From Hanleya hanleyi (Eukaryota; Mollusca; Polyplacophora; Lepidopleurida; Hanleyidae), in the NCBI GenBank assembly GCA_036873755.1, contig JAVTVY010025102.1, positions 44,330 to 108,329 of the forward strand: a DNA stretch of 64,000 nt, written 5' to 3'. This document shows, piece by piece, positions 1 to 64,000 of this stretch. The notes under the pieces were generated by a model that was given only the letters and a program-made list of their open reading frames with translations, had not been told where the DNA came from and did not search any database. The position numbers and the translations under genes were made by a program. Each line of letters begins with the position of its first letter. The stretch's first letter is position 1.

Positions 1-448
1 AGACTATAGTTTGTGATCGGGCAGATTGAGCAAACGGGGTACGAGGATCAAACTTGGTGTTGTTAGTTCAAACGAAAGTATATTCACATGCCGATACAGG
101 GGAAAAATAGATGGAAGTACTTTGCAGAATGATTGTCTTCAGTTAAAAACGTCCTGAAAACATTAGACAACTTTAGAATGAAGGCACTTGGTATTATACA
201 AAACAAGATTCCATTTCAAATGTTTATCGGTTACGGTCTCTGAGCAGACAATAGGTGGCTGTTCACCGCTTTGGAGACTAGATGATACCGCTGTTTCCCC
301 ATTGTGGAACGTTGGTACCAGCGGTTCTTGTGATTTTGTGGTCTGAGTGTTCTTTTCTCTTCATTTTGGCGAAGAACATACTTGTTATAATATTGGCGTT
401 ATGGCTTTTATGACTAGTTTGAATTAAGATATATTTCCTAGTGGGCGT
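1..448. other. unassigned sequence
   Basis: No coding region, repeat or RNA gene could be recognised here. Confidence 0.5.
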
Positions 449-540
449 TTAACCCTATCTTGCCTGGGCTGTTTGGGACATGCCCAGGCCCGGGGACCCA
501 TTTCAACGCCCCCCCCCCCCCCCAACGTACTGAATGCATT
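449..540 (+). repeat. 5' end fragment of the TTAA-flanked repeat family
   Basis: The stretch begins TTAACCCTATCTTGCCTGGG, nearly the same as the start of the complete family member at 22,048. Only the first tens of bases are clearly related. A run of about 17 C at roughly 510-530 resembles the G/C runs that follow the termini in other copies. I read it as a truncated or rearranged end; the rest of the family body is not visible. Confidence 0.45.
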
Positions 541-1360
541 TTACATCGCAGATATACGCTTCCTGTGTGGTCAAAATAGGGGAAAATATAAATTGGCAAG
601 TGCGCCACGTTTTCCGAAACAAAGTAATCAGAGAATTTTATTCCGAACGTTCATGAGGTTAGAAACTCGCACAATACACAATAACAAATATGTAAAAAAA
701 GCCACTAAAACTTACGAATCACGTTTACGAATCACGTTTACTTGTCACTGTACTTTTTTCACATATGAAGATAAACATCTATCACCCGATTCACAGTTAA
801 TGACAGGCAACGTTTCATTCATGAAGATTATATAAACGATAAAGACTGCATTTCATTAGGCCGGATTTATCGGTGTATGAAGTACGTGCCAAGAACACTT
901 ACCGTACAGTAAATCAGCGCTACTGCTAACAAAATACATGGAAATGCTGCTCTGAAAATAGAAAGAAATATCGGCATGAAACAGAATCTGAAAAGTTACA
1001 CGCAACTCTGACGCCATTCGTTGGGTAATCTGGAAAAAAACAACTATGAGAGGTATACCAAGACAAGTTGTTCAGTCTTCTCCCATTGTGTCGCTTTCGG
1101 ATCCATGATCGTTTAACTACGTTATCATGCAATGAGCCACCAAATCCACATGAAGTTCTGTGAAGTTAATACCATCACGCAGCATTTGATCAATTTCCTC
1201 CTTTTTGAGTACCGGTAGTGTTCCATGAACCAGGAACCAAAACTGGAAGAACATTGTGGAACCTGATACGGAGAGCATTTGGCAATCGATAAGTGAAATG
1301 TCCAGAGAGACCAGAGGCCAAGGCCAGATGTAATACAAACTACAAGACAAGGTCACCTGC
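541..1360. other. unassigned sequence
   Basis: Short open frames exist on both strands but show no motif, composition or neighbour that supports coding. Nothing else was recognised. Confidence 0.45.
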
Positions 1361-1615
1361 ATCTAGATCAGGATTGCGTATATCCAAATCAGGGTCGCTT
1401 CCATTCAGATAAGAGCTTCATATATTCAAGCCAGCCCCGCATGTATCTAGGTCAGGGCCGCGTTCATCCAGCTCTCGAAATCACGTCTTTACATTCCAGA
1501 GTCGCGTGTGACTAGGCCAGAAAAATGCGCATCCAGCCCATGGCCATAAACACCCAGGCCGAAGCCGCGAACATTCAGGCTGAGCCCTGTGAATCCACGT
1601 CACTGATTGCAATTT
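1361..1615 (+). repeat. degenerate 20-24 bp minisatellite
   Basis: About a dozen diverged tandem units follow a pattern close to CATCCAGGTCAGGGCCGCGT, for example near 1,362, 1,383, 1,440, 1,465, 1,528, 1,550 and 1,572. Unit length drifts between 19 and 24 bases, so the array is old. There is no sign of coding. Confidence 0.6.
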
Positions 1616-2201
1616 CTCGCGATACAGAAATGTATTGATATCTCTAAATATGTGTTATGTATTTCTCCCGTTGTTGGGTTTTAATGTCGACAGCGTCGCG
1701 TTTAACAAGATCCAGCAACTCCATATGATACAGTAGATGGGGTTCATATCCATAAGACAAATCGTACAGATGACCCAATACGAGTTAATAAGAATTCCAC
1801 TTGGTCTTTCGAATGCACTTGCAACTTTTCAAACTTCATACAGCATGCAGCTCTGTCCACAGAGTCTGTGTCAACAGTCTACTTCTTTTTGCCAGCTTCG
1901 CTTGAACTAGAAATTAGAAACCGGTCTTTTTACGATTATAACGGTGACGATTTCGGTGCAAAAATGCTAAAATTACAACGAAAAGTCAAAACGCAGAAAA
2001 CAAGTCCTATAAATAATTATATGCTGTTAACCATATGTTCACATGCTCAGGATGCGCATTTCTGCTTTACTAAGCTTCAGCATACAGCCGTGCAAACTAG
2101 TATATCAGTTTAAAAAAAAAATATACAGTGATGAATATTTTGAATAAAAACGGACCTGAACGTAGACCTGAAATGAATTTTTGACAGTAATATCAATTAA
2201 A
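1616..2201. other. unassigned AT-rich sequence
   Basis: An 81-codon open frame at 1,868-2,113 has no recognisable motif. Nothing else was seen. Confidence 0.4.
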
Positions 2202-2560
2202 TCAACGTTTGGTCATATACATGGAATGGTGTAATTTTTGTGGTCTCCCTGGGGTCTGTTCTAGGTCCTCTGCCCTGGTGTTACTCATGTATATTAACGA
2301 CCTATCACATGGTATTAGTGATTTGTCAACAATTGCATTATTTGCTGATGAGGCCAAATGTGTCAGAACCATTTTCAGCATTGACGATTGTTTCATTCTA
2401 CAGAATGATATATCTAAAGTTGCATCAATGGAGTATGCCCTGGAGCATGAATTTTAATGCGTAAAACTGTAAACTCCTGTCAGTGTCTAGAAAACGCTGA
2501 CCTATTAACTTCAATTACAATTTAAATGATACGACTGTAATGACTGTAAATAGTATGAAT
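2202..2560 (+). pseudogene. non-LTR retrotransposon reverse transcriptase fragment
   Basis: Two overlapping plus-strand frames together show part of the palm of a LINE-type reverse transcriptase. First comes the motif GSVLGPL in one frame (near 2,245). Then, in the next frame, come LLMYINDLSHGI and FADEAK (near 2,345), which matches the usual FADD catalytic block with the second Asp replaced by Glu. A frameshift lies around 2,270 and stops follow after about 2,457, although LLSVS-like residues continue. The copy is a short dead fragment; fingers, thumb and endonuclease are missing. It is not the same subfamily as the element at 3.8-6.6 kb, whose palm reads FADDTSIHV. Family assignment (Jockey/CR1-type) is an inference from the motif spacing. 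Confidence 0.75.
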
Positions 2561-3095
2561 TAAACCAAACACTGAATGGGTGGTTGAAAAGATGCCGGCG
2601 TATTGACAAGAAGTCAAATGACCCTACAGGCATATATACTGACTGCATACTACTAAAAACATCACAACAATCCAAATCGTTCCCTGCGATTTGTATCCTA
2701 ATTAAGGTTTTATTGTAGCTTTAGATGTTCATGCGGACATTTTGATTTGCATGACCACACGGGACGTAGACCTGAACGTCTTTCTTTAATTCCCTTAATC
2801 TGATATTTTCTGATCAAGCTAACGTTATTACAACCAAGGCCAACAAAATGATATGTCTTAAGAGAACATGATAGTATTTCAACGAAGGTCAACAAGAGTT
2901 GATACATATCTTTGGTCAGAGCTTTCTTTGAATTCTCCTCACAGTCATGGTGTATATCATCCAAGTAATTTCTTTCACAAATTAATGGTGTTCAGAGAAG
3001 GAGATTGATAATATATCTTGGGTTAAATTTTCATGACCCTAAATTAGAGGAAAGACTTCTCAAACTCATTTTGTGGTTAATGCGAATTTTATCTG
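2561..3095. other. unassigned sequence
   Basis: Possibly the decayed 3' part of the preceding LINE fragment, but I cannot align it. No other feature was recognised. Confidence 0.35.
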
Positions 3096-3430
3096 GCTTG
3101 GGTGACATTTCGGCCTCCCTAATTATATTTTCTTATCCCTTGGGCTAGGGGGCTGAAACTTACCACACTATACCGCTGATTCAAGCGCTATCAGTAAATG
3201 TAAACACAAATCAAAGATGGCCGCTTTGGTGACGTCATAATGACGCCATTTAGGAAAAAAGCATTTTTGGTCAATCTTTCCTTCAGATTTTTCGAATTTT
3301 TTATTGTGTAATTTCTTCACAAAAACTACATGCTAAATTAGTAAATAATAATCTGATGTGAAATAAAATAGTTTATCCCTACTTTTCCTCGTGGAAAAGC
3401 AATAATTTTGAACTTGAGCAAGACTACGCC
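3096..3430 (+). repeat. TTAA-flanked repeat family, internal fragment
   Basis: Shares an extended match with 22,130-22,420 and 34,180-34,450: a segment reading GGGGCTGAAACTTACCACAC, then a paired gacgtcat/tgacgcc block, a T-rich stretch, and an AAATAAAATAG segment. Both termini are absent, so this copy is immobile. Confidence 0.7.
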
Positions 3431-3791
3431 AATACAGATTGGGCATGACTTTATTACAGACATATACATAATGTGACATTAACATAAAACATACATGTAA
3501 AACACAAATAACATGTGCCCCCAAGTGCATTACATGGTGACAGATTACTATGACTTAGATTACTGCGACTTAAATTACGCACCTTAGATACCGCATTAGG
3601 ATTACGCAACAAGATAAGTCTGACTAGGCTGGTAACCATGTTACCGTAGTGTGATCTGGTAACCATGGTAACCGACAGGCAAAATAGTGTAAATATACAT
3701 AAAACCTGTGTGGGAACACTGAATATGAACCATCTGTGGAATAGGGCCACTATCCATATACTCCAAACCCAAACAGTGTGACCGTAGTATG
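3431..3791. other. unassigned sequence with short degenerate repeats
   Basis: From 3,540 to 3,610 a GATTACnnnGACTTA-like motif of about 15 bases recurs four or five times. CTGGTAACCATG is duplicated near 3,628 and 3,656. Some of this may be the 3' remainder of the DIRS-like element that the LINE interrupted; I could not establish that. Confidence 0.35.
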
Positions 3792-6612
3792 TTAATAATA
3801 ATAATAATAATAACTTTATTTCCTCTGGGTAACTTAATTAGCATACAAGCTAGTCTTCCTTAAGGCCCAGGCAGAGTTAGTAAAATTTAGTAAAACAAAT
3901 ATATATATAAAAATATGGACACATACATACATGCATACCTACATACATTAACACAATCTAAAATCTATCACAAACGCACAATTGTAAATTGCACGCATAA
4001 TATGATATTTTATGAACAATTGTCAGTTGTAAAAAACTGAAAGCGTTTCTAAAATCTTATATCCTCTAAAAAATTTGATTTTAATAGTTGCCGTTTAAAA
4101 GTTATGATGCTATCACAGTTTCGAATTTCTACTGGCAGAGAATTCCAAATTTTTGCACCCGAAAATTGGAAACTTTTACGAAAAAGTTCACAACGCAGGC
4201 ATGGCAATACTAAATCGCCACGTCCACCAGCCCTAGTTCTGGTGGGAACCTTCTGAAATAAGCCTAAAATATAATCGGGGGATAATCCACGATCAACTTT
4301 ATACATGATAACGGCTTTGTGAAAGTTAATCCTTTGTTTCACGGAAATCCATCGTAAGCCTTTGAAAAGTTCCGAGGTCGGTGTTCGAGGTGGGGCTTTA
4401 AGCATAATTCTGGCTGCCCGCTTTTGTAATTTTACCAGTCTGTTGATTGTCCCAGCGTCTGCATTACCCCAAATGACGTCACAATAATCAAAATTGGGCA
4501 AAATGATTGCGTTATAAAGCATTTTTAAAGTATCTAAAGGAACATTATCTCTTAATTTATACAACAAGTAAAGTTTTCGCGAGATCTTATTACACAGTAT
4601 GGTCATGTGAGGCTGAAACGTGAGATGTGTGTCAAATGTTACACCAAGTACTTTTGCTTCGTGTACTCTCTCTATTGGTGCTCCATCAATATAGATAGAG
4701 ACACCAGATACATCCAGTACTCGTTGTCGCGTACGTATAATCATATAAACTGTTTTTAATGCATTCAATATAAGTTTGTTTCTCTTCATCCACACTGATA
4801 ATCTATCAAGATCAGACTGCACTTTGTAGACAGCTGTTTGTAACAACTTATCAGAAACGTGTATACTGGTGTCATCAGCAAACATATTAACAGACGAATG
4901 CTGTGTAGACACAGGTAAGTCATTGACGAATATTAGAAACATCAGAGGGCCAAGAATAGATCCTTGCGGTATGCCAATATTTATGGATTCAGATTCTGTG
5001 ACAGATGTTTTGATAGAAACACATTGTCTCCTATCTGAAAGATAAGATTCAAACCAACAATATAGCTTACCTCTAACTCCAGCGGCATACAGTTTCTTTA
5101 GAAGGATGGAATGGTTTACCGTATCAAAGGCTTTTTTAAGGTCTATAAAGACCGCTAGACAGACTTTACCACTATCAAGACTTTGAAGAAACTCGCCGTA
5201 CAATTTCATTAAGGCCGTAGCAGTTGAATGACCCTGGCGAAAGCCAGACTGACATGACGTAAACCATTTCTTGGATTCTAAGAAACTGTATACGCTGTTA
5301 TGAACTGAACGTTCAATAACTTTGCTAACTATCGAAAGAACTGAGATTGGACGATAGTTGCTCAAATCGGTTTTTGCTCCTGACTTATACAGTGGGAAAA
5401 CCTTAGCGGTCTTCCAGTCAGTTGGAACAATTCCTGTTCGCAACGATGTGTTAAAGACGTATGTTAACGAAGGCAAAATAGCGGGACATGAAACCTTTAG
5501 TAAACGGACACTAATGCCATCCAATCCAGTTGCTTTAGAGTTGGACATAGAGTTAATTTCATTTTGCACAAAACTCTGCGTAATATATGGCAACTCAACA
5601 GAGTCGAGGCATTGCGGCAGCATACTATGATCTGCTTCCACCAAGTTGTTCGTTTGAGATTCAGCCAAAGTTTGTCCGATGTGCGAAAAATATTTGTTGA
5701 ACTCCATAGAGATATCATCGGTTTCGTTGATTTCGCGATCGTCTATAATCAGCTTAGGTGGTACGACTGAGGTTTTACCTGGGAGCAAGTTTCTCAATGT
5801 TTTCCATAGCGATTTAGGGTTAGACTTATTCTCTTCAATTGCACTCTTGAAGTACTCTGATTTCACCCTTTTGGTAAGCCCTACAATATAGTTCCTTTGC
5901 TTTTTATATAAGTCGTGCCACATTTCTTCCTTCGTTGATTCAAATTTTCTTAGTAAATAGTCTCTCCTGTGTATTGCATTTAAAATATCATCGTTTATCC
6001 AAGGAACGGATGATTGTTTTACTCTGCGATGTCTCAAAGGGGCATGCTTGTCTACAATTTGAAAGAACAGTTTCTTCCAAGCATCCCATGTATCGTTGGG
6101 GTCCGTAAAACTTTCTATCACCGACCATGGGACTTCAGAGAGGTCTGCGATATAATCTGATAATACAAATTTTTTAAAACTACGGTAAGAAACCGTTACA
6201 TGACTATCAGCTTTGGAAATACCGCCACGAAGTCTGCGAACAGTATATATAAGGCGGTGGTCAGAGAGGCCAACACTGGCAACACCAGAACAAGGGAAGT
6301 TTGTGGTGTCATTTACATAAATATGATCCAGTAATGTCTCGGTTTCATCGGTGATTCGTGTTGGTTCCTTTATCAGTTGATCATATTGAAAATCGTTCAT
6401 CACTTCTAGAAAGTCTTCCTCGCCCGAGCCTTCCGTCAAATCATAATTGAAATCACCCACAATAATTGATTCAGAATTAGGCGGAATTATTTCTAACAGT
6501 TGGGTAAAAGAGTCATAAAAATCGGATCTGTCAGGAGGACGGTAAACACAGGTCACGATAATAGGCTTTGTGTTTTTGAAACGTATTTCGGCACTGTTAA
6601 ATTGTGAATGTA
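3792..6612 (-). mobile_element. 5'-truncated non-LTR retrotransposon (LINE)
   Basis: The element runs on the minus strand. It starts abruptly inside the endonuclease domain near 6,612, continues through the reverse transcriptase and a short 3' UTR, and ends in a (TAA)n microsatellite tail at 3,792-3,813 (written as TTA/ATT on the element strand). A 5' truncation plus a simple-repeat tail is the signature of target-primed reverse transcription. It sits directly against the tyrosine recombinase gene of the DIRS-like element, so it inserted after that element. No target-site duplication could be established. Clade (Jockey/CR1 group) is inferred from the endonuclease-RT layout and microsatellite tail. 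Confidence 0.85.
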
Positions 6613-6700
6613 GTAAACTGGGAGAAGGACTAGCTGGGCTTAGGGATGGATTGGACGAATGTTTGGAGAGCACGTAACTTAGTGCTAAAAGGGACATCAA
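4049..6700 (-). CDS. LINE ORF2 remnant: partial AP-type endonuclease plus reverse transcriptase
   Basis: The open frame has 883 codons with no internal stop. The first ~33 residues are out-of-frame sequence of the neighbouring DIRS element, so the ATG at 6,700 is not the real start. True element protein begins near residue 34. The C-terminal half of an AP-type endonuclease follows, with TCVYRPPD (about residue 50), IIVGDFNYD (about 80) and the SDHR motif (about 145) that carries the catalytic Asp-His. The N-terminal endonuclease residues are missing. The reverse transcriptase has YRPISVLSIVSKV, FRQGHSTATAL, FIDLKKAFDTV (palm Asp), IPQGSILGPLMFLIFVNDLP and the catalytic FADDTSIHV (about 605). 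A C-terminal region with ILPNFDYCDVIWGNA and LQKRAARI is typical of Jockey/CR1-type elements. The RT is intact, so the copy is young, but it lacks a promoter and a complete endonuclease. Confidence 0.85.
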   Translation of the reverse strand: MMSLLALSYVLSKHSSNPSLSPASPSPSLLHSQFNSAEIRFKNTKPIIVTCVYRPPDRSDFYDSFTQLLEIIPPNSESIIVGDFNYDLTEGSGEEDFLEVMNDFQYDQLIKEPTRITDETETLLDHIYVNDTTNFPCSGVASVGLSDHRLIYTVRRLRGGISKADSHVTVSYRSFKKFVLSDYIADLSEVPWSVIESFTDPNDTWDAWKKLFFQIVDKHAPLRHRRVKQSSVPWINDDILNAIHRRDYLLRKFESTKEEMWHDLYKKQRNYIVGLTKRVKSEYFKSAIEENKSNPKSLWKTLRNLLPGKTSVVPPKLIIDDREINETDDISMEFNKYFSHIGQTLAESQTNNLVEADHSMLPQCLDSVELPYITQSFVQNEINSMSNSKATGLDGISVRLLKVSCPAILPSLTYVFNTSLRTGIVPTDWKTAKVFPLYKSGAKTDLSNYRPISVLSIVSKVIERSVHNSVYSFLESKKWFTSCQSGFRQGHSTATALMKLYGEFLQSLDSGKVCLAVFIDLKKAFDTVNHSILLKKLYAAGVRGKLYCWFESYLSDRRQCVSIKTSVTESESINIGIPQGSILGPLMFLIFVNDLPVSTQHSSVNMFADDTSIHVSDKLLQTAVYKVQSDLDRLSVWMKRNKLILNALKTVYMIIRTRQRVLDVSGVSIYIDGAPIERVHEAKVLGVTFDTHLTFQPHMTILCNKISRKLYLLYKLRDNVPLDTLKMLYNAIILPNFDYCDVIWGNADAGTINRLVKLQKRAARIMLKAPPRTPTSELFKGLRWISVKQRINFHKAVIMYKVDRGLSPDYILGLFQKVPTRTRAGGRGDLVLPCLRCELFRKSFQFSGAKIWNSLPVEIRNCDSIITFKRQLLKSNFLEDIRF

Positions 6701-7638
6701 TATACCTCAGATAGGCATCGCTTTGCCAGTCACCCATAAGTTTGATCCATTCCGATGGGACCCCACTTTGAAAAGCCCAGCCACAACCACCCCGCCTAAA
6801 AGAGTGCCCAGAATACAAGTTACTGTTATAACCGAGACGACATAGCAAGTCTTTTAGTTTCTTAACAAAAAAGGTGTGGGTGGCAGGGGCCAAGCGGCCC
6901 GAGACAAGAGCCACAAAAAATAGGCCCATCTACAGATATAGAAGGGGATTTGCTAAACAATCTGTGAATAGCCGAGTACACGCATAGGGGGTGGTCGGAT
7001 ATAGCCGGAAGTGGAATAGCTAGAGTTCTCTCTCTGAATTGAATAGTTTTACTCCATCTTATATAGATAACCAACCCCCATGTGTGGAACTCGACATCTC
7101 CCCGGGTCAAAAATAATGATGGGTTGAAAGCAGTAGCCTGGGCGGGCAATAAATTACCCTTCCTAAGGAAGGCGAAAAAGGCCACAAGGCAAATAGCCCA
7201 GAATGAACAATCATTAATGGAATCCATATCTAGGAGATGGGCTATGGATAATAAAATCTTGGGGGTGATAGGCAACTTCCTATGTACAGTGTCCCCCTTA
7301 ATGCGTCTAACCCCTTTTAATAGCATTTTAAGATGGTATAGTCCTAGGCAGGGGTTAATATAACCATGCTCTTTATGCAAATTACCTACAACATTCAAAT
7401 ATTGTAGAATAGAAGAGTAGGATAACGATCGGGCTAGAAAGGCAACATATCTGCATAGATCTTTCGGTGAAATAGGCACTGGATATACATGACATAGTAC
7501 ACAGAAATACAAATAGGCTCGCATTTGCGAGGACTGAGTTTTCTTAGTAGAGGTTGCGTACGAGGCTGTCCGGAACAGGGAAATATCCAGATCCAAGGCT
7601 TGCGTCAGCTCATCTGCTGCAAAAGCAAGAGCGCCCAA
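6613..7638 (-). pseudogene. DIRS tyrosine recombinase, one frameshift
   Basis: The first part (7,638 down to about 6,920) has an N-terminal SAM-like core-binding region. It then reaches the catalytic block FFAFLRKGNLLP, where the Arg is the first catalytic residue. The frame shifts around 6,910-6,930 after DGPIF. The next frame continues with GHSFRRGG (His-x-x-Arg box) and GDWQSDAYLRYI, which carries the nucleophilic Tyr. All main catalytic residues of a tyrosine recombinase are therefore present across the two frames. Downstream residues are cut by the LINE insertion. In a living copy this enzyme would insert a circular DNA copy of the element. The single frameshift and the truncation make this copy inactive. 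Confidence 0.85.
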
Positions 7639-9254
7639 GATGACAGGGACATATGATTGCAGGCTATATTACCAATATCAACTGGAATTTCCCCACTTAA
7701 CATTCTATTAAGATGATATTTTTCGTGCAGTCTAGAAATGCTATCTGCCACAGGATTGAGTTTACCTCTAATATAATAGGCTTTCACCTGAAAGTTGTAT
7801 GTGGCAGACAACCAAAATAGTTCTCGCAGACATGACATGACGAATGTATTTTTACATGTCCCTTTGTTAATAATTGCTTTGGCTGTACAATTGTCAGTAA
7901 ACACATGTACCCGTTTGTTGGCCCATAAATGGCCCCATTTATATGCTGCCATAACAATACTGAGTGTTTCTTTATAGTTTATGTGAAGGTCTGCAGCTGC
8001 AGGCCAGTCTAATTGCCAGTTCACATAACACCAGTCACTATCGAACACAGCGCCCCCTGCAATAGGACAGGCATCAGTTTCAAGTGTAGTAATTGGGATA
8101 TCTTCTAAAAAGAAAGTTTTGCCATTAAAGGTGGTAAGGTAATTTTTCCACCACATTAAATCTTTCATAAACTCATCCGTCAGGAGGGCTTTATGATATT
8201 GTTGCTTAAGGGTATTAATGCAGTCTATGATGCGTCGTAAGAATGTTCTCCCACCACGAACAACACTAGATGCAAAATTTAGTTTGCCTGCCAGACGTTG
8301 CAGCTGGCGTTTACTTGCTCTCTTTTTGCTCAAGAATTCTCCCACAATGCACTGTATGTCAGCAATCTTTTCTTTCGGCAGACTCATAGACATAGCCAGA
8401 GAATCCAAAACAATGCCCAAAAACCCTATACTGGTTGCTGGTGAGGTGACTTTACTCCAGCTAATGGCAAACCCTAATCGACGCAGCAGATTAATCAAGA
8501 ATGAGAGTGCTTTATCACATTCCTCCTTGCTGTCGCAAATCAGAAGGAAATCGTCCAGGTAAACTATGGTGCCATGGAAACCGTGATTGAACATCATTCT
8601 ACGGATAGACTGTGTGAGTCTATTGAATATGCCGGGAGAAGCCCGACTACCGAATGGGAGGCGCGTATCGAACATCCAACATGGCGAGTCGGCGTCTGGC
8701 AAATGCCACTGTAGCCCTGTTGCCGGGTAACATTTCGGATGGATATGGACTGACCTATATGCTGACTTCAGATCTACTTTAGCCATATATGAACCTGGTT
8801 TTATTAATTTCTCTGCATCTTGCACTGTTTGGAATTTGAATTTCTCGATATCAACATAGTCATTAACGGCTGATCCCACGGGACGGCTGCAATCATGAAT
8901 AATCCGAATGTCTGTAGAGCCGGGTTTCTCTATACACCCCATAGCACTGACAATATCCGGTTTAGAATCACATATCACATACCTATCCTCCAGGACCTCT
9001 GTCAACACTTGCTTATCTACCGACGATTTCACAGCAGGATCTGTTGCTGATTTATAGTTCTTACATTTAACAGGTTTTAAGTCCGAATCCAGGTCAATAA
9101 TAGAAAATCCATTATTAATTCCATCTAAAATGAATTCAGCATCAATATCATTCACCAATTGGCTTTCCCACACATGCCTTTGACGGTACAGGGGAGATAA
9201 CTCCACAAAGGATTTGCTGACACAAGACGACACCCGTATAGGCGGTCTTGGCAT
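7605..9254 (-). CDS. DIRS reverse transcriptase-RNase H
   Basis: An uninterrupted frame of 549 codons. Reverse transcriptase blocks are visible in order: VDLKSAYRSVHIHP (palm Asp), FGSRASPGIFNRL and the catalytic YLDDFLLIC (about residue 240), then a connection with LGFLGIVLDSL-type residues. RNase H follows, with TLETDACPIAGGAVF, NYKETLSIVMA, VFTDNCTAKAIINKG and NPVADSISRL, which provide the acidic active-site positions. Length and order match DIRS-order RT proteins. It lies 23 bases after the Gag-like frame and overlaps the recombinase start by 34 bases, so coupled or frameshifted translation is likely. The reading frame is intact, unlike its two neighbours. Confidence 0.88.
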   Translation of the reverse strand: MPRPPIRVSSCVSKSFVELSPLYRQRHVWESQLVNDIDAEFILDGINNGFSIIDLDSDLKPVKCKNYKSATDPAVKSSVDKQVLTEVLEDRYVICDSKPDIVSAMGCIEKPGSTDIRIIHDCSRPVGSAVNDYVDIEKFKFQTVQDAEKLIKPGSYMAKVDLKSAYRSVHIHPKCYPATGLQWHLPDADSPCWMFDTRLPFGSRASPGIFNRLTQSIRRMMFNHGFHGTIVYLDDFLLICDSKEECDKALSFLINLLRRLGFAISWSKVTSPATSIGFLGIVLDSLAMSMSLPKEKIADIQCIVGEFLSKKRASKRQLQRLAGKLNFASSVVRGGRTFLRRIIDCINTLKQQYHKALLTDEFMKDLMWWKNYLTTFNGKTFFLEDIPITTLETDACPIAGGAVFDSDWCYVNWQLDWPAAADLHINYKETLSIVMAAYKWGHLWANKRVHVFTDNCTAKAIINKGTCKNTFVMSCLRELFWLSATYNFQVKAYYIRGKLNPVADSISRLHEKYHLNRMLSGEIPVDIGNIACNHMSLSSWALLLLQQMS

Positions 9255-9277
9255 TGGTGAGCTAGTTGTGGTGGGAT

Positions 9278-10388
9278 CTACACATTTTTTGACATCGAGT
9301 GTGTATTTTCTCGTTGGTTATGTGTGTACTGGGGATGCGGCTGATTACACACGATGCAAACATGGGAATATTTACAATTTGCCTTGAATTTACACCCCTC
9401 TCTCGTATTGTATAAAATACATGCCTCTTGTGATTTTTGTGGCCTGGCAGATGGGTTCTTTCGCCCTCTTTCCTGCTTATTCAAGTTTATAGATTTCGGC
9501 TGTAGGGTGACCTGACATAGATGTTGTGAGTCTGAGCCCCAGGGGAAACCATAGTTAGCCTGCATATGTCTATATTGTCTGTCATACAACAATATAGATT
9601 GCCAGTCGTACCGCTGTGCCATTTCGTAGATTTTCACAGTATATGACATATAGTTTGTAATTCGTCCCTGTGACAACTGGTCTTTTTCCATGAGTTCAAA
9701 CATTATACGCATATTTGCAGCACCCCACTGTTCTATTGTCACATTTTCTAATTTGACGCGTCGCGGACCGTTCTGGACCACAACTCGAGAACCCCCCGGA
9801 CCTGTTGAGGAAATGACCTCTTCCGACGGCAGATTAATTGCTGGGTTAATAAAATCAACTATTTCAAGTGCTTTCTCACCTCTATGCGTCCTTAGATATA
9901 CATTCGGGTTCTGATCCAACCTGTTGATGAATTCGGGCTGATTAGGCAATATTGAGCGCTGGTTGTTGACATACGTGGGACCGGTTGCCACGCCTGGTAT
10001 AACTTGTTGGTAGGACCTACCCACAGGTACGCTCCCGTCTAAGTTTGCCTGCAATGCCCGGACTTCTCTATCCAACTGCTCCGTCATACTTCGAGCCCCC
10101 GCGCAGTTTCGTTATAGATGCACATAACACAGACGCTTGTCCGATAGTTAATTTTTGCCTAATGGCTAGAAGTGCCGCTTCATCTAAACTGAGAAGTACA
10201 GCAAAGGAATTGCAGTCTTGTGCGGCCAATGTTTTTTGTGATTTGCCATTTAGACCCACCTCATTTGCCCAGGTGTCGAAATCTGGCGTCATCGTGGTAC
10301 TATCTCGTTGCTCTGCACCATAATCACTATTATGTTCTTGTGTTTCTAGTTCGGAATCTGCCATCGTTCTCGCCAAATTGCAGGGCAC
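9278..10388 (-). pseudogene. DIRS Gag-like protein, possibly in two frames
   Basis: A 106-codon frame (10,388-10,068) overlaps a 269-codon frame (10,087-9,278). The first has an acidic N-terminus and a helical region (FDTWANEVGL ... LSLDEAALLAIRQKL) that resembles the SAM-like start of DIRS Gag proteins. The second has YTVKIYEMAQRYDWQSILLYDRQYR, which I associate with DIRS Gag. It ends in a Cys/His cluster, CILYNTREGCKFKANCKYSH, of the CCCH type. The most economical reading is one Gag ORF broken by a single-base change in the G-rich stretch near 10,095-10,105. Two separate proteins cannot be excluded. Confidence 0.7.
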
Positions 10389-10391
10389 ACG

Positions 10392-10590
10392 GACTAATAC
10401 AATTACACTTAAATTTGCAGATAAAATTTCATTAAAAGTTGACTGCGCCCATGCCGGTGTCGCAGAACAAACTGAGCAGAAACTGCACGGACGAGTTACA
10501 GGAAATGAAGATCACGTGACCGTCAGGTCGGTCATGCGCCATCTGGTGGCCGCCTGTCCAAATCCACATTAATCCGAACTCAATGTGGCA
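10392..10590. other. 5' flank of the DIRS-like element
   Basis: No repeat terminus was recognised. A CACGTG hexamer occurs at about 10,514. If the element has a left terminal repeat it should lie here. Confidence 0.3.
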
Positions 10591-10790
10591 CAAAAATGAC
10601 GAAAACATCACTTTTCTGGTACCCCACATTTCCGCTTTTGAATTTACCCATGATCCCCTACTCGCGATTCAGGCTCAAATGGCCCCAATATGATAAACTC
10701 TGAATTCTCGTGAGTTTCAAATCTCATTTTGTGTCGTTCCGGAGATGGGCCATGATGGACCGCTGCTTCACAAGGCCTGGTAGGGTTAGG
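10591..10790 (+). repeat. TTAA-flanked repeat family, 3' half
   Basis: Matches 22,415-22,640 and 22,770-22,995: ACATCACTTTTCTGGTACCC, an aatttacccatgatcc block, a CTCAAAxTGxCCCCAATATG block and the terminal GGCCTGGTAGGGTTAG. The last base of the terminal TTAA has changed to G. The copy is 5'-truncated. Confidence 0.7.
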
Positions 10791-11517
10791 ACAAATGCTT
10801 CAACTTCTACTTCATTGATATCGCATGTTTATACTTGTTTGTGCTTGTTAGTTATAGTTATCATGGCAGCCGCTTTATGTATAGGTGTCAATTTGCACGT
10901 CTGCAACACTGACTTTCATTGTAACATATGACTTATTCTATGCATGTGCAACATAGAGATAATTCCAGACTTAAAAATAACCAACAAGTTAATCCTAAAA
11001 ACAAAACATTGATTGGTTTGTGTTCGCTGGTTACAAACACAAGGAACGCGCAACAACGTTTGCGCATGTGATGTCATAAACATAAGTAAATAAAGTCCCG
11101 AGAATTGACGGTATTTGTTTACAAACAAAAAGGCGCTTTAAGCGCAAAGAAAAAAAACGACAGTTGCAGCATAACGCATTACTTGTGGGCGCATTGTCAT
11201 AACGTTTCCTTAAAATGTAGTATCGTTGCATGAATATTATGTTGGAATCTGTAGACTCGAGAGATCGGCAAGCCTAACTCGTGAAAACCTGAAAAATTGA
11301 AGTCCGATGCTTCTCCAAACGAAAAGCTACCTATATCAATATGATCAAGGTTGACTGCTTTAGACGGATATTTTTATTTCCCCGTTTCAGACTGATTATA
11401 CCGTGGAGTTTCTCCGAGACAGGCACAGCTGTAATACACATAATATAACATAAAATCAGAATGATAAATTAGGATGATAATTCTTTTCTGAAGCCGGATT
11501 TAAAGAGTACGGTATAT
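10791..11517. other. unassigned sequence
   Basis: Only short unsupported open frames were seen. Confidence 0.4.
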
Positions 11518-14500
11518 TTGTCCCCCGCCGCAACGCGGCCTGGGAACTTTAGAATGGTTCTTGCTTCTATGTGTCCGTGGATGTCCGTGCATGTCTGTTC
11601 GAATGATTACTTCCTAACGCTGTGTTGGATTCTTCCGAAATTCGGCATACGCATTCCTTGCGACAAGACGCCAGTCAGTATCGCATTTCAGCAACATCTG
11701 CCTGAAGGTGGCGCCACTGGGTCAGAATGGGTCTTGCTTCTCTGTGTCCGTGCATGTCCGTCGATGTCCGTGCATGTCTGTTCGAATGATTACTTCCTAA
11801 CGCTTTCTTGGATTCTTCCGAAATTCCGGTTGCATACTGGATTTCAGTAACATTTGCAAGGTGGCGCCACTGAGTTTCGCTCCTTTGTGTCCGTTCCAGT
11901 TAAAATGGGTCTTGCTCTCTTTGTGTCTGAATGTCTGTTCAAATTCTTCACAGGCGATAACTTCCAAAAGCTTCTTCGGATTCCTTCGAAATTTAGCATA
12001 TACACCCCTTGTGACCAGACATGGGTTCGGTATTGCGTTTCAGCAAGATCCACCTGAAGGTGGCGCCACTGGGTCTTGTTTCAATCTTCTGTGCATGTCC
12101 GTGGTTTCCATTCAAATTCTTCACAAGCGATAACTTCCAAATGCTTTTTAATAATTAGGCATCCCTAAATGCGTTTGTCATTTTTTCTTCTTTCTTCCAC
12201 TTCTCGCTGTTAGTTTTGAATTTCATGTCGCTTTAAATGAAGGACACCATTTTCTTAAATTTGCTGTCCATTCATTCTATTCCACATCATATGATTTACA
12301 CTAAAGCTTTTGCAGGAACCATATTTTATTTCAGAAGTATAATATGAAATAACTGGCGGGGGAATCCCCGCAGTACCGAACCCGTGTTAGTTTTGAATTT
12401 TGTGTCGCCTTAAATGAAGGACAACATTCCCTTCAATTTTGCTATGAAATCATTCTATTCCACATCATATGATTTACACTGAAGCTTTTGCAGGAACCAT
12501 ATTTTATTTCAGAAGTATAATATGAAATAACTGGCGGGGAAATCCCCGCAGTACCGAATCCCTGGGTTTTTTAATTTCGTGTCATCTTAAATGAAGGACA
12601 ACATTTCCTTTAATTTTGCTATCAAATAATTGTAATCCACATCATATGATTTACCCTAAAGCTTCTGCAGGAACCATTTGTGTCCACACTGTAACTTACT
12701 ATATCAATTACAACTGAGTTCCTAAAGTTTGGGTGCACACTGTGCATATGATCAATTTCCTCAATTGAATTGAATTCCACCTTGTGGTTTTTTCGGACTG
12801 ACAGATGATGGCATGCAGTTGTCAGTGTGGTTGTTTCATGTACAGGGAGTTTTCCATGGCTTTCATATCAGCGCACCTATCACTACCCTCAAGAAGAGCA
12901 TGTCCCCATCCCCAGGGCGCCGAGCCGCACCGTCTATCTTCCAAACTAACCCTCGCCCGACCCTCATATATTGTTTTTGAGCATATATATCTCCAATATG
13001 TCTTGGCAGAAGCTGAAATTTGTGTGTTGTCTGCAATATTGGGATAATTGCAGCCCCAAAATGTTTCAATTTATCAGGCACAGACCCATGTTTTTGTATT
13101 TGGTAAATATGTCCCTTGTCTATAGATCTTGCTTGGAATTGTTTTTCATGCCAATCCGCTTCTGGGTGGCGCCACCTCGGGCCAAGTTAAAATTGCATCT
13201 CCAGAAAATAACTTTTGAAAACCTTAAGGATTCTTTCCAAATTTGGTGTGTAGGTACCTCGCCTCAATTTCCCATTTGGCATTGTTTTTCATGCCGATCC
13301 ACATATAGGTGGTGCCACCTGGGGGCAAATTTAAAATTATGTTTCCGAAAAATAACTTTTTAATACTTGAATGAATTCTTTCCAAGTTTGGTATACATGT
13401 ACTTGGTATTGTTTTTCTTGTCGATCTGCTCATAGGTGGCGCCACCTGTAGGCCAAGTTAACATTTTCTATTTCCAATGTCAAGGGATCTTGCCTCAAGA
13501 TCTCGGTTGGGATTATTTTTTATGCCTATCTGCCTACACATGGCGCTACCTGTGGGCCAAGGTAAAATTGCATTTTCGGACAGTAACTGTTGGACCTTAA
13601 TAGATTCTTTTAAATTTGTTATGTGAGTACCTACCCTCAAGGCATCTTATGGGGCCATGTTAATGATGTTTTTCCAAAGTTTTACGTTTTTACTTTCCTC
13701 ACAAATAATGAATGTTTCCTTTACTAAAGATGCAAAAGGCATGCCTCCAATCGTATTCGATCGACTGTATCTAGTTTCTTCAATATTTGGCATATGCATT
13801 CCTTGTGACAAGATGATGATTGGTATTGCGTTTCAGAAAGATCTGCCTGTAGGTGGCGCCACTAGGGTTCTTTCCGTTCTTTTGTGCTGCAAGCAATAAC
13901 TTTGAAATGCTTTGAAATGTTGCTCGAAATTTGGTTTCCGGGCAATAACTTGAGAACTGCTCATCAAATTCTTCCCAAACTAGGCATGCATATACATTGT
14001 ACCTTGTCATGAGATGTTGCTTGGGATTGCGTTATCCAATTCTGCTCAGAAAGTGACGCCACCTGAAATTTGTTTTTGGCCAATAACTTGAGAACTGCAT
14101 GCTCATCGGATTCTTCTCAAATTTAGCATGCATGTACCATGCCAGGAGATGTTGCATGGTATTGCTTTTCACTCACTTGCACTTACAGGTGGCGCCACCT
14201 GGTTGCAAAATCCCAAATTTGTCTCCGGGTAATACCATGACCTAAGATGTCGCTTGAGATTGCATTTCGCCCACTTGCGCCTATAGGTGGCGCCACCAGG
14301 TGTTAAAATCAAAATTTGTTTTCAGCTATTAACTTGAGAACTGCTCATCGGAATCTCCTCAAATTTAGCATGCATGTATCATGCCAGGAGATGTCACTTG
14401 GGATTGTGTTTCGCACACTTGTGCATACAAATCTAAATTTGGTTTCCGGGCAATAACCCCTTTTCAGATTCTTCCCAAAGTGTGTATGCTGATACACCAT

Positions 14501-14785
14501 GTCATGAGATGATCCTTGGGATTGCATTTCGCCCACTTGCACCTACAGGTGGCGACACCTGGTGGCAAATTTAAAATTTGGTTTCCAGACAATAGGTTGA
14601 GGATGCATTCAGCTTCTCGTCAAATTTGGTTTGCAGATAATATGCCTTGAGATGTCACTTGGGGTCGCTTCTCGGTACATAATTTCGATGCTTCACTGCA
14701 TGGAAACTATATTACAGGAGCAAAAAAACGTTCAGTCAACCGTTCTGGGGTGATTTTAAAACTTGGGAAGGCAGAAAGACCTTTC
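11518..14785 (+). repeat. GGTGGCGCCACC satellite locus, copy 1
   Basis: The locus opens with TTTGTCCCCCGCCGCAACGC, identical to the start of copy 2 at 17,056, and closes with a related block ending about 14,785. Between these, a core AGGTGGCGCCAC(C/T) recurs near 11,705, 11,860, 12,057, 13,164, 13,309, 13,433, 13,539, 13,850, 14,188, 14,284 and 14,547. Linkers contain variants of cggattcttctcaaatttgg and gggcaataacttgag. The spacing is irregular (roughly 95-310 bases) and units are well diverged. Open frames inside are by-products of repetition. Confidence 0.75.
12206..12690 (+). repeat. three tandem ~178-bp units inside satellite copy 1
   Basis: Units start near 12,210, 12,387 and 12,566 with tttTGAATTTxxTGTCGCCTTA. 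Each includes CACATCATATGATTTACACT and the first two close with a GGGGGAATCCCCGCAGTACC-like hairpin. The third is shortened. This set is absent from satellite copy 2, so it is a separate insertion or local expansion. Confidence 0.7.
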
Positions 14786-17055
14786 CGCATCCAACGTCTA
14801 TGAAGCAGCAGTTGCCTCTCTCATGTATATCTCCCGAGACCAACAATGCTAAAAAATATTGCTGCCATTTCGGCGGGGGACTTGGCATCCTCTGGCTGCT
14901 TGTTATTTTAAGAGGAATAGGGATTATATTAGCGAACAGGCAGAACCATTTTGACGCCTCTTGCCTCTTCCCTGGAGCTTGAATAATTAAACGAGTATAA
15001 TTCGGTTTTCAATTAATCAAGTGCATTATTATGTAAATCATTGACGTGGATCTTATTACGCAACTCATCAATCTAGCTGAATTTACATAAAGTATGACGT
15101 GGACAAGATTCTCGCTGGAGTTTTTTGCCAATTCTACATCGTCGTTTTCTTCTTGCAGCTGATAATGCACTTTTAATAAATGATTAACACACATAAGATG
15201 AACAATACCGCGAGTCATTTATGCATTGCTGCTAGTTTTGTTAATAAATTTGCTTATGTCTCACGCCAACAGAAGGCACAAAATCGAGATAAAGCCCAAA
15301 CACGCCAAAGGACAACAATTACTTATCTATGGCAAGAAAGGATAATTGTGGAAGGTTTCAAGTAATACAACTTTCACGACGAATTGATGACATTGATGAT
15401 TTTGCAAAAAAAAGGCAATACGGTTGATTACATTTTCGTCTAACCTCGAAAATACAGCAGTTTTATTTCTCAAATTGAAATTTTTATCTATGAAACAATT
15501 GAACGACTATCTGGTTTTACTCTTTGTTGATAAATTCTGTAACCACAATGAGTTTATTACCTATCTTATATCAAGTTGCCCAACTAGGCAAGCAAATCTT
15601 AATTTGTATAGGCATATTTACTCATCAGACATCATTTTATAGTTAAAAAATAAAAGGTCCTCGAACATGGAACAAATCACCCTCCCAACTCAAATTTTGT
15701 ACGTCTATTTCTTTATTTAAAACTCATTTAAGATCCTATTTGCTGAAAGGAACAGCTGCTTTCTAATTTCCTATCAGCTGTTTCAGCTGTGTGCGTCTTG
15801 GGCAGATAGTGGAAGTTGGAAATCGATTTTATATTTGTTTCAATATTTGCCTTTCTTATTTACAATTTTCATTAATGTTTATTTGCTACTTCTCCATCGG
15901 TATTATAATTCAATATAATTCTATTCTCCCCGCCTATCATGTATCTTACAGGCTAAATTATGCACTATTATGCTCTGGTAAAATAAAATATCAAATAAAA
16001 TATCAAATCAAGACATACAATGGTGATAGGGACATAAAACGGTTTGTTACAAGTAACATGACACTACAGATCAGCTTTCCCCTATAATTCTATGAAATTT
16101 ATCATTCGACCTGGCTGATTATATGTCTCATGGCAGCAGGGAAACGGATAAGTCAGTCAATGCAGACAAGGGCTGCGTGCATCTACAGGTAGGTCATGGT
16201 CTCGTACATCCAAGGCAGTGTGTATCCATGCCATAGTTTCAAATCGCAACTGTTTAGACCCTTATATAGTTGATAGTAAGCGAAGGTTTGTTTACCGTAA
16301 CACGCTTAGTTCCATTGTTTCCACTTTACACACTCTTTATGTTTATTTGTTTTTTTTGTGATAGGAACAATAATTCGGAAGCATTCTCGAAAAAAGTCAG
16401 TGCTGTCACTCTAAAGCTTCAAGATGGCGTCCATTATTGCGATCATATTACTCAAAACTTTGACTTTAAAAACGACTATCAACATATTTCATACACCATG
16501 TATGAAAAAGTTATTCAGGGAACTCGTGTGTATATTGTGCAAATAAATATGCATACTTTTTCGGCTTAAATTGATAGAATATGGATAACCAGTCTGAAAG
16601 CGCATGTTGGTTTGAATACTCAAATTGTCTCGACACGGCTCACTAGTGAACTGGGCATAAAACATTGTTTAAAAGCCTAACACTCCTATTAAAAAAGCTG
16701 AAAGTTTCGTTCAATTATAATTAACTTACTGTTGATCTGATTTTAGCCTTTGTGACCTTGAAAAATGGGTCAAGGTCAGTCCGGGTCAGCCAGTCAATTT
16801 GACATGTAGACCTCTAGAGACCGCATCCATCTGCTACTTTCATATTGTTTTCACAATTAAAAATGTGACTACTATTCACATCACCACATGTGCCCTTTCC
16901 AAATAGGTAATTGGAAATTTCCAAATAAATCATTTTTGGCTGAAAATTACCTAGGTGTGCCTGGTATGTACCATTGATCCCAAGAGGAATCTCATTTCGT
17001 TCTCCAGATATCGCGTTCAGAAACAGATGGGTGGACATGCGAACCGCTATTCATA
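14786..17055. other. unassigned sequence between satellite loci
   Basis: The first ~100 bases (to about 14,905) match 20,345-20,460, including ATATTGCTGCCATTT and a GCGGGGGAC/CATCCTCTGGCTGCTTGTT block. They therefore belong to the duplicated locus. The remainder is AT-rich with short unsupported open frames. Confidence 0.45.
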
Positions 17056-19234
17056 TTTGTCCCCCGCCGCAACGCGGCCGGGGACTTTAAAATGGTTCTT
17101 GCTTCTATGTGTCCGTGCATGCACGGACATGTCCGTGCAAATACTTCGTAAGCAATAACTTCTAAATGCTTTGTCGGATTCCTCCGAAATTTGGCATCTG
17201 CATTCTTTGCGACAAGACGTCTCTTGGTATTACGTTTCAGCAAGATCCGCCTGTAGGTGGCGCCACTGGGGTCTTGCTTCTATGTGTCCGTGCATGCACG
17301 GACATGTCCGTGCAAATACTTTGTAAGCAATAACTTCTAAATGCTTTGTCGGATTCCTCCAAATTTGGCATCTGCATTCTTTGCGACAAGACGTCTCTTG
17401 GTATTACGTTTCAGCAAGATCCGCCTGTAGGTGGCGCCACTGGGGTCTTGCTTCTATGTGTCCGTCATGCACGGACATGTCCGTGCAAATACTTCGTAAG
17501 CAATAACTTCTAAATGCTTTGTCGGATTCCTCCGAAATTTGGCATCTGCATTCTTTGCGACAAGATGTCTCTTGGTATTACGTTTCAGCAAGATCCGCCT
17601 GTAGGTGGCGCCACTGGGGTCTTGTTCTATGTGTCCGTGCATGCACGGACATGTCCGTGCAAATACTTCGTAAGCAATAACTTCTAAATGCTTTGTCGGA
17701 TTCCTCCGAAATTTGGCATCTGCATTCTTTGCGACAAGACGTCTGTTGGTATTACGTTTCAGCAAGATCCGCCTGTAGGTGGCGCCACTGGGTCTTGTTC
17801 CAATCTTTAGTGCATGTCCGTGGATGTTCGTACAAATGCTTCATAAGCGATAACTCCTAAATGCTTTGTCGGATTCCTCCGAAATTTGGCATCTGCATTC
17901 TTTGCGACAAGACGTCTGTTGGTATTACGTTTCAGCAAGATCCGCCTGTAGGTGGCGCCACTGGGTCTTGTTCCAATATTTAGTGTATGTCCGTGCAAAT
18001 ACTGCGTAAGCGATAACTCCTAAATGCTTTGTCGGATTCCTCCGAAATTTGGCATCTGCATTCTTTGCGACAAGACGTCGCTGGTATTACGTTTCAGCAA
18101 GATCCGCCTGTAGGTGGCACCACTGGGTCTTGTTCCAATCTTTAATGCATGTCCGTTCATGTTAGTTCAAATCCTTCGCGAGCGATAACTTTCGAACAAT
18201 TTGTCGGATTTCTTCGAAATTTGGTAAATGCATTCCCTGCGACAAAACACTGTTGATGATGCGTTTCAGCAAAATCCACCCGGAGGTGGCGCCACTAGAG
18301 TTCATTCCATTATTCCATGCTGCAAGTGATAACTTAGAAACACTTGGTCGAATTTCTTTGAAATATCCTACATATGTACCTTTCTGGGTAACATGAGAAA
18401 CGTTGCGGCTCATCGGATTCTTCTCAAATTTGACATGCATTTACCATGCCAGGAGCTGTTGCTTGGGATTGCCTTTCGCTCACTTGCACTCACAGGTGGC
18501 AACATCACAAATTCGTTTCCGGGTAATAACTTGAGAACTGACCATCGGATTCTTCTCAAATTTTATATGAATGTACCGTGACATAAGATGTCGCTTGATA
18601 ATGCATTTCACTGACTTGCGCCTGGAGGTGGCGTCACCTGGTGTCAAAATCTAAATTTGGTTTCTGGGCAATAACTTGAGGACCCTCATCGGATTCTTCT
18701 CAAATTTGGTATGCAGATGTCCCCACGATACCATGTTCCTTGGGATTGTATTTTTCCCGCTTCTGCCTACAGGTGGCGTCTCCTGGTGGAAAAATTTGTT
18801 TCCGGGCAATAATTTGGCAACTGCTCATCAGATTATTCTCAAATTTTGTATTCATATGTGACCCGCCCCAAATAACATGAACACCGGTGGGCATCTAGTA
18901 CCGGCAATAACTTGAGGACCCCTCTTCAGAGTCTCAAAGTTCATATGCCGATACCATGACATGAGATGTCATTTGGGATTGTGTTTTGCCTGCTTGCACC
19001 TACAGGTGGTGACTCCTTGTGGCAAAGTCTAAATTTGGTTTCTGGGCAATAGGTTGAGGATGCCTTCATATTCTTGTCAAATTTAGTTTGCAGATAATAT
19101 GCCATGAGTTGTCTCTTGGGGTTGCATTTCGGTTACATAATTTTCATGCTACATGGTAAAGAAAATATATTACAGTAGCAATCAACATTCAGTCAGCCAT
19201 TCGGTGTTGATCTCAAAACCTGGGAAGGTGGAAA
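17056..19234 (+). repeat. GGTGGCGCCACC satellite locus, copy 2
   Basis: Same opening, core and closing block as copy 1. From about 17,080 to 18,130 it is a clean tandem array with a period near 174 bases and high identity. Cores lie near 17,257, 17,430, 17,605, 17,779, 17,951, 18,111 and 18,284. From 18,290 the units become as diverged as in copy 1 (cores near 18,494, 18,627, 18,769 and 19,004). The clean part is a recent local amplification inside an older array. Confidence 0.8.
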
Positions 19235-20325
19235 TTACAAGCGTCTAGTCCGTCATTCATAATCCAGCTGTCGTCCATTAGAGAATATCCGCGTCCATAA
19301 TCCAAAGACCTATTTCATATTCCATATAACAGTATTAGCACGAAATTCAAAAAGACAATCATAGTATACAAAACATAAGCTTGTTTCCTGCAAGAGAGAA
19401 GCGGTCAACAGTTTTCAATGATGCCGGCAAGACATCATGATGTTCCAAAAATATCAAATCCGTATCGCTGATCAGTATTCTTAATCCATAATATTCGTTG
19501 TAAAGTCGTCATCTAAAGAATGATGTATCTCAGTCACGCTTTGATTGTGACTGTTCATATGAGTACCATGAGGATCTTGAAGTACATGGGTTCATACGGC
19601 CCCTAGCCCCGGGTTAAGCGGAATTAGACACAAGTTACGAAACGTAGCGCCATAGATCTTGCACGCTACGTTCGTATTTTGCTATCAGCATGCGATATGT
19701 ATCGCCAAATTTGAGAAACTTTGAGTGGAGGCGCTTGGTGGAATAGCCCTGTTTTATAAGTTTCTGCAACAATGTTTTGTGACGTTGATTAAAATCATCA
19801 CATTTAACACAGGATCTAGCAAATGCTACTAAGCGAGATATGTATACGCCATATGCAGGTCCCACTGGAATATTACTATCCAAAAAGGGATAGTTTACGA
19901 TGTCGAAATTGTAATCATCTCTTTTGTCATAAAGTCGACGAGAGAGAATGCCCGCTTCATTTTTATAGAGATAGAGATCTAAATAAGATGTGCCTGTGGG
20001 CTATCTGTAGTTTCCTTCAAATCCAGTGAAGGTGGATATATATCCTTCACTGCGTCATTTATATAGCGATTATCCACAGCGAGAAGATCGTCTATATGGC
20101 GTTTGGTGAATGAGAAGGAACGGGCTTTGAATGGATCGGTTTTTGAAAGCGCCTGCATATAGTCATATTCATAAGAGAACAGATACAGGTCAGCCAACAG
20201 GGGTGCACAATTAGTACCCATTGGAATACCTGTATGCTGCTGATATATTGTGTTGCCAAATTTCACATAGATATTTTTAATGAGAAATTCAAGCAACTCT
20301 ATAAACAAAGAAACATCCCATGAAT
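19235..20325 (-). mobile_element. retroelement 3' fragment (Penelope-like type), copy A
   Basis: The same sequence occurs on the plus strand at 27,945-29,090, and its last ~185 bases occur again at 35,396-35,580. All three copies stop at the same 3' point after GACTAGACGCTTGTAATT and differ in 5' length. That is the pattern of a retroelement with 5' truncation. This copy interrupts the downstream flank of satellite copy 2, because the flank resumes at about 20,330 with sequence that follows copy 1 directly. Confidence 0.7.
19635..20308 (-). pseudogene. reverse transcriptase fragment, copy A
   Basis: The first frame (20,308-19,979) has GIPMGTNCAPLLADLYLFSYE and FTKRHIDDLLAV, where IDD is the catalytic pair of a reverse transcriptase. 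The second frame (19,883-19,635) has NIPVGPAYGVYISRLVAFARS and a C-terminal KFGDTYRMLIAKYERSV. A one-base deletion near 19,990, compared with copy B at 28,320, breaks the frame. From memory this protein family is widespread in invertebrate and fish genomes and is linked to Penelope-like elements. No GIY-YIG endonuclease is present in the part seen. The N-terminal half is missing. Confidence 0.7.
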
Positions 20326-20460
20326 GATATCCCCTCTGCTTCTTACGCCTGTGAAGTAGCTGTTGCCATCCTCATGAATATCTTCTGAAACCGACAGCGC
20401 TTATAAATATTGCTGCCATTTTGGCGGGGGACCTAGCATCCTCTGGCTGCTTGTTGCAAA
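20326..20460 (+). repeat. resumed flank of satellite copy 2
   Basis: Matches 14,800-14,905 (for example the GAAGxAGCxGTTGCC start and the CATCCTCTGGCTGCTTGTT block). This shows that the duplicated locus extends past the satellite and that the retroelement at 19,235-20,325 is an insertion. Confidence 0.6.
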
Positions 20461-21929
20461 TCAAAAAAGCTTTCAAATATTTGGAAATCCAAACAAATTT
20501 CGAGGATTTAGTCATTGCGCAAAAATCTGCGCTCTTCAGTCTCCCTTCTCGCTTAATTTGCCGATCAAAATGGAAAATTTATATTTCCTTCAAAGTTATT
20601 TTTCAATAAATTTAGTATCAGGTCTATCACTTCGATCTGTGAAACTACGGAATGGAATATAAGGCTTTATCGAACTGTCCAAGAGGCATAATGACATTTT
20701 TTCACTATTCAAATTGAGGCCTGTTACAGTCTTGATATTCGATTAACATAATTAATTAGGTTTCTGCATTTACGTTCGTTGTCATCTGCGAACTAAATTC
20801 CTTGCCACTCTTTTCCACGCAGCAAGTCAATACCAAGACATGGTTTGCTTCTTCTATATAAATGATTAACTATTTCATTCTTAGGAAATATCATCTCATC
20901 TGACATGTTCGGCCAAGCCTTTTCGAAGGTTGCTAATTTTATTAATTTCTTTTCTTTAAAATCAAATTCTGCAAACAAGAAACACTTCTATGGGTATCTT
21001 CCTATACTCAATTCGCGAATATGTTTGTCACTAAGTCATTCCGAAGGTGATTCAAGTGCGAAATTTCGGGGCTAGTTCACTAAACAAGGTCTGTGTGTAA
21101 GAGAATGATGTCGAATTCTCGTTATTATCTTTTGATACATCAAATTGTTGCATTCGCGAAAATGACTGCCAAGTTAAAGTCAATGCGAAAGGTATCTAAG
21201 TATCAAAATCAAACTCAAAAACCCCTCCAGGAAAACAAAGGCCCTAGCTTTTGGCCACGAGGTCAACTAGATCGTTTTTATGGCCAGTATCTACTATATA
21301 TGACGTAATTCCATTCGTCAAACTGATTGACAAAGTAACGTAAATTTTGTATAGAACCAGTATTAAATTCTAGCAGAAATGGGCTCCGACTTGAGAGAAT
21401 GATGTCAAATGCAATATGTTTCTGCGCATTGTCTGCTGATACACATAAGTATTGAATTTACGGGAGTGATTAATGCTATTCTAAGGGGATTCTGAGTGCG
21501 GAAGAGAATGAGGATAGAGAGGCTGTGTTCCGAAACAGAATCATTCAAAATAGCTATTTGCCAAATGTCATGCTTGTAACCGAAAGTGCTCAATATAACT
21601 GCACGACTGTGAGGTATTGTTTGCGCGCAGGGGTGTCTAACTCATTAAATACTACATAGTCATTTCTGTCCCTTCGAAGTCGGCTACCATTTGAAATTGT
21701 CCGGTAATGAGTGAGTCCATCTGAATCCTTTCGTCGGCAAAATAAGCATTCAAGATTCAAGATTTTATTGTACAAACACCAGTCAAAGGCAGAGTACAAA
21801 ATTTTAAGAGGAATACAACAAGAGAAACAATGGAACAGTGACATGAATATTAATATTTATATACATGTTATATCTGAGAGATATGTTATATCTGAGTGTT
21901 ACCGTTGATATTAGAACCTTGATTTTTGG
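20461..21929. other. unassigned AT-rich sequence
   Basis: No recognisable gene or repeat. Confidence 0.4.
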
Positions 21930-23094
21930 CATGAAGGTGCATTAGGGGACTGTTACCAGCATGTTTCGAGCTGACCTGCTTTTGATGAAAATTTCTGGTG
22001 ATTTTTGATTGAAATCACTGGTGAATCTAACTTGAGCCGTGCCCATCTTAACCCTATCTGGCCTGGGCGATTTGGGGGTGTACCGCAGCCTGGGGGGGGG
22101 GGGCGCAAAGTGCCCCCCTATATATTTTCGCTATCGCTAAGGCTAGAGGGCTCAAACTTACCACACCATATCTTTGGGTCAAGCTCTACCAGAAAATGTA
22201 AAAAAAATCCAAGATAGCCGCCATGATGACGTCACTGTGACGTCATTTTCAAAAAGAGCATTTTTGGACGATTTTTCGGCCAAAATCGTCGAATTTTTTA
22301 TTTTTATTTTTTCTTCGCAAAAACTGCATTATAAATTGGTAAATAATAATCTGATATGAAATAAAATACGTTTTACCCATTTTTCCGTAGAGAAAAACAA
22401 AAAATTTGAAGCAATATGACGAAAGCATAACTTTTTCTGGTACCCCACATGGCCGCCATTTTGAATTTTCCCATGATCCTCTGCTCGTGGGGTTATGCAA
22501 ATAGGCTCAAAATGACCCCAATACGATACCCTATAATGTCACGAATGTTTCAGCTCTCCATTTTTTGGCGTTCCGAGATATCGCAGAAAGTTTGATAGGA
22601 GGGTATTTTGGCCCCCCTCCCCCAGGCCTGGTAGGGGTAATGTGGGAAGGGAGGGAGAGGGAACAAATCAGGGGGTGTTTTTTGGTGATGCTAAGACATA
22701 TGTTTCAGAAAAATGCATAGAATCGCGTTGAGTCAACATGCTGAATTTTTGCGTAATTTTTGACGAAATATGGCGAAAACATCACTTTTCTGGTACCCCA
22801 CATGGCCGCCATTTTGAATTTACCCATGATCCTTTGCTCGGGGGTCATGCAAATAGGCTCAAAATGACCCCAATATGATAATCGAAAAAGTCACGGAGTT
22901 TCAGCTCTCAATTTTTTGTCGTTCCGGTGATACAAGCAAAAAACCAACAGGGGGGGCGGAAAGTGCCCCCCCCCCGCCAGGCCAGGGAGGGTTAATATAG
23001 GCAGGATTTCAACTGGGGGTCCAAGAGTTCAGCGTGCGTCGGAGTCCAAATGCCTACCCTACTTCCTATGTCCTGTGACGTTATTCACACTGGG
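21930..23094 (+). repeat. tandem unit 1 (~221 bp) carrying a TTAA-flanked insertion
   Basis: The unit starts CATGAAGGTGCATTAGGGGA and ends at the GACGTTATTCACACT block, both repeated in unit 2 at 23,095. Removing the 944-base insertion leaves about 221 bases. Unit 2 shows the uninterrupted sequence at the insertion point (GTGCCCATCTTAATATTGGC near 23,867). Confidence 0.85.
22048..22995 (+). mobile_element. TTAA-flanked non-autonomous DNA element (piggyBac-like termini)
   Basis: The element begins TTAACCCTATCTGGCCTGGG and ends CCAGGCCAGGGAGGGTTAA, so its termini are inverted (CCCT...AGGG) and it is bounded by TTAA on both sides. The paralogous empty site in unit 2 has a single TTAA with matching flanks, so TTAA is the duplicated target. 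CCCT-type termini with a TTAA target are typical of the piggyBac/looper superfamily; assignment is inferred. It has no transposase. The 3' half is present twice (22,395-22,640 and 22,757-22,995), with an inner degraded terminus at about 22,625-22,640. G and C runs adjoin the termini. Other members or fragments lie at 449, 3,096, 10,591, 34,125 and 41,062. Confidence 0.85.
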
Positions 23095-23975
23095 CATGAA
23101 GGTGCATTAGGGGACTGTTGCCAGCATGTTTCGAGCTGACCGACTTTTGATGAAAATTTCTGGTGATTTTTATGATGGCCGAGAAGGGACATCGCTGTAT
23201 TGTGTTATGAATCACACGAAGGCAGGATGCGAAGTCAGGATGCGAAGGACGAAGGCAGGATGCGAAGCGCGAAGTCAGGATGCGAAATCAAAACATGAAG
23301 CGCGAAGTCAGGATGCGAAGTCGCGAAGGCAGGATGCGAAGTGGCGAAGCCAGGATGCGAAGCGCGAAGTCAGGTGCCGTGACTTCGCGCTTCATGTTTT
23401 GATTTCGCATCCTGCCTTCGCGACTTCGCATCCTGACTTCGCGCTTCGCATCCTGACTTCGCATCCTGACTTCGTGCTTCGCATCCTGGCTTCGCCACTT
23501 CGCATCCTGCCTTCGCGACTTTGCATCGTGACTTCGCGCTTCGCATCCTGCCTTCGCATCGTGACTTCGCGCTTCGCTTCCAGTCTTTGCAATGCTTTGT
23601 TTTGATTTCGCATCCTGACTTCGCGCTTCGCGTCCTGGCTTCGCCACTTCGCATCCTGCCTTCGCGACTTCGCATCCTGACTTCGCGCTTCATGTTTTGA
23701 TTTCGCATCCTGACTTCGCGCTTCGCATCCTGCCTTCGTCTTTCGCATCCTGACTTCGCATCCTGCCTTCGTGTGTCGGTCCAGATTCATTAACACAATA
23801 CAGCGATGCCCCTTCTCGGCCATGATAGATTTTTGATTAAAATCACTGGTGATTCTAACTTGGGCCGTGCCCATCTTAATATTGGCAGGATTTCAACTGG
23901 GGGTCCAAGAGTTCAGTGCGTGTCGGAGTCCTAATGCCTACCCTACTTCGTAGGTCCTTTGACGTTATTCACACT
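23095..23975 (+). repeat. tandem unit 2 (~218 bp) carrying a foldback insertion
   Basis: Repeats unit 1 immediately after it. It contains no TTAA element but is split at 23,172 by the 656-base foldback element. Unit 1 shows the uninterrupted sequence there (GGTGATTTTTGATTGAAATC near 21,999). Confidence 0.85.
23172..23827 (+). mobile_element. foldback element with inverted GGATGCGAAG arrays
   Basis: The ends are inverted: ATGGCCGAGAAGGGACATCG at the left (from about 23,175) and its complement CGATGCCCCTTCTCGGCCAT at 23,803-23,822, extending to a ~35-bp imperfect TIR. Inside, units of GGATGCGAAG(CG/TCA) run forward from about 23,222 to 23,373. They then run in the complementary orientation (CTTCGCATCCTGACTTCGCG) to about 23,772. 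GATTTTT flanks both sides (23,165-23,171 and 23,828-23,834), giving a 7-bp target duplication. There is no coding capacity beyond repeat-driven open frames. It resembles foldback transposons, whose termini contain tandem repeats. Confidence 0.8.
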
Positions 23976-25544
23976 ATTCTCATGTATAATAAATCCAATC
24001 CGGAAATTAACGAAGCAATAATTCATTCCACCGAATATAGTTGCAAATGAATTCAAACGCGCCTGAAGACAGTTTTGTCATGTGAGATCGGAGGTTGGAA
24101 AGAAAAGTGTGGCAGAGATCACACTCTCTTAGCGCATGCGCATTTCAAAAAGTCACAAGAAGAAGAAGAACAACAACAACAACAACAACAACGCGAGCCT
24201 CCCGTAGTCCTGCGTGCCGCAGGTAAAAAAGGGACGAAAATTGTTGTTGTCAAGTCTTACGTATTTGTAGGCATGCAGTTAGGATGCTGTTTCTTCAAAG
24301 TTACGCTGCTATAATGATCCAAACTCTGAATATATTTGTGTCTACTCAAATTGTCACGTTGCTTTCTTCGCAGAGTGATTTTTTTGTGTCCTGGTAATCC
24401 ATCTTCTCCAATCTGTTCTCCACCATACGTTGACATTTGTACCAAACATCGCTCTTGTTCGTCTTGGATATATTTCGAAGTCTTCTAAAAGAGTGAACCA
24501 GAGTATGCATCATTGAGCGTGTGGCTACAGGTCTAGTAACACTAATACATAAACATTGATCATTGTAGAATTCTTGATTACCAGAAATTTATTAAAGAGA
24601 AAAAACATTTTTGCATCTGAGAGATGTCATTTTATGGCATATTTTTTACATGAGAACTAGAGAATGCCTTGTTAGTAAATATGTCCTAGCCAAGTCAACT
24701 GGTTACATTTACATTTGAGTATAATCCAGTGAGATCCGCGCGGTTTTCTGGTGTCCTATAAAGTCATGCTCTTTCATCAACCAGCACCTGTCTTCTTTGG
24801 TATCAGGTCCATCCTACACCTACGCCACCTCTCGACCGCTAATACCGATCGTCGGCACTCGATTTTGTTACTGAGATGCTTTTCTACGATTTCAAATATG
24901 CGAATATATTGGTTGTGAGATCGATGTGAAGCTATTCCAATTTAAATGATTGTCTTGTTATGAAATGATTCTCGTCTATTTTCGAGAATTTCAAAATTTT
25001 CCATTAAATTAACTTTGCCGAGTAGAACAACTGACTCAGATCTTTTTTCGTGGAATTGTATTCGTTTTCAATTGAACAACACTGGATAAACTGCGATGGC
25101 CACACTTTGAACAGTAATATCTGAGCAACCACAAAAATTGTCTCAGCTGGAGAATCTGTTTAGTAGTAAAGAAATCCATCTCGTCTATTTCAAGCGAGCT
25201 GATCCCGTAGAGATGTTCGAGCCATGACTAGGCGAGGTAGAATCGGTCATACCCGATTAACTTACGAACATTTACTGAAAAAGGAACTAGCCCAAGGTAT
25301 ATTCTATGCCAGGAAGATCTCACAGGGAAACATATTCTGATCGACTGTATAGATTTTAAGATTGTAAGAGATTCTTTTTATCAAGCAGCTACTTTAGATG
25401 ATCTTTTAGTCGGATAAAAGAAGGCTTTTTGAGAGAAATCGGTTTTGCAGTTCAACTTTCACTGTTTGTTTTGGTATGTTGTGTTGATTACTTCTGGATT
25501 GCTGGGTTGTTGATTTGTTTTTGTTGGAATAATTGGAGTTTTGT
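23976..25544. other. unassigned sequence with a (GAA)n(CAA)n run
   Basis: A trinucleotide run AGAAGAAGAAGAACAACAAC continues over about 24,158-24,193. No gene was recognised. Confidence 0.45.
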
Positions 25545-25612
25545 TTGATCGTCGCTATATAGCTGAAATATCGCTGAACGCGACGTTAAACATTAATTAT
25601 CTCTCTCTCAGG
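25545..25612 (+). repeat. SINE-like 3' tail
   Basis: The segment reads TATATAGCTGAAATATCGCT, then GAACGCGACGTTAAAC, and ends in a CT-rich simple repeat. From memory, a very similar block followed by a short simple repeat is the common 3' end of SINEs in gastropods and other molluscs. The tRNA-derived head with A and B boxes is not recognisable upstream, so only the tail is called. It is the main taxonomic hint in the window. Confidence 0.5.
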
Positions 25613-26190
25613 CACGTAGCAATATAAGCTATTCTGTTGTACATGTAAGTTGTCCAGCAAGTAGCGTTTCAACCTCCAACAACATTGCGGCATCCATATG
25701 CAGCGATGGGAGAAACACATACGCCAGCAGTCACATGAGCAACACGTAATACACGAGCAGGTTTTCTCCCTTTTCTGTCGTCCGCTACAGGCAAGAATTA
25801 GGGAACGTGTATTTGGGGTCATTTTCACCAATTGTCGTGACGGTCACGTGACAGGTCGTGGAGGGGTTACAGTTTATTGAGTGCATTTCCGGTCAGGTGA
25901 CCGGAACTGACCCCTGGTCGAAGTCCTCCGCGGTGAGGTGGTCGCTTCCGTGCGGCGATAAAGTCACCGGTCTACCCTCGCAGACAGAAAGTTGTCCCAT
26001 GTCGAAGCCAACGAGAGATTAAATACGATTGTTGCCGCTTCGACTGTATCTTCGGGAATGCCCGATTATCTCCGGAACGTTGAATACGCTCCAGGCACAT
26101 TAATGTTACATGCATAGCAATGGGTACTTGTTTTGTTCTGTCTCACGCTGTAGATTTCGATGGGATGATTTTCGGGGTCATTGCCTGACT
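25613..26190. other. unassigned sequence
   Basis: Around 25,893-25,915 the run GTGACCGGAACTGACCCCTG resembles the central region of the large palindrome (58,404-58,428). No gene was recognised. Confidence 0.4.
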
Positions 26191-27120
26191 TTCACAGGAA
26201 AGTTCTGATGTGCATGTGCATTGGACAGGCCGTCTGGTGTGGGCATTTTGGGGCCCAATTTGAAGCGCTCATGGGAAAAAGTCTGGCGTGGTTTTTAGTG
26301 GAAGTGCAGTCAATCTGCGCCTGCACCGTCGGAAAAGTGTGAAAAAACGGCATTTGAGGTGGCAGATTTGGGGTAGATGTGGTCAGTTTTTCATTGGAGG
26401 AATTTCGTTGAAAAGTTCTGATGCACATGCGCATTGGACAGGCAGGCATGGAGTGGACGTATTGGGGTCTACGTGGAACATCTCTGGTTCAAGTGGCCCA
26501 TGTGGGACGCCATATTGAAGCACTCGTGGGCGAGAGTTAGACTGGGGTGGCTTGTAGTTGAAGTTCCGTCATTCAGCGCATGCCCAGCTGTGGAATAGTA
26601 GAACAAAGGTGTTAGAGTGGTGGACGATTTTGGGTAGAGGTGGACCATCCGTGGTACAATTGGGCCGTGTGGGGTCTCACATTTTAAGCGAAATGGAGCG
26701 TGTTTTACTGGAAATGACATCAATCTGCGCATTCGCAGTCGTGGAGTAGTTGAAAAGGTGCGTTTGGGTGGACGTTTAGGGCTAAAGGTAAACCATCCGT
26801 CGTCCAAATGAGCAGGGTGAGTAGTTTGGAGTTCGACAGATTCAGACTGGAGTGACTTTAATAGGAAACAACGTCAATCTGCGCATGCTCAGTCGTGGAT
26901 TATTACAGAAAGGGCATTTTTGGGCGCGTTTGGAGTGTATCTCATCCACATGGGCCGTGCAGTGTGGTGCGCTTATGTGAAGTAGAGTCAAACTTCGGTG
27001 GTTTTGAAAGATCCGTCAATCTGGGCGTGAGTAGTCTTGCAGTAGAACAGAAAGAGGGGTACACAGGGGCGTATTTGGTGGACAACCTAGGGGTATGTAG
27101 TTTATGTAGTTTACTTTTCT
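26190..27120 (+). repeat. outer repeat array (Y-type), left arm of the older inverted element
   Basis: Diverged units of about 130-180 bases contain TCTGCGCATGCxCAGTCGTGG (near 26,205, 26,318, 26,425, 26,578, 26,715, 26,877), then a stretch like xxAGAACAxAGGCATTTTGGG and GTAGAGGTGGACCATCCGTGG. The same unit type, much better conserved, forms arrays at 53,940-54,880 and 61,950-62,880, and lies inverted at 31,020-31,690. Confidence 0.7.
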
Positions 27121-27129
27121 CCAGTGTTT

Positions 27130-27372
27130 ATTCCCAGATTAAAAAATTGATATCAAACACCATGTTTGTTTTATTTCAAGCACCGTAATATTAGGTACAA
27201 GTGTTTATAGTGTTGACTTTGACGATCAAAATGAGATATGTTACGGGATTCATCAGTACATGTTTGAGTGAAAACGTTCAGCTGATGGGGTGGTCTATCA
27301 GTTAAGCCACGAACACGTGGCAATGGTCACCCTCTCCACAACACGTTGTTGACGGGCCCAGTTGTGGGTTTT
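27130..27372 (-). repeat. inner left arm of the older inverted element
   Basis: Inverted match to 30,590-30,840. Paired landmarks include ATTAGGTACAAG (27,190) with CTTGTACCTAAT (30,786), TTGACGATCAA-type sequence (27,218) with TTGATCGTCAAAG (30,757), and GGGGTGGTCTATCAGTTAAG (27,288) with CTAAACTGATTATCCACCCC (30,662). The innermost part corresponds to the end of the zinc-finger/polymerase N-terminal gene on the minus strand. Confidence 0.7.
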
Positions 27373-27384
27373 GTATAACTATGT

Positions 27385-27675
27385 GTGACAGAGGCCTGTG
27401 TAAATACGTACGGCTATGACGTTATGGGCGGTAGTGATGACATGGGCCGGAAGTTACGTCATGGCAAAAAGTGACGTCGTCGCACGCATGCCCACTCGCC
27501 TGATTGCAAACCTATCCCAGGTGTAACCTAAGCCCTACGGGCTATAAGGCCCAAGGAAGTACCACCATGCGAGTGAATATGCATGCGATGGCGTCACTTT
27601 CTGTCATGACGTCACTCCCAGTGGCTGACATCATTTCGTCCATAACCGTACATATTCACACAGTCCCATGACAGT
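27385..27675. repeat. imperfect ~100-bp inverted repeat with ~75-bp loop
   Basis: The left arm (about 27,388-27,490) includes GTGTAAATACGTACGGCTAT and AAAAAGTGACGTCGTCGCAC. The right arm (about 27,568-27,660) includes GAGTGAATATGCATGCGATG, ACTTTCTGTCATGACGTCAC and ATAACCGTACATATTCACAC. Paired arms are roughly 75-80% complementary by eye. No coding or known RNA motif is present. It could be a MITE-like relic or the central part of the older inverted element. Confidence 0.65.
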
Positions 27676-27699
27676 AATGACCATAGTCAAGCTTAGCCG

Positions 27700-27944
27700 G
27701 GCGAATCCTAATACTCGTCCACACAACAGTCCTTACCTACGCATAGCTGCATCGAACATACGCACACATAGGAGTCTTATTCACACATAGCTCTACAGAT
27801 CTTACAGGTGTATAGCATTAAAAAAACTACACACAGATAGCGTTACATGACTTACACAGCAGTAGAACTACAGACATTCAGTATACTTAACTGTACAGTT
27901 CTTACTCACCCATATCATCACAGACTGATCGTAGATATATTAAT
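27700..27944 (+). repeat. degenerate minisatellite (ACACATAGCTGxAxxxAC units)
   Basis: Units of about 28-33 bases carry TTACACATAGCTGCAGTAAA-like text at loose spacing. The tract resumes at 29,095 after the retroelement, so copy B inserted into it. Confidence 0.6.
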
Positions 27945-29090
27945 GTCGGAAGCCATAAAGCATTCTTTAGGTCTACTACATACAAGAGATATCATTCATG
28001 GGATGTTTCTTTGTTTATAGAGTTGCTTGAATTTCTCATTCAAAATATCTATGTGAAATTTGGCAACACAATATATCAGCAGCATATAGGTATTCCAATG
28101 GGTACTAATTGTGCACCCCTGTTGGCTGACCTGTATCTGTTCTCTTATGAATATGACTATATGCAGGCGCTTTCAAAAACCGATCCATTCAAAGCCCGTT
28201 CCTTCTCATTCACCAAACGCTATATAGACGATCTTCTCGCTGTGAATAATCGCTATATAAATGACGCGGTGAAGGATAGATATCCACCTTCCCTGGACTT
28301 GAAGGAAACTACAGATAGCCCTACAGGCACATCATATTTAGATCTATATCTCCATAAAAATGAAGCCGGCACTCTCTCTCGTCGACTTTTATGACAAAAG
28401 AGATGATTACAATTTCGACATCTTAAACTATCCCCTTCTGGACAGTAATATTCCAGTGGGACCTGCATATGGCGTATACATATCTCGCTTAGTAGCATTT
28501 GCTAGATCCTGTGTTAAATGTGACGATTTTAATCAACGTCACAAAACATTGTTGCAGAAACTTATAAAACAGGGCTATTCCATCAAACGCCTCCACTCAA
28601 AGTTTCTCAAATTTGGCGATACATATCGCATGCTGATAGCAAAATACGAACGTAGCGTGCAAGATCTATGGCGCTACGTTTCGTAACTTGTGTCTAATTC
28701 CGCTTAACCCGGGGCTAGGGCCGTATGAACCCATGTACTTCAAGATCCTCATGGTACTCATATGAACAGTCACAATCAAAGCGTGACTGAGATAGATCAT
28801 TCTTTAGATGACGACTTTACAACGAATATTATGGATTAAGAATACTGATCAGCGATACGGATTTGATATTTTTGGAACATCATGATGTCTTGCCGGCATC
28901 ATTGAAAACTGTTGACCGCTTCTCTCTTGCAGGAAACAAGCCTATGTTTATGTATACTATGATTGTCTTTTTGAATTTGGTGCTAATACTGTTATATGGA
29001 ATATGGAATAGGTCTTTGGATTATGGACGCGGATATTCTCTAATGGACGTCGGCTGAAATATGAATGACGGACTAGACGCTTGTAATTAC
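27945..29090 (+). mobile_element. retroelement 3' fragment (Penelope-like type), copy B
   Basis: The plus-strand counterpart of 19,235-20,325 and the longest at the 5' side. It includes the RT fragment and a 3' region of about 400 bases that ends after CTAGACGCTTGTAATTACC. It lies inside the degenerate minisatellite, which continues on both sides. Confidence 0.7.
27955..28686 (+). pseudogene. reverse transcriptase fragment, copy B
   Basis: The coding similarity starts upstream of the first ATG: in the frame of 28,011 the residues RYHSWDVSLFIELLEF precede the conserved block. GIPMGTNCAPLLADLYLFSYE and FTKRYIDDLLAV (catalytic YIDD) follow. The frame shifts near 28,388, where an extra T lies in CTTTTATGAC compared with copy A. 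The second frame (28,360-28,686) carries NIPVGPAYGVYISRLVAFARS and KLIKQGYSIKRLHSKFLKFG. Copies A and B have different single-base lesions, so both descend from an intact parent. The enzyme would copy element RNA at the target site. The fingers and any endonuclease domain are missing. Confidence 0.72.
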
Positions 29091-29094
29091 CTTA

Positions 29095-29835
29095 ATCACA
29101 TATAACTGCAATACCTGACACATGCCTAGTTGTAGAATATTTACTCACTTATATCTGTACAGACATTACTTACACATAGCTGCAGTAAACTCATTTCGCA
29201 AATAGCGGTCCATACATTATTCAAACATAGCTGTAGATATTACGCGCGGACAACCACATAGAAGGTACCCTGGCGTAGCCGTCCTGACCTGTTATATAGT
29301 CCACAATACAGGGTTAAGAGCGGATTGTAGAGTTATAGAGTGACAATGAGGCGCCAATGCACTGTACATAACGTCGATGTATTGCTACTAAGCAATACTC
29401 TGGTGTATTGGGAGTGAGTTAAGCATAAGGTGAGTGTTTTGCAAGTTTTGGGTGTAATGCATAGAGTTGTAGGAGGTTTACTCACTTATAGCTTACAGAC
29501 ATTACTTACACCTAGCTGTATGAACCTCACTCGTACATAGCTGTACAGACTTATTCAAGCATAACTGCACGCCATCATCCACGACTAGTCGTACGAACTT
29601 TACTCACTTATATCTGTACATACATTACTTACACATAGCTGCAGTAAACTCATTCGGACATAGCGTTTCAGACATTATTCAAACATAGCTGTTGATATTA
29701 CGCGCACAACAACATAGAAGGTACTCTCGCGTAACCGTACTAGCCCACAATACAGTGTTACAGAGCAAAATATAGAGTTATAGAGTGGCAAGGAGGCGCC
29801 AATGCACTGTACATAACGTCGATGTAGTGCTGATT
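29095..29835 (+). repeat. minisatellite continuation with a ~440-bp duplication
   Basis: The segment 29,140-29,385 is repeated at 29,590-29,830. Each copy runs from ACTCACTTATATCTGTACA through ACGCGC and CACAATACAG to GGCGCCAATGCACTGTACAT and AACGTCGATGTA. Spacing is about 445 bases. Identity is roughly 85-90% by eye. Confidence 0.7.
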
Positions 29836-30700
29836 CTCTATCTGTTCTCTTGTACGACCTTCCCGAAACCATTTACCCGTCCGGAAGATTTGCGACGCCA
29901 TGAGTGCTCCATCCATAACGGCACACGGTATACCTGTATAACCTGGATGCATGATCAGGAGGATGCTTGACAGCGCTCGCCAAAAGAGCGACAGAACAAT
30001 GTAATGATTGTGGTCAACTCTTCAAACGATCTAGTCAGTTGAGACAGCGCCAACGTTTGATTCATGACCCGTCACCACGGAATAGGCGACAGCTTCCCAC
30101 TTAACTGAAGAGGAGCCCAAGAAGATGAAACGTACAGTTGAGACACCATGGGAGACACCATCTGCCCTGGATGTCAAGCCGGACCCCGGCGATACTGTTC
30201 CGAGTCATACGCCTGTCGGCCACTAAGGTGACGAGCATTTTCAGCAAGATCAGATGGTCTCTAGCGATCTCTTACCGGACGCCCATCCAGTAAGTGACAT
30301 CTATCCGCGCCATGAGTCCATGATCCGATGATGTTTCCACCGTCATCGCCCTATTCAAAATACATGTATCTACAATTTCCGACTGATCGACGTCGCTTGA
30401 CTGCCCAGCTACGTGAAACCCATCTTCAATCACGGCCTTCAAATTAAATCTTGATTATGGCTACACCCTTATGTCATAAGATGACGGGTCAACTGCGCTA
30501 TTTCAATTCAAATGCCAACAACAACATGTACGATCAGCCCTTCGCCATCACCAATCGGTATTCACTGGAGACCGTGGATGCCTTGGAATGAGCCCGACAA
30601 CAACGCCACACCACCAAATGCCAGGTGGAGGGGTCACCAATACCACGTTCTTTTTTGTGGCTAAACTGATTATCCACCCCATTCGTGAACGTATCCACTC
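29836..30700 (+). pseudogene. decayed zinc-finger/polymerase N-terminal gene, older inverted element
   Basis: Fragments in several frames match the gene at 60,550-61,449 in order. PKPFTRPEDLRRHECSIHNG (29,858-29,917) is the half of a C2H2 finger carrying the His pair. QCNDCGQLFKRSSQLRQ (about 30,000-30,050) is another finger. DNA corresponding to HPVSDIY and the LNLAFGY region follows near 30,290 and 30,450, and TNTTFFFVAKLIIHPI at about 30,635-30,685. The first Cys pair of the first finger has been lost or frameshifted, and several stops are present. This copy is much more diverged than those in the 49-64 kb palindrome. The gene points outward, toward the repeat array at 31,020, as in the palindrome. 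Confidence 0.75.
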
Positions 30701-31019
30701 ACGACATGCACTGATCGATACCGTAACATGTCGTATATACTCTATATATCTACTTATTGATCGTCAAAGTCAGCTCTGTTAAAACTTGTACCTAATTGTA
30801 TGGTGCTTGAAATAAAAAATCTCGATGCTTGATATTTCAAGTTTTATTTTGTGAATAAACAACACAATAAACATGCGCCGGGCGGTTCCCCAAGTTTGGG
30901 TATAATGTAACATTGGAAACAATAAACTTTATGAACATTGCTAAACTTGTTGCTATTCATAAAAGCGTCAATACGACACGCCCTCAGGCTATAACCAAAC
31001 TCAAATGACCTTTGTTTTA
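30701..31019 (+). repeat. inner right arm of the older inverted element
   Basis: Pairs with 27,130-27,250 up to about 30,840. Farther out, GTATAATGTAACATTGGAAA and CAATAAACTTTATG (30,899-30,935) match the sequence between gene and array in the palindrome (61,727-61,762). That segment holds an AATAAA that could be the poly(A) signal of the outward gene. Confidence 0.65.
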
Positions 31020-31690
31020 CTACTTCCAGACTATGCATGCGCAAACTGACGTCACCGTGCAAAATCAGCACCCGGTCTGACTACCCGATAAGAGCTTCAA
31101 TATAACACTCCACACGACTCATTTGGACCACGGACGCCTCTACTCCAAAACGTTAACCTAAACGTCATTTTTCTACCCCAAATCTGTTCATGCGCAGATT
31201 GACGTCACTTCCAATACAAACCACGCCACTCTGAGTCTACACCATGATCGCTTCAAACTGAAACTCCACACGGTCAATTTTGACCAACGATGGTCTTCCT
31301 CTGTCCCAAAACGTTCACATTGATGCCCTTTTTCTACCACTCCACGACTGCTTATGCGCAGAATACGGACCTTCCACCACATTCAAGTCCAAATTTACCA
31401 CACGAGCGCTTCACTATCACACTCTCCCCGATCGATTTGCCGGTACTTCCAATAAAAATCACGCCAGTTTGACTCTCCCTCAAGAGCGCTTCATCATGCC
31501 ATCCCACGCGGCACATGTTGACCACGGATGGTCCACCTAGACCGAAAATACCCACCCCAGGCCCGCCTGTCCGTTCGCCTGCCAGAAAGTCGAGCAATGG
31601 CCCCGTCATCCCTCCAATCCTACTCCACAGCGCGAGACCAGAGAAACAACAAGTATCCACACTTCATAGTTTCCTCTCAAATCTTCCACC
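31020..31690 (-). repeat. outer repeat array (Y-type), right arm of the older inverted element
   Basis: Minus-strand copies of the unit seen at 26,190-27,120: TATGCATGCGCAAACTGACG (31,033), TTCATGCGCAGATTGACGTC (31,185) and GCTTATGCGCAG (31,350), with GACCACGGATGGTCCA-type blocks between. The units are diverged. Confidence 0.7.
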
Positions 31691-33673
31691 TCGAATGACC
31701 GTCAAAACCTGTCACCTGCTACACCAGTATGTGTGAGTGTTCATTCGGACCTGATATATTCCACAATTCGGAGTCTAGATTCAGACAAAATTTTGAACAG
31801 ACGCATCGTGTCTACTGAAAGATATACAGGGGAGGTAAACGGTCTAGCTTCCATAGTCAGTCCAAATATGGAAATGACAACGAAAAGCCCCGTAATCGAA
31901 TTGAATTATGTCGACTTTTGCATCCAATATTATTTTACTACAGTATAACAATAATTGGAGGAAAACACCGATGTCCTACTGAGACGTGGAGATATCTTCG
32001 CTGAATTACTTCACGTATATAAATATTAGACGACCCTGAATAGCAGTTTTAGCCCCGAGATATGTATTGTTCCACTCGGTTTCCTTGATGGTACTGTAGT
32101 AATTATGTTTCCTTCCAGTTATAATGCCGTTGTACTTGAACTATTTATGATAACCCTGCAGCCCTTCAATTCCAAGGAAGGTCCATTCTGAGGGGTATTA
32201 TTTAGATTCTGCTGGATAATAAAGTCGCTTAATTGTTTGCATCTGTTTGTTTCTGGCTTCTAACACAAGGTATATGCACCAAGGACTTCGCTGACACGGT
32301 TTGGATAATATTGATACTCGACTATGTTACCTTGAAGGTAAATTTTCTCGTAACAGTGATTTTGCATTATTTTTCTGAAGCCATAGACAGATCACTGCCC
32401 ACGTACTATCGGCGAGGTAATCTTAAGTAGAAATTTTCACAAAGCTGAGAGACTGTGCATTAGAATATCACCGAAGGACTCCCGAGGCTAAATAAAGTAA
32501 TTAGAACGCGTTGAGGGTGATGCCCCATATATGATACATCAATAAGATATAATAATCCGTCCTTAAGGCATATTCCTATATTCTACCGCGAGTGTCATGT
32601 GCAAACTACTAAATAGGAAATCGAAATGGATGCTATGAAAGAATAAGAACATTTTATCATCTATAGTATTGTTGTCGGGTGGAGCGTGCGATTAAACGCG
32701 CACGTCAGAAAACGGGAAATATCAGTCGAGATATATGGGACACGAAAGGAGTATTGTAGGGTGTACCGGACGGTGTAAATAGTATCGGTTATGAGGAACT
32801 GGCACCTCTGATAGCGATAAAAGTCAGATTTGAGTTTGTTTCAGATACCGTTTACATCAAATTTAAACACATCTAGTTATTCTTTCTTTAGTTAACCTGA
32901 CCTCGTCCTATTTATTGAGACGACTGTTCTAGAATGGTAGGAGGGATGTTCAATGGAACTACAACATCTGGGTTTCTCCATGTAAAGACAATTAAATGCA
33001 CGGGCTTTGTATAAGGCAACACGATCTAAAGCTCCGGTGCGTGGCGTTGATGTGAAGAAGTTAAGAGTTTGTAGTGTTATTAAGTATATAGTTTTCGACA
33101 CCGAGCATCGAGTCTTTCCGGGGACTATACATTACGCACTACAGTGGTTGATTGTTCGTTCCTGCGTTCATAACCATATAAATGCACTGTGAATATGAGT
33201 GACGAGTTGATAAAATTGATATATTTATTATTAATTAGTGCCATATCTGATATATTTATTGCCGTCCACAAACCTTCGCGTCATCTGTTTTTAGACAATA
33301 AAAATGCATTTAAGCTATATTAGCACAGATTGTGACCATCCAGTCTAAGGTGAACCGAACACGATAAAATATTTACGTCAATATGATCGTCACATCTGAC
33401 ATTCCGTAGTCCGTCGTTGTCCATAAATAGTAACCCGAATTGATCGTCGACTAAACGAGTATTGCTTTTTTAAATTCTCTAGAAAACGACATATTTTTTA
33501 CCTCTCGAAATATATTTAATATTATTATTGAAATGTGAGATCTTTCACGCAAGTTGATTCCACAAAAATCCATACACGAATGTTGGCACCCAGTTATTCC
33601 GTTTAATGATTTTTATCTCAATTAATAGAGGGAGCGTGACGACGGACGCGCGCTTTCGTAGTTTTGTTACTGT
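31691..33673. other. unassigned sequence
   Basis: No gene, repeat or RNA motif was recognised in about 2 kb. Confidence 0.4.
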
Positions 33674-33910
33674 GCATGACATTTTAGTATCATGCATTGT
33701 AGCTACTACTAATGACACATTTGCGACAATTGTGTCATTAGTTGTTGTCATGTCGCCAGCTAATGTCGTAAGTGCGTTTACGATATTAGCTGGCGACTCT
33801 GCATGCAGAGTCGATGACGCAATTACGACAGTTATAGTTGTTATTGCAATTTCTCGTTTTCGTACTTGCGACATTAACGGCTAACAGTGTACATCTCAAC
33901 CGCTAATGTC
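33674..33910. repeat. cluster of five hairpins
   Basis: Consecutive inverted repeats: 33,674-33,695 (7-8 bp stem); 33,708-33,742 (ACTAATGACACA with its exact complement, 11-base loop); 33,752-33,796 (19-bp stem TCGCCAGCTAATGTCGTAA with one mismatch, 6-base loop); 33,795-33,812 (perfect 18-bp palindrome GACTCTGCATGCAGAGTC); 33,870-33,910 (11-bp stem with one mismatch). The stems share CTAATGTC-like text. No coding is supported. Confidence 0.8.
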
Positions 33911-34124
33911 CCACAGCAAAGAGTGTTCGTAACCTAGTCAGGGACCAGCAATCATCTTCTGTGAATACTTGTACATATGATATCTCCGTTTCCATGCCGA
34001 GTTAGGGATTGACAGAAGGCAACAAGGCAAAGGCTGATCATCTTGACCTTGTGATATGTGATGACCCCGTCACATGTGGGTTGACTCATGACCTCGACAT
34101 TGACCTTGACATTTACTTTTGGGG

Positions 34125-34684
34125 CCTGTTGTGGCCTGGGGGAGGGCCCAAATGGTCCCCCCAAATTATTTTCCTTACCCCTCAACATACGGGGCTGAAA
34201 CTTACCACACTATACCCTTGGGTCAAGCTCTACCAGAAAATGTAAAAAAATCCAAATTGGCCGCTTTGATGACGTCACACAGTGACGTCATTTTCAAAAA
34301 CAGCATTTTTGGTAGATTTTTCAGTCAGATTTTTCGAATTTTATATATATGCAATTTCTCCGGAAAAACTGAACGATAAATTAGTAAATATTAATGTGAA
34401 GTGAAATAAAATAGTTTTTGCCCGTTTTCCATCGCGGAAATGCACAAATTTTGAAGAAATATGACAAAAACATCACTTTTTCTGGGAACCCACGTGGCCG
34501 CCATCTTGAATTTTCCCGTGATCCTCTGCTAGGGAGTTATGCAAAAAGGCTCAAAATGATTCCAATATGATAAACTATAAAGTCACCGAGTTTCAGGTCT
34601 CCATTTTTTGTCGTTCCGGACATAACGCAGAAAGTTTGGTAGGGGGAGCCATTTCGCCCCCTCCCCCAGACCAGGTAGGGTTAA
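34125..34684 (+). repeat. TTAA-flanked repeat family, nearly full copy
   Basis: It starts with GTGGCCTGGGGGAGGGCCCA and ends CCAGACCAGGTAGGGTTAA, so the 3' terminus and TTAA are kept while the 5' TTAA is lost. The interior matches the 22-kb copy in order, with ACTTACCACACTATACCCTT, paired gacgtca, TTTTTCAGTCAGATTTTTCG and CATCACTTTTTCTGG. Confidence 0.75.
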
Positions 34685-35395
34685 CCTAGTTTTGCTTTTT
34701 TAATGGGTTAAAATGGGTAATGTGCATATTTCCGTTACTATGCAACCGAGACTTTTTATATTTCGCTACACACTAGTCCTGGCATCCCTCTGTTGAAAAA
34801 TATCCCCGACAGTTACCGAATTGACACACTGATCTAGAAATGTTTCTAGAAATGTTCGACCCTCGATTTCGAGGTCATTTTCGAGATCAAGGTCAGTCCT
34901 GTCGTCGAAATCGTGATCAGTGACCTCGGTAATACTTTAGAGCGAAGTTTGGATCAAACACTCGAAACTTCTGTTTCGACACAAAATTTCACCTCATGAT
35001 TGATTTTATTTTCTCCGATTGACCTCAAACTTCGTCGTAAATTCATGTAGGTCATACTTTGATTAGTTGATATATCAAAGATTTAGTCATACATCATTTG
35101 TGATATATTTTTTCCTCAACTATTTACTGGTTCCCAGTTGTGACAATAGGCGTCAACATGCTCGCTACCATTTTTTTGAGTGAAAGATTCGCCTGCGACC
35201 CGAAAACCACGAATGACACAATCGAAAACCGCCGTTTGGAAGTCGTCCAGATAACTGGAGAATTTAAGAGCAAATTTGGCCATGAATTTATTTGTGTGTA
35301 ATAATATAATTGTATTCCTGTGTCAGTTGTATTTTGGATGATTAGACAGATTTTAACGCACTCAACGCACTTAGACAGGTTAATTTGAATAATTA
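34685..35395. other. unassigned sequence
   Basis: From about 34,855 to 34,930 GATTTCGAGGTCA-like words recur. No gene was recognised. Confidence 0.4.
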
Positions 35396-35580
35396 TCTAA
35401 GGTGGGACCGCTTCTCTCTTGCAGAAAACAAGCCTATGTTTATGTATACTATGATTGTCTTTTTGAATTTGGTGCTAATACTGTTATATGGAATATGGAA
35501 TAGGTCTTTGGATTATGGACGCGGATATTCTCTAATGGACGACGCCTGGATTATGAATGACGGACTAGACGCTTGTAATT
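35396..35580 (+). mobile_element. retroelement 3' fragment, copy C
   Basis: Only the last ~185 bases of the element are present, from GACCGCTTCTCTCTTGCAG to GACTAGACGCTTGTAATT, with the same 3' end as copies A and B. Strong 5' truncation. Confidence 0.75.
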
Positions 35581-36165
35581 GCATGTTGTTTTGGAAGTCC
35601 TGCTTGGCTGATTTAGATTACAGAGATATTGACAGCTTATAAACAGGGGTTATATTGAATGACATATTGATACATTTGGAATTTTCAGTTTTGCTTGTCT
35701 ATAGCATTTCAAACGTTGGTTTGTTTGCTTTGTGAGAGTTGTTTTTCAAATCCTTCGAAGGAACATGTGCCTATCTCGGCAACGTCACCTGGTGGTAGTG
35801 ATCTGATGTTCAATACTCTGCCTCAGGCCTGTACAACTTGTGAGTTTGATTTTTCTCACACATGAATTGACTCTGCCGTCGCGCAAATTAGTTTAACGTT
35901 TTTCTGTGAACGTGATAAACCTTTAATTTTCCGGTGGAGGGATGTGTGGAATATGATGTGATATTAAAGAGACGTTTCAAGATATTCATCTATTTTACAC
36001 TTACCCGACCGTTTTGGATTCTTATTGTCTGTTTTGAAGTTAGCGCGGATTCTTGGATGTATGGTATTTTGCAGATTTGTTTTTCTTCGTTTATTCTTTT
36101 GCCATTGTTAGTAGGCTAGTATAGAAAAGCTAAATTCATTAGTAAAAATGAGACTGAATCTTCGG
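35581..36165. other. unassigned sequence
   Basis: Nothing recognised. Confidence 0.4.
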
Positions 36166-36255
36166 TCATTTCCGATCGTCTCCGGCAATCTCCTGGAATC
36201 TTCGGGAATGTCTGGTCATCTCCGGTGATGTTCTGGAAGTGATGGGTATAAATAC
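36166..36255 (+). promoter_or_regulatory. candidate promoter of the zinc-finger/polymerase gene
   Basis: A TATAAATA box at 36,247-36,254 is preceded by five or six short imperfect repeats of the type TCTCCGG/TCTTCGG ending near 36,230. The palindrome genes have the same arrangement (short motif cluster, then TATA box) but with a different motif. A start site about 30 bases downstream is inferred. Confidence 0.5.
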
Positions 36256-36699
36256 GGGGTGGACAAAAGATGATGTATCAAGCCCCTTTTCTATGTATAG
36301 ATCATAATATCGCCGCCGGCAATTACTTGGCGCAGAGCTAGATAATTTTCCATAAAAGGAGAGAAAACCGTATTTACTTTCTGGAAGTTCAGGTGAAGCC
36401 CTGTTACGCAGCATAACGAATCCACACGACACACAGTATACGGCCGTCAGTGGTGCTCACCAGTGAAGATTGAAAAGGCCTACGACGATCAACCTTGTGC
36501 TCCACAATTACTCAGCACGCAGTGTTATTCACCGAACACTGCGCAAAGACCTCAGCAATTCCGGGACAGTGAAAGATACGTCGGAATTTCTCGGAAGCTG
36601 ACAATTACCTTACCAACTACATCGAAAATCAGTGAACAATGCCTCGCCAATCAGTGCACACTACCTCATTAATCCTCGGCCAGTGAACCTCGGATGTCG

Positions 36700-39600
36700 C
36701 GACATTAGCTGCTTCACGATGGTTGACGCCTATCGTTCCAAATTATTTACAAACATGAACGATTTACGACGCCACGTGTCCTCCATTCACAACAACGAGT
36801 ATACCTCTACCAGCTGTGGGAAGTATTCAATCGCCTGGTAAATCTACGGTGTCACGGACGGACAGTCCATGGGGCACCCAAGCATCCATGTGAGGGGTGT
36901 GGCCGTCGTTTCAAATTGCCCATTCAAGTAAGACGTCATCAACGGACCATCCATGGACGCGCACAGCCCTATCCTCCTTGCTGACGACCGTTTCATAGAG
37001 GATCCGGTGGATATTCTTTCTGATGTGCCGGATACCAGTGGAGTGAATGACACCTACCGAAGCCATTGGTCCCACGACCGCTATGAGTTTCGGTTGGAGG
37101 ACCTCGCCTTTCTGCCCAGACACGCGGAAGTAATCTCTAGCGACCAAACTACGGCCCTCAAGTCGAATCTGGCGTTCGGTTATGTGCTGCGGCATATGGA
37201 AACCAACCAAGTCCGATACTTTTACCCCAGCACAAACATTTGGGTATTTGACCAGTCATTCACAGTCATCAATCGTACATCCGTAGAGACGGTGCTGGCT
37301 GAAGTGGGCCAGTTGGATCCCTTGAAATGGGCGCAGCACCAACGCCCCAAACACTCAGTGAATGGTGTAACGGGTCACCAATGCCACCTTCTTCGTCACC
37401 AAACTGACCGATCATCCCATCGGTGCCGTCATCCATCTCCCAGACTGGCCCAAATACAGAGAAGGCATACATGCATTAGTGGGTTGGAACGATGGCCCTT
37501 ACACCCACCGGAAAGGTTTATTCCGCTGTCTCGCCATCCACCTGGACAAACTTCCACACACAGATTGTGATATTGTGGCTAACCGGTATTGGGAGCTGTA
37601 ATTACAAGATCAGGAGATGGAAGCCCAGCACTTCCGTGGCGTGCCGTTAAGTAAACTCGAAGCCATCGAAACACTCTTCAAAGTGAACATCTTCGTGTAC
37701 AATATCCGGTGTGACGTCGACGACGATGATCCTCGCTTCGTGGCTCACCTGATCCATCGATCCCCGGAGAAGTATGACATCACCCTTAGACTCAACCTGT
37801 ACCAAGAAGGGACACTCGGGCATTTATCTTATATCACCAACATAAATACTAATGCCCAATCCTACAGCTGCCAGCAAATCCACCGGGTGTTCAAAGAATC
37901 TTCCAAGTTACACAGCCACGAGAAGATCTGTGACAACACCATCAAACGAAAGTACCCGTGTGGTGACAATACACCCACCATTTTTTAGGAGTTGGCCGAT
38001 GAAGGGATTGATGTTACCCCTGCAGAACGCTATTTCCCATATCGGACAGTATATGACTTTGAATCCATCCTTGAACCCATGGAGGCGGCGACCGCTAAAA
38101 CGCAATGGACGCGACGTCATATCCCACTGAGTGTGAGTGTCCACACCAAGGTTCATGGCTACGACGCGGCTCCCGTCTGTTTGGTCTCTATTGGCGATCC
38201 CCGTGATCTCATCGCCCGGTGTTGAGCTACGTGGAAACCCTCAGTCTACCCAGTGTCACGCACCCGATGATAACCTTCACCCCGGTCCGGGATAAACTGG
38301 GTGCACGTATTCCAACATCGACAGTGACGCTGAGGACGAAGAGGATGAGGAAGTTCCCGTCAAATCCCAGAAGCCGTACGCCCAGAAACTCAAGCTGCGC
38401 TCACTGAAACACTTAAGTCAACTGCCTGTGATCGGATTCAACTCGCGACGTTACGATCTCAATCTCATCAAGGTCTTTCTGTACCCTTACCTCGCCAATG
38501 CCGGTAGACCAACGACCACGTAGCCCTCGTCACCACAACGCTCCGGTTCTTATGTGTTCAAAATTACCTGGCTCCCAACTACAGTTACGACCAGTGGGTC
38601 AAAACCTGCGACTGTACACAAACCAAAGGCCATTTTCCGTATAGCTACATGACCAACGCAACTCCCACCCTAGCCGCCTTCCACAATAACATGAAAAAGG
38701 AAGCGTTGCCGAGACAACTTACACTAAATTCCGGCAAGTATAGATCCGTGAAGGCATGCAGACTGCCCGAGATTATCTGGTGTGGTGTAACAAGTTGAAT
38801 GTCGTGCCTTTCCTCGAAGCGACCGAGAAGGTGTTCCGATTCTATCAGGGTATGCAGGGCCTGATCTAGACTTTTAGTTTGGGCACCCTTACCTGGCGCA
38901 GAGTGTGATAAGTTATAGTGAAATAGGCCGCGATGTGGGACTGTCGAAGCCCATGGAAGCTGTGGGAGTATTGAATGGTCTAAATACAGCCTGATAACTT
39001 AATATTTGGCAATAGTAATTGCATTAATATAGGTTTCAGCCTGTTCAGAGGGAATTTGCTTACAAAAATATATATTTTTTTTTTTTTCTTTTTTTTTTTT
39101 TTCTTTCTCATTTGGGCGCCCAAATTCATGGCGCCCAAACCCGTTATAACGGGTTCAAAAACGGCCTGGATCAGGCCCTGGTATGGGAGTGGATATGTTT
39201 AATGAGAGTGTCAGCCAACCCGGAATCACGCTGAGGTATCTGTTTCACGATCCGCCCACGTTCTTCTCCCTCACTGACCAAAAGGATGCCGACATGCACC
39301 GCTGACATGAACAAGGTCTGACACACATTCGAGGAGAAAAACTGTGCGATAAGATCATCGGATTTGACGCTAACGCCCTGTACCTATCCTGTATGGCGAA
39401 ACCGATGCCGGCGAGACAATACTGGTGGCTCATCGAAGATGATCATTTCAAGGCACAACGGTCTCGTATCCGTTTGGCTCAATACTGGCTCGATTGGGTC
39501 GGGTACTCCCTCGTCATAACCATCTGCCATCGAGCCAACAGCACCGAGAGGCGAATCGGAGATCGACGCCTTCCCGTAGACGGCTTTGCCCTCATCAATC

Positions 39601-39914
39601 AACTATTGACCGTCTTTCAATTTCATGGATGCTTTTGCCACGGACACGAGTGTAACCTCACGATCGACACCCACGGCCACCAACGTTGCAATGAGCGACG
39701 AGGACTCAGCCCCCAACCCCGAGAGAAGGCACAGCAGAACTTAGACTACATCTTAGATTTGGGGTACGATTACCACGAGGTGTGGGAGTGTGAGTTTCAT
39801 GCCATGAAAGACCCCGGGTTGCGACAGTTTATCGCCCACAAGCGGCCATTGGATCACCTTTGGATCCGGACCACCCCCCGCCCCCCATCTTCACGATGCC
39901 GTTTAATTAAATAG
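36700..39914 (+). pseudogene. C2H2 zinc-finger / family-B DNA polymerase protein, frameshifted and truncated
   Basis: Read across frames, the order is as follows. A zinc-finger relic (DLRRHVSSIHN at 36,760) and a complete C2H2 finger (CEGCGRRFKLPIQVRRHQRTIH, 36,885-36,950). A conserved pre-exonuclease region (LKSNLAFGYVLRHMETNQVR, ~37,150; LEAIETLFKVNIFVYN, ~37,660). Exonuclease motif I (VYDFESIL, ~38,050) and motif II (VIGFNSRRYDLNLIK, ~38,425-38,475). NYLAPNYSYDQWVK with CTQTKGHFPY (~38,565). MFNESVSQPGITLRYLF (~39,200). Polymerase motif A (IIGFDANALYLSCM, ~39,355). An inserted nuclease-like segment, RRLPVDGF with FQFHGCFCHGHEC (~39,560-39,650), resembles a Vsr/PD-(D/E)XK core. Similarity stops at 39,914, before motifs B and C. 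From memory the family is the viral/Polinton-type PolB group found in many invertebrate genomes. Frameshifts, an internal TAG near 38,521 and the 326-bp insertion make it dead. Confidence 0.82.
38855..39180. mobile_element. 326-bp TIR element (MITE) inside the polymerase gene
   Basis: It begins CAGGGCCTGATCTAG and ends CTGGATCAGGCCCTG, a 15-bp inverted pair with one mismatch. GTATG flanks both sides (38,850-38,854 and 39,181-39,185). Joining the flanks restores the polymerase reading (FRFYQG ... VDMFNESV), so it is an insertion. A poly-T/poly-C-interrupted run lies at about 39,073-39,106. GCGCCCAAATTCATGGCGCC and CCCGTTATAACGGG form short hairpins. CAGGG termini recall hAT elements, but the target duplication is 5 bp instead of 8. 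Confidence 0.82.
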
Positions 39915-41061
39915 TAGATGACATTCTGTTTCATCAAGCAGGATTCAGTGCTGGACTTTAAGGGCTGAGTTCCGTGGGTTCTGGAAGTATGTCAGTATTT
40001 ATAAACGCACCTGGCTTTTTGAGAATAAGCAAGTCACATGTGAAGTAATAGTAAACCACCACTTGTTAACGGTAACATCTAGTCGTGATTGGGTAAGTCT
40101 TTAGTTCAAGTGTCTTGTTTGTTTGGCTGTAAGGTTTGTCTCCCTTGAATCACCTGTGTGGTTCATTGTACAACTGGAAAGTACTTTTCGTTTGACATTG
40201 GGTTGTCATTTTGCTGTATGTCAAGGCTGTCAACGAATACACACCAATCTGTTTTAAGCAGAGTCTCGGGTCTTGTATGTGGAATCTTCAGAGGCAACCT
40301 GAAGTCGAATTCTGGAATCGTTATCGCTAAGGTTGTATGCGCAGACCCTTCACGTGAAACTACGTCACAAGCGCCGTATAATTAACTGTCAAAACTCGCA
40401 ATACGAATTGCCAGAATAAGATGACTCGGTTAACGTATGTATGTAGAAGAATGTAGTTGAAACACATCGTAAAATTAGTATATTGAGAATCGTTTCTTGA
40501 GCACGGCCAGGTTAGGGGATGAAGAGGGATGAACAGTCACCCATCGCAAATATGCTAGACTTGCTGGTGTCTTTCGTTCATCTTTCTGAGAAATATCAGG
40601 CAATTGTAAAGGTGCATACCGATTATTTAGAGTATGATGAACCTCAGTCACATTTGGAGTTTGACTGTTCGTACGAAACCCGTAAAGATCTTTTTTCATG
40701 CGAACATCGTGAAGGTCTTATATTACACGGTGTTCACAAGGCCACAAGCCCTGGGGTTGAGCGGAATTAGTCTCAATCTATATATAACGGTTGTTCAAAT
40801 CTCCTACTCGATGATGTCGATCTCTGCACAAACTCGCATATTCGTTGGTTGAATCCAGTATTTGAAATGACCATTTCAGGTCAAATTGTGACAAACGGGT
40901 TTGAAGTAATCAGCCACGGGTGGGAAATATTGTTGTAACCTCTTGCCGTTTACATCACGCTCGCTGACGGCATGCTCACTGACATCACGCTGAACCCCAC
41001 GGATATGAATTAAGCACATTGAGTGGGCAAGAATTTGCCTATTCTTTTGGCTGTGGACATT
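39915..41061. other. unassigned sequence
   Basis: An 83-codon frame at 40,519-40,770 (MKRDEQSPIANMLDLLVSFV...) has a protein-like composition and continues weakly past its stop, but no family was recognised. Just before its stop, AGCCCTGGGGTTGAGCGGAATTAG resembles, in inverse, the region after the RT of copies A and B (CTAATTCCGCTTAACCCGG at 28,693). Confidence 0.35.
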
Positions 41062-41225
41062 ACCAAAATTTTATTAAAATGACGTCACTGTGACGTCATC
41101 ATAGCAGCCATCTTAGACTTGTTTTAGTTTTAAGAGTTCAACCCAAGACTATAGTGTGGTAAGTTTCAGGCCCCCAGCTCAAGGGTTAAGAAAATATTTA
41201 GATATTTAGGGGGGCTGGACAGGAT
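41062..41225 (-). repeat. TTAA-flanked repeat family, 5' part, inverted
   Basis: The minus strand reads the family's first half: CTTAACCCTTGAGCTGGGGG (near 41,175-41,194), AAACTTACCACACTATAG and TGACGTCACAGTGACGTCAT. Both ends are truncated. Confidence 0.7.
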
Positions 41226-41385
41226 CCAAATCGCCGCTTGGTCGCATAGCCTCGTTGAGTGAACCGCTTGGTGTATAACCTCGTTGAAGCGTTGTCTGCA
41301 ATGACACTTTGTGCTGTTGATTGGTCAACTAAAAATAATATTTTTCAATTATTCAACCAAAGGTTCCCTACTTCACGCATTACAT

Positions 41386-42481
41386 CAAGGGCGGATCTAC
41401 GAAGTCAGGGGATTCCACGTAGAAATAATGTCTTGAAATGATATGTAAATTAAATGAATGTGGATTATGTAATTAGAGTATCTATATGTGTATTAAACAG
41501 ACCATCATCTATTCATGTAGTTTGTGAGTGTACTATTTAAGTTGGAGTTTCAATATGTACCTAAAATCAGATATTATCGCCACGAGCGCACCACGTGTAG
41601 TGGTGTGTTATAGGCCTGTTTTGTTTGTGATTCTTCAATATCGATGCGTGTTTATGCGAAACAAATGTGAAATAGAACAATAAATCTACCTACATTGTGT
41701 TCAGATTTATTTCCGGGAAAACGAGTAAAACGCATCTCCCGCAACCTGGAACCCCGGAGCTTCCGGGGCCAAGGCGGCCCCTGGACCCTCGCCTGTCAGA
41801 CTGTGAGGATCGCTTATTTTAGCTTTGTGTAAATGAATCGGTATCATATTGGTTCTAATGTTCCATGATGTAAAAGTCATCGTTTTTTATCCGTTAAATA
41901 TAACTAGAAAGTCAAATAGATTCAGGCATGAAGTATGATTTTTTCAATATCGATGCGTGCTTATAAATGAGAAACAAACGTGAAAATAGAACCATAAATC
42001 TGCATACATTATGTTCGAATTTATTTCCTGGAAAATGCTTAGAACGCATCTCCGGAGATCTATGAATTCGGAGCTTCCGGGGCCTAGGCGGCCCCTGGAC
42101 CCTCGCCTGTTGGGCTATGAGGATTTCCTTGTTTTATCTTTTTGTGAATGAACCGTATCGGTAGACATCTTGGTTTCCCTTCCATGAACTAAATGCCATC
42201 GTTTTGTATGTTTTAAATATAACTAAACAGTCAAATGGATGCAGGCATGAGGTGCGATATTTTCAATATCGATGCGCGTGCTTATAATTGCGGGGAAATC
42301 GTGAAAATAGAACCATAAATCTGCATACATTATGATCACTTTTATTTGCGGGAAAACGCTCAGAACGCATCTCCGGCGATCTCGGACTCCGGAGCTTCGG
42401 GGCCTAGGCGGCCCCTGGACCCTCGCCTGTTGAGCTGTGATAGTCGACCCCCCCTATGAATTTTGGCTGAATCCGCCCTTG
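41386..42481. mobile_element. 1,096-bp TIR element with three internal tandem units
   Basis: It starts CAAGGGCGGATCTACG and ends GGCTGAATCCGCCCTTG, giving an 11-bp perfect inverted terminus CAAGGGCGGAT. TACAT flanks both ends (41,381-41,385 and 42,482-42,486). Inside, a unit of about 310 bases occurs three times. Its landmark TTCAATATCGATGCG lies near 41,635, 41,943 and 42,262, and a GGCGGCCCCTGGACCCTCGC block lies near 41,772, 42,088 and 42,408. There is no transposase. The 5-bp target duplication matches the MITE at 38,855. Confidence 0.82.
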
Positions 42482-42486
42482 TACAT

Positions 42487-45037
42487 ATATGGATATGTTG
42501 GCTTGTAGCCTTACATTCGTTCCTTCATTCAATGAATGGTTGATCTGAATGCGTGACTCAAAGGAATAGTTGCGATAAAGATAGATTTTCGTATGGGAGG
42601 TTTAATTAATTAGAGAACTGCATTTCTGTACTTCTGTTCAGAACACCAACTTGGTTCAAGAGATGTTTTGCTGAAATTGAGAAAACTGCGAAATTCACCC
42701 CAAAAGTAACGAAAACTTACACATGCCCACTTTTGCATCTTATCTACAATGGCATTATAGATATTTTCCGACTAATTTTTCTTATGAAGCTACATTTTTC
42801 CTACAATATACTCAAAAGTTGATGTTATGGTACAGAATAAAGAAAACGTAGCCTCCTAATGCAATTCCCCATAGTCTCCATCTTCTCACAACTAGTTCTT
42901 TGAGTCCCGAATTTAGGGTTAGGGCCCAAACACTCTCATAAAAAGGAGAAACGAATGTAATGTTTCAAGTCAACTATGCAAGGCAGATTTGGTAGACCAA
43001 ACATGACAGCAATTTAGTAAACATCTCAGTGCGAACCGTGGTGAAAGGTTTTAACGTATTTACTCAGTCTACCTTAGTCATTTCCTTGTGCCCTGAAGGT
43101 ACAGAACGGACCTTCGCCAATATACCATCATAAAACCGAGCTGGAAGACCCCAGTATGCATTGTATAGTTATTCCCAAACTAACGATTTCCTGTCCATAT
43201 TTATATTTATATATGTGGAAGGACGAAAATATCTTCGAATATTGCAAGGATAGCAAATGATGTATTGGCAAAAAGAGAATCAACATCCTTTCACGTTACA
43301 TGACTGATGGCTTGTGAATAAACGTACCGGCCTAGCCATCGCATGTCATGTGTACGTGATTGTAACTCGGTGATTATACGGTAGATAGTCCCCGGTGACT
43401 CGTGCCAATTATAGAGAAGAAGTCTGAGGTCTAATGAAGCCCAAGCAGTATATAGTGATCGACCATAAATCTGGAAATAACGGCGCTCTAAGTAATTGAG
43501 CTTGATTGTGAGGAATAATTGGGACCAAACTATTATTACTGAATGACACAGAGAGTCCTAATTCATTCCAGGGAAATGCCGGTCTTGGCCAGCGGGTAAA
43601 TCACCCTTTGTCCCATCCACCGCTCTCAAGATTCTATAACTTCAGCCTGACTCTATTTTCTCAAGATCTCACGAACAACTCACGTCAACACTGCCATGCT
43701 ATCTTCTCTTCCCGAAATTACGTAATACGTTCTGGGGCGATCCTACTCCGTGTACCGCTTTCCCCAGTCCCCAGATGGTCCGATAAGGCGTGTATTGACA
43801 GACACATCCCATACTGACTCAATGGAAAATTATGTTAGAAACTGTGTGGTTTGATGAAGTGTTTTCCCAATTTCGCTCACGTTGCGCAATCATATACTAC
43901 TATGGCATCAGTTTTGAAGAGGACGAGGATATTCCCTATATATATAACCCATGCAGAGTAGAACATTATAAAACCACGGGAAGAGTCATTGGCAGCCCTT
44001 ACAACTAACACTAATAAACTTCCTGCAAAGCAGCCTTTGGATTAGATACGGAAATAAAACACCTGTTCCTTCCTCTCCAGTATGATAGAGACGGACATAG
44101 CCAATGCATGCGAGAGGAGAGCATGCGTTAGATTTCTCCTTTGAAGAAACATAATCTGCTTAATACTAAGAACTTATGGGCTGAACGGTGTTTAATGCTT
44201 TTGGGATCTCCGGATATTTACGACTTTTAATTTGCTGGCAATACCACAGAACAGAGATAAGTACCAATGGGTGAGAGAATTACGTCAAATAAAGATGAGA
44301 TCTAGTTTTAGTTTCGATTATAGACATAGATTTAACTTCTCGTGAGCCGTCGTCACCCAAATAGAATTACGTGAGCCAATGATCGAAATATATTTTGGGC
44401 ATGATGGTACCAAAATCCCAAGCAGACCAAGAATAACAAGTTCAGATCTTGGTAAACGGTGGTGGAGATGTGTATGTGTGTGTGCCTACTAGTAAGAAGG
44501 AAATGATGGATGGGGCGCGGGGTGTAGAGAAATACATAGTTTGCCGACTGACAAATTTTGACCCATCTTACCAAGCTAAGGGAATATTAACATTTCATCA
44601 AATTAATACGAACAAAAGTATCTACGTTTGATCTTATCATGCGTTCGGATGATGCAGTTGATCATATAGGCATGTTTACACCACTGTAAGCTAAATGTCA
44701 TAATTTAAAAGCGGGGTTTGCTTCTCAAATATAAGTCGTTTTTGGGTATCGACAGTTAGGATACTTGTTCTTGAACTCACATGTTATTACGGTAACACAG
44801 GTATACAACTGATGAAATTGAGAGAAAATTACTGATGAAAGAACTCGTTCTTGGGAATACAACGCTTTTTATTAGAAGTACGTTATTTCACGGTTGCAAA
44901 GTTGTACTCGTTTGAATATTTGTTCACTAAATTCAAGATTGCGGCCGAACCACGTGACCTGGAATCCTCGTTTTGGCATATTATTAATCCGATTGCTACA
45001 TAGTATGTATTTTAATTAATTGAATTGGGGTCGGTGT
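42487..45037. other. unassigned sequence
   Basis: No gene or repeat was recognised in about 2.5 kb. Short open frames at 43,608 and 44,449 lack support. This is the longest plain stretch in the window. Confidence 0.45.

Positions 45038-45068
<31 letters not shown>
45038..45068 (+). repeat. 31-bp G homopolymer
   Basis: An uninterrupted run of G. It could form a G-quadruplex and its exact length is prone to sequencing error. Confidence 0.85.
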
Positions 45069-45069
<1 letters not shown>

Positions 45070-46700
45070 GACGTACGGAAGCAGAACAGATATGCCCACC
45101 ATCGAACAAACTCGTCGGATTTTTAAGTAACGCATTTCGATGGTGTAAACGTCTATATGCATATATACTTATGCTATTTAGCTGTATGCACGTTAGTTTA
45201 CATGGCGATGAAGAACGAACGGGTCGCAATGTCGACACTTGACCGATTCGCCTGAATGGGTCCCAAAAGGGCACATTGGGTGTAAATATAAATTTTGCTC
45301 ACGTGGACCAAAATTTCACATCAGATAATGTAGGAGGTGTATATTAACGAGTAGTGATCAGTTTTGCTGCTAATCGACCGATTTAAAGAAAAAAAATTCC
45401 AAAGAGGTATGTCATAATTTCCCAACAGAAGTTGTTCGAGAAAGAAATATGGATGCCGGAGTCGGAAATTGCACTGATTTGCCTGAACGGACCCCAAAAA
45501 GGGCCACTGTAACCGATGCACTTGGAATCCATTATTGCCGCTGGCGGCTATATTTATTTATTTTTCTTTCCGCCATAATCTTGTTACCATACCACTGTTC
45601 CGATGAAAGCGAAACCATGGTGATTAGGCTCTATGTAATGCAATGCATATCGTACGGTGAAGCCGATTGGACAAACACCCGCGGCCATCTTGTATTATGC
45701 TAAAACTTTCAAAGATCTTTTTCTCTGAAACCGCTAAACCGATCGACGTGATACTTGGCATATATGATCGAAATTTCGGGATCTCTCACAGTTCCTCATA
45801 TGAAGTTGATCCCTAAAAAAATATGAGCGCCAGTGACCAAACAAAATCGTTGGATTTTCAAGTAGTGAATTTTGATGGCAAATACGGGTATATATATGGT
45901 ATTCGGCATGAAGATGGAGAATGAACGCCTTCCAAAGCTGCGAATTGCACCGATTTAACCGAAAGAGCCCGAGAAAAAGGGCGCGTCTGATGCGAATTTA
46001 AAAATTATCCAAAATAAGTCAAATTATGGTTGTTTATTATATTTAAATCTTCTATCTTCCATTTTGCTATTGATCGAACGGTTTGGCGACCATATTGGTT
46101 TGACCCAGTTTTCGAAAAGGAAAACCGTTTCATGATCTTCTCCGCTGCAACCACTGATCAATGCGAAAATTAGCAGACATGAACGGTGTGCGACGTTCTC
46201 TGAAAATTCCTCTTTGAAAGTTTATTCATGGATACCCACAACCTACCGGCGGTTGGATTTTTGACATTTTCAACCACCTGATAAAAGCAGACTTTATGGC
46301 GAGAGAAAATCCTTTGAAGTTTACATTTACCACGCACGATGCCTAGACATGATGCCTTAATTGGATAGGGTTTCTCTGTTCTGTTGACGCCCAACTGGCC
46401 ACCTGATTAGCTAACAGTTGTAGTTTCAAATTCACACGAGATTTATATACCGTTGACATCAGATATAATGATGCGTGATATTATGTCTGAGTTTACTGGG
46501 ATTGGTACCGTAACAGATTTGATGACGAAAACGACTATGTATTTCATTCAACAAGATGAAGAAGAACAAGCGGGCCCCAAAGTCAGGAATTGCACCGGTG
46601 TGCCCGAACGGGCCCCCAAATGACCACTACATGTATAACTGGTATACACTTGGAAATAATTTTTGCCGCTCGCGGTTATATTTCAAATTTCTGCGTTTTA
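45069..46700 (+). repeat. degenerate ~450-bp repeats
   Basis: Related blocks recur near 45,095-45,280, 45,440-45,560, 45,835-46,000 and 46,560-46,690. They share CGTCGGATTTTTAAGTAACG-type, GGCGATGAAGAACGAACG-type and GAATTGCACCGATTTxxCCGAA-type segments. Two blocks add CACTTGGAATxxATTxTTGC followed by CGCTxGCGG. All are strongly diverged. Confidence 0.6.
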
Positions 46701-48892
46701 TTTAACACGATTATATTGACTTTATAAGACCTCTATTCGTCACGTTTTGTCTGTACGTGTGTATTAAGGAAATAATATAGAGTACAGTGTTGTTTTAACT
46801 TAATCCATGGAAACTCAAATAATCTGATTTTGCTGCATATGGGCTCACTATAACACGCTCTATTTGCTGATTCATAGGAAATTATACAGTGATCAAATTC
46901 AACTATAAATTTATGGGAATCATATCGGAATAGTTTATTGCATTTCGAGCAAAATTGATGCATTCCGTGCTAATAGGGGTTAATTTGTCGTATGGTTATT
47001 TGAATATTCTCACAGATAACAGCTCTACTCTACAAATCAAAATTCAACAAACAGTATTTTCCAACGCCAGCCAGGCTTGCTTTATAAAGAATTCAAAGCA
47101 AAACCATCTAATGTCCATTTAAACCGGTTTAATACCATTCCTTATATATATATATGTATATCACACAGTCGCGAGGTACTTAAATGAGATTGTAAGATAA
47201 TAGTCAAAAATACTTTCGATGGCGTTGAAAGATTACAGTTAAGATATGTGTATTGGAATTGCATACCTGTTTTAAAAGTTATTTTAACTATCACATTATG
47301 GATGTTTTGACTGGCAAACATGTCCAATCATATTCTAGGGCAACAATTTTAGGTTCTAGCCGAGCAATCAAAATGTTTTCACTGGTGGACGAAAAGGTCA
47401 GGGTTCGATTGTGTTTATTCACGTGAACCCCTTGACTGCTTAAATGCCACATATAGTCCTGTATGGAATTGAAACCCGTAACATTCCGCAGACCAAGCGT
47501 CAAAGATCCTTATCTCTAACTCTATACGGAAGAATTGATATATGAGAGGGGAATGGCAGTTCTCAATTCACACCTAGTACGTAATGCATAATTAACCAGT
47601 AACTATAACGGCTGGATAAGCAAGACCTATATCTTTGACAGCTATACCCGATTTTTATGTCATCGCGCACCATAATTTATGGTGTCACTTATTACTTTCC
47701 TGAATCAAATCCTTTTACCGATCTAATTTTATTTATATATCTTCTATTATATCTAATTATTACAATTCCATTGCCGAAAGTAGCCAATAATGAAGTAATA
47801 AATCCTCCCCGTGGGGTAAGAACCATACTAAATCATTCCAGCAAGACGTCAGATTAATAAGACTCTACACAAGTCTCACGTTCCATAATAGTTTGTAAAG
47901 AGAACTCCAATTTCAAGTCAACAAATAAGCTGTCATTAAACATGCATCACTTGTCAGGAAAGATCTGTGAAAAACGAACCGTAACATTATTGAAATCAAT
48001 ATGGACAGGTGTGGTTCGGAAAATTGAATCTTTAAGGTAAGGTATTTGTCAAGGTACAACCATTAAACATTCCTGGCAAAGGGTATTTATGAATGTTTTT
48101 ATTATGGTATATGTTTGTCTTTAGCATATTAAACAATACATCCTAATTGGCACTATTGGCTACATTTTAAATACATATGTGAGTCGTATATGTTAATCAC
48201 GCTTCAATAGCGCCAGGTCCTCGTAAAGTGAGCGGTGGGGTGCTTTCTGAAGTTTGGGGGCAAGACGTCACTATGTCTGATCTCAAAGTTATCCTAACAA
48301 GCTTTCGTGGCTTATCAACCACGGTGTATCGCCTTAATGGGTGTTACATACACATTTGAACTCTGTTCGGTTTAGATCACTCGATCGGATTCCATGGCGA
48401 CGAAACTTGTTGAGACTTTAGGTTCAGAGGCTAAATCACTAAATATTAATAAGTCGGGAAGAGATGAGGTAGAGAAGGAATGTATTTCAAATAATTCTGT
48501 AAGTTTTAGCTGACGTAGCCCAAATAATTGTCAAGGTATCCAAAAGCTAACGGAACCGGCCTTCAAAACCAACAACAGAAAAAGGTGAATGACGCATTTT
48601 ACCGGGAACAAACTATCATGTTTTATATTTTATTTAGAAGTTTCGGCTCGAAGATAATTTTCTATTATATCTATATATTTTCATAATATAATAGTTTCTA
48701 TTAATGTCAGAGTAGTATACAAAGCGTATTTACAGCCGCATTTTGCCCGGGGAGGTAACTCTTGCATCCGCCAGGAGGCGCCACCAGCTCAAGAGACCAA
48801 AAACTACCTCCAACACAGCAGAGTTCCACGCTGCATGGTTCCATTGGGCCGAGTGAGGCTCTCTTCAGTCATGTCATGGGTGTTTTCACAGA
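46701..48892. other. unassigned sequence
   Basis: No gene was recognised. A lone AGGAGGCGCCACCAG at 48,773-48,787 recalls the satellite core of 11-19 kb. Confidence 0.4.
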
Positions 48893-48918
48893 ATAAATAA
48901 ATAAATAAATAAATAAAA
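48893..48918 (+). repeat. (AATA)n microsatellite
   Basis: About six AATA units just outside the left end of the large palindrome. Confidence 0.8.
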
Positions 48919-48959
48919 AGCGGAACACGGACTCGTACAATATACAATATACGGGGAAA

Positions 48960-49906
48960 TGCCTGTATGGGTATATCTCCATATTGCTCCATACTGGCTA
49001 TATGGGGGGGAGGGGTGGTCATTTTTTTTCGTGGGCTTTACTATGACTTGTGGGGTTTTGTTTTTCACGTCTCGCTGAGAAAAACACAATGGGAGGGGTT
49101 CCGGAGCGAATCGATGAATTTTTTGGGAAAAGTCACCGAGATCTGTATATATAGGCTCATACTGGCTATATGGGGGGAGGGGTGGTCAATTTTTTTTGTG
49201 GGTGTTACTATGGGTTGTGGGGTCTCGTTTTTCTCGTCTCGCCGAGAAAATCACAATGGGAGGGGTCCCGGAGCGAAACGGTGAAATTTTTGGAAAAAGT
49301 CACCGGTATATAGCCCCATATAGTGCCATACCTGCTATATGGGGGGAGGGGTGGTCAATTTTTTTTTGTGGGCTTTACTATGGGTTGTGGGGTCTCGTTT
49401 TTCTCGTCTCGCCGAGAAAAACACAATGGGAGGGGTCTCGGAGCGAATCGGTCAAATTTTGGGAAAAAGTCACCGAGGTCTGTATATAGTTCCATATAGC
49501 CCCATACTGACTATATGGGGGGAGGGGTGGTCAATTTTTTTTGTGGGCTTTACTATGGGTTGTGGGGTCTCGTTTTTCTCGTCTCGCCAAGAAAATCACA
49601 ATGGGAAAGGTTTCCAAGCGAAACGGTGAAATGTTTGGAAAAGTACCGGGTAGGTCTGTATATAGGCTCATACTGGCTTTATGGGGGGAGAGGTGGTCAA
49701 ATTTTTTTTGTGGGTGTTACTATGGCTTGTGGGGTCTTGTTTTTCACGTCTCGCCGAGAAAAACACAATGGGAGGGGTCCCGGAGCGAAGCGGTGAAATT
49801 TTTGGGAAAAGTCACCGAGGTCTGTATATAGGCTCATATAGCTCCATACTGGCTAGATGGGGGTATAGGTTCAGCCTGGGAAATTCACACACGTTCATTG
49901 TGATAT
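48960..49906 (+). repeat. terminal ~170-bp array (Z-type), left arm
   Basis: About six units, each with ATACTGGCTATATGGGGGGA, GGGTTGTGGGGTCTCGTTTT, CTCGTCTCGCCGAGAAAA, CACAATGGGAGGGGTCCCGG and GAAAAAGTCACCGAG. Anchor positions are near 48,990, 49,160, 49,333, 49,506, 49,671 and 49,847. The array is interrupted at 49,906 and resumes at 53,605. Long open frames here come from the repeat and are not genes. Confidence 0.85.
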
Positions 49907-50360
49907 GGCACCAGTCTACTATTAATTTCGTTACTTGTTATGTATTAGCGTTAAAAATCGGCAAAAATCCAGAAAATTCACAATGTATAAATCCACCTGG
50001 CATGTCAATATTTACCTTGTGGGACATTACCAGTGGGAGTCTTGACAGATGTTGACCATGGAAATTTCAAATTGCCGCCACTGACAGCTGATTGGTGCTA
50101 CAGAATGTCATTCAATTTGTAAACAGGGAGCCTTCTCACCCTTCACTGATCATGTCTCCATCCACCATGCTTTTCCCAAAATGGCCCAAATCAGCACCAG
50201 GAAGTACAGTTTGAAGCCTCATCTGCAAGTTGAAATATCAGATGTATCAGAAATGCTGAAAATTCGCAGCTCATAAAATCCATAAACATCTGCTCTCAAA
50301 TTTCTAAACAATGTAGGTCGTGGCTACTGACCCGGAAGTGATTAATTGTAGTCTGATGCC
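49907..50360 (+). repeat. direct repeat R1 (454 bp) of the composite element
   Basis: Starts GGCACCAGTCTACTATTAAT and ends with the imperfect complement ATTAATTGTAGTCTGATGCC (17 of 20 positions paired), so the repeat itself has terminal inverted repeats like a small DNA transposon. Confidence 0.85.
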
Positions 50361-51839
50361 TGTCAGGAATGGAACCATTGTTAAAATAAGGAATGCTCTC
50401 ATCTAAACAAACCATACCCATCCCCAAACTATCTTGAGAAGGCGCAGATAAAACTATTCACAGATATAGATTTTACAGACTATATACCAAGGGTACCCCG
50501 TTTATATTTCCCCTCGATTTGCCCCATATGCCTTAAGACTGAGGTACAAGTAAAAAGTACAATATCTCATTAACCTGTACATATTTTTCCATCTGGTAAA
50601 AAGCACCAAGTCGACAATCCTTCTGCCTATAAAAAGAAGTATAAAGCATTAACTAGATATGTTAAACACTATTTTTAATTATTTTTTTATTATTTTAATT
50701 CATTTTTCATGAAATTATTCAAATTAAAGTTTAAAAATAAAGAAAACTTAAATTCAAAATGTGTCAAAACATAATTTGTTTTCAAGCTGCTCATTTAGGC
50801 TACATTTGTTAAAATTTTCCTTCATGGCAGTGGTTAACTTCTCCATGTAATCAGTGGGTCATCCCAGTAATCTATCAAATGAGATTAAAATTTGATGTTG
50901 ATACAAAGATCAAAGACATGTTTAATCCTGTAATAAGTGACAGCAATATACAGAAATGTGTACACAACACATACCAAAATATAACACAGAGGTGTTTATG
51001 GTATACACAACTCCCATTAGTCCGGGATGTTAGGGCATAAAAGGGACTGTTTGGTTCAGATTCTTCCAAAAGCACCAAATTTGGCCCATATGTCGCCCAT
51101 ACAATACCTTTTCGATTTTTGACGAGCGCCAAGGTAGTCGCCCCATGGGGCCGCCATATTGGCGAAATTCATTATTGCCGCCACCCGGGTTAGAGGTCAA
51201 TCGTATTTAAAACAACAAAATGGCTAAAATCATGAATAATACAACTTTTTAGTGGTTATCGGTGTCGGGGAATCTGATTCTGATCTTATTTCAACGATTT
51301 GAGGTCAAGGTCGCCCTAAAGGTCATTTTGGGGTCAAATTCGTCAGTTTTAGTGGTTTTTAGTCGAGATATACAAACTAACTCATTTTATCGATTTTCGG
51401 AGTTGAGTAACCCGAATCTGGCCATATTTTGACAATTTGAGGCAATATTGCATGTGAGGTTCACGACCGAGGTCACCTGAAACAGAGATCAACCGGAGGT
51501 CAATTATAGGAAACACCAAAAGGGCTAGAATCACAAATAATACCATAGGGCTTTGTGGCATCGAAGAATGAGATTCTGACCTTATTTTGACGATTTGAGG
51601 TCATGGTCACCTCATTTGAGAATTAAAGGTCGAAGATCAACAGTTGCTACTAAAAACAATCGAAACAAGATTATTCAGGAACAAATGTTACTAAAATACT
51701 TCGGAGATGACATCTGCTGACAAAATGCTATAACTATGCCGCTACGTGCATTTAAATGTTCAAAATACAAAACAAAGACCGCTTAAGCAACAGTATACCA
51801 ATGATTACTTTTACTACCTATGCCTTCTGGCTTGCGCTC
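50361..51839. other. interior of composite element, left part
   Basis: AT-rich, no gene. From about 51,185 to 51,625 a GATTTGAGGTCAAGGTCGCC-like unit recurs three times at ~140-180-bp spacing with GAATCTGATTCTGACCTTAT-like partners. Confidence 0.55.
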
Positions 51840-52333
51840 TATGATGCCAGCAATAAATAATACTTGTCATCACCGCCCTCGACGCACCCGCCTTCGCATT
51901 TGCAGAGGGTCGTGTATCGGACATCGGCACAGTTGCATTTGCACCTTCCCGTGCATGCCTTGAGTCAGCCGCAGTGCATGAGAATGGCATATGCCATAGA
52001 AGTGTCGCTGAGAGTGGTCCATAGCGGTTGCCATGTACTGGTGCAATCTTTGTGCCAGCTCCACTCACTGAAGTCAGGGATTTCCTGCTGGAGTGAAGCT
52101 AGTCCAGTAGAAACTCGCTTGCAGCAGCGCTCGTTTCACATGCTGCAAAAGCGCGGCTTGGGAGGTGGGATGTTTTCCAGCTATCTGGTTGCAGTAGTGA
52201 AGAGGTGATGCTTGGCCTCATTGACACCGGCTGCACCACATCCCTTGCTGTACATTAGTACGATGAAGCGTTCTATAAGCTCCATATGCACAGACTCGAG
52301 AGTGTCAGGATCATGCGTGCTACCCACAAGATC
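51840..52333 (-). pseudogene. decayed gene with C-terminal cysteine cluster
   Basis: On the minus strand, translation across three frames gives a coherent protein-like series. First comes DPDTLESVHMELIERFIVLMYSKGCGAAGVNEAKHHLFTT in two overlapping blocks (52,310-52,190). After a stop and a frameshift comes QAALLQHVKRALLQASFYW (52,160-52,100). After another shift comes IPDFSEWSWHKDC (52,085-52,045), then LWTTLSDTSMAYAILMHCG, a stop, and KACTGRCKCNCADVRYTTLC with KCEGGC (51,955-51,880). From memory, many invertebrate genomes carry a multi-copy uncharacterised protein family with the same order of motifs and a Cys-rich C-terminus. A T-rich tract followed by CAG at about 52,334 could be a splice acceptor. 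It may be captured cargo. Function is unknown. Confidence 0.65.
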
Positions 52334-53182
52334 TCTGATATGAATATGAAAGAAAATTACAAAATTATAATCCTGGAGATAGTGGAAATGGAATGAAGAT
52401 AAAGTATTTGCTATGATGCAAATGTGACTGACAATAGACACACAAAAATGTGAAACCATCAAACAGTCAGATTAATTGTTCACTCAGTTAATCAGATTTT
52501 ATTTGTCTCATTAAAGTTACAAATGCAAAAGGCATTTTGGAAATTTTTTGTGTGTGGAAAAAAACATCTGAGTTTTTACAGGTGATATGATTATTATTAA
52601 TTTCATGTGGTTTTAGACTGATATAAAGTGAATTTATGCATAAATGGTTGAAGCATTGAACATCTGAACTGAGGTCTAGATTTTGAAAAAAAGCATGTAA
52701 TTGTATCTGTGTGAATTTCCTTTCTTCCATTTACATTTTATTGTATCTTGAAAGTTAATATGCTCATAATTACCAGCTGTGTTAAGTGAACCGCGTCATT
52801 TTTGGCATTGAATATTTGGCCCTAGAACTGACAAATCACTCATTTTTTGCCTATATTTGCTCCAAAAGGTCTCAATTTTGTCGCAGAAATGGCATAACAA
52901 TACAAGAGATGTTTGCCCAGCATTATCAGTATGATGTTTATTTCAACCACAGTTAGCAAGAAAAAAAATAATTTTAATAATTAAAAAATTGATTAAAATT
53001 GATTAAAATTAATTAAAAATTTCATTTTATTTTATTAATAATTTAATAACATAAATCATAAACCCTCATATTTGTACGTTGTTCATGAGTCAGCCTGGGA
53101 CAAATTGGGGTGATCAAGTCAAAACTATAGCCGCAGTGACGATTTAAAGTTCTCTGGTCAAATGTGAAAATGTCATGTGACA
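52334..53182. other. interior of composite element, right part
   Basis: AT-rich with ATTAAAATTxATTAAAA runs near 52,970-53,030; no gene seen. Confidence 0.5.
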
Positions 53183-53600
53183 GGCACCAGTCTACTATTA
53201 ATTTCGTTACTTGTTATGTATTAGCGTTAAAAATCGGCAAAAATCCAGAAAATTCACAATGCATAAATCCACCTGGCATGTCAATATCTACCTTGTGGGA
53301 CATTACCAGTGGGAGTCTTGACAGATGTTGACCATGGAAACAGAATGTCATTCAATTTGTAAACAGGGAGCCTTCTCACCCTTCACTGATCATGTCTCCA
53401 TCCACCATGCTTTTCCCAAAATGGCCCAAATCAACACCAGGAAGTACAGTTTGAAGCCTCATCTGCAAGTTAAAATATCAGATGTATCAGAAATGCTGAA
53501 AAATCGCAGCTCATAAAATCCATAAAGATCTGCCCTCAAATTTCTAAACAATGTAGTTCGTGGCTACTGACCCGGAAGTGATTAATTGTAGTCTGATGCC
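53183..53600 (+). repeat. direct repeat R2 (418 bp) of the composite element
   Basis: About 98% identical to R1 by eye, except for a 36-base segment of R1 (about 50,065-50,100) that is absent here. Termini are the same as in R1. Confidence 0.85.
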
Positions 53601-53935
53601 ATATGGGTTGCTTGGATTTGTTTTTCACGTCTCGTCATTTAGAACACGATGGGAAGGGTCTCGGAGCGCAACGGTGAATTTTTTGGAAAAGTACCATATA
53701 GCCCATATAGTCCCATACTGGCTATATGGGTGTATAGGTCCAATCAGGGAAATTCACACACGTTCATTGTGATATGGGTTGTTTGGATTTGTTTTTCTCG
53801 TCTCGTCATTTAGAACACGATGGGAAGGGTTTCGAAGCGAAACGGTGAAATTTTTGGAAAAAGTTCACCGAGGCCTGGGTAGGCCCATAGGCCCCATACT
53901 GGCTATGGGGGTATAGGCCCATACTGGGTGTACGT
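53601..53935 (+). repeat. Z-type array, left arm, inner part
   Basis: Two units resume after the insertion with GGGTTGCTTGGATTTGTTTT and CTCGTCATTTAGAACACGAT. They differ in type from the outer units and mirror 62,930-63,430. Confidence 0.8.
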
Positions 53936-53939
53936 TTTG

Positions 53940-54880
53940 GGGTCTAGGTGAGCCCCTAATGATCCTATGGTGTCGTGTGAGGTCTTATTTTGAAGCTCTC
54001 GTGGAGGAGCATCCGACTGGACTAATAGTTCGTCCGTTTTCAATATTCTGCGCATGCGCAGTCTGGCCCGTAGTATAGAAAGCAGGCATTTTGGGGGTAT
54101 GTGGGTGTGTGTTTGGGGTAGAGATGGACCGCTATGGGTCCGAATGGGTCGTGGAAGGTGTCAAAGTGAAGCTTGTGTGGGATAGAGTCAGAATGGCGTG
54201 TTTTTTTTATTGCAAGTCGCGTCAACCTGCGCATGCGCAGTTGGTTGTAGTAAGTAAAGTGGCCATTTTGGGGCAGTGCAGGAAGGTATTTGAGGTAGAG
54301 ATGGACCATCCTTGGTCCGAATGCGTCCTGGGAGATGTAATTTTGTATCTCTCGGGGTGTACATCTCCATTTTAGGGATGTTCGCTTCATCTGTGACGTC
54401 ATCGGTGACATCATCAGTACGAGTAGTAGCGAAAGTGGGCATTTTGGGGAAGTTCAGGAAGGTATTTGGGGTAGAGAGGGACCATCCTTGGTCTGAATGC
54501 GTCGTGGGAGGTGCCATGTTGTAGCTCTCGGGGTGTACATTCAGATTTGAAGGATGTTCACGTCATCTGTGACGTCATCGGTGACGTCATCAGTAGGAGT
54601 AATAGCCAAAGTGGGCGTTTTTGGGGGTGTGTGGAGGTGTGTTTGGGGTAGAGATGGACCATCCTTGGTCCGAATGCGTCGTGGGAGGTGTCATGTTGTA
54701 GCTCTCGGGGTGTACACCCCGATTTGAGGCATGTCCGCAACATATGTGACGTCATTGGTGACGTCATCAGTACGAGTAGTAGCGAAAGCGGGTATTTTGG
54801 GGCAGTGAAGGAAGGTATTTGGTGTACCATCCTTGGTCCGAATGCGTCGTGTGAGGTGTCATCTTGTAGTAACGCCCGCC
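53940..54880 (+). repeat. Y-type array, left arm
   Basis: Five or six units of about 145-185 bases carry the anchor GTAGAGATGGACCATCCTTG. The outer units contain CTGCGCATGCGCAG (54,044 and 54,228, a perfect NRF-1-like palindrome). The inner units carry paired TGACGTCA (CRE-like) sites around 54,394, 54,569-54,590 and 54,747-54,766. The array mirrors 61,950-62,880. Confidence 0.85.
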
Positions 54881-55412
54881 AACACCAAGCTCAATCCTTC
54901 AACGCCCTGGTGAAATAGCTCAGAAGCTCTGATTTTCTAGATATTCCATGGAATTGTCACTAATTCTTCGAAATGCAGTGACGTCCGTCGTTACGCCTTA
55001 ACAGACCGGAGAGAGTACAACAACAACAACAAGGATGAGTCATGAGAGAACAACAACAACAAGAAGTTTTTTCATATAGATTATTCTCCCCAATGTTACA
55101 TCATACCCAAGCTGGGGGAGCCGCGTTGGGTATATTTACAATTCAAGAAGACTCTTGTCCAATCAGAGGCCACCATTTGCATCTGTCATATTCGTTCCTG
55201 TCCGTTATATGTATTCTTGTCCAATCAGAAGTCTCCATTTCAGAAAGTTCCATCTTCGGCCATGTTCGCTCTGAACCGTTTATTCTAATCATCGTCGGGC
55301 AGGCCAGGATACCGTTGAGGCAACATATCCTCAGATAGTTGTTTGTGCATTCTGAGTATTTATCAGTGCATGGATGAATACATTCACCCGATGGGAAGAT
55401 TCCGTAATTTGG
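54881..55412. other. spacer between array and outer gene, left arm
   Basis: Holds (CAA)n blocks near 55,020-55,062, ATTGG/CCAAT-type sites (55,159 and 55,221) and a GTATATTTAC box near 55,128, plus the 3' flank of the outer gene. The mirror region of the right arm (61,450-61,950) has AATAAA at 61,748; here the same position reads AATAAT. Confidence 0.6.
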
Positions 55413-56221
55413 TCACGAAGAACGTAACGTAACCCCCCACACACACATCAAGAAGATATCCAATTGGTCCACTTCGTCCAGCACGGGCTGTAGCGACGCC
55501 CGGTTAATGATGGTAAACGGTTGGTCAAATACCGGGATGTTACTGCTTGGGTAACAGTATCGGACTTGGCCTGTCTCCTTATGCTGCAGTACATAACCAA
55601 ACGCCAGATTTAAGTCGAAGGACGTAGCTTGGTCATTGAAGATGGCTTCCACGTAGCTGCATAGACGGGCGAGGTTGGTCAGTCGGAAAATGTAGATATC
55701 TTGAATAGGGCGATGACGGTGGAAACAGTGCCGTATCATGGGCCAATGGCGCCGATAGATGTCACTCACTGGATGGGCGTCCTTTGAGAGATCGCTGGTA
55801 ACATCCACGGCATCTTCCAGAAAATGCTAGGGATCGGCTGGATATCTAGTCTCTTCTGAACTGTGGGTATAGGCGGGCTCTCCGTGATCGCATCACCAGT
55901 GGCATTCGTCTCTCCGGGCTCATCTTCACTAGGTTCGACCCTCATGGGTGCCTCTTTAGTGGAAATTTGTGACGGACCATGAATCAAACGTTGGTGCTGT
56001 CTCAACTGACTGGGTCGTTTGAAGAGTTGACCACATTCATTACATTGTTCCGTCGCGCCTTCGTGGAGTAAGCGTTCATGGCGCAGTAAAGCGTCTTCCC
56101 GATTAAATGACCGTGCGCAGGTTATACAAGTATATCGTGCACCGTTGTGGATGGAGGACTCGTGTCGTCGCAAATCTTGTGGGCGAGTAAATGGCTTCTG
56201 CCAAGTTGTGCAAGATAACAT
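55413..56221 (-). pseudogene. zinc-finger gene B (polymerase N-terminal homologue), left arm
   Basis: Mirror copy of 60,550-61,449. The ATG at 56,221 (MLSCTTWQKPF) lies about 45 bases after the TATAAGAG box. An upstream in-frame ATG at 56,281 overlaps that box and is unlikely to be used. Three C2H2-type fingers follow; the first has CTTW instead of CxxC, so it has lost a zinc ligand. Next come an acidic linker (EPSEDEPGE) and the region LNLAFGYVLQHKETGQVR that precedes the exonuclease in the 36-kb polymerase gene. A 37-bp deletion between CAT microrepeats near 55,830 shifts the frame, so this copy is broken. The right-arm TGA is absent here (CGA, Arg). Confidence 0.8.
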
Positions 56222-56288
56222 ATCGGCTGTGGATCTGGAAATGATGAATGCCGTAAAATTCTGGCTCTTATAGGCCAACATAGAAGTA

Positions 56289-56390
56289 CCCGGATGTAGG
56301 CGTGGACGTCAGCGAGAAGATCCCGGATGTACAAGAACCAGGATGAACCCGGATGTAAAAGTTTCCGGATGTAAAAGTGCCCGGATGTTC
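56289..56390 (-). promoter_or_regulatory. ACATCCGGG motif cluster upstream of gene B, left arm
   Basis: On the minus strand five or six copies of (T)ACATCCGGG(TA) or close variants lie before the TATAAGAG box at about 56,265-56,272. It mirrors 60,385-60,482. Confidence 0.7.
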
Positions 56391-56393
56391 AAT

Positions 56394-56675
56394 TCACTTC
56401 GCCCACTGGAAAATTTCCTCTCTCCTCGTGCAAAGATCACATACGGCCAAGGATACACCTTCAAGGCAGGTCAGGCATCGCTGGCGATGGTAGCGGAGAT
56501 CTCCGGGCTCTTCCCTGGCTGAGCTATAACCCACACTGAAGAAATCATCTATCATTTCCATAGTTATGGGCGGGTATCTTTTGGTAACTCGTTTGGGGAG
56601 TCGAGCGGGAACCGGCACCTTTTCGTCAATCTTCAACGATTGCTCGTCTGCCTTGGAATTGGCTGGCTTTTCCAT
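56394..56675 (-). CDS. 93-residue cysteine-motif protein, left arm
   Basis: An intact 93-codon frame, the mirror of 60,096-60,377. I do not recognise the family. The N-terminus is Lys/Pro-rich (MEKPANSKADEQ, PVPARLPKR), the middle has YPPITMEMIDDFFSVGYSS, and the C-terminus has a paired cysteine motif CLTCLEGVSLAVCDLC that could bind one zinc ion. A TATA box (TATAAATA-type on the minus strand, near 56,731-56,738) and a CCAAT-type site (56,779) precede it. Seven base differences from the right-arm copy change six residues and none is silent. It sits between the two zinc-finger genes and points outward with them. Confidence 0.7.
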   Translation of the reverse strand: MEKPANSKADEQSLKIDEKVPVPARLPKRVTKRYPPITMEMIDDFFSVGYSSAREEPGDLRYHRQRCLTCLEGVSLAVCDLCTRREEIFQWAK

Positions 56676-56867
56676 TTGATTGGGTCTGCTACAGGTTGTG
56701 AGAAATGTACATCTAACATGCGTGTTTCCGTATTTATAGTTAGAGGTGAGGTGACCGTCCTATCGACCAATCAGAAGCCATCATTTCAGAAAGTTCAATC
56801 TTCGTTCAGTGTAACCTAAACGTCTTCGGGCAAGCCATGATACTGAAGCTCGAAGCTCTTACTTCTC

Positions 56868-57161
56868 TCATTCAACACTGGGATCAATCTCCATCGGCTC
56901 TTCAATACGCGGCGGCGAATCTACCTCCATGGGTTCTTCTATTCTCAGATGCATTCCCATAGAAACTGAAATATCCGGTCTCGAGAGTGGCGAGCGTGAT
57001 CCGTGTATGACATTTCGGTGACGTCTCAATTGACTGGGATGCTTAAAGGCTATATCACAATCCGCACATGTATGCATGGGTACTTCGTGGCGTGCACGTG
57101 TGTGACAACGCAAACTGTCCAGTCGGTGAAAGCGCTTCGAGCAAGTTGTGCAAGAGAACAT
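56868..57161 (-). CDS. zinc-finger gene A, left arm
   Basis: Mirror of 59,610-59,903. The chosen start is the ATG at 57,161 (MFSCTTC); an in-frame ATG at 57,185 lies only ~20 bases from the TATAAGAG box. Two C2H2 fingers are complete: CTTCSKRFHRLDSLRCHTRARH and CADCDIAFKHPSQLRRHRNVIH. A tail holds a duplicated acidic motif, RIEEPMEVD and RIEEPMEID. Only one residue differs from the right-arm copy. Two fingers with a short acidic tail suggest a DNA-binding regulator encoded by the element. Its promoter resembles that of gene B, so common regulation is likely. Confidence 0.75.
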   Translation of the reverse strand: MFSCTTCSKRFHRLDSLRCHTRARHEVPMHTCADCDIAFKHPSQLRRHRNVIHGSRSPLSRPDISVSMGMHLRIEEPMEVDSPPRIEEPMEIDPSVE

Positions 57162-57225
57162 ATCGGCTGTGGATCTGGAAATCATGAATGCCGTAAAAAT
57201 TCTGGCTCTTATAGGCCAACATAGG

Positions 57226-57330
57226 AGTACCCGGATGTAAACGCGGACGTCAGCGACAATCCCCGGATGTACAAGAACCCGGATGTACCCGGATGTAAAA
57301 GTGCCCGGATGTTCACGAATGTTCCACCAT
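57226..57330 (-). promoter_or_regulatory. ACATCCGGG motif cluster and TATAAGAG box of gene A, left arm
   Basis: Minus strand, six ACATCCGGG-like motifs followed by TATAAGAG near 57,206-57,213. Mirrors 59,444-59,565. Confidence 0.7.
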
Positions 57331-57384
57331 GCCGGATTTCTATCAGGCCCAGGTTCAGAAGCTCTCATGTCCTGCATGTGAATA

Positions 57385-57855
57385 GTCAGTCATATTGTGT
57401 GTGTGTATGCATGTATGCGTCTGTGTGTATGCATCTGTGTGTGTGTGTGTGTGTGTGTATGTGTGTGTGTGTATGTGTGTGTGTGCGCATGTGTGTGTGT
57501 GTGTTTGCGTGTGTGTACGCGTGTGTGTATGTGTGCTTGCGTGTCTGTGTTTACGCGTGTGCGTGTATGTGCATGTGTGTGTGTGCGTGTATGTGTGTGT
57601 GTGTGCGTGCGTGTGTGTATGCATGTGTGTATGCGTGTGTGTGTGCGGGTGCGTCTGTGTGTGCTTGCGAGTGTGTGTATGCGTGTGCGTATGCGTGCGT
57701 GGGTGTATGTATATGTGTACTTGAGTGTACGGGTGTGCGTGTATGCGTCGGTGTGTATGTGTGTGCGTGTGCGTGCATGTACGTGCATGTGTATGCCTGT
57801 ATGTGTGTGTATGCGTCTGTGTGTATGCGTCTGTGTGTATGCGTGTGTGTGTGTA
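57385..57855 (+). repeat. (GT)n-rich block, left of centre
   Basis: About 470 bases of GT dinucleotides with interspersed GCAT, GCGT and ACGCGT variants. It mirrors the (CA)n block at 59,027-59,365. Confidence 0.9.
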
Positions 57856-57856
57856 G

Positions 57857-58255
57857 GCAACCACCACCACCATCACCGGGTGTTGACGTCCGTCAGCACC
57901 ACCACTACCACCACCACTATCACCACTACCACCACCACTACCACCACCACCACCACCATCACCGGGCGTTGATTCCCGGCATCGCCATCACCACCACCAC
58001 CACCACCACCACACACCACCACACCATCACCACCACCACCACCACCACTGGGCACACACGCCCTGGTGTACCCTATGTGAGGTTCATTCTTATATGTGCA
58101 GACACCACCACCAACACCACCACCACCACACACTACCACCACACACACACCACCACTACCACATTCCACCACCACCACACACTACCACCACACACACACA
58201 CACCACCACATTCCACCACCACCACCACCACCACCACCACCACCACTGGGCGTTG
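57857..58255 (+). repeat. (CAC)n/(ACC)n block, left of centre
   Basis: Tracts of CAC and ACC triplets are broken by ATCACCGGGCGTTGA-type hairpins (57,882, 57,956) and a unique ~50-base insert (58,050-58,100). Mirrors 58,630-59,025. Confidence 0.9.
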
Positions 58256-58640
58256 ACGGGCGTCAACGCCCGGTGGTGGTGGGAGCTCCCGTGTTGCAGG
58301 CCTCTTGGATCGGAGCTCTTGGAGCTCAAAGCGTGTGAAGCTCAGAGCTCGGAAGTGACATTTGCATATGACCTCTGTGAAGTCACTTCCGCTTCCGTTC
58401 ACGTGACCGGAACTGACCTTTGACCCCTGCGCGAGCTAACAATACCGGATAAAAATTGCGCGCAAGGGTCAAAGGTCAGTTCCGGTCACGTGAACGGAAG
58501 CGGAAGTGACCTCACAGAGGTCATATACAAATGTCATTTCCGAGCTCTGAGCTCCACACGCTTTGAGCTCCAGGAGCTCCGATCCAAGAGCTCTGCCACA
58601 CGGGAGCTCCCACCATCACCGGGCGTTGACGCCCGTCAAC
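58256..58640. repeat. central region of the palindrome
   Basis: Arms meet across a 25-base spacer (58,434-58,458) that contains CCGGATAAAAA. Inner arms carry CACGTGACCGGAACTGACCT followed by TTGACCC and its inverse. Farther out are clusters of GAGCTC. The outer bounds are the small hairpin GGGCGTTGACG/CGTCAACGCCC (58,246-58,272 and 58,620-58,645). Confidence 0.88.
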
Positions 58641-59025
58641 GCCCGGTGGTGGTGGTGGTGGTGGTGATGATGGTGGTGGAATGTGGTGGTGGTGTGTGTG
58701 TGGTGGTAGTGTGTGGTGGTGGTGGAATGTGGTGGTGATGGTGTGTGTGTGGTGGTAGTGTGTGGTGGTGGTGTTGGTGGTGGTGTCTGTACATATAAGA
58801 ATGAACCGGGCATAGGGTACACCAGGACGTGTGTGCCCAGTGGTGGTGGTGGTGGTGGTGGTGATGGTGTGGTGGTGTGGTGTGGTGGTGGTGGTGGTGG
58901 TGGTGATGGCGCTGACGGGCGTCAACTCCCGGTGGTGGTGGTAGTGGTGGTGGTAGTGGTGATGGTGGTGGTGGTAGTGGTGGTGCTGCCGGACGTCAAC
59001 ACCCGGTGGTGGTGGTGGTGGTTGC
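58630..59025 (+). repeat. (GGT)n block, right of centre
   Basis: Complementary mirror of 57,857-58,255, including a hairpin at 58,914 and the ~50-base unique insert at 58,790-58,840. Confidence 0.9.
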
Positions 59026-59026
59026 A

Positions 59027-59365
59027 TACACACACACACATACACACAGACGCATACACACAGATACAGGCATACACATGCACGTACATGCACGCACACG
59101 CACACACATACACACAGACGCATACACGCACACGCGTACACACTCAAGTACAGATATACATACACTCACGCACGCATACACACGCGCATACACACACTCG
59201 CAAGCACACACAGACGCACACACACACACATGCATACACACATGCATACACACACACCTACACGTACACACACACACGCACACACACACACACACACAGA
59301 CGCACACACACACACACACAGATGCATACACCCAGACGCATACATGCATACACACACACACTATG
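59027..59365 (+). repeat. (CA)n-rich block, right of centre
   Basis: Complementary mirror of the (GT)n block but about 130 bases shorter. Confidence 0.9.
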
Positions 59366-59443
59366 ACTGATTATTCACATGCAGGGCATGAGAGCTTCTG
59401 AACCTGGGCCTGATTGAAATCCGGCAAGGTGGAACATTCGTGA

Positions 59444-59565
59444 ACATCCGGGTACTTTTACATCCGGGACTTTTACATCCGGGTACATCCGGGTTCTTGT
59501 ACATCCGGGGATTGTCGCTGAGGTCCGCGTTTACATCCGGGTACTCCTATGTTGGCCTATAAGAG
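59444..59565 (+). promoter_or_regulatory. ACATCCGGG motif cluster and TATAAGAG box of gene A, right arm
   Basis: Six ACATCCGGG motifs lie between 59,444 and 59,545, followed by TATAAGAG at 59,558-59,565. The sequence from CTATGTTGGCC through the box to CAGCCGATATG is almost identical to that before gene B (60,485-60,552). Confidence 0.75.
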
Positions 59566-59609
59566 CCAGAATTTTTACGGCATTCATGATTTCCAGATCC
59601 ACAGCCGAT

Positions 59610-59903
59610 ATGTTCTCTTGCGCAACTTGCTCGAAGCGCTTTCACCGACTGGACAGTTTGCGTTGTCACACACGTGCACGCCACGAAGTACCCATGCATA
59701 CATGTGCGGATTGTGATATAGCCTTTAAGCATCCCAGTCAATTGAGACGTCACCGAAATGTCATACACGGATCACGCTCGCCACTCTCGAGACCGGATAT
59801 TTCAGTTTCTATGGGAATGCATCTGAGAATAGAAGAACCCATGGAGGTAGATTCGCCGCCGCGTATTGAAGAGCCGATGGAGATTGATCCCAGTGTTGAA
59901 TGA
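59610..59903 (+). CDS. zinc-finger gene A, right arm
   Basis: The same protein as the left-arm copy at 56,868-57,161 except for Ala instead of Thr in the first Cys pair (CATC). Two C2H2 fingers, then SRSPLSRPDISVSMGMHL and the duplicated acidic tail. The start ATG lies 45 bases after the TATAAGAG box. An in-frame ATG at 59,586 would fall at or before the expected transcription start. No intron is apparent. The frame is intact in both arms, which implies a recent origin or continued use. Confidence 0.75.
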   Translation: MFSCATCSKRFHRLDSLRCHTRARHEVPMHTCADCDIAFKHPSQLRRHRNVIHGSRSPLSRPDISVSMGMHLRIEEPMEVDSPPRIEEPMEIDPSVE

Positions 59904-60032
59904 GAGAAGTAAGAGCTTCGAGCTTCAGTATCATAGATTGCCCGAAGACGTTTAGGTTACACTGAACGAAGATTGAACTTTCTGAAATGATGGCGTCTGA
60001 TTGATCGATAGGACGATCACCTCCCCTCTAAC

Positions 60033-60040
60033 TATAAATA
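60033..60040 (+). promoter_or_regulatory. TATAAATA box of the 93-residue gene, right arm
   Basis: The box lies 56 bases before the ATG at 60,096. The ACATCCGGG cluster is absent, so this gene has a different promoter from the zinc-finger genes. Confidence 0.6.
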
Positions 60041-60095
60041 CGGAAACACGCATGTTAGACGTACATTTCTCACAACTTGTACCAGACCCAATCAA

Positions 60096-60377
60096 ATGGA
60101 AAAGCCAGCCAATTCCAAGGCAGACGAGCAATCGTTGAAGATTGACGAAAAGGTGCCGGTTCCCGCTCGACTCCCCAAACGAAATACCAAAACATACCCG
60201 CCCATAACTATGGAAATGATAGATGATTTCTTCAGTGTGGGTTATAGCTCAGCCAGGGGAGAGCCCGGAGATCTCCGCTACCATCGCCAGCGATGCCTGA
60301 CCTGCCTTGAAGGTGTATCCTTGGCCGGATGTGATCTTTGCACGAAGAGAGAGGACATTTTCCAGTGGGCGAAGTGA
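60096..60377 (+). CDS. 93-residue cysteine-motif protein, right arm
   Basis: Mirror of 56,394-56,675 with six residue differences (for example NTKT instead of VTKR, and LAGCDLCTKRED instead of LAVCDLCTRREE). The cysteines CLTC and CDLC are kept in both. The family is not recognised. A single zinc-binding site is suggested by the two CxxC pairs 9 residues apart. Its stop lies only a few bases before the ACATCCGGG cluster of gene B, so the three genes are tightly packed. Confidence 0.7.
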   Translation: MEKPANSKADEQSLKIDEKVPVPARLPKRNTKTYPPITMEMIDDFFSVGYSSARGEPGDLRYHRQRCLTCLEGVSLAGCDLCTKREDIFQWAK

Positions 60378-60384
60378 ATTGAAC

Positions 60385-60506
60385 ATCCGGGCACTTTTAC
60401 ATCCGGAGACTTTTACATCCGGGTACATCCTGGTTCTTGTACATCCGAGATCTTGTCGCTGACGTCCGCGCCTACATCCGGGTACTTCTATGTTGGCCTA
60501 TAAGAG
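60385..60506 (+). promoter_or_regulatory. ACATCCGGG motif cluster and TATAAGAG box of gene B, right arm
   Basis: Six motifs (some changed, such as ACATCCTGG and ACATCCGAG) are followed by TATAAGAG at 60,499-60,506. It is closely related to the gene A promoter. Confidence 0.75.
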
Positions 60507-60549
60507 CCAGAATTTTACGGCATTCATCATTTCCAGATCCACAGCCGAT

Positions 60550-61449
60550 ATGTTATCTTGCACAAATTGTCAGAAGCCATTTACTCGCCCACAAGATTTG
60601 CGACGACACGAGTCCTCCATCCACAACGGTGCACGATATACTTGTATAACCTGCGCACGGTCATTTAATCGGGAAGATGCTTTACTGCGCCATGAACGCT
60701 TATTCCACGAAGGCGCGACGGAACAATGTAATGAATGTGGTCAACTCTTCAAACGACCCAGTCAGTTGAGACAGCACCAACGTTTGATTCATGGTCCGTC
60801 ACAAATTTCCACTAAAGAGGCACCCATGAGGGTCGAACCTAGTGAAGATGAGCCCGGAGAGACGAATGCCACTGGTGATGCGATCACGGAGAGCCCGCCT
60901 ATACCCACAGTTCAGAAGAGCCTAGATATCCAGCCGGTCCCTAGCATTACTGTTCCTAGTCATACGCCTGACAACAACGAACATTTTATGGAAGATGCGG
61001 TGGATGTTCCCAGCGATCTCTCACAGGACGCCCATCCAGTGAGTGACATCTATCGGCTCCATTGGCCCATGATACGACACTGTTTCCACCGTCATCGCCC
61101 TATTCAAGATATCTACATTTTCTGACTGACCAACCTCGCCCGTCTATGCAGCTACGTGGAAGCCATCTTCAATGACCAAGCTACGTCCTTCAAATTAAAT
61201 CTGGCGTTTGGTTATGTACTGCAGCATAAGGAGACAGGCCAAGTCCGATACTTTTATCCGAGCAGTAACATCCCGGTATTTGACCAACCGTTTACCATCA
61301 TTAACCGGGCGTCGCTACAGCCCGTGCTGGACCAAGTGGATATCTTGGGATGGGCCTATGAACAGCGCCCCAACTTCCAATGGGTCGTAGAGAGGGTGAC
61401 CAATGTTACGTTCTTCGTGACCAAATTACGGAATCTTCCCATCGGGTGA
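60550..61449 (+). pseudogene. zinc-finger gene B (polymerase N-terminal homologue), right arm
   Basis: Start at 60,550 (MLSCTNCQKPF), 44 bases after the TATA box. Three C2H2-type fingers: CTNCQKPFTRPQDLRRHESSIH, CITCARSFNREDALLRHERLFH and CNECGQLFKRPSQLRQHQRLIH. A linker follows (EPSEDEPGE), then HPVSDIYRLHWPMIRHCF. An in-frame TGA at 61,123-61,125 interrupts the text. Beyond it the same frame continues LNLAFGYVLQHKETGQVRYF, VFDQPFTIINRASL and VTNVTFFVTKLRNLPIG, and ends at 61,449. This corresponds to the N-terminal part of the 36-kb gene; the exonuclease and polymerase are absent in both arms. The truncated form could act as a DNA-binding protein only. The left arm has Arg at the stop position. 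Confidence 0.8.
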
Positions 61450-61949
61450 ATGTATTCATCCATGCACTGATAAATACTCAGAATGCACAAACAACTATCT
61501 GAGGATATGTTGCCTCAACGGTATCCTGGCCTGCCCGACGATGATTAGAATGAACGGTTCAGAGCGAACATGGCCGAAGATGGAACTTTCTCAAATGGAG
61601 ACTTCTGATTGGACAATAATACATCTAACGGACAGGAACGAATATGACAGATGCAAATGGTGGCCTCTGATTGGACAAGAGTCTTCTTGAATTGTAAATA
61701 TACCCAACGCGGCTCCCCCAGCGTGGGTATGATGTAACATTGGGCAGAATAAACTATATGAAAAAACTTGTTGTTGTTGTTGTTCTCTCATGTCTCATCC
61801 TTGTTGTTGTTGTTGTACTCTCTCCGGTCTGTTAAGGCGTAACGACGGACGTCACTGCATTTCGAAGAATTAGTGACAATTCCATGGAATATCTAGAAAA
61901 TCAGAGGTTCTGAGCTATTTCACCAGGGCGTTGAAGCATTGAGCTTGGT
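61450..61949. other. spacer between gene B and array, right arm
   Basis: Contains two CTGATTGGACAA (CCAAT-type) sites (61,607, 61,668), GTAAATATACCC near 61,696, AATAAA at 61,748 and (TTG)n blocks at 61,768-61,815. It mirrors 54,881-55,412. Confidence 0.6.
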
Positions 61950-62880
61950 GTTGGTGGGCGTTGCTACAAGATGACACCTCACACGACGCATTCGGACCAA
62001 GGATGGTCCATCTCTACACCAAATATCTTCCTTCACTGCCCCAAAATACCCGCTTTCGCTACTACTCGTACTGATGACGTCACCAATGACGTCACAGATG
62101 CTGCGGACATGCCTCAAATCGGGGTGTACACCCCGAGAGCTACAACATGACACCTCCCACGGCGCATTCGGACCAAGGATGGTCCATCTCTACCCCAAAC
62201 ACACCTCCACACACCCCCAAAAACGCCCACTTTGGCTATTACTCCTACTGATGACGTCACCGATGACGTCACAGATGACGTGAACATCCCTCAAATCGGA
62301 ATGTACACCCAAAGAGCTACAACATGACACCTCCCACGACGCATTCGGACCAAGGATGGTCCCTCTCTACCCCAAATACCTTCCTGCACTTCCCCAAAAT
62401 GCCCACTTTCGCTACTTCTCGTACTGATGACGTCACCGATGACGTCACAGATGAAGCGAACATCCCTAAAATGGAGATGTACACCCCGAGGGCTACAAAA
62501 TGACACCTCCCAGGACGCCTTCTGACCAAGGATGGTCCATCTCTACCTCAAGTACCTTCCTGCACAACCCCAAAATGACCACTTTACTTACTACAACCAA
62601 CCGCGCATGCGCAGATTGACGCGACTTGCAATAAAAAACACGCCATTCTGACTCTACCCCACACAAGCTTCACTTTGATACCTTCCACGACCCATTCGGA
62701 CCCATAGCGGCCCATCTCTACCCCAAACACACACCCGCATACCCCACAAAATGCCTGCTTTCTATACTACGGCCAGACTGCGCATGCGCAAAACGGACGA
62801 ACTATTAGTCCAGCCGGATGCTCCTCCACGAGAGCTTCAAAATAAGACCTCACACGACACCATAGGATCATTAGGGGCTC
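61950..62880 (-). repeat. Y-type array, right arm
   Basis: Mirror of 53,940-54,880, with paired TGACGTCA sites near 62,075-62,095, 62,252-62,275 and 62,427-62,448 and GCGCATGCGCAGATTGACGC near 62,602 and CTGCGCATGCGCA near 62,779. Confidence 0.85.
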
Positions 62881-64000
62881 ACCTAGACCCCAAAACGTCC
62901 ACCCAGTATGGGCCTATACTCCCATAGCCATGTAGTATAGGCTTATGGGCTTACCCAGGCCTCGGTGAACTTTTCCAAAAATTTCACCGTTTCTTTTCGA
63001 AACCCTTCCCATCGTGTTCTAAATGACGAGACGTGAAAAACAAATCCAAACAACCCATATCACAATGAACGTGTGTGAATTTCCCAGGTTGAACCTATAC
63101 CCCCATATAGCCAGTATGGAGCCATATGAGAGAGAGAGAGAGAGTATTAGTATGAGCCTATATACAGACCTACCCCGTACTTTTCGAAAAATGTCACCGT
63201 TTCGCTTCGAAATCCTTCCCATCGTGTTCTAAATGACGAGACGAGAAAAACAAATCCAAACAACCCATATCACAATGAACGTGTGTGAATTTCCCTGATT
63301 GGATCTATACCCCCATATAGCCAGTATGGGACTATATGGGCTATATGGTACTTTTCCAAAAATTTCACCGTTGCACTCCGAGACCCTTCCCATCGTGTTC
63401 TAAATGACGAGACGTGAAAAACAAATCCAAGCAACCCATATCGCAATGAATGTGTGTGAATTTCCCAGGTTGAACCTATACCCCCATATAGCCAGTATGG
63501 AGCTATATGAGCCTATATACAGACCTCGGTGACTTTCCCCCAAAATTTGACCGATTCGCTCCGAGACCACTCCCATTGTGTTTTTCTCGGCGAGACGAGA
63601 AAAACGAGACCCCACAACCCATAGTAAAGCCACTCCTCCCCCCATATAGCCAGTATGGCACTATATGGGGCTATATACCGGTGACTTTTTCCAAAAATTT
63701 CACCGTTTCGCTCCGGGACCCCTCCCATTGTGATTTTCTTGGCGAGACGAGAAAAGCGAGACCCCAAAACCCAAAGTAACACCCACAAAAAAATTTGACC
63801 ACCCCTCCCCCCATATAGCCAGTATGAGCCTATATACAGACCTCGGTGATTTTTCCCAAAAATTTCACCGATTCGCTCCGGGACCCCTCCCATTGTGTTT
63901 TTCTCGGCGAGACGAGAAAAACGAGACCCCACAACCCATAGTAACACCCACCAAAAAAAATTGACCACCCGTCCCCCCATATAGCCATTATGGAGCTATA
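62881..64000 (-). repeat. Z-type array, right arm (continues past window)
   Basis: Seven or so units of about 170 bases, complementary to the left-arm Z array. The inner units have ATCGTGTTCTAAATGACGAG; the outer ones have CATTGTGTTTTTCTCGGCGA. A (GA)n run (63,129-63,143) lies in one unit. The uninterrupted site matching the left-arm composite insertion is at 63,431-63,450. Confidence 0.85.

What the first reader, a model, noticed from the sequence alone, without database searches (positions are those of the whole stretch)
48960..64000. Giant palindrome with three outward genes per arm and two kinds of subterminal arrays
Arms of at least 5.5 kb mirror each other across a 25-base spacer. Each arm has the same ordered module: simple repeats, zinc-finger A, 93-residue Cys protein, zinc-finger B, Y array, Z array. 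Arms carry different point changes and different lesions, so it is not a simple read-fold artefact. Ordinary foldback elements do not carry three genes per arm, and Polinton-type elements have much shorter inverted ends. This may be an undescribed class of long-inverted-repeat element that duplicates its regulatory genes in its ends.
Basis: partly seen in the sequence, partly recalled or inferred. Interest (0 to 1): 0.88.

Follow-up and report, generated by a model that had tools for sequence, protein, structure and literature searches.

The report
Self-mirrored offshoot of Polinton virus-like elements
The mirror-image DNA is a real jumping element, one of a family in this genome, and it looks like a folded-back, gene-poor copy of the polymerase end of a virus-like Polinton element.

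Summary
The palindrome is real and belongs to a mobile family; it is not an assembly fold. Its left end is 48711 (5'-AGTAGTAT), its centre 58434-58458 (25-nt spacer), and its right arm runs off the contig at 64000. Arms are 96.7% identical. One arm holds a 3.69-kb insertion with a 5-bp duplication; the other holds the empty site.

The structure recurs in this 2.48-Gb genome. Of 39 contigs listed, 19 show both arms. The spacer with both half-cores recurs in 38 of 39 contigs listed.

Of five palindromes with both ends located, three have perfect 6-bp target duplications and two match 5 of 6.

ZF-B is the truncated 5' part of a zinc-finger/Vsr/DNA-polymerase-B gene. One related palindrome (C17224) carries that gene outward in both arms. 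Contigs with 99% identical polymerase genes instead carry, 5-12 kb upstream, an rve integrase and other Polinton-type genes.

Best reading: integrated "copy-back" (self-complementary) derivatives of Polinton/adintovirus-like elements that became a transposing family. Structure, duplications and polymerase ancestry are shown; the copy-back step and mobilisation in trans are inferred.

The parts
48705..48710 (.). candidate left copy of the 6-bp target duplication (TGTCAG); right copy not assembled
   Evidence: flank of the terminus; inferred from relatives
48711..48972 (+). left terminus AGTAGTATACAAAGCG... and subterminal stretch
   Evidence: resembles termini of C21315 (35638) and C8656 (24234)
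48972..49907 (-). left Z array, period about 167 bp (outer part)
49908..53600 (.). 3693-bp insertion with about 427/461-bp terminal direct repeats and a 5-bp duplication ATATG; not part of the palindrome
   Evidence: empty site in the right arm
53601..53928 (-). left Z array (inner part)
54047..54869 (-). left Y array, period 176 bp
55413..55739 (-). left arm: fragment of the polymerase-B N-terminal region downstream of ZF-B
55766..56281 (-). left ZF-B ORF (171 aa, C2H2 fingers; one zinc ligand C>W; frame changes at the 37-nt difference)
56394..56675 (-). left 93-residue Cys protein
56868..57185 (-). left ZF-A (two C2H2 fingers; the open frame extends to 57377)
57396..58246 (.). left CA-type and CAC-type simple repeats
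58380..58433 (-). left half-core of the palindrome centre
58434..58458 (.). 25-nt central spacer, conserved in other copies
58459..58532 (+). right half-core; 74 nt 93% identical at the centre of C17224
58645..59361 (.). right CAC-type and CA-type simple repeats
59586..59903 (+). right ZF-A (105 aa)
60096..60377 (+). right 93-residue Cys protein; no relative found, no Pfam family above cut-off
60490..61125 (+). right ZF-B (211 aa): three C2H2 fingers and the start of the polymerase-B N-terminal region
60946..61490 (+). polymerase-B N-terminal region, homologous to 36983-37469 and to C17224, truncated
61963..62800 (+). right Y array, period 176 bp
62950..64000 (+). right Z array, running off the contig end
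26255..31557 (.). older decayed inverted pair of the same family (arms 26255-27344 and 29839-31557; a repeat copy at 27988-29091 lies inside)
36727..40800 (+). decayed relict of the zinc-finger/polymerase-B/Vsr gene (stops and frameshifts)

Best explanation
The feature is one copy of a family of palindromic mobile elements derived from the polymerase end of Polinton/adintovirus-like elements. (1) The parent carries a zinc-finger/Vsr/PolB gene and, upstream of it, integrase, packaging ATPase, adenovirus-type protease and probably capsid genes. (2) During strand-displacement replication the polymerase switched from one strand to the other upstream of the polymerase gene and copied the same end back. 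This gave a self-complementary molecule with the same terminus at both ends and a short loop in the middle. (3) Such molecules keep the termini, so integrase supplied in trans inserts them with 6-bp target duplications. (4) In the window lineage most of the polymerase was then lost; the ZF DNA-binding part remained as separate ORFs in each arm, and subterminal units multiplied into the Y and Z arrays. (5) Arms are made identical again at each round, because a single strand of the palindrome folds into a hairpin and serves as its own template; they then diverge after insertion. Shown: the repeated palindromic structure, the conserved centre, the 6-bp duplications, the polymerase ancestry, homology of C17224's arms to the region upstream of a parental-type polymerase gene, and arm pairs that are sisters in several elements. 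Inferred: the copy-back step, mobilisation in trans, and hairpin homogenisation.
For: Genome-wide inverted pairs: 19 of 39 contigs listed have matches in both orientations reaching past query position 1990 (counted by hand, list cut). Nine contigs fetched, chosen because they showed pairs, have the same module order in their arms, with local losses. The 25-nt spacer with both half-cores is in 38 of 39 contigs listed, 40 of 164 candidates scored. Termini AGTAGTAT (AGTAATAT at one end) and 6-bp duplications: C8656 GATGTG 6/6, C16666 GCTGCA 6/6, C17224 ACCACT 6/6, C10073 5/6, C7012 5/6; of 30 cross-element pairs none gives 6/6 and one gives 5/6. PolB in C17224: PF03175 E=2.7e-13, above cut-off; patterns KxxxNSxYG and DTDS present. 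C17224 arms 91-99.5% identical, with the polymerase gene outward in each. Parentage: 40 polymerase places at 98-100% including itself (4921 candidates); in 4 of 6 sampled contigs a region with an rve integrase 10.6-11.9 kb upstream of the matched segment (PF00665 E=2e-10 and 1.4e-10 in the two scanned); a protease frame (PF00770 E=0.001, just under cut-off) 5-6 kb upstream in C42271; C42271:222974-223600 colinear with both C17224 arms at 83% and 78%. Arm pairs are sisters in 5 of 10 elements (four with starred support, C21315 at 94/87).
Against: C24476, a non-palindromic element with an intact 1454-aa frame, has 170-bp inverted ends but no target duplication (1/6). C42271 matches C17224 at 99% in the polymerase but only at 78-83% in the stretch upstream, so it is not C17224's immediate parent. 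The fold-back core was not found in the parental pieces read (L042, L043); 223601-223999 was not fetched. No parental element was seen from end to end. The pair C18320b is split: its left arm groups with C18320a's right arm (95/95), which fits the later inverted duplication there but is not a sister pair. In five elements an arm is as close or closer to another element's arm (C10073, C20262, C7012, C8656; C13269 a tie), and in the shorter tree's distances W_L was nearest C28217_L, not W_R. Arm similarity could also be kept by gene conversion after insertion: mismatch-free runs are longer than random. ZF-A and ZF-B are mostly broken. Twenty of 39 contigs listed show only one arm that far. The 1454-aa protein itself has no PF03175 match and my motif A and B patterns did not hit it; its relatives do carry PF03175.
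Confidence: 0.7

Rival explanations
1. The palindrome is an assembly or read-fold artefact, or two haplotypes joined inverted.
For: The right arm ends at the contig end, and 3.3% arm divergence could resemble heterozygosity. Some listed contigs have identical scores (C50431/C15783, C13662/C8196) and may be allelic, so the assembly may hold both haplotypes.
Against: One arm has an old insertion with its own duplication and the other the empty site. The same centre is in 39 contigs listed. C8656, C16666 and C17224 are bounded by unlike flanks with perfect 6-bp duplications.
Confidence: 0.03
2. A host inverted duplication (template switching, ODIRA-like) happened to catch a repeat; the palindrome is not itself mobile.
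For: Short-spacer inverted junctions arise by template switching at forks (PMC10766183, abstract read). C18320 shows a second-order inverted duplication of 4.7 kb at 98.1%.
Against: The same spacer recurs in 38 of 39 contigs listed, and five elements end at AGTAGTAT-type termini with 6-bp duplications of 6/6 or 5/6. The event would have had to occur once and then be transposed, which is the main explanation.
Confidence: 0.05
3. It is an ordinary cut-and-paste foldback element of the Galileo or MULE type whose inverted ends expanded inward until they met, unrelated to protein-primed replication.
For: Galileo has long inverted ends with internal tandem repeats, longest in copies without transposase (PMC3573991, passages read).
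Against: The coding remains recognised are polymerase-B-related, not a cut-and-paste transposase. Galileo ends reach about 1.26 kb and its flanking sequences are 7 bp (passages), against arms of 4.5-8 kb and 6 bp here. Contigs with the polymerase carry an rve integrase.
Confidence: 0.1
4. The polymerase elements are autonomous on their own: a ZF-Vsr-PolB protein alone moves them, with its nuclease cutting the target, and Polinton genes upstream in other contigs belong to separate elements next door.
For: In C24476 and C17224 the ORFs scanned besides the polymerase gave no match above cut-off. C24476 has its own inverted ends around one polymerase gene. A Vsr-like nuclease is fused in the polymerase (PDB 1cw0 E=0.001). 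In C42271 a block like C17224's subterminal region lies between polymerase and protease, which could mark an element border.
Against: Four of 6 sampled contigs with 99% identical polymerase have the same integrase region at nearly the same distance; 6-bp duplications fit the rve integrase of Polintons (duplication length recalled). Just after the C24476 polymerase a frame resembles the protease C-terminus by eye, though Pfam finds nothing in it.
Confidence: 0.12

Closest known systems
Polinton/Maverick elements and adintoviruses
   Same: Polymerase B, 6-bp duplications, AG-starting inverted ends (6 bp and AG as Polinton traits are recalled); contigs with near-identical polymerase in the same genome have an rve integrase, and one an adenovirus-type protease
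   Different: Inverted repeat covers nearly the whole element, with the same end at both sides; no integrase, ATPase, protease or capsid gene seen in the window element or C17224; polymerase truncated in the window lineage; ZF and Vsr parts in the polymerase
Copy-back defective-interfering genomes and self-complementary (scAAV-like) molecules of linear replicons (recalled; no call)
   Same: Two inverted copies of one terminus around a short loop, missing genes supplied by the parent
   Different: Here integrated in a genome as a multi-copy family with target duplications
Foldback-like elements such as Galileo (PMC3573991, passages)
   Same: Long inverted ends with internal tandem arrays, many non-autonomous copies
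   Different: No P-type transposase recognised; arms several times longer; polymerase-derived genes in the arms
ODIRA inverted dimers (PMC10766183, abstract)
   Same: Short-spacer inverted junction by template switch at a fork
   Different: Described in yeast as copy-number change, not as a transposable family

Membership tests
Polinton/Maverick | family B DNA polymerase | tested here: met
   Truncated N-terminal part only in the window element; PF03175 above cut-off in the C17224 palindrome
Polinton/Maverick | rve-type integrase | tested here: not met
   ORF lists of the window arms and C17224 show no such gene; only the named ORFs were Pfam-scanned, and the nine other palindromes were not ORF-scanned. 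Present in 4 of 6 contigs with near-identical polymerase
Polinton/Maverick | packaging ATPase, protease, capsid genes | tested here: not met
   None seen in the window element or C17224 (same limits). In the genome: Pox_A32 143 matches, 150 of 5235 candidates scored; Peptidase_C5 E=0.001, under cut-off, in C42271; capsid-like ORFs in C18642 named by recall, no Pfam match above cut-off
Polinton/Maverick | 6-bp target duplication (recalled trait) | tested here: met
   3 of 5 palindromes 6/6, 2 of 5 at 5/6; the non-palindromic C24476 1/6. The window copy cannot be tested, right end not assembled
Polinton/Maverick | short inverted ends (about 0.1-1 kb) around unique genes (recalled) | tested here: not met
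   Arms of about 4.5-8 kb meet at a short spacer, 25 nt in the window lineage
Galileo/Foldback | long inverted ends with internal tandem repeats | tested here: met
   Y and Z arrays in both arms
Galileo/Foldback | P-superfamily transposase in complete members | tested here: inconclusive
   Pfam scans of the named ORFs show only C2H2 fingers and polymerase-related parts; a P-type transposase was not searched genome-wide
Copy-back defective genome | both ends are copies of one parental end and other parental genes are missing | tested here: inconclusive
   C17224 has the polymerase end twice and its arms align to the region upstream of the C42271 polymerase at 78-83%, but no parent was read end to end
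Copy-back defective genome | replication depends on, and interferes with, the parent | not testable with these tools
   needs cells

The most novel reading that the evidence does not exclude
A self-complementary transposon class: elements whose whole genome is one hairpin. Each arm is a complete copy of the message, each transposition passes through a single-stranded hairpin that resets both arms to identity, and the family lives as a germline parasite of Polinton-type viruses, possibly curbing them through truncated ZF DNA-binding proteins.
Probability: 0.3. Interest if true: 0.88.

Novelty: new variant of a known kind. Interest (0 to 1): 0.74.

Why it matters
Defective copy-back genomes are known from replicating viruses (recalled), but a genomic family of them, with target duplications and many copies, would be a fossil record of how virus-like elements are parasitised by their own deletion products. 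It would also give a testable case of how arms of a giant palindrome stay alike, and a warning that long palindromes in assemblies need not be artefacts.

Tried and rejected
Assembly artefact and haplotype join: rejected on the empty site and target duplications. Random host duplication: rejected on recurrence of the spacer. Protein searches with ZF-B and the Cys protein found nothing. IMG/VR scans with ZF-B and the polymerase piece found no relatives. Rfam: no match. A six-frame Pfam scan was not accepted, so stop-free pieces were scanned. Selection on the genes: pN/pS 0.54-0.61 over copies, but most ZF copies are broken and the intergenic stretch ig1 diverges less than synonymous sites, so no conclusion. 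C28217 ends at 120155/128843 gave no duplication; its left terminus is more likely at 119929, and no right one was found. Literature: ten searches; the titles and abstract starts listed (1, 6, 13, 0, 6, 15 of 89, 15 of 50, 0, 0, 4) show no paper on palindromic Polinton derivatives. Beyond listings I saw passages of PMC2836005 and PMC3573991 and the abstract and outline of PMC10766183. The confidence was lowered from 0.72 to 0.70 on re-checking, because of the split C18320b pair and the 78-83% upstream identity of C42271; the rival of autonomous polymerase elements was raised from 0.10 to 0.12.


Full report
What was checked. Self-comparison confirms a head-to-head palindrome: arms 53597-58433 and 58459-63445 around a 25-nt spacer, continuing outward as 49148-49908 against 63436-63836. 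Arm identity over R 59500-62700 is 96.7% (102 mismatches in 3129 sites). Both arms hold the same ordered module. The break in the left arm is a 3693-bp insertion with a 5-bp duplication (ATATG) and terminal direct repeats; the right arm has the uninterrupted site. The arms therefore have separate histories. Mismatches are patchy: the longest clean run is 313 sites, reached in 0.16% of 5000 random placements.

The window is not alone. The window's assembly has 2.48 Gb in 52,793 contigs, and the window is C20459:44330-108329, ending at the contig end. With the central 2 kb as query, 40 of 7621 candidates were scored. Of 39 contigs listed, 19 show matches in both orientations reaching past query position 1990 (counted by hand; the list was cut); 20 show only one arm that far. 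Nine contigs, picked because they showed pairs, were fetched; their arms have the same order of parts, with local losses. The 120-nt centre, with its spacer, matches in 39 contigs listed (40 of 164 candidates scored); in 38 of them the match runs through the spacer into both half-cores. The centre is therefore inherited by the family and not a local fold. Some contigs with identical scores may be allelic. The spacer occurs in both orientations, as expected for a symmetric element.

Ends. Aligning left and right arms outward shows that elements end at 5'-AGTAGTAT (AGTAATAT at one end), with unlike flanks. Five palindromes have both ends: C8656 (11,369 bp, GATGTG, 6/6), C16666 (11,069 bp, GCTGCA, 6/6), C17224 (16,071 bp with later inserts, ACCACT, 6/6), C10073 (8,906 bp, 5/6) and C7012 (11,856 bp, 5/6). 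The non-palindromic C24476 (14,777 bp) matches 1/6. Among 30 cross-element control pairs none matches 6/6 and one matches 5/6. Five further palindromic contigs gave only one end or none (C20262, C21315, C18320, C28217, C13269). The window's own left end is 48711.

Relation to polymerase B. ZF-B continues into a stretch 70-74% identical at DNA level to the relict at 36.7-40 kb. That relict has relatives in the genome, 150 of 6469 candidates scored; seven of the rows listed have uninterrupted 1454-residue frames. One such protein (C24476) has C2H2 fingers and a Vsr-like stretch (PF03852 E=0.0016, under cut-off; PDB 1cw0 E=0.001). It has no PF03175 match of its own, but its homologues in public data, among them Branchiostoma and echinoderm proteins at 42-48% identity, mostly carry PF03175 (best 120 of 631 listed). 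In C17224 the polymerase is recognised by PF03175 above its cut-off. C17224 is a palindrome with the polymerase gene outward in both arms (97-99% identical there) and a single copy of the half-core in its centre, so its fold-back point differs from the window lineage. Palindromes thus arose at least twice, or the centre was rebuilt.

Parents. The C17224 polymerase segment has 40 best places at 98-100% including itself (4921 candidates). Eight stretches were requested where an inverted partner should lie in other contigs; two contigs were too short. None of the six obtained holds an inverted polymerase. Four (C42271, C18808, C19044, C48821) share a region 92.8-97.6% identical with an rve integrase frame (Pfam run on two: E=2e-10 and 1.4e-10), 10.6-11.9 kb upstream of the matched polymerase segment. 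An ATPase-like frame lies beside it in C42271 (Pfam matches all under cut-off) and, by eye, in C18808. C18642 has frames that I take as capsid-type by recall (no Pfam match above cut-off), and C22995 shows nothing recognised. A protease frame (PF00770, E=0.001, just under its cut-off) lies between polymerase and integrase in C42271. Pox_A32-type ATPases are abundant (143 matches, 150 of 5235 candidates scored). The stretch C42271:222974-223600, upstream of the polymerase, is colinear with both arms of C17224 (83% and 78%). So C17224's arms look like the polymerase part of a Polinton-type element, twice, with the rest missing. Limits: C42271 is 99% like C17224 in the polymerase but only 78-83% upstream; a block like C17224's subterminal region lies next to its protease; the core was not found in the pieces read; and no parent was read end to end.

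Homogenisation. In a tree of 21 arms (1930 columns), left and right arms of one element are sisters in the window (99/98), C28217 (100/100), C16666 (100/99), C13269 (96/91) and, with less support, C21315 (94/87). Four pairs are unresolved inside one subfamily. The C18320b pair is split: its left arm joins C18320a's right arm (95/95), which fits the later 98% inverted duplication of that locus. In five elements (C10073, C20262, C7012, C8656 and, as a tie, C13269) an arm is as close or closer to another element's arm; in the shorter tree of 792 columns the window pair was not resolved. Either one arm templates both at each round, or conversion acts after insertion.

How it works, and how sure. 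Shown: a transposed palindromic family with 6-bp duplications and polymerase ancestry. Inferred: origin by copy-back during strand-displacement replication, mobilisation by the parent's integrase and polymerase, and hairpin templating. The ZF and Cys proteins are unexplained. They could bind the terminal units or the core and act as truncated competitors, but intact copies are few (ZF-A 4 of 21, Cys 10 of 18, ZF-B 2 of 16).

Novelty. The parts belong to a known kind (Polintons, defective copy-back genomes, foldback elements). The combination, a self-complementary genomic family, did not appear in the listings of ten searches of the held papers. It fails Polinton membership on integrase, ATPase, protease and capsid-type genes and on end length, so it is filed as a derivative and not a member.

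Noticed in passing
window 26255-31557: An older, decayed inverted pair of the same family with Y-type arrays at both ends; ZF-B homology in one arm only.
   Followed up: partly
window 19230-20331 and 27988-29091: Inverted copies (97%) of a reverse transcriptase fragment, Penelope-like by recall; by eye a relative is inserted in the right arm of C17224 (34181-35043), and another reverse-transcriptase piece lies in C18320.
   Followed up: no
L024 (C18320:1-10379): Two head-to-head palindromes joined tail to tail, 98.1% mirror identity over 4.7 kb; C50027 also has two centres 5.4 kb apart. Could be a trace of concatemers or a local inverted duplication at a contig start.
   Followed up: partly
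window 58459-58532: The half-core contains GGGTCAAAGGTCA, which looks like a DR1 nuclear-receptor site (by recall), beside CACGTG; 93% conserved over 74 nt in C17224, although the polymerase proteins compared are only about 60-63% alike.
   Followed up: no
L012, L013, L018, L019, L025 (e.g. C8656 26337 and 34229): An internal copy of the terminal motif (AGTAGTATAAAAGCGC) lies just inside the Y array, as if the outer arrays were added to an older end.
   Followed up: no
window 4049-10087: A LINE-type reverse transcriptase frame (883 aa) and a DIRS-like set of frames (type names by recall; RVT_1 by Pfam).
   Followed up: no
window 43901 (minus): An AGTAGTATATGATTG terminus-like motif about 3 kb downstream of the polymerase relict at 36.7-40.8 kb; possibly that relict's right end.
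   Followed up: no
C9591 and other contigs: 5235 candidate packaging-ATPase places, 150 scored, 143 matched, many with open 216-aa frames: the genome appears rich in Polinton-type elements.
   Followed up: partly
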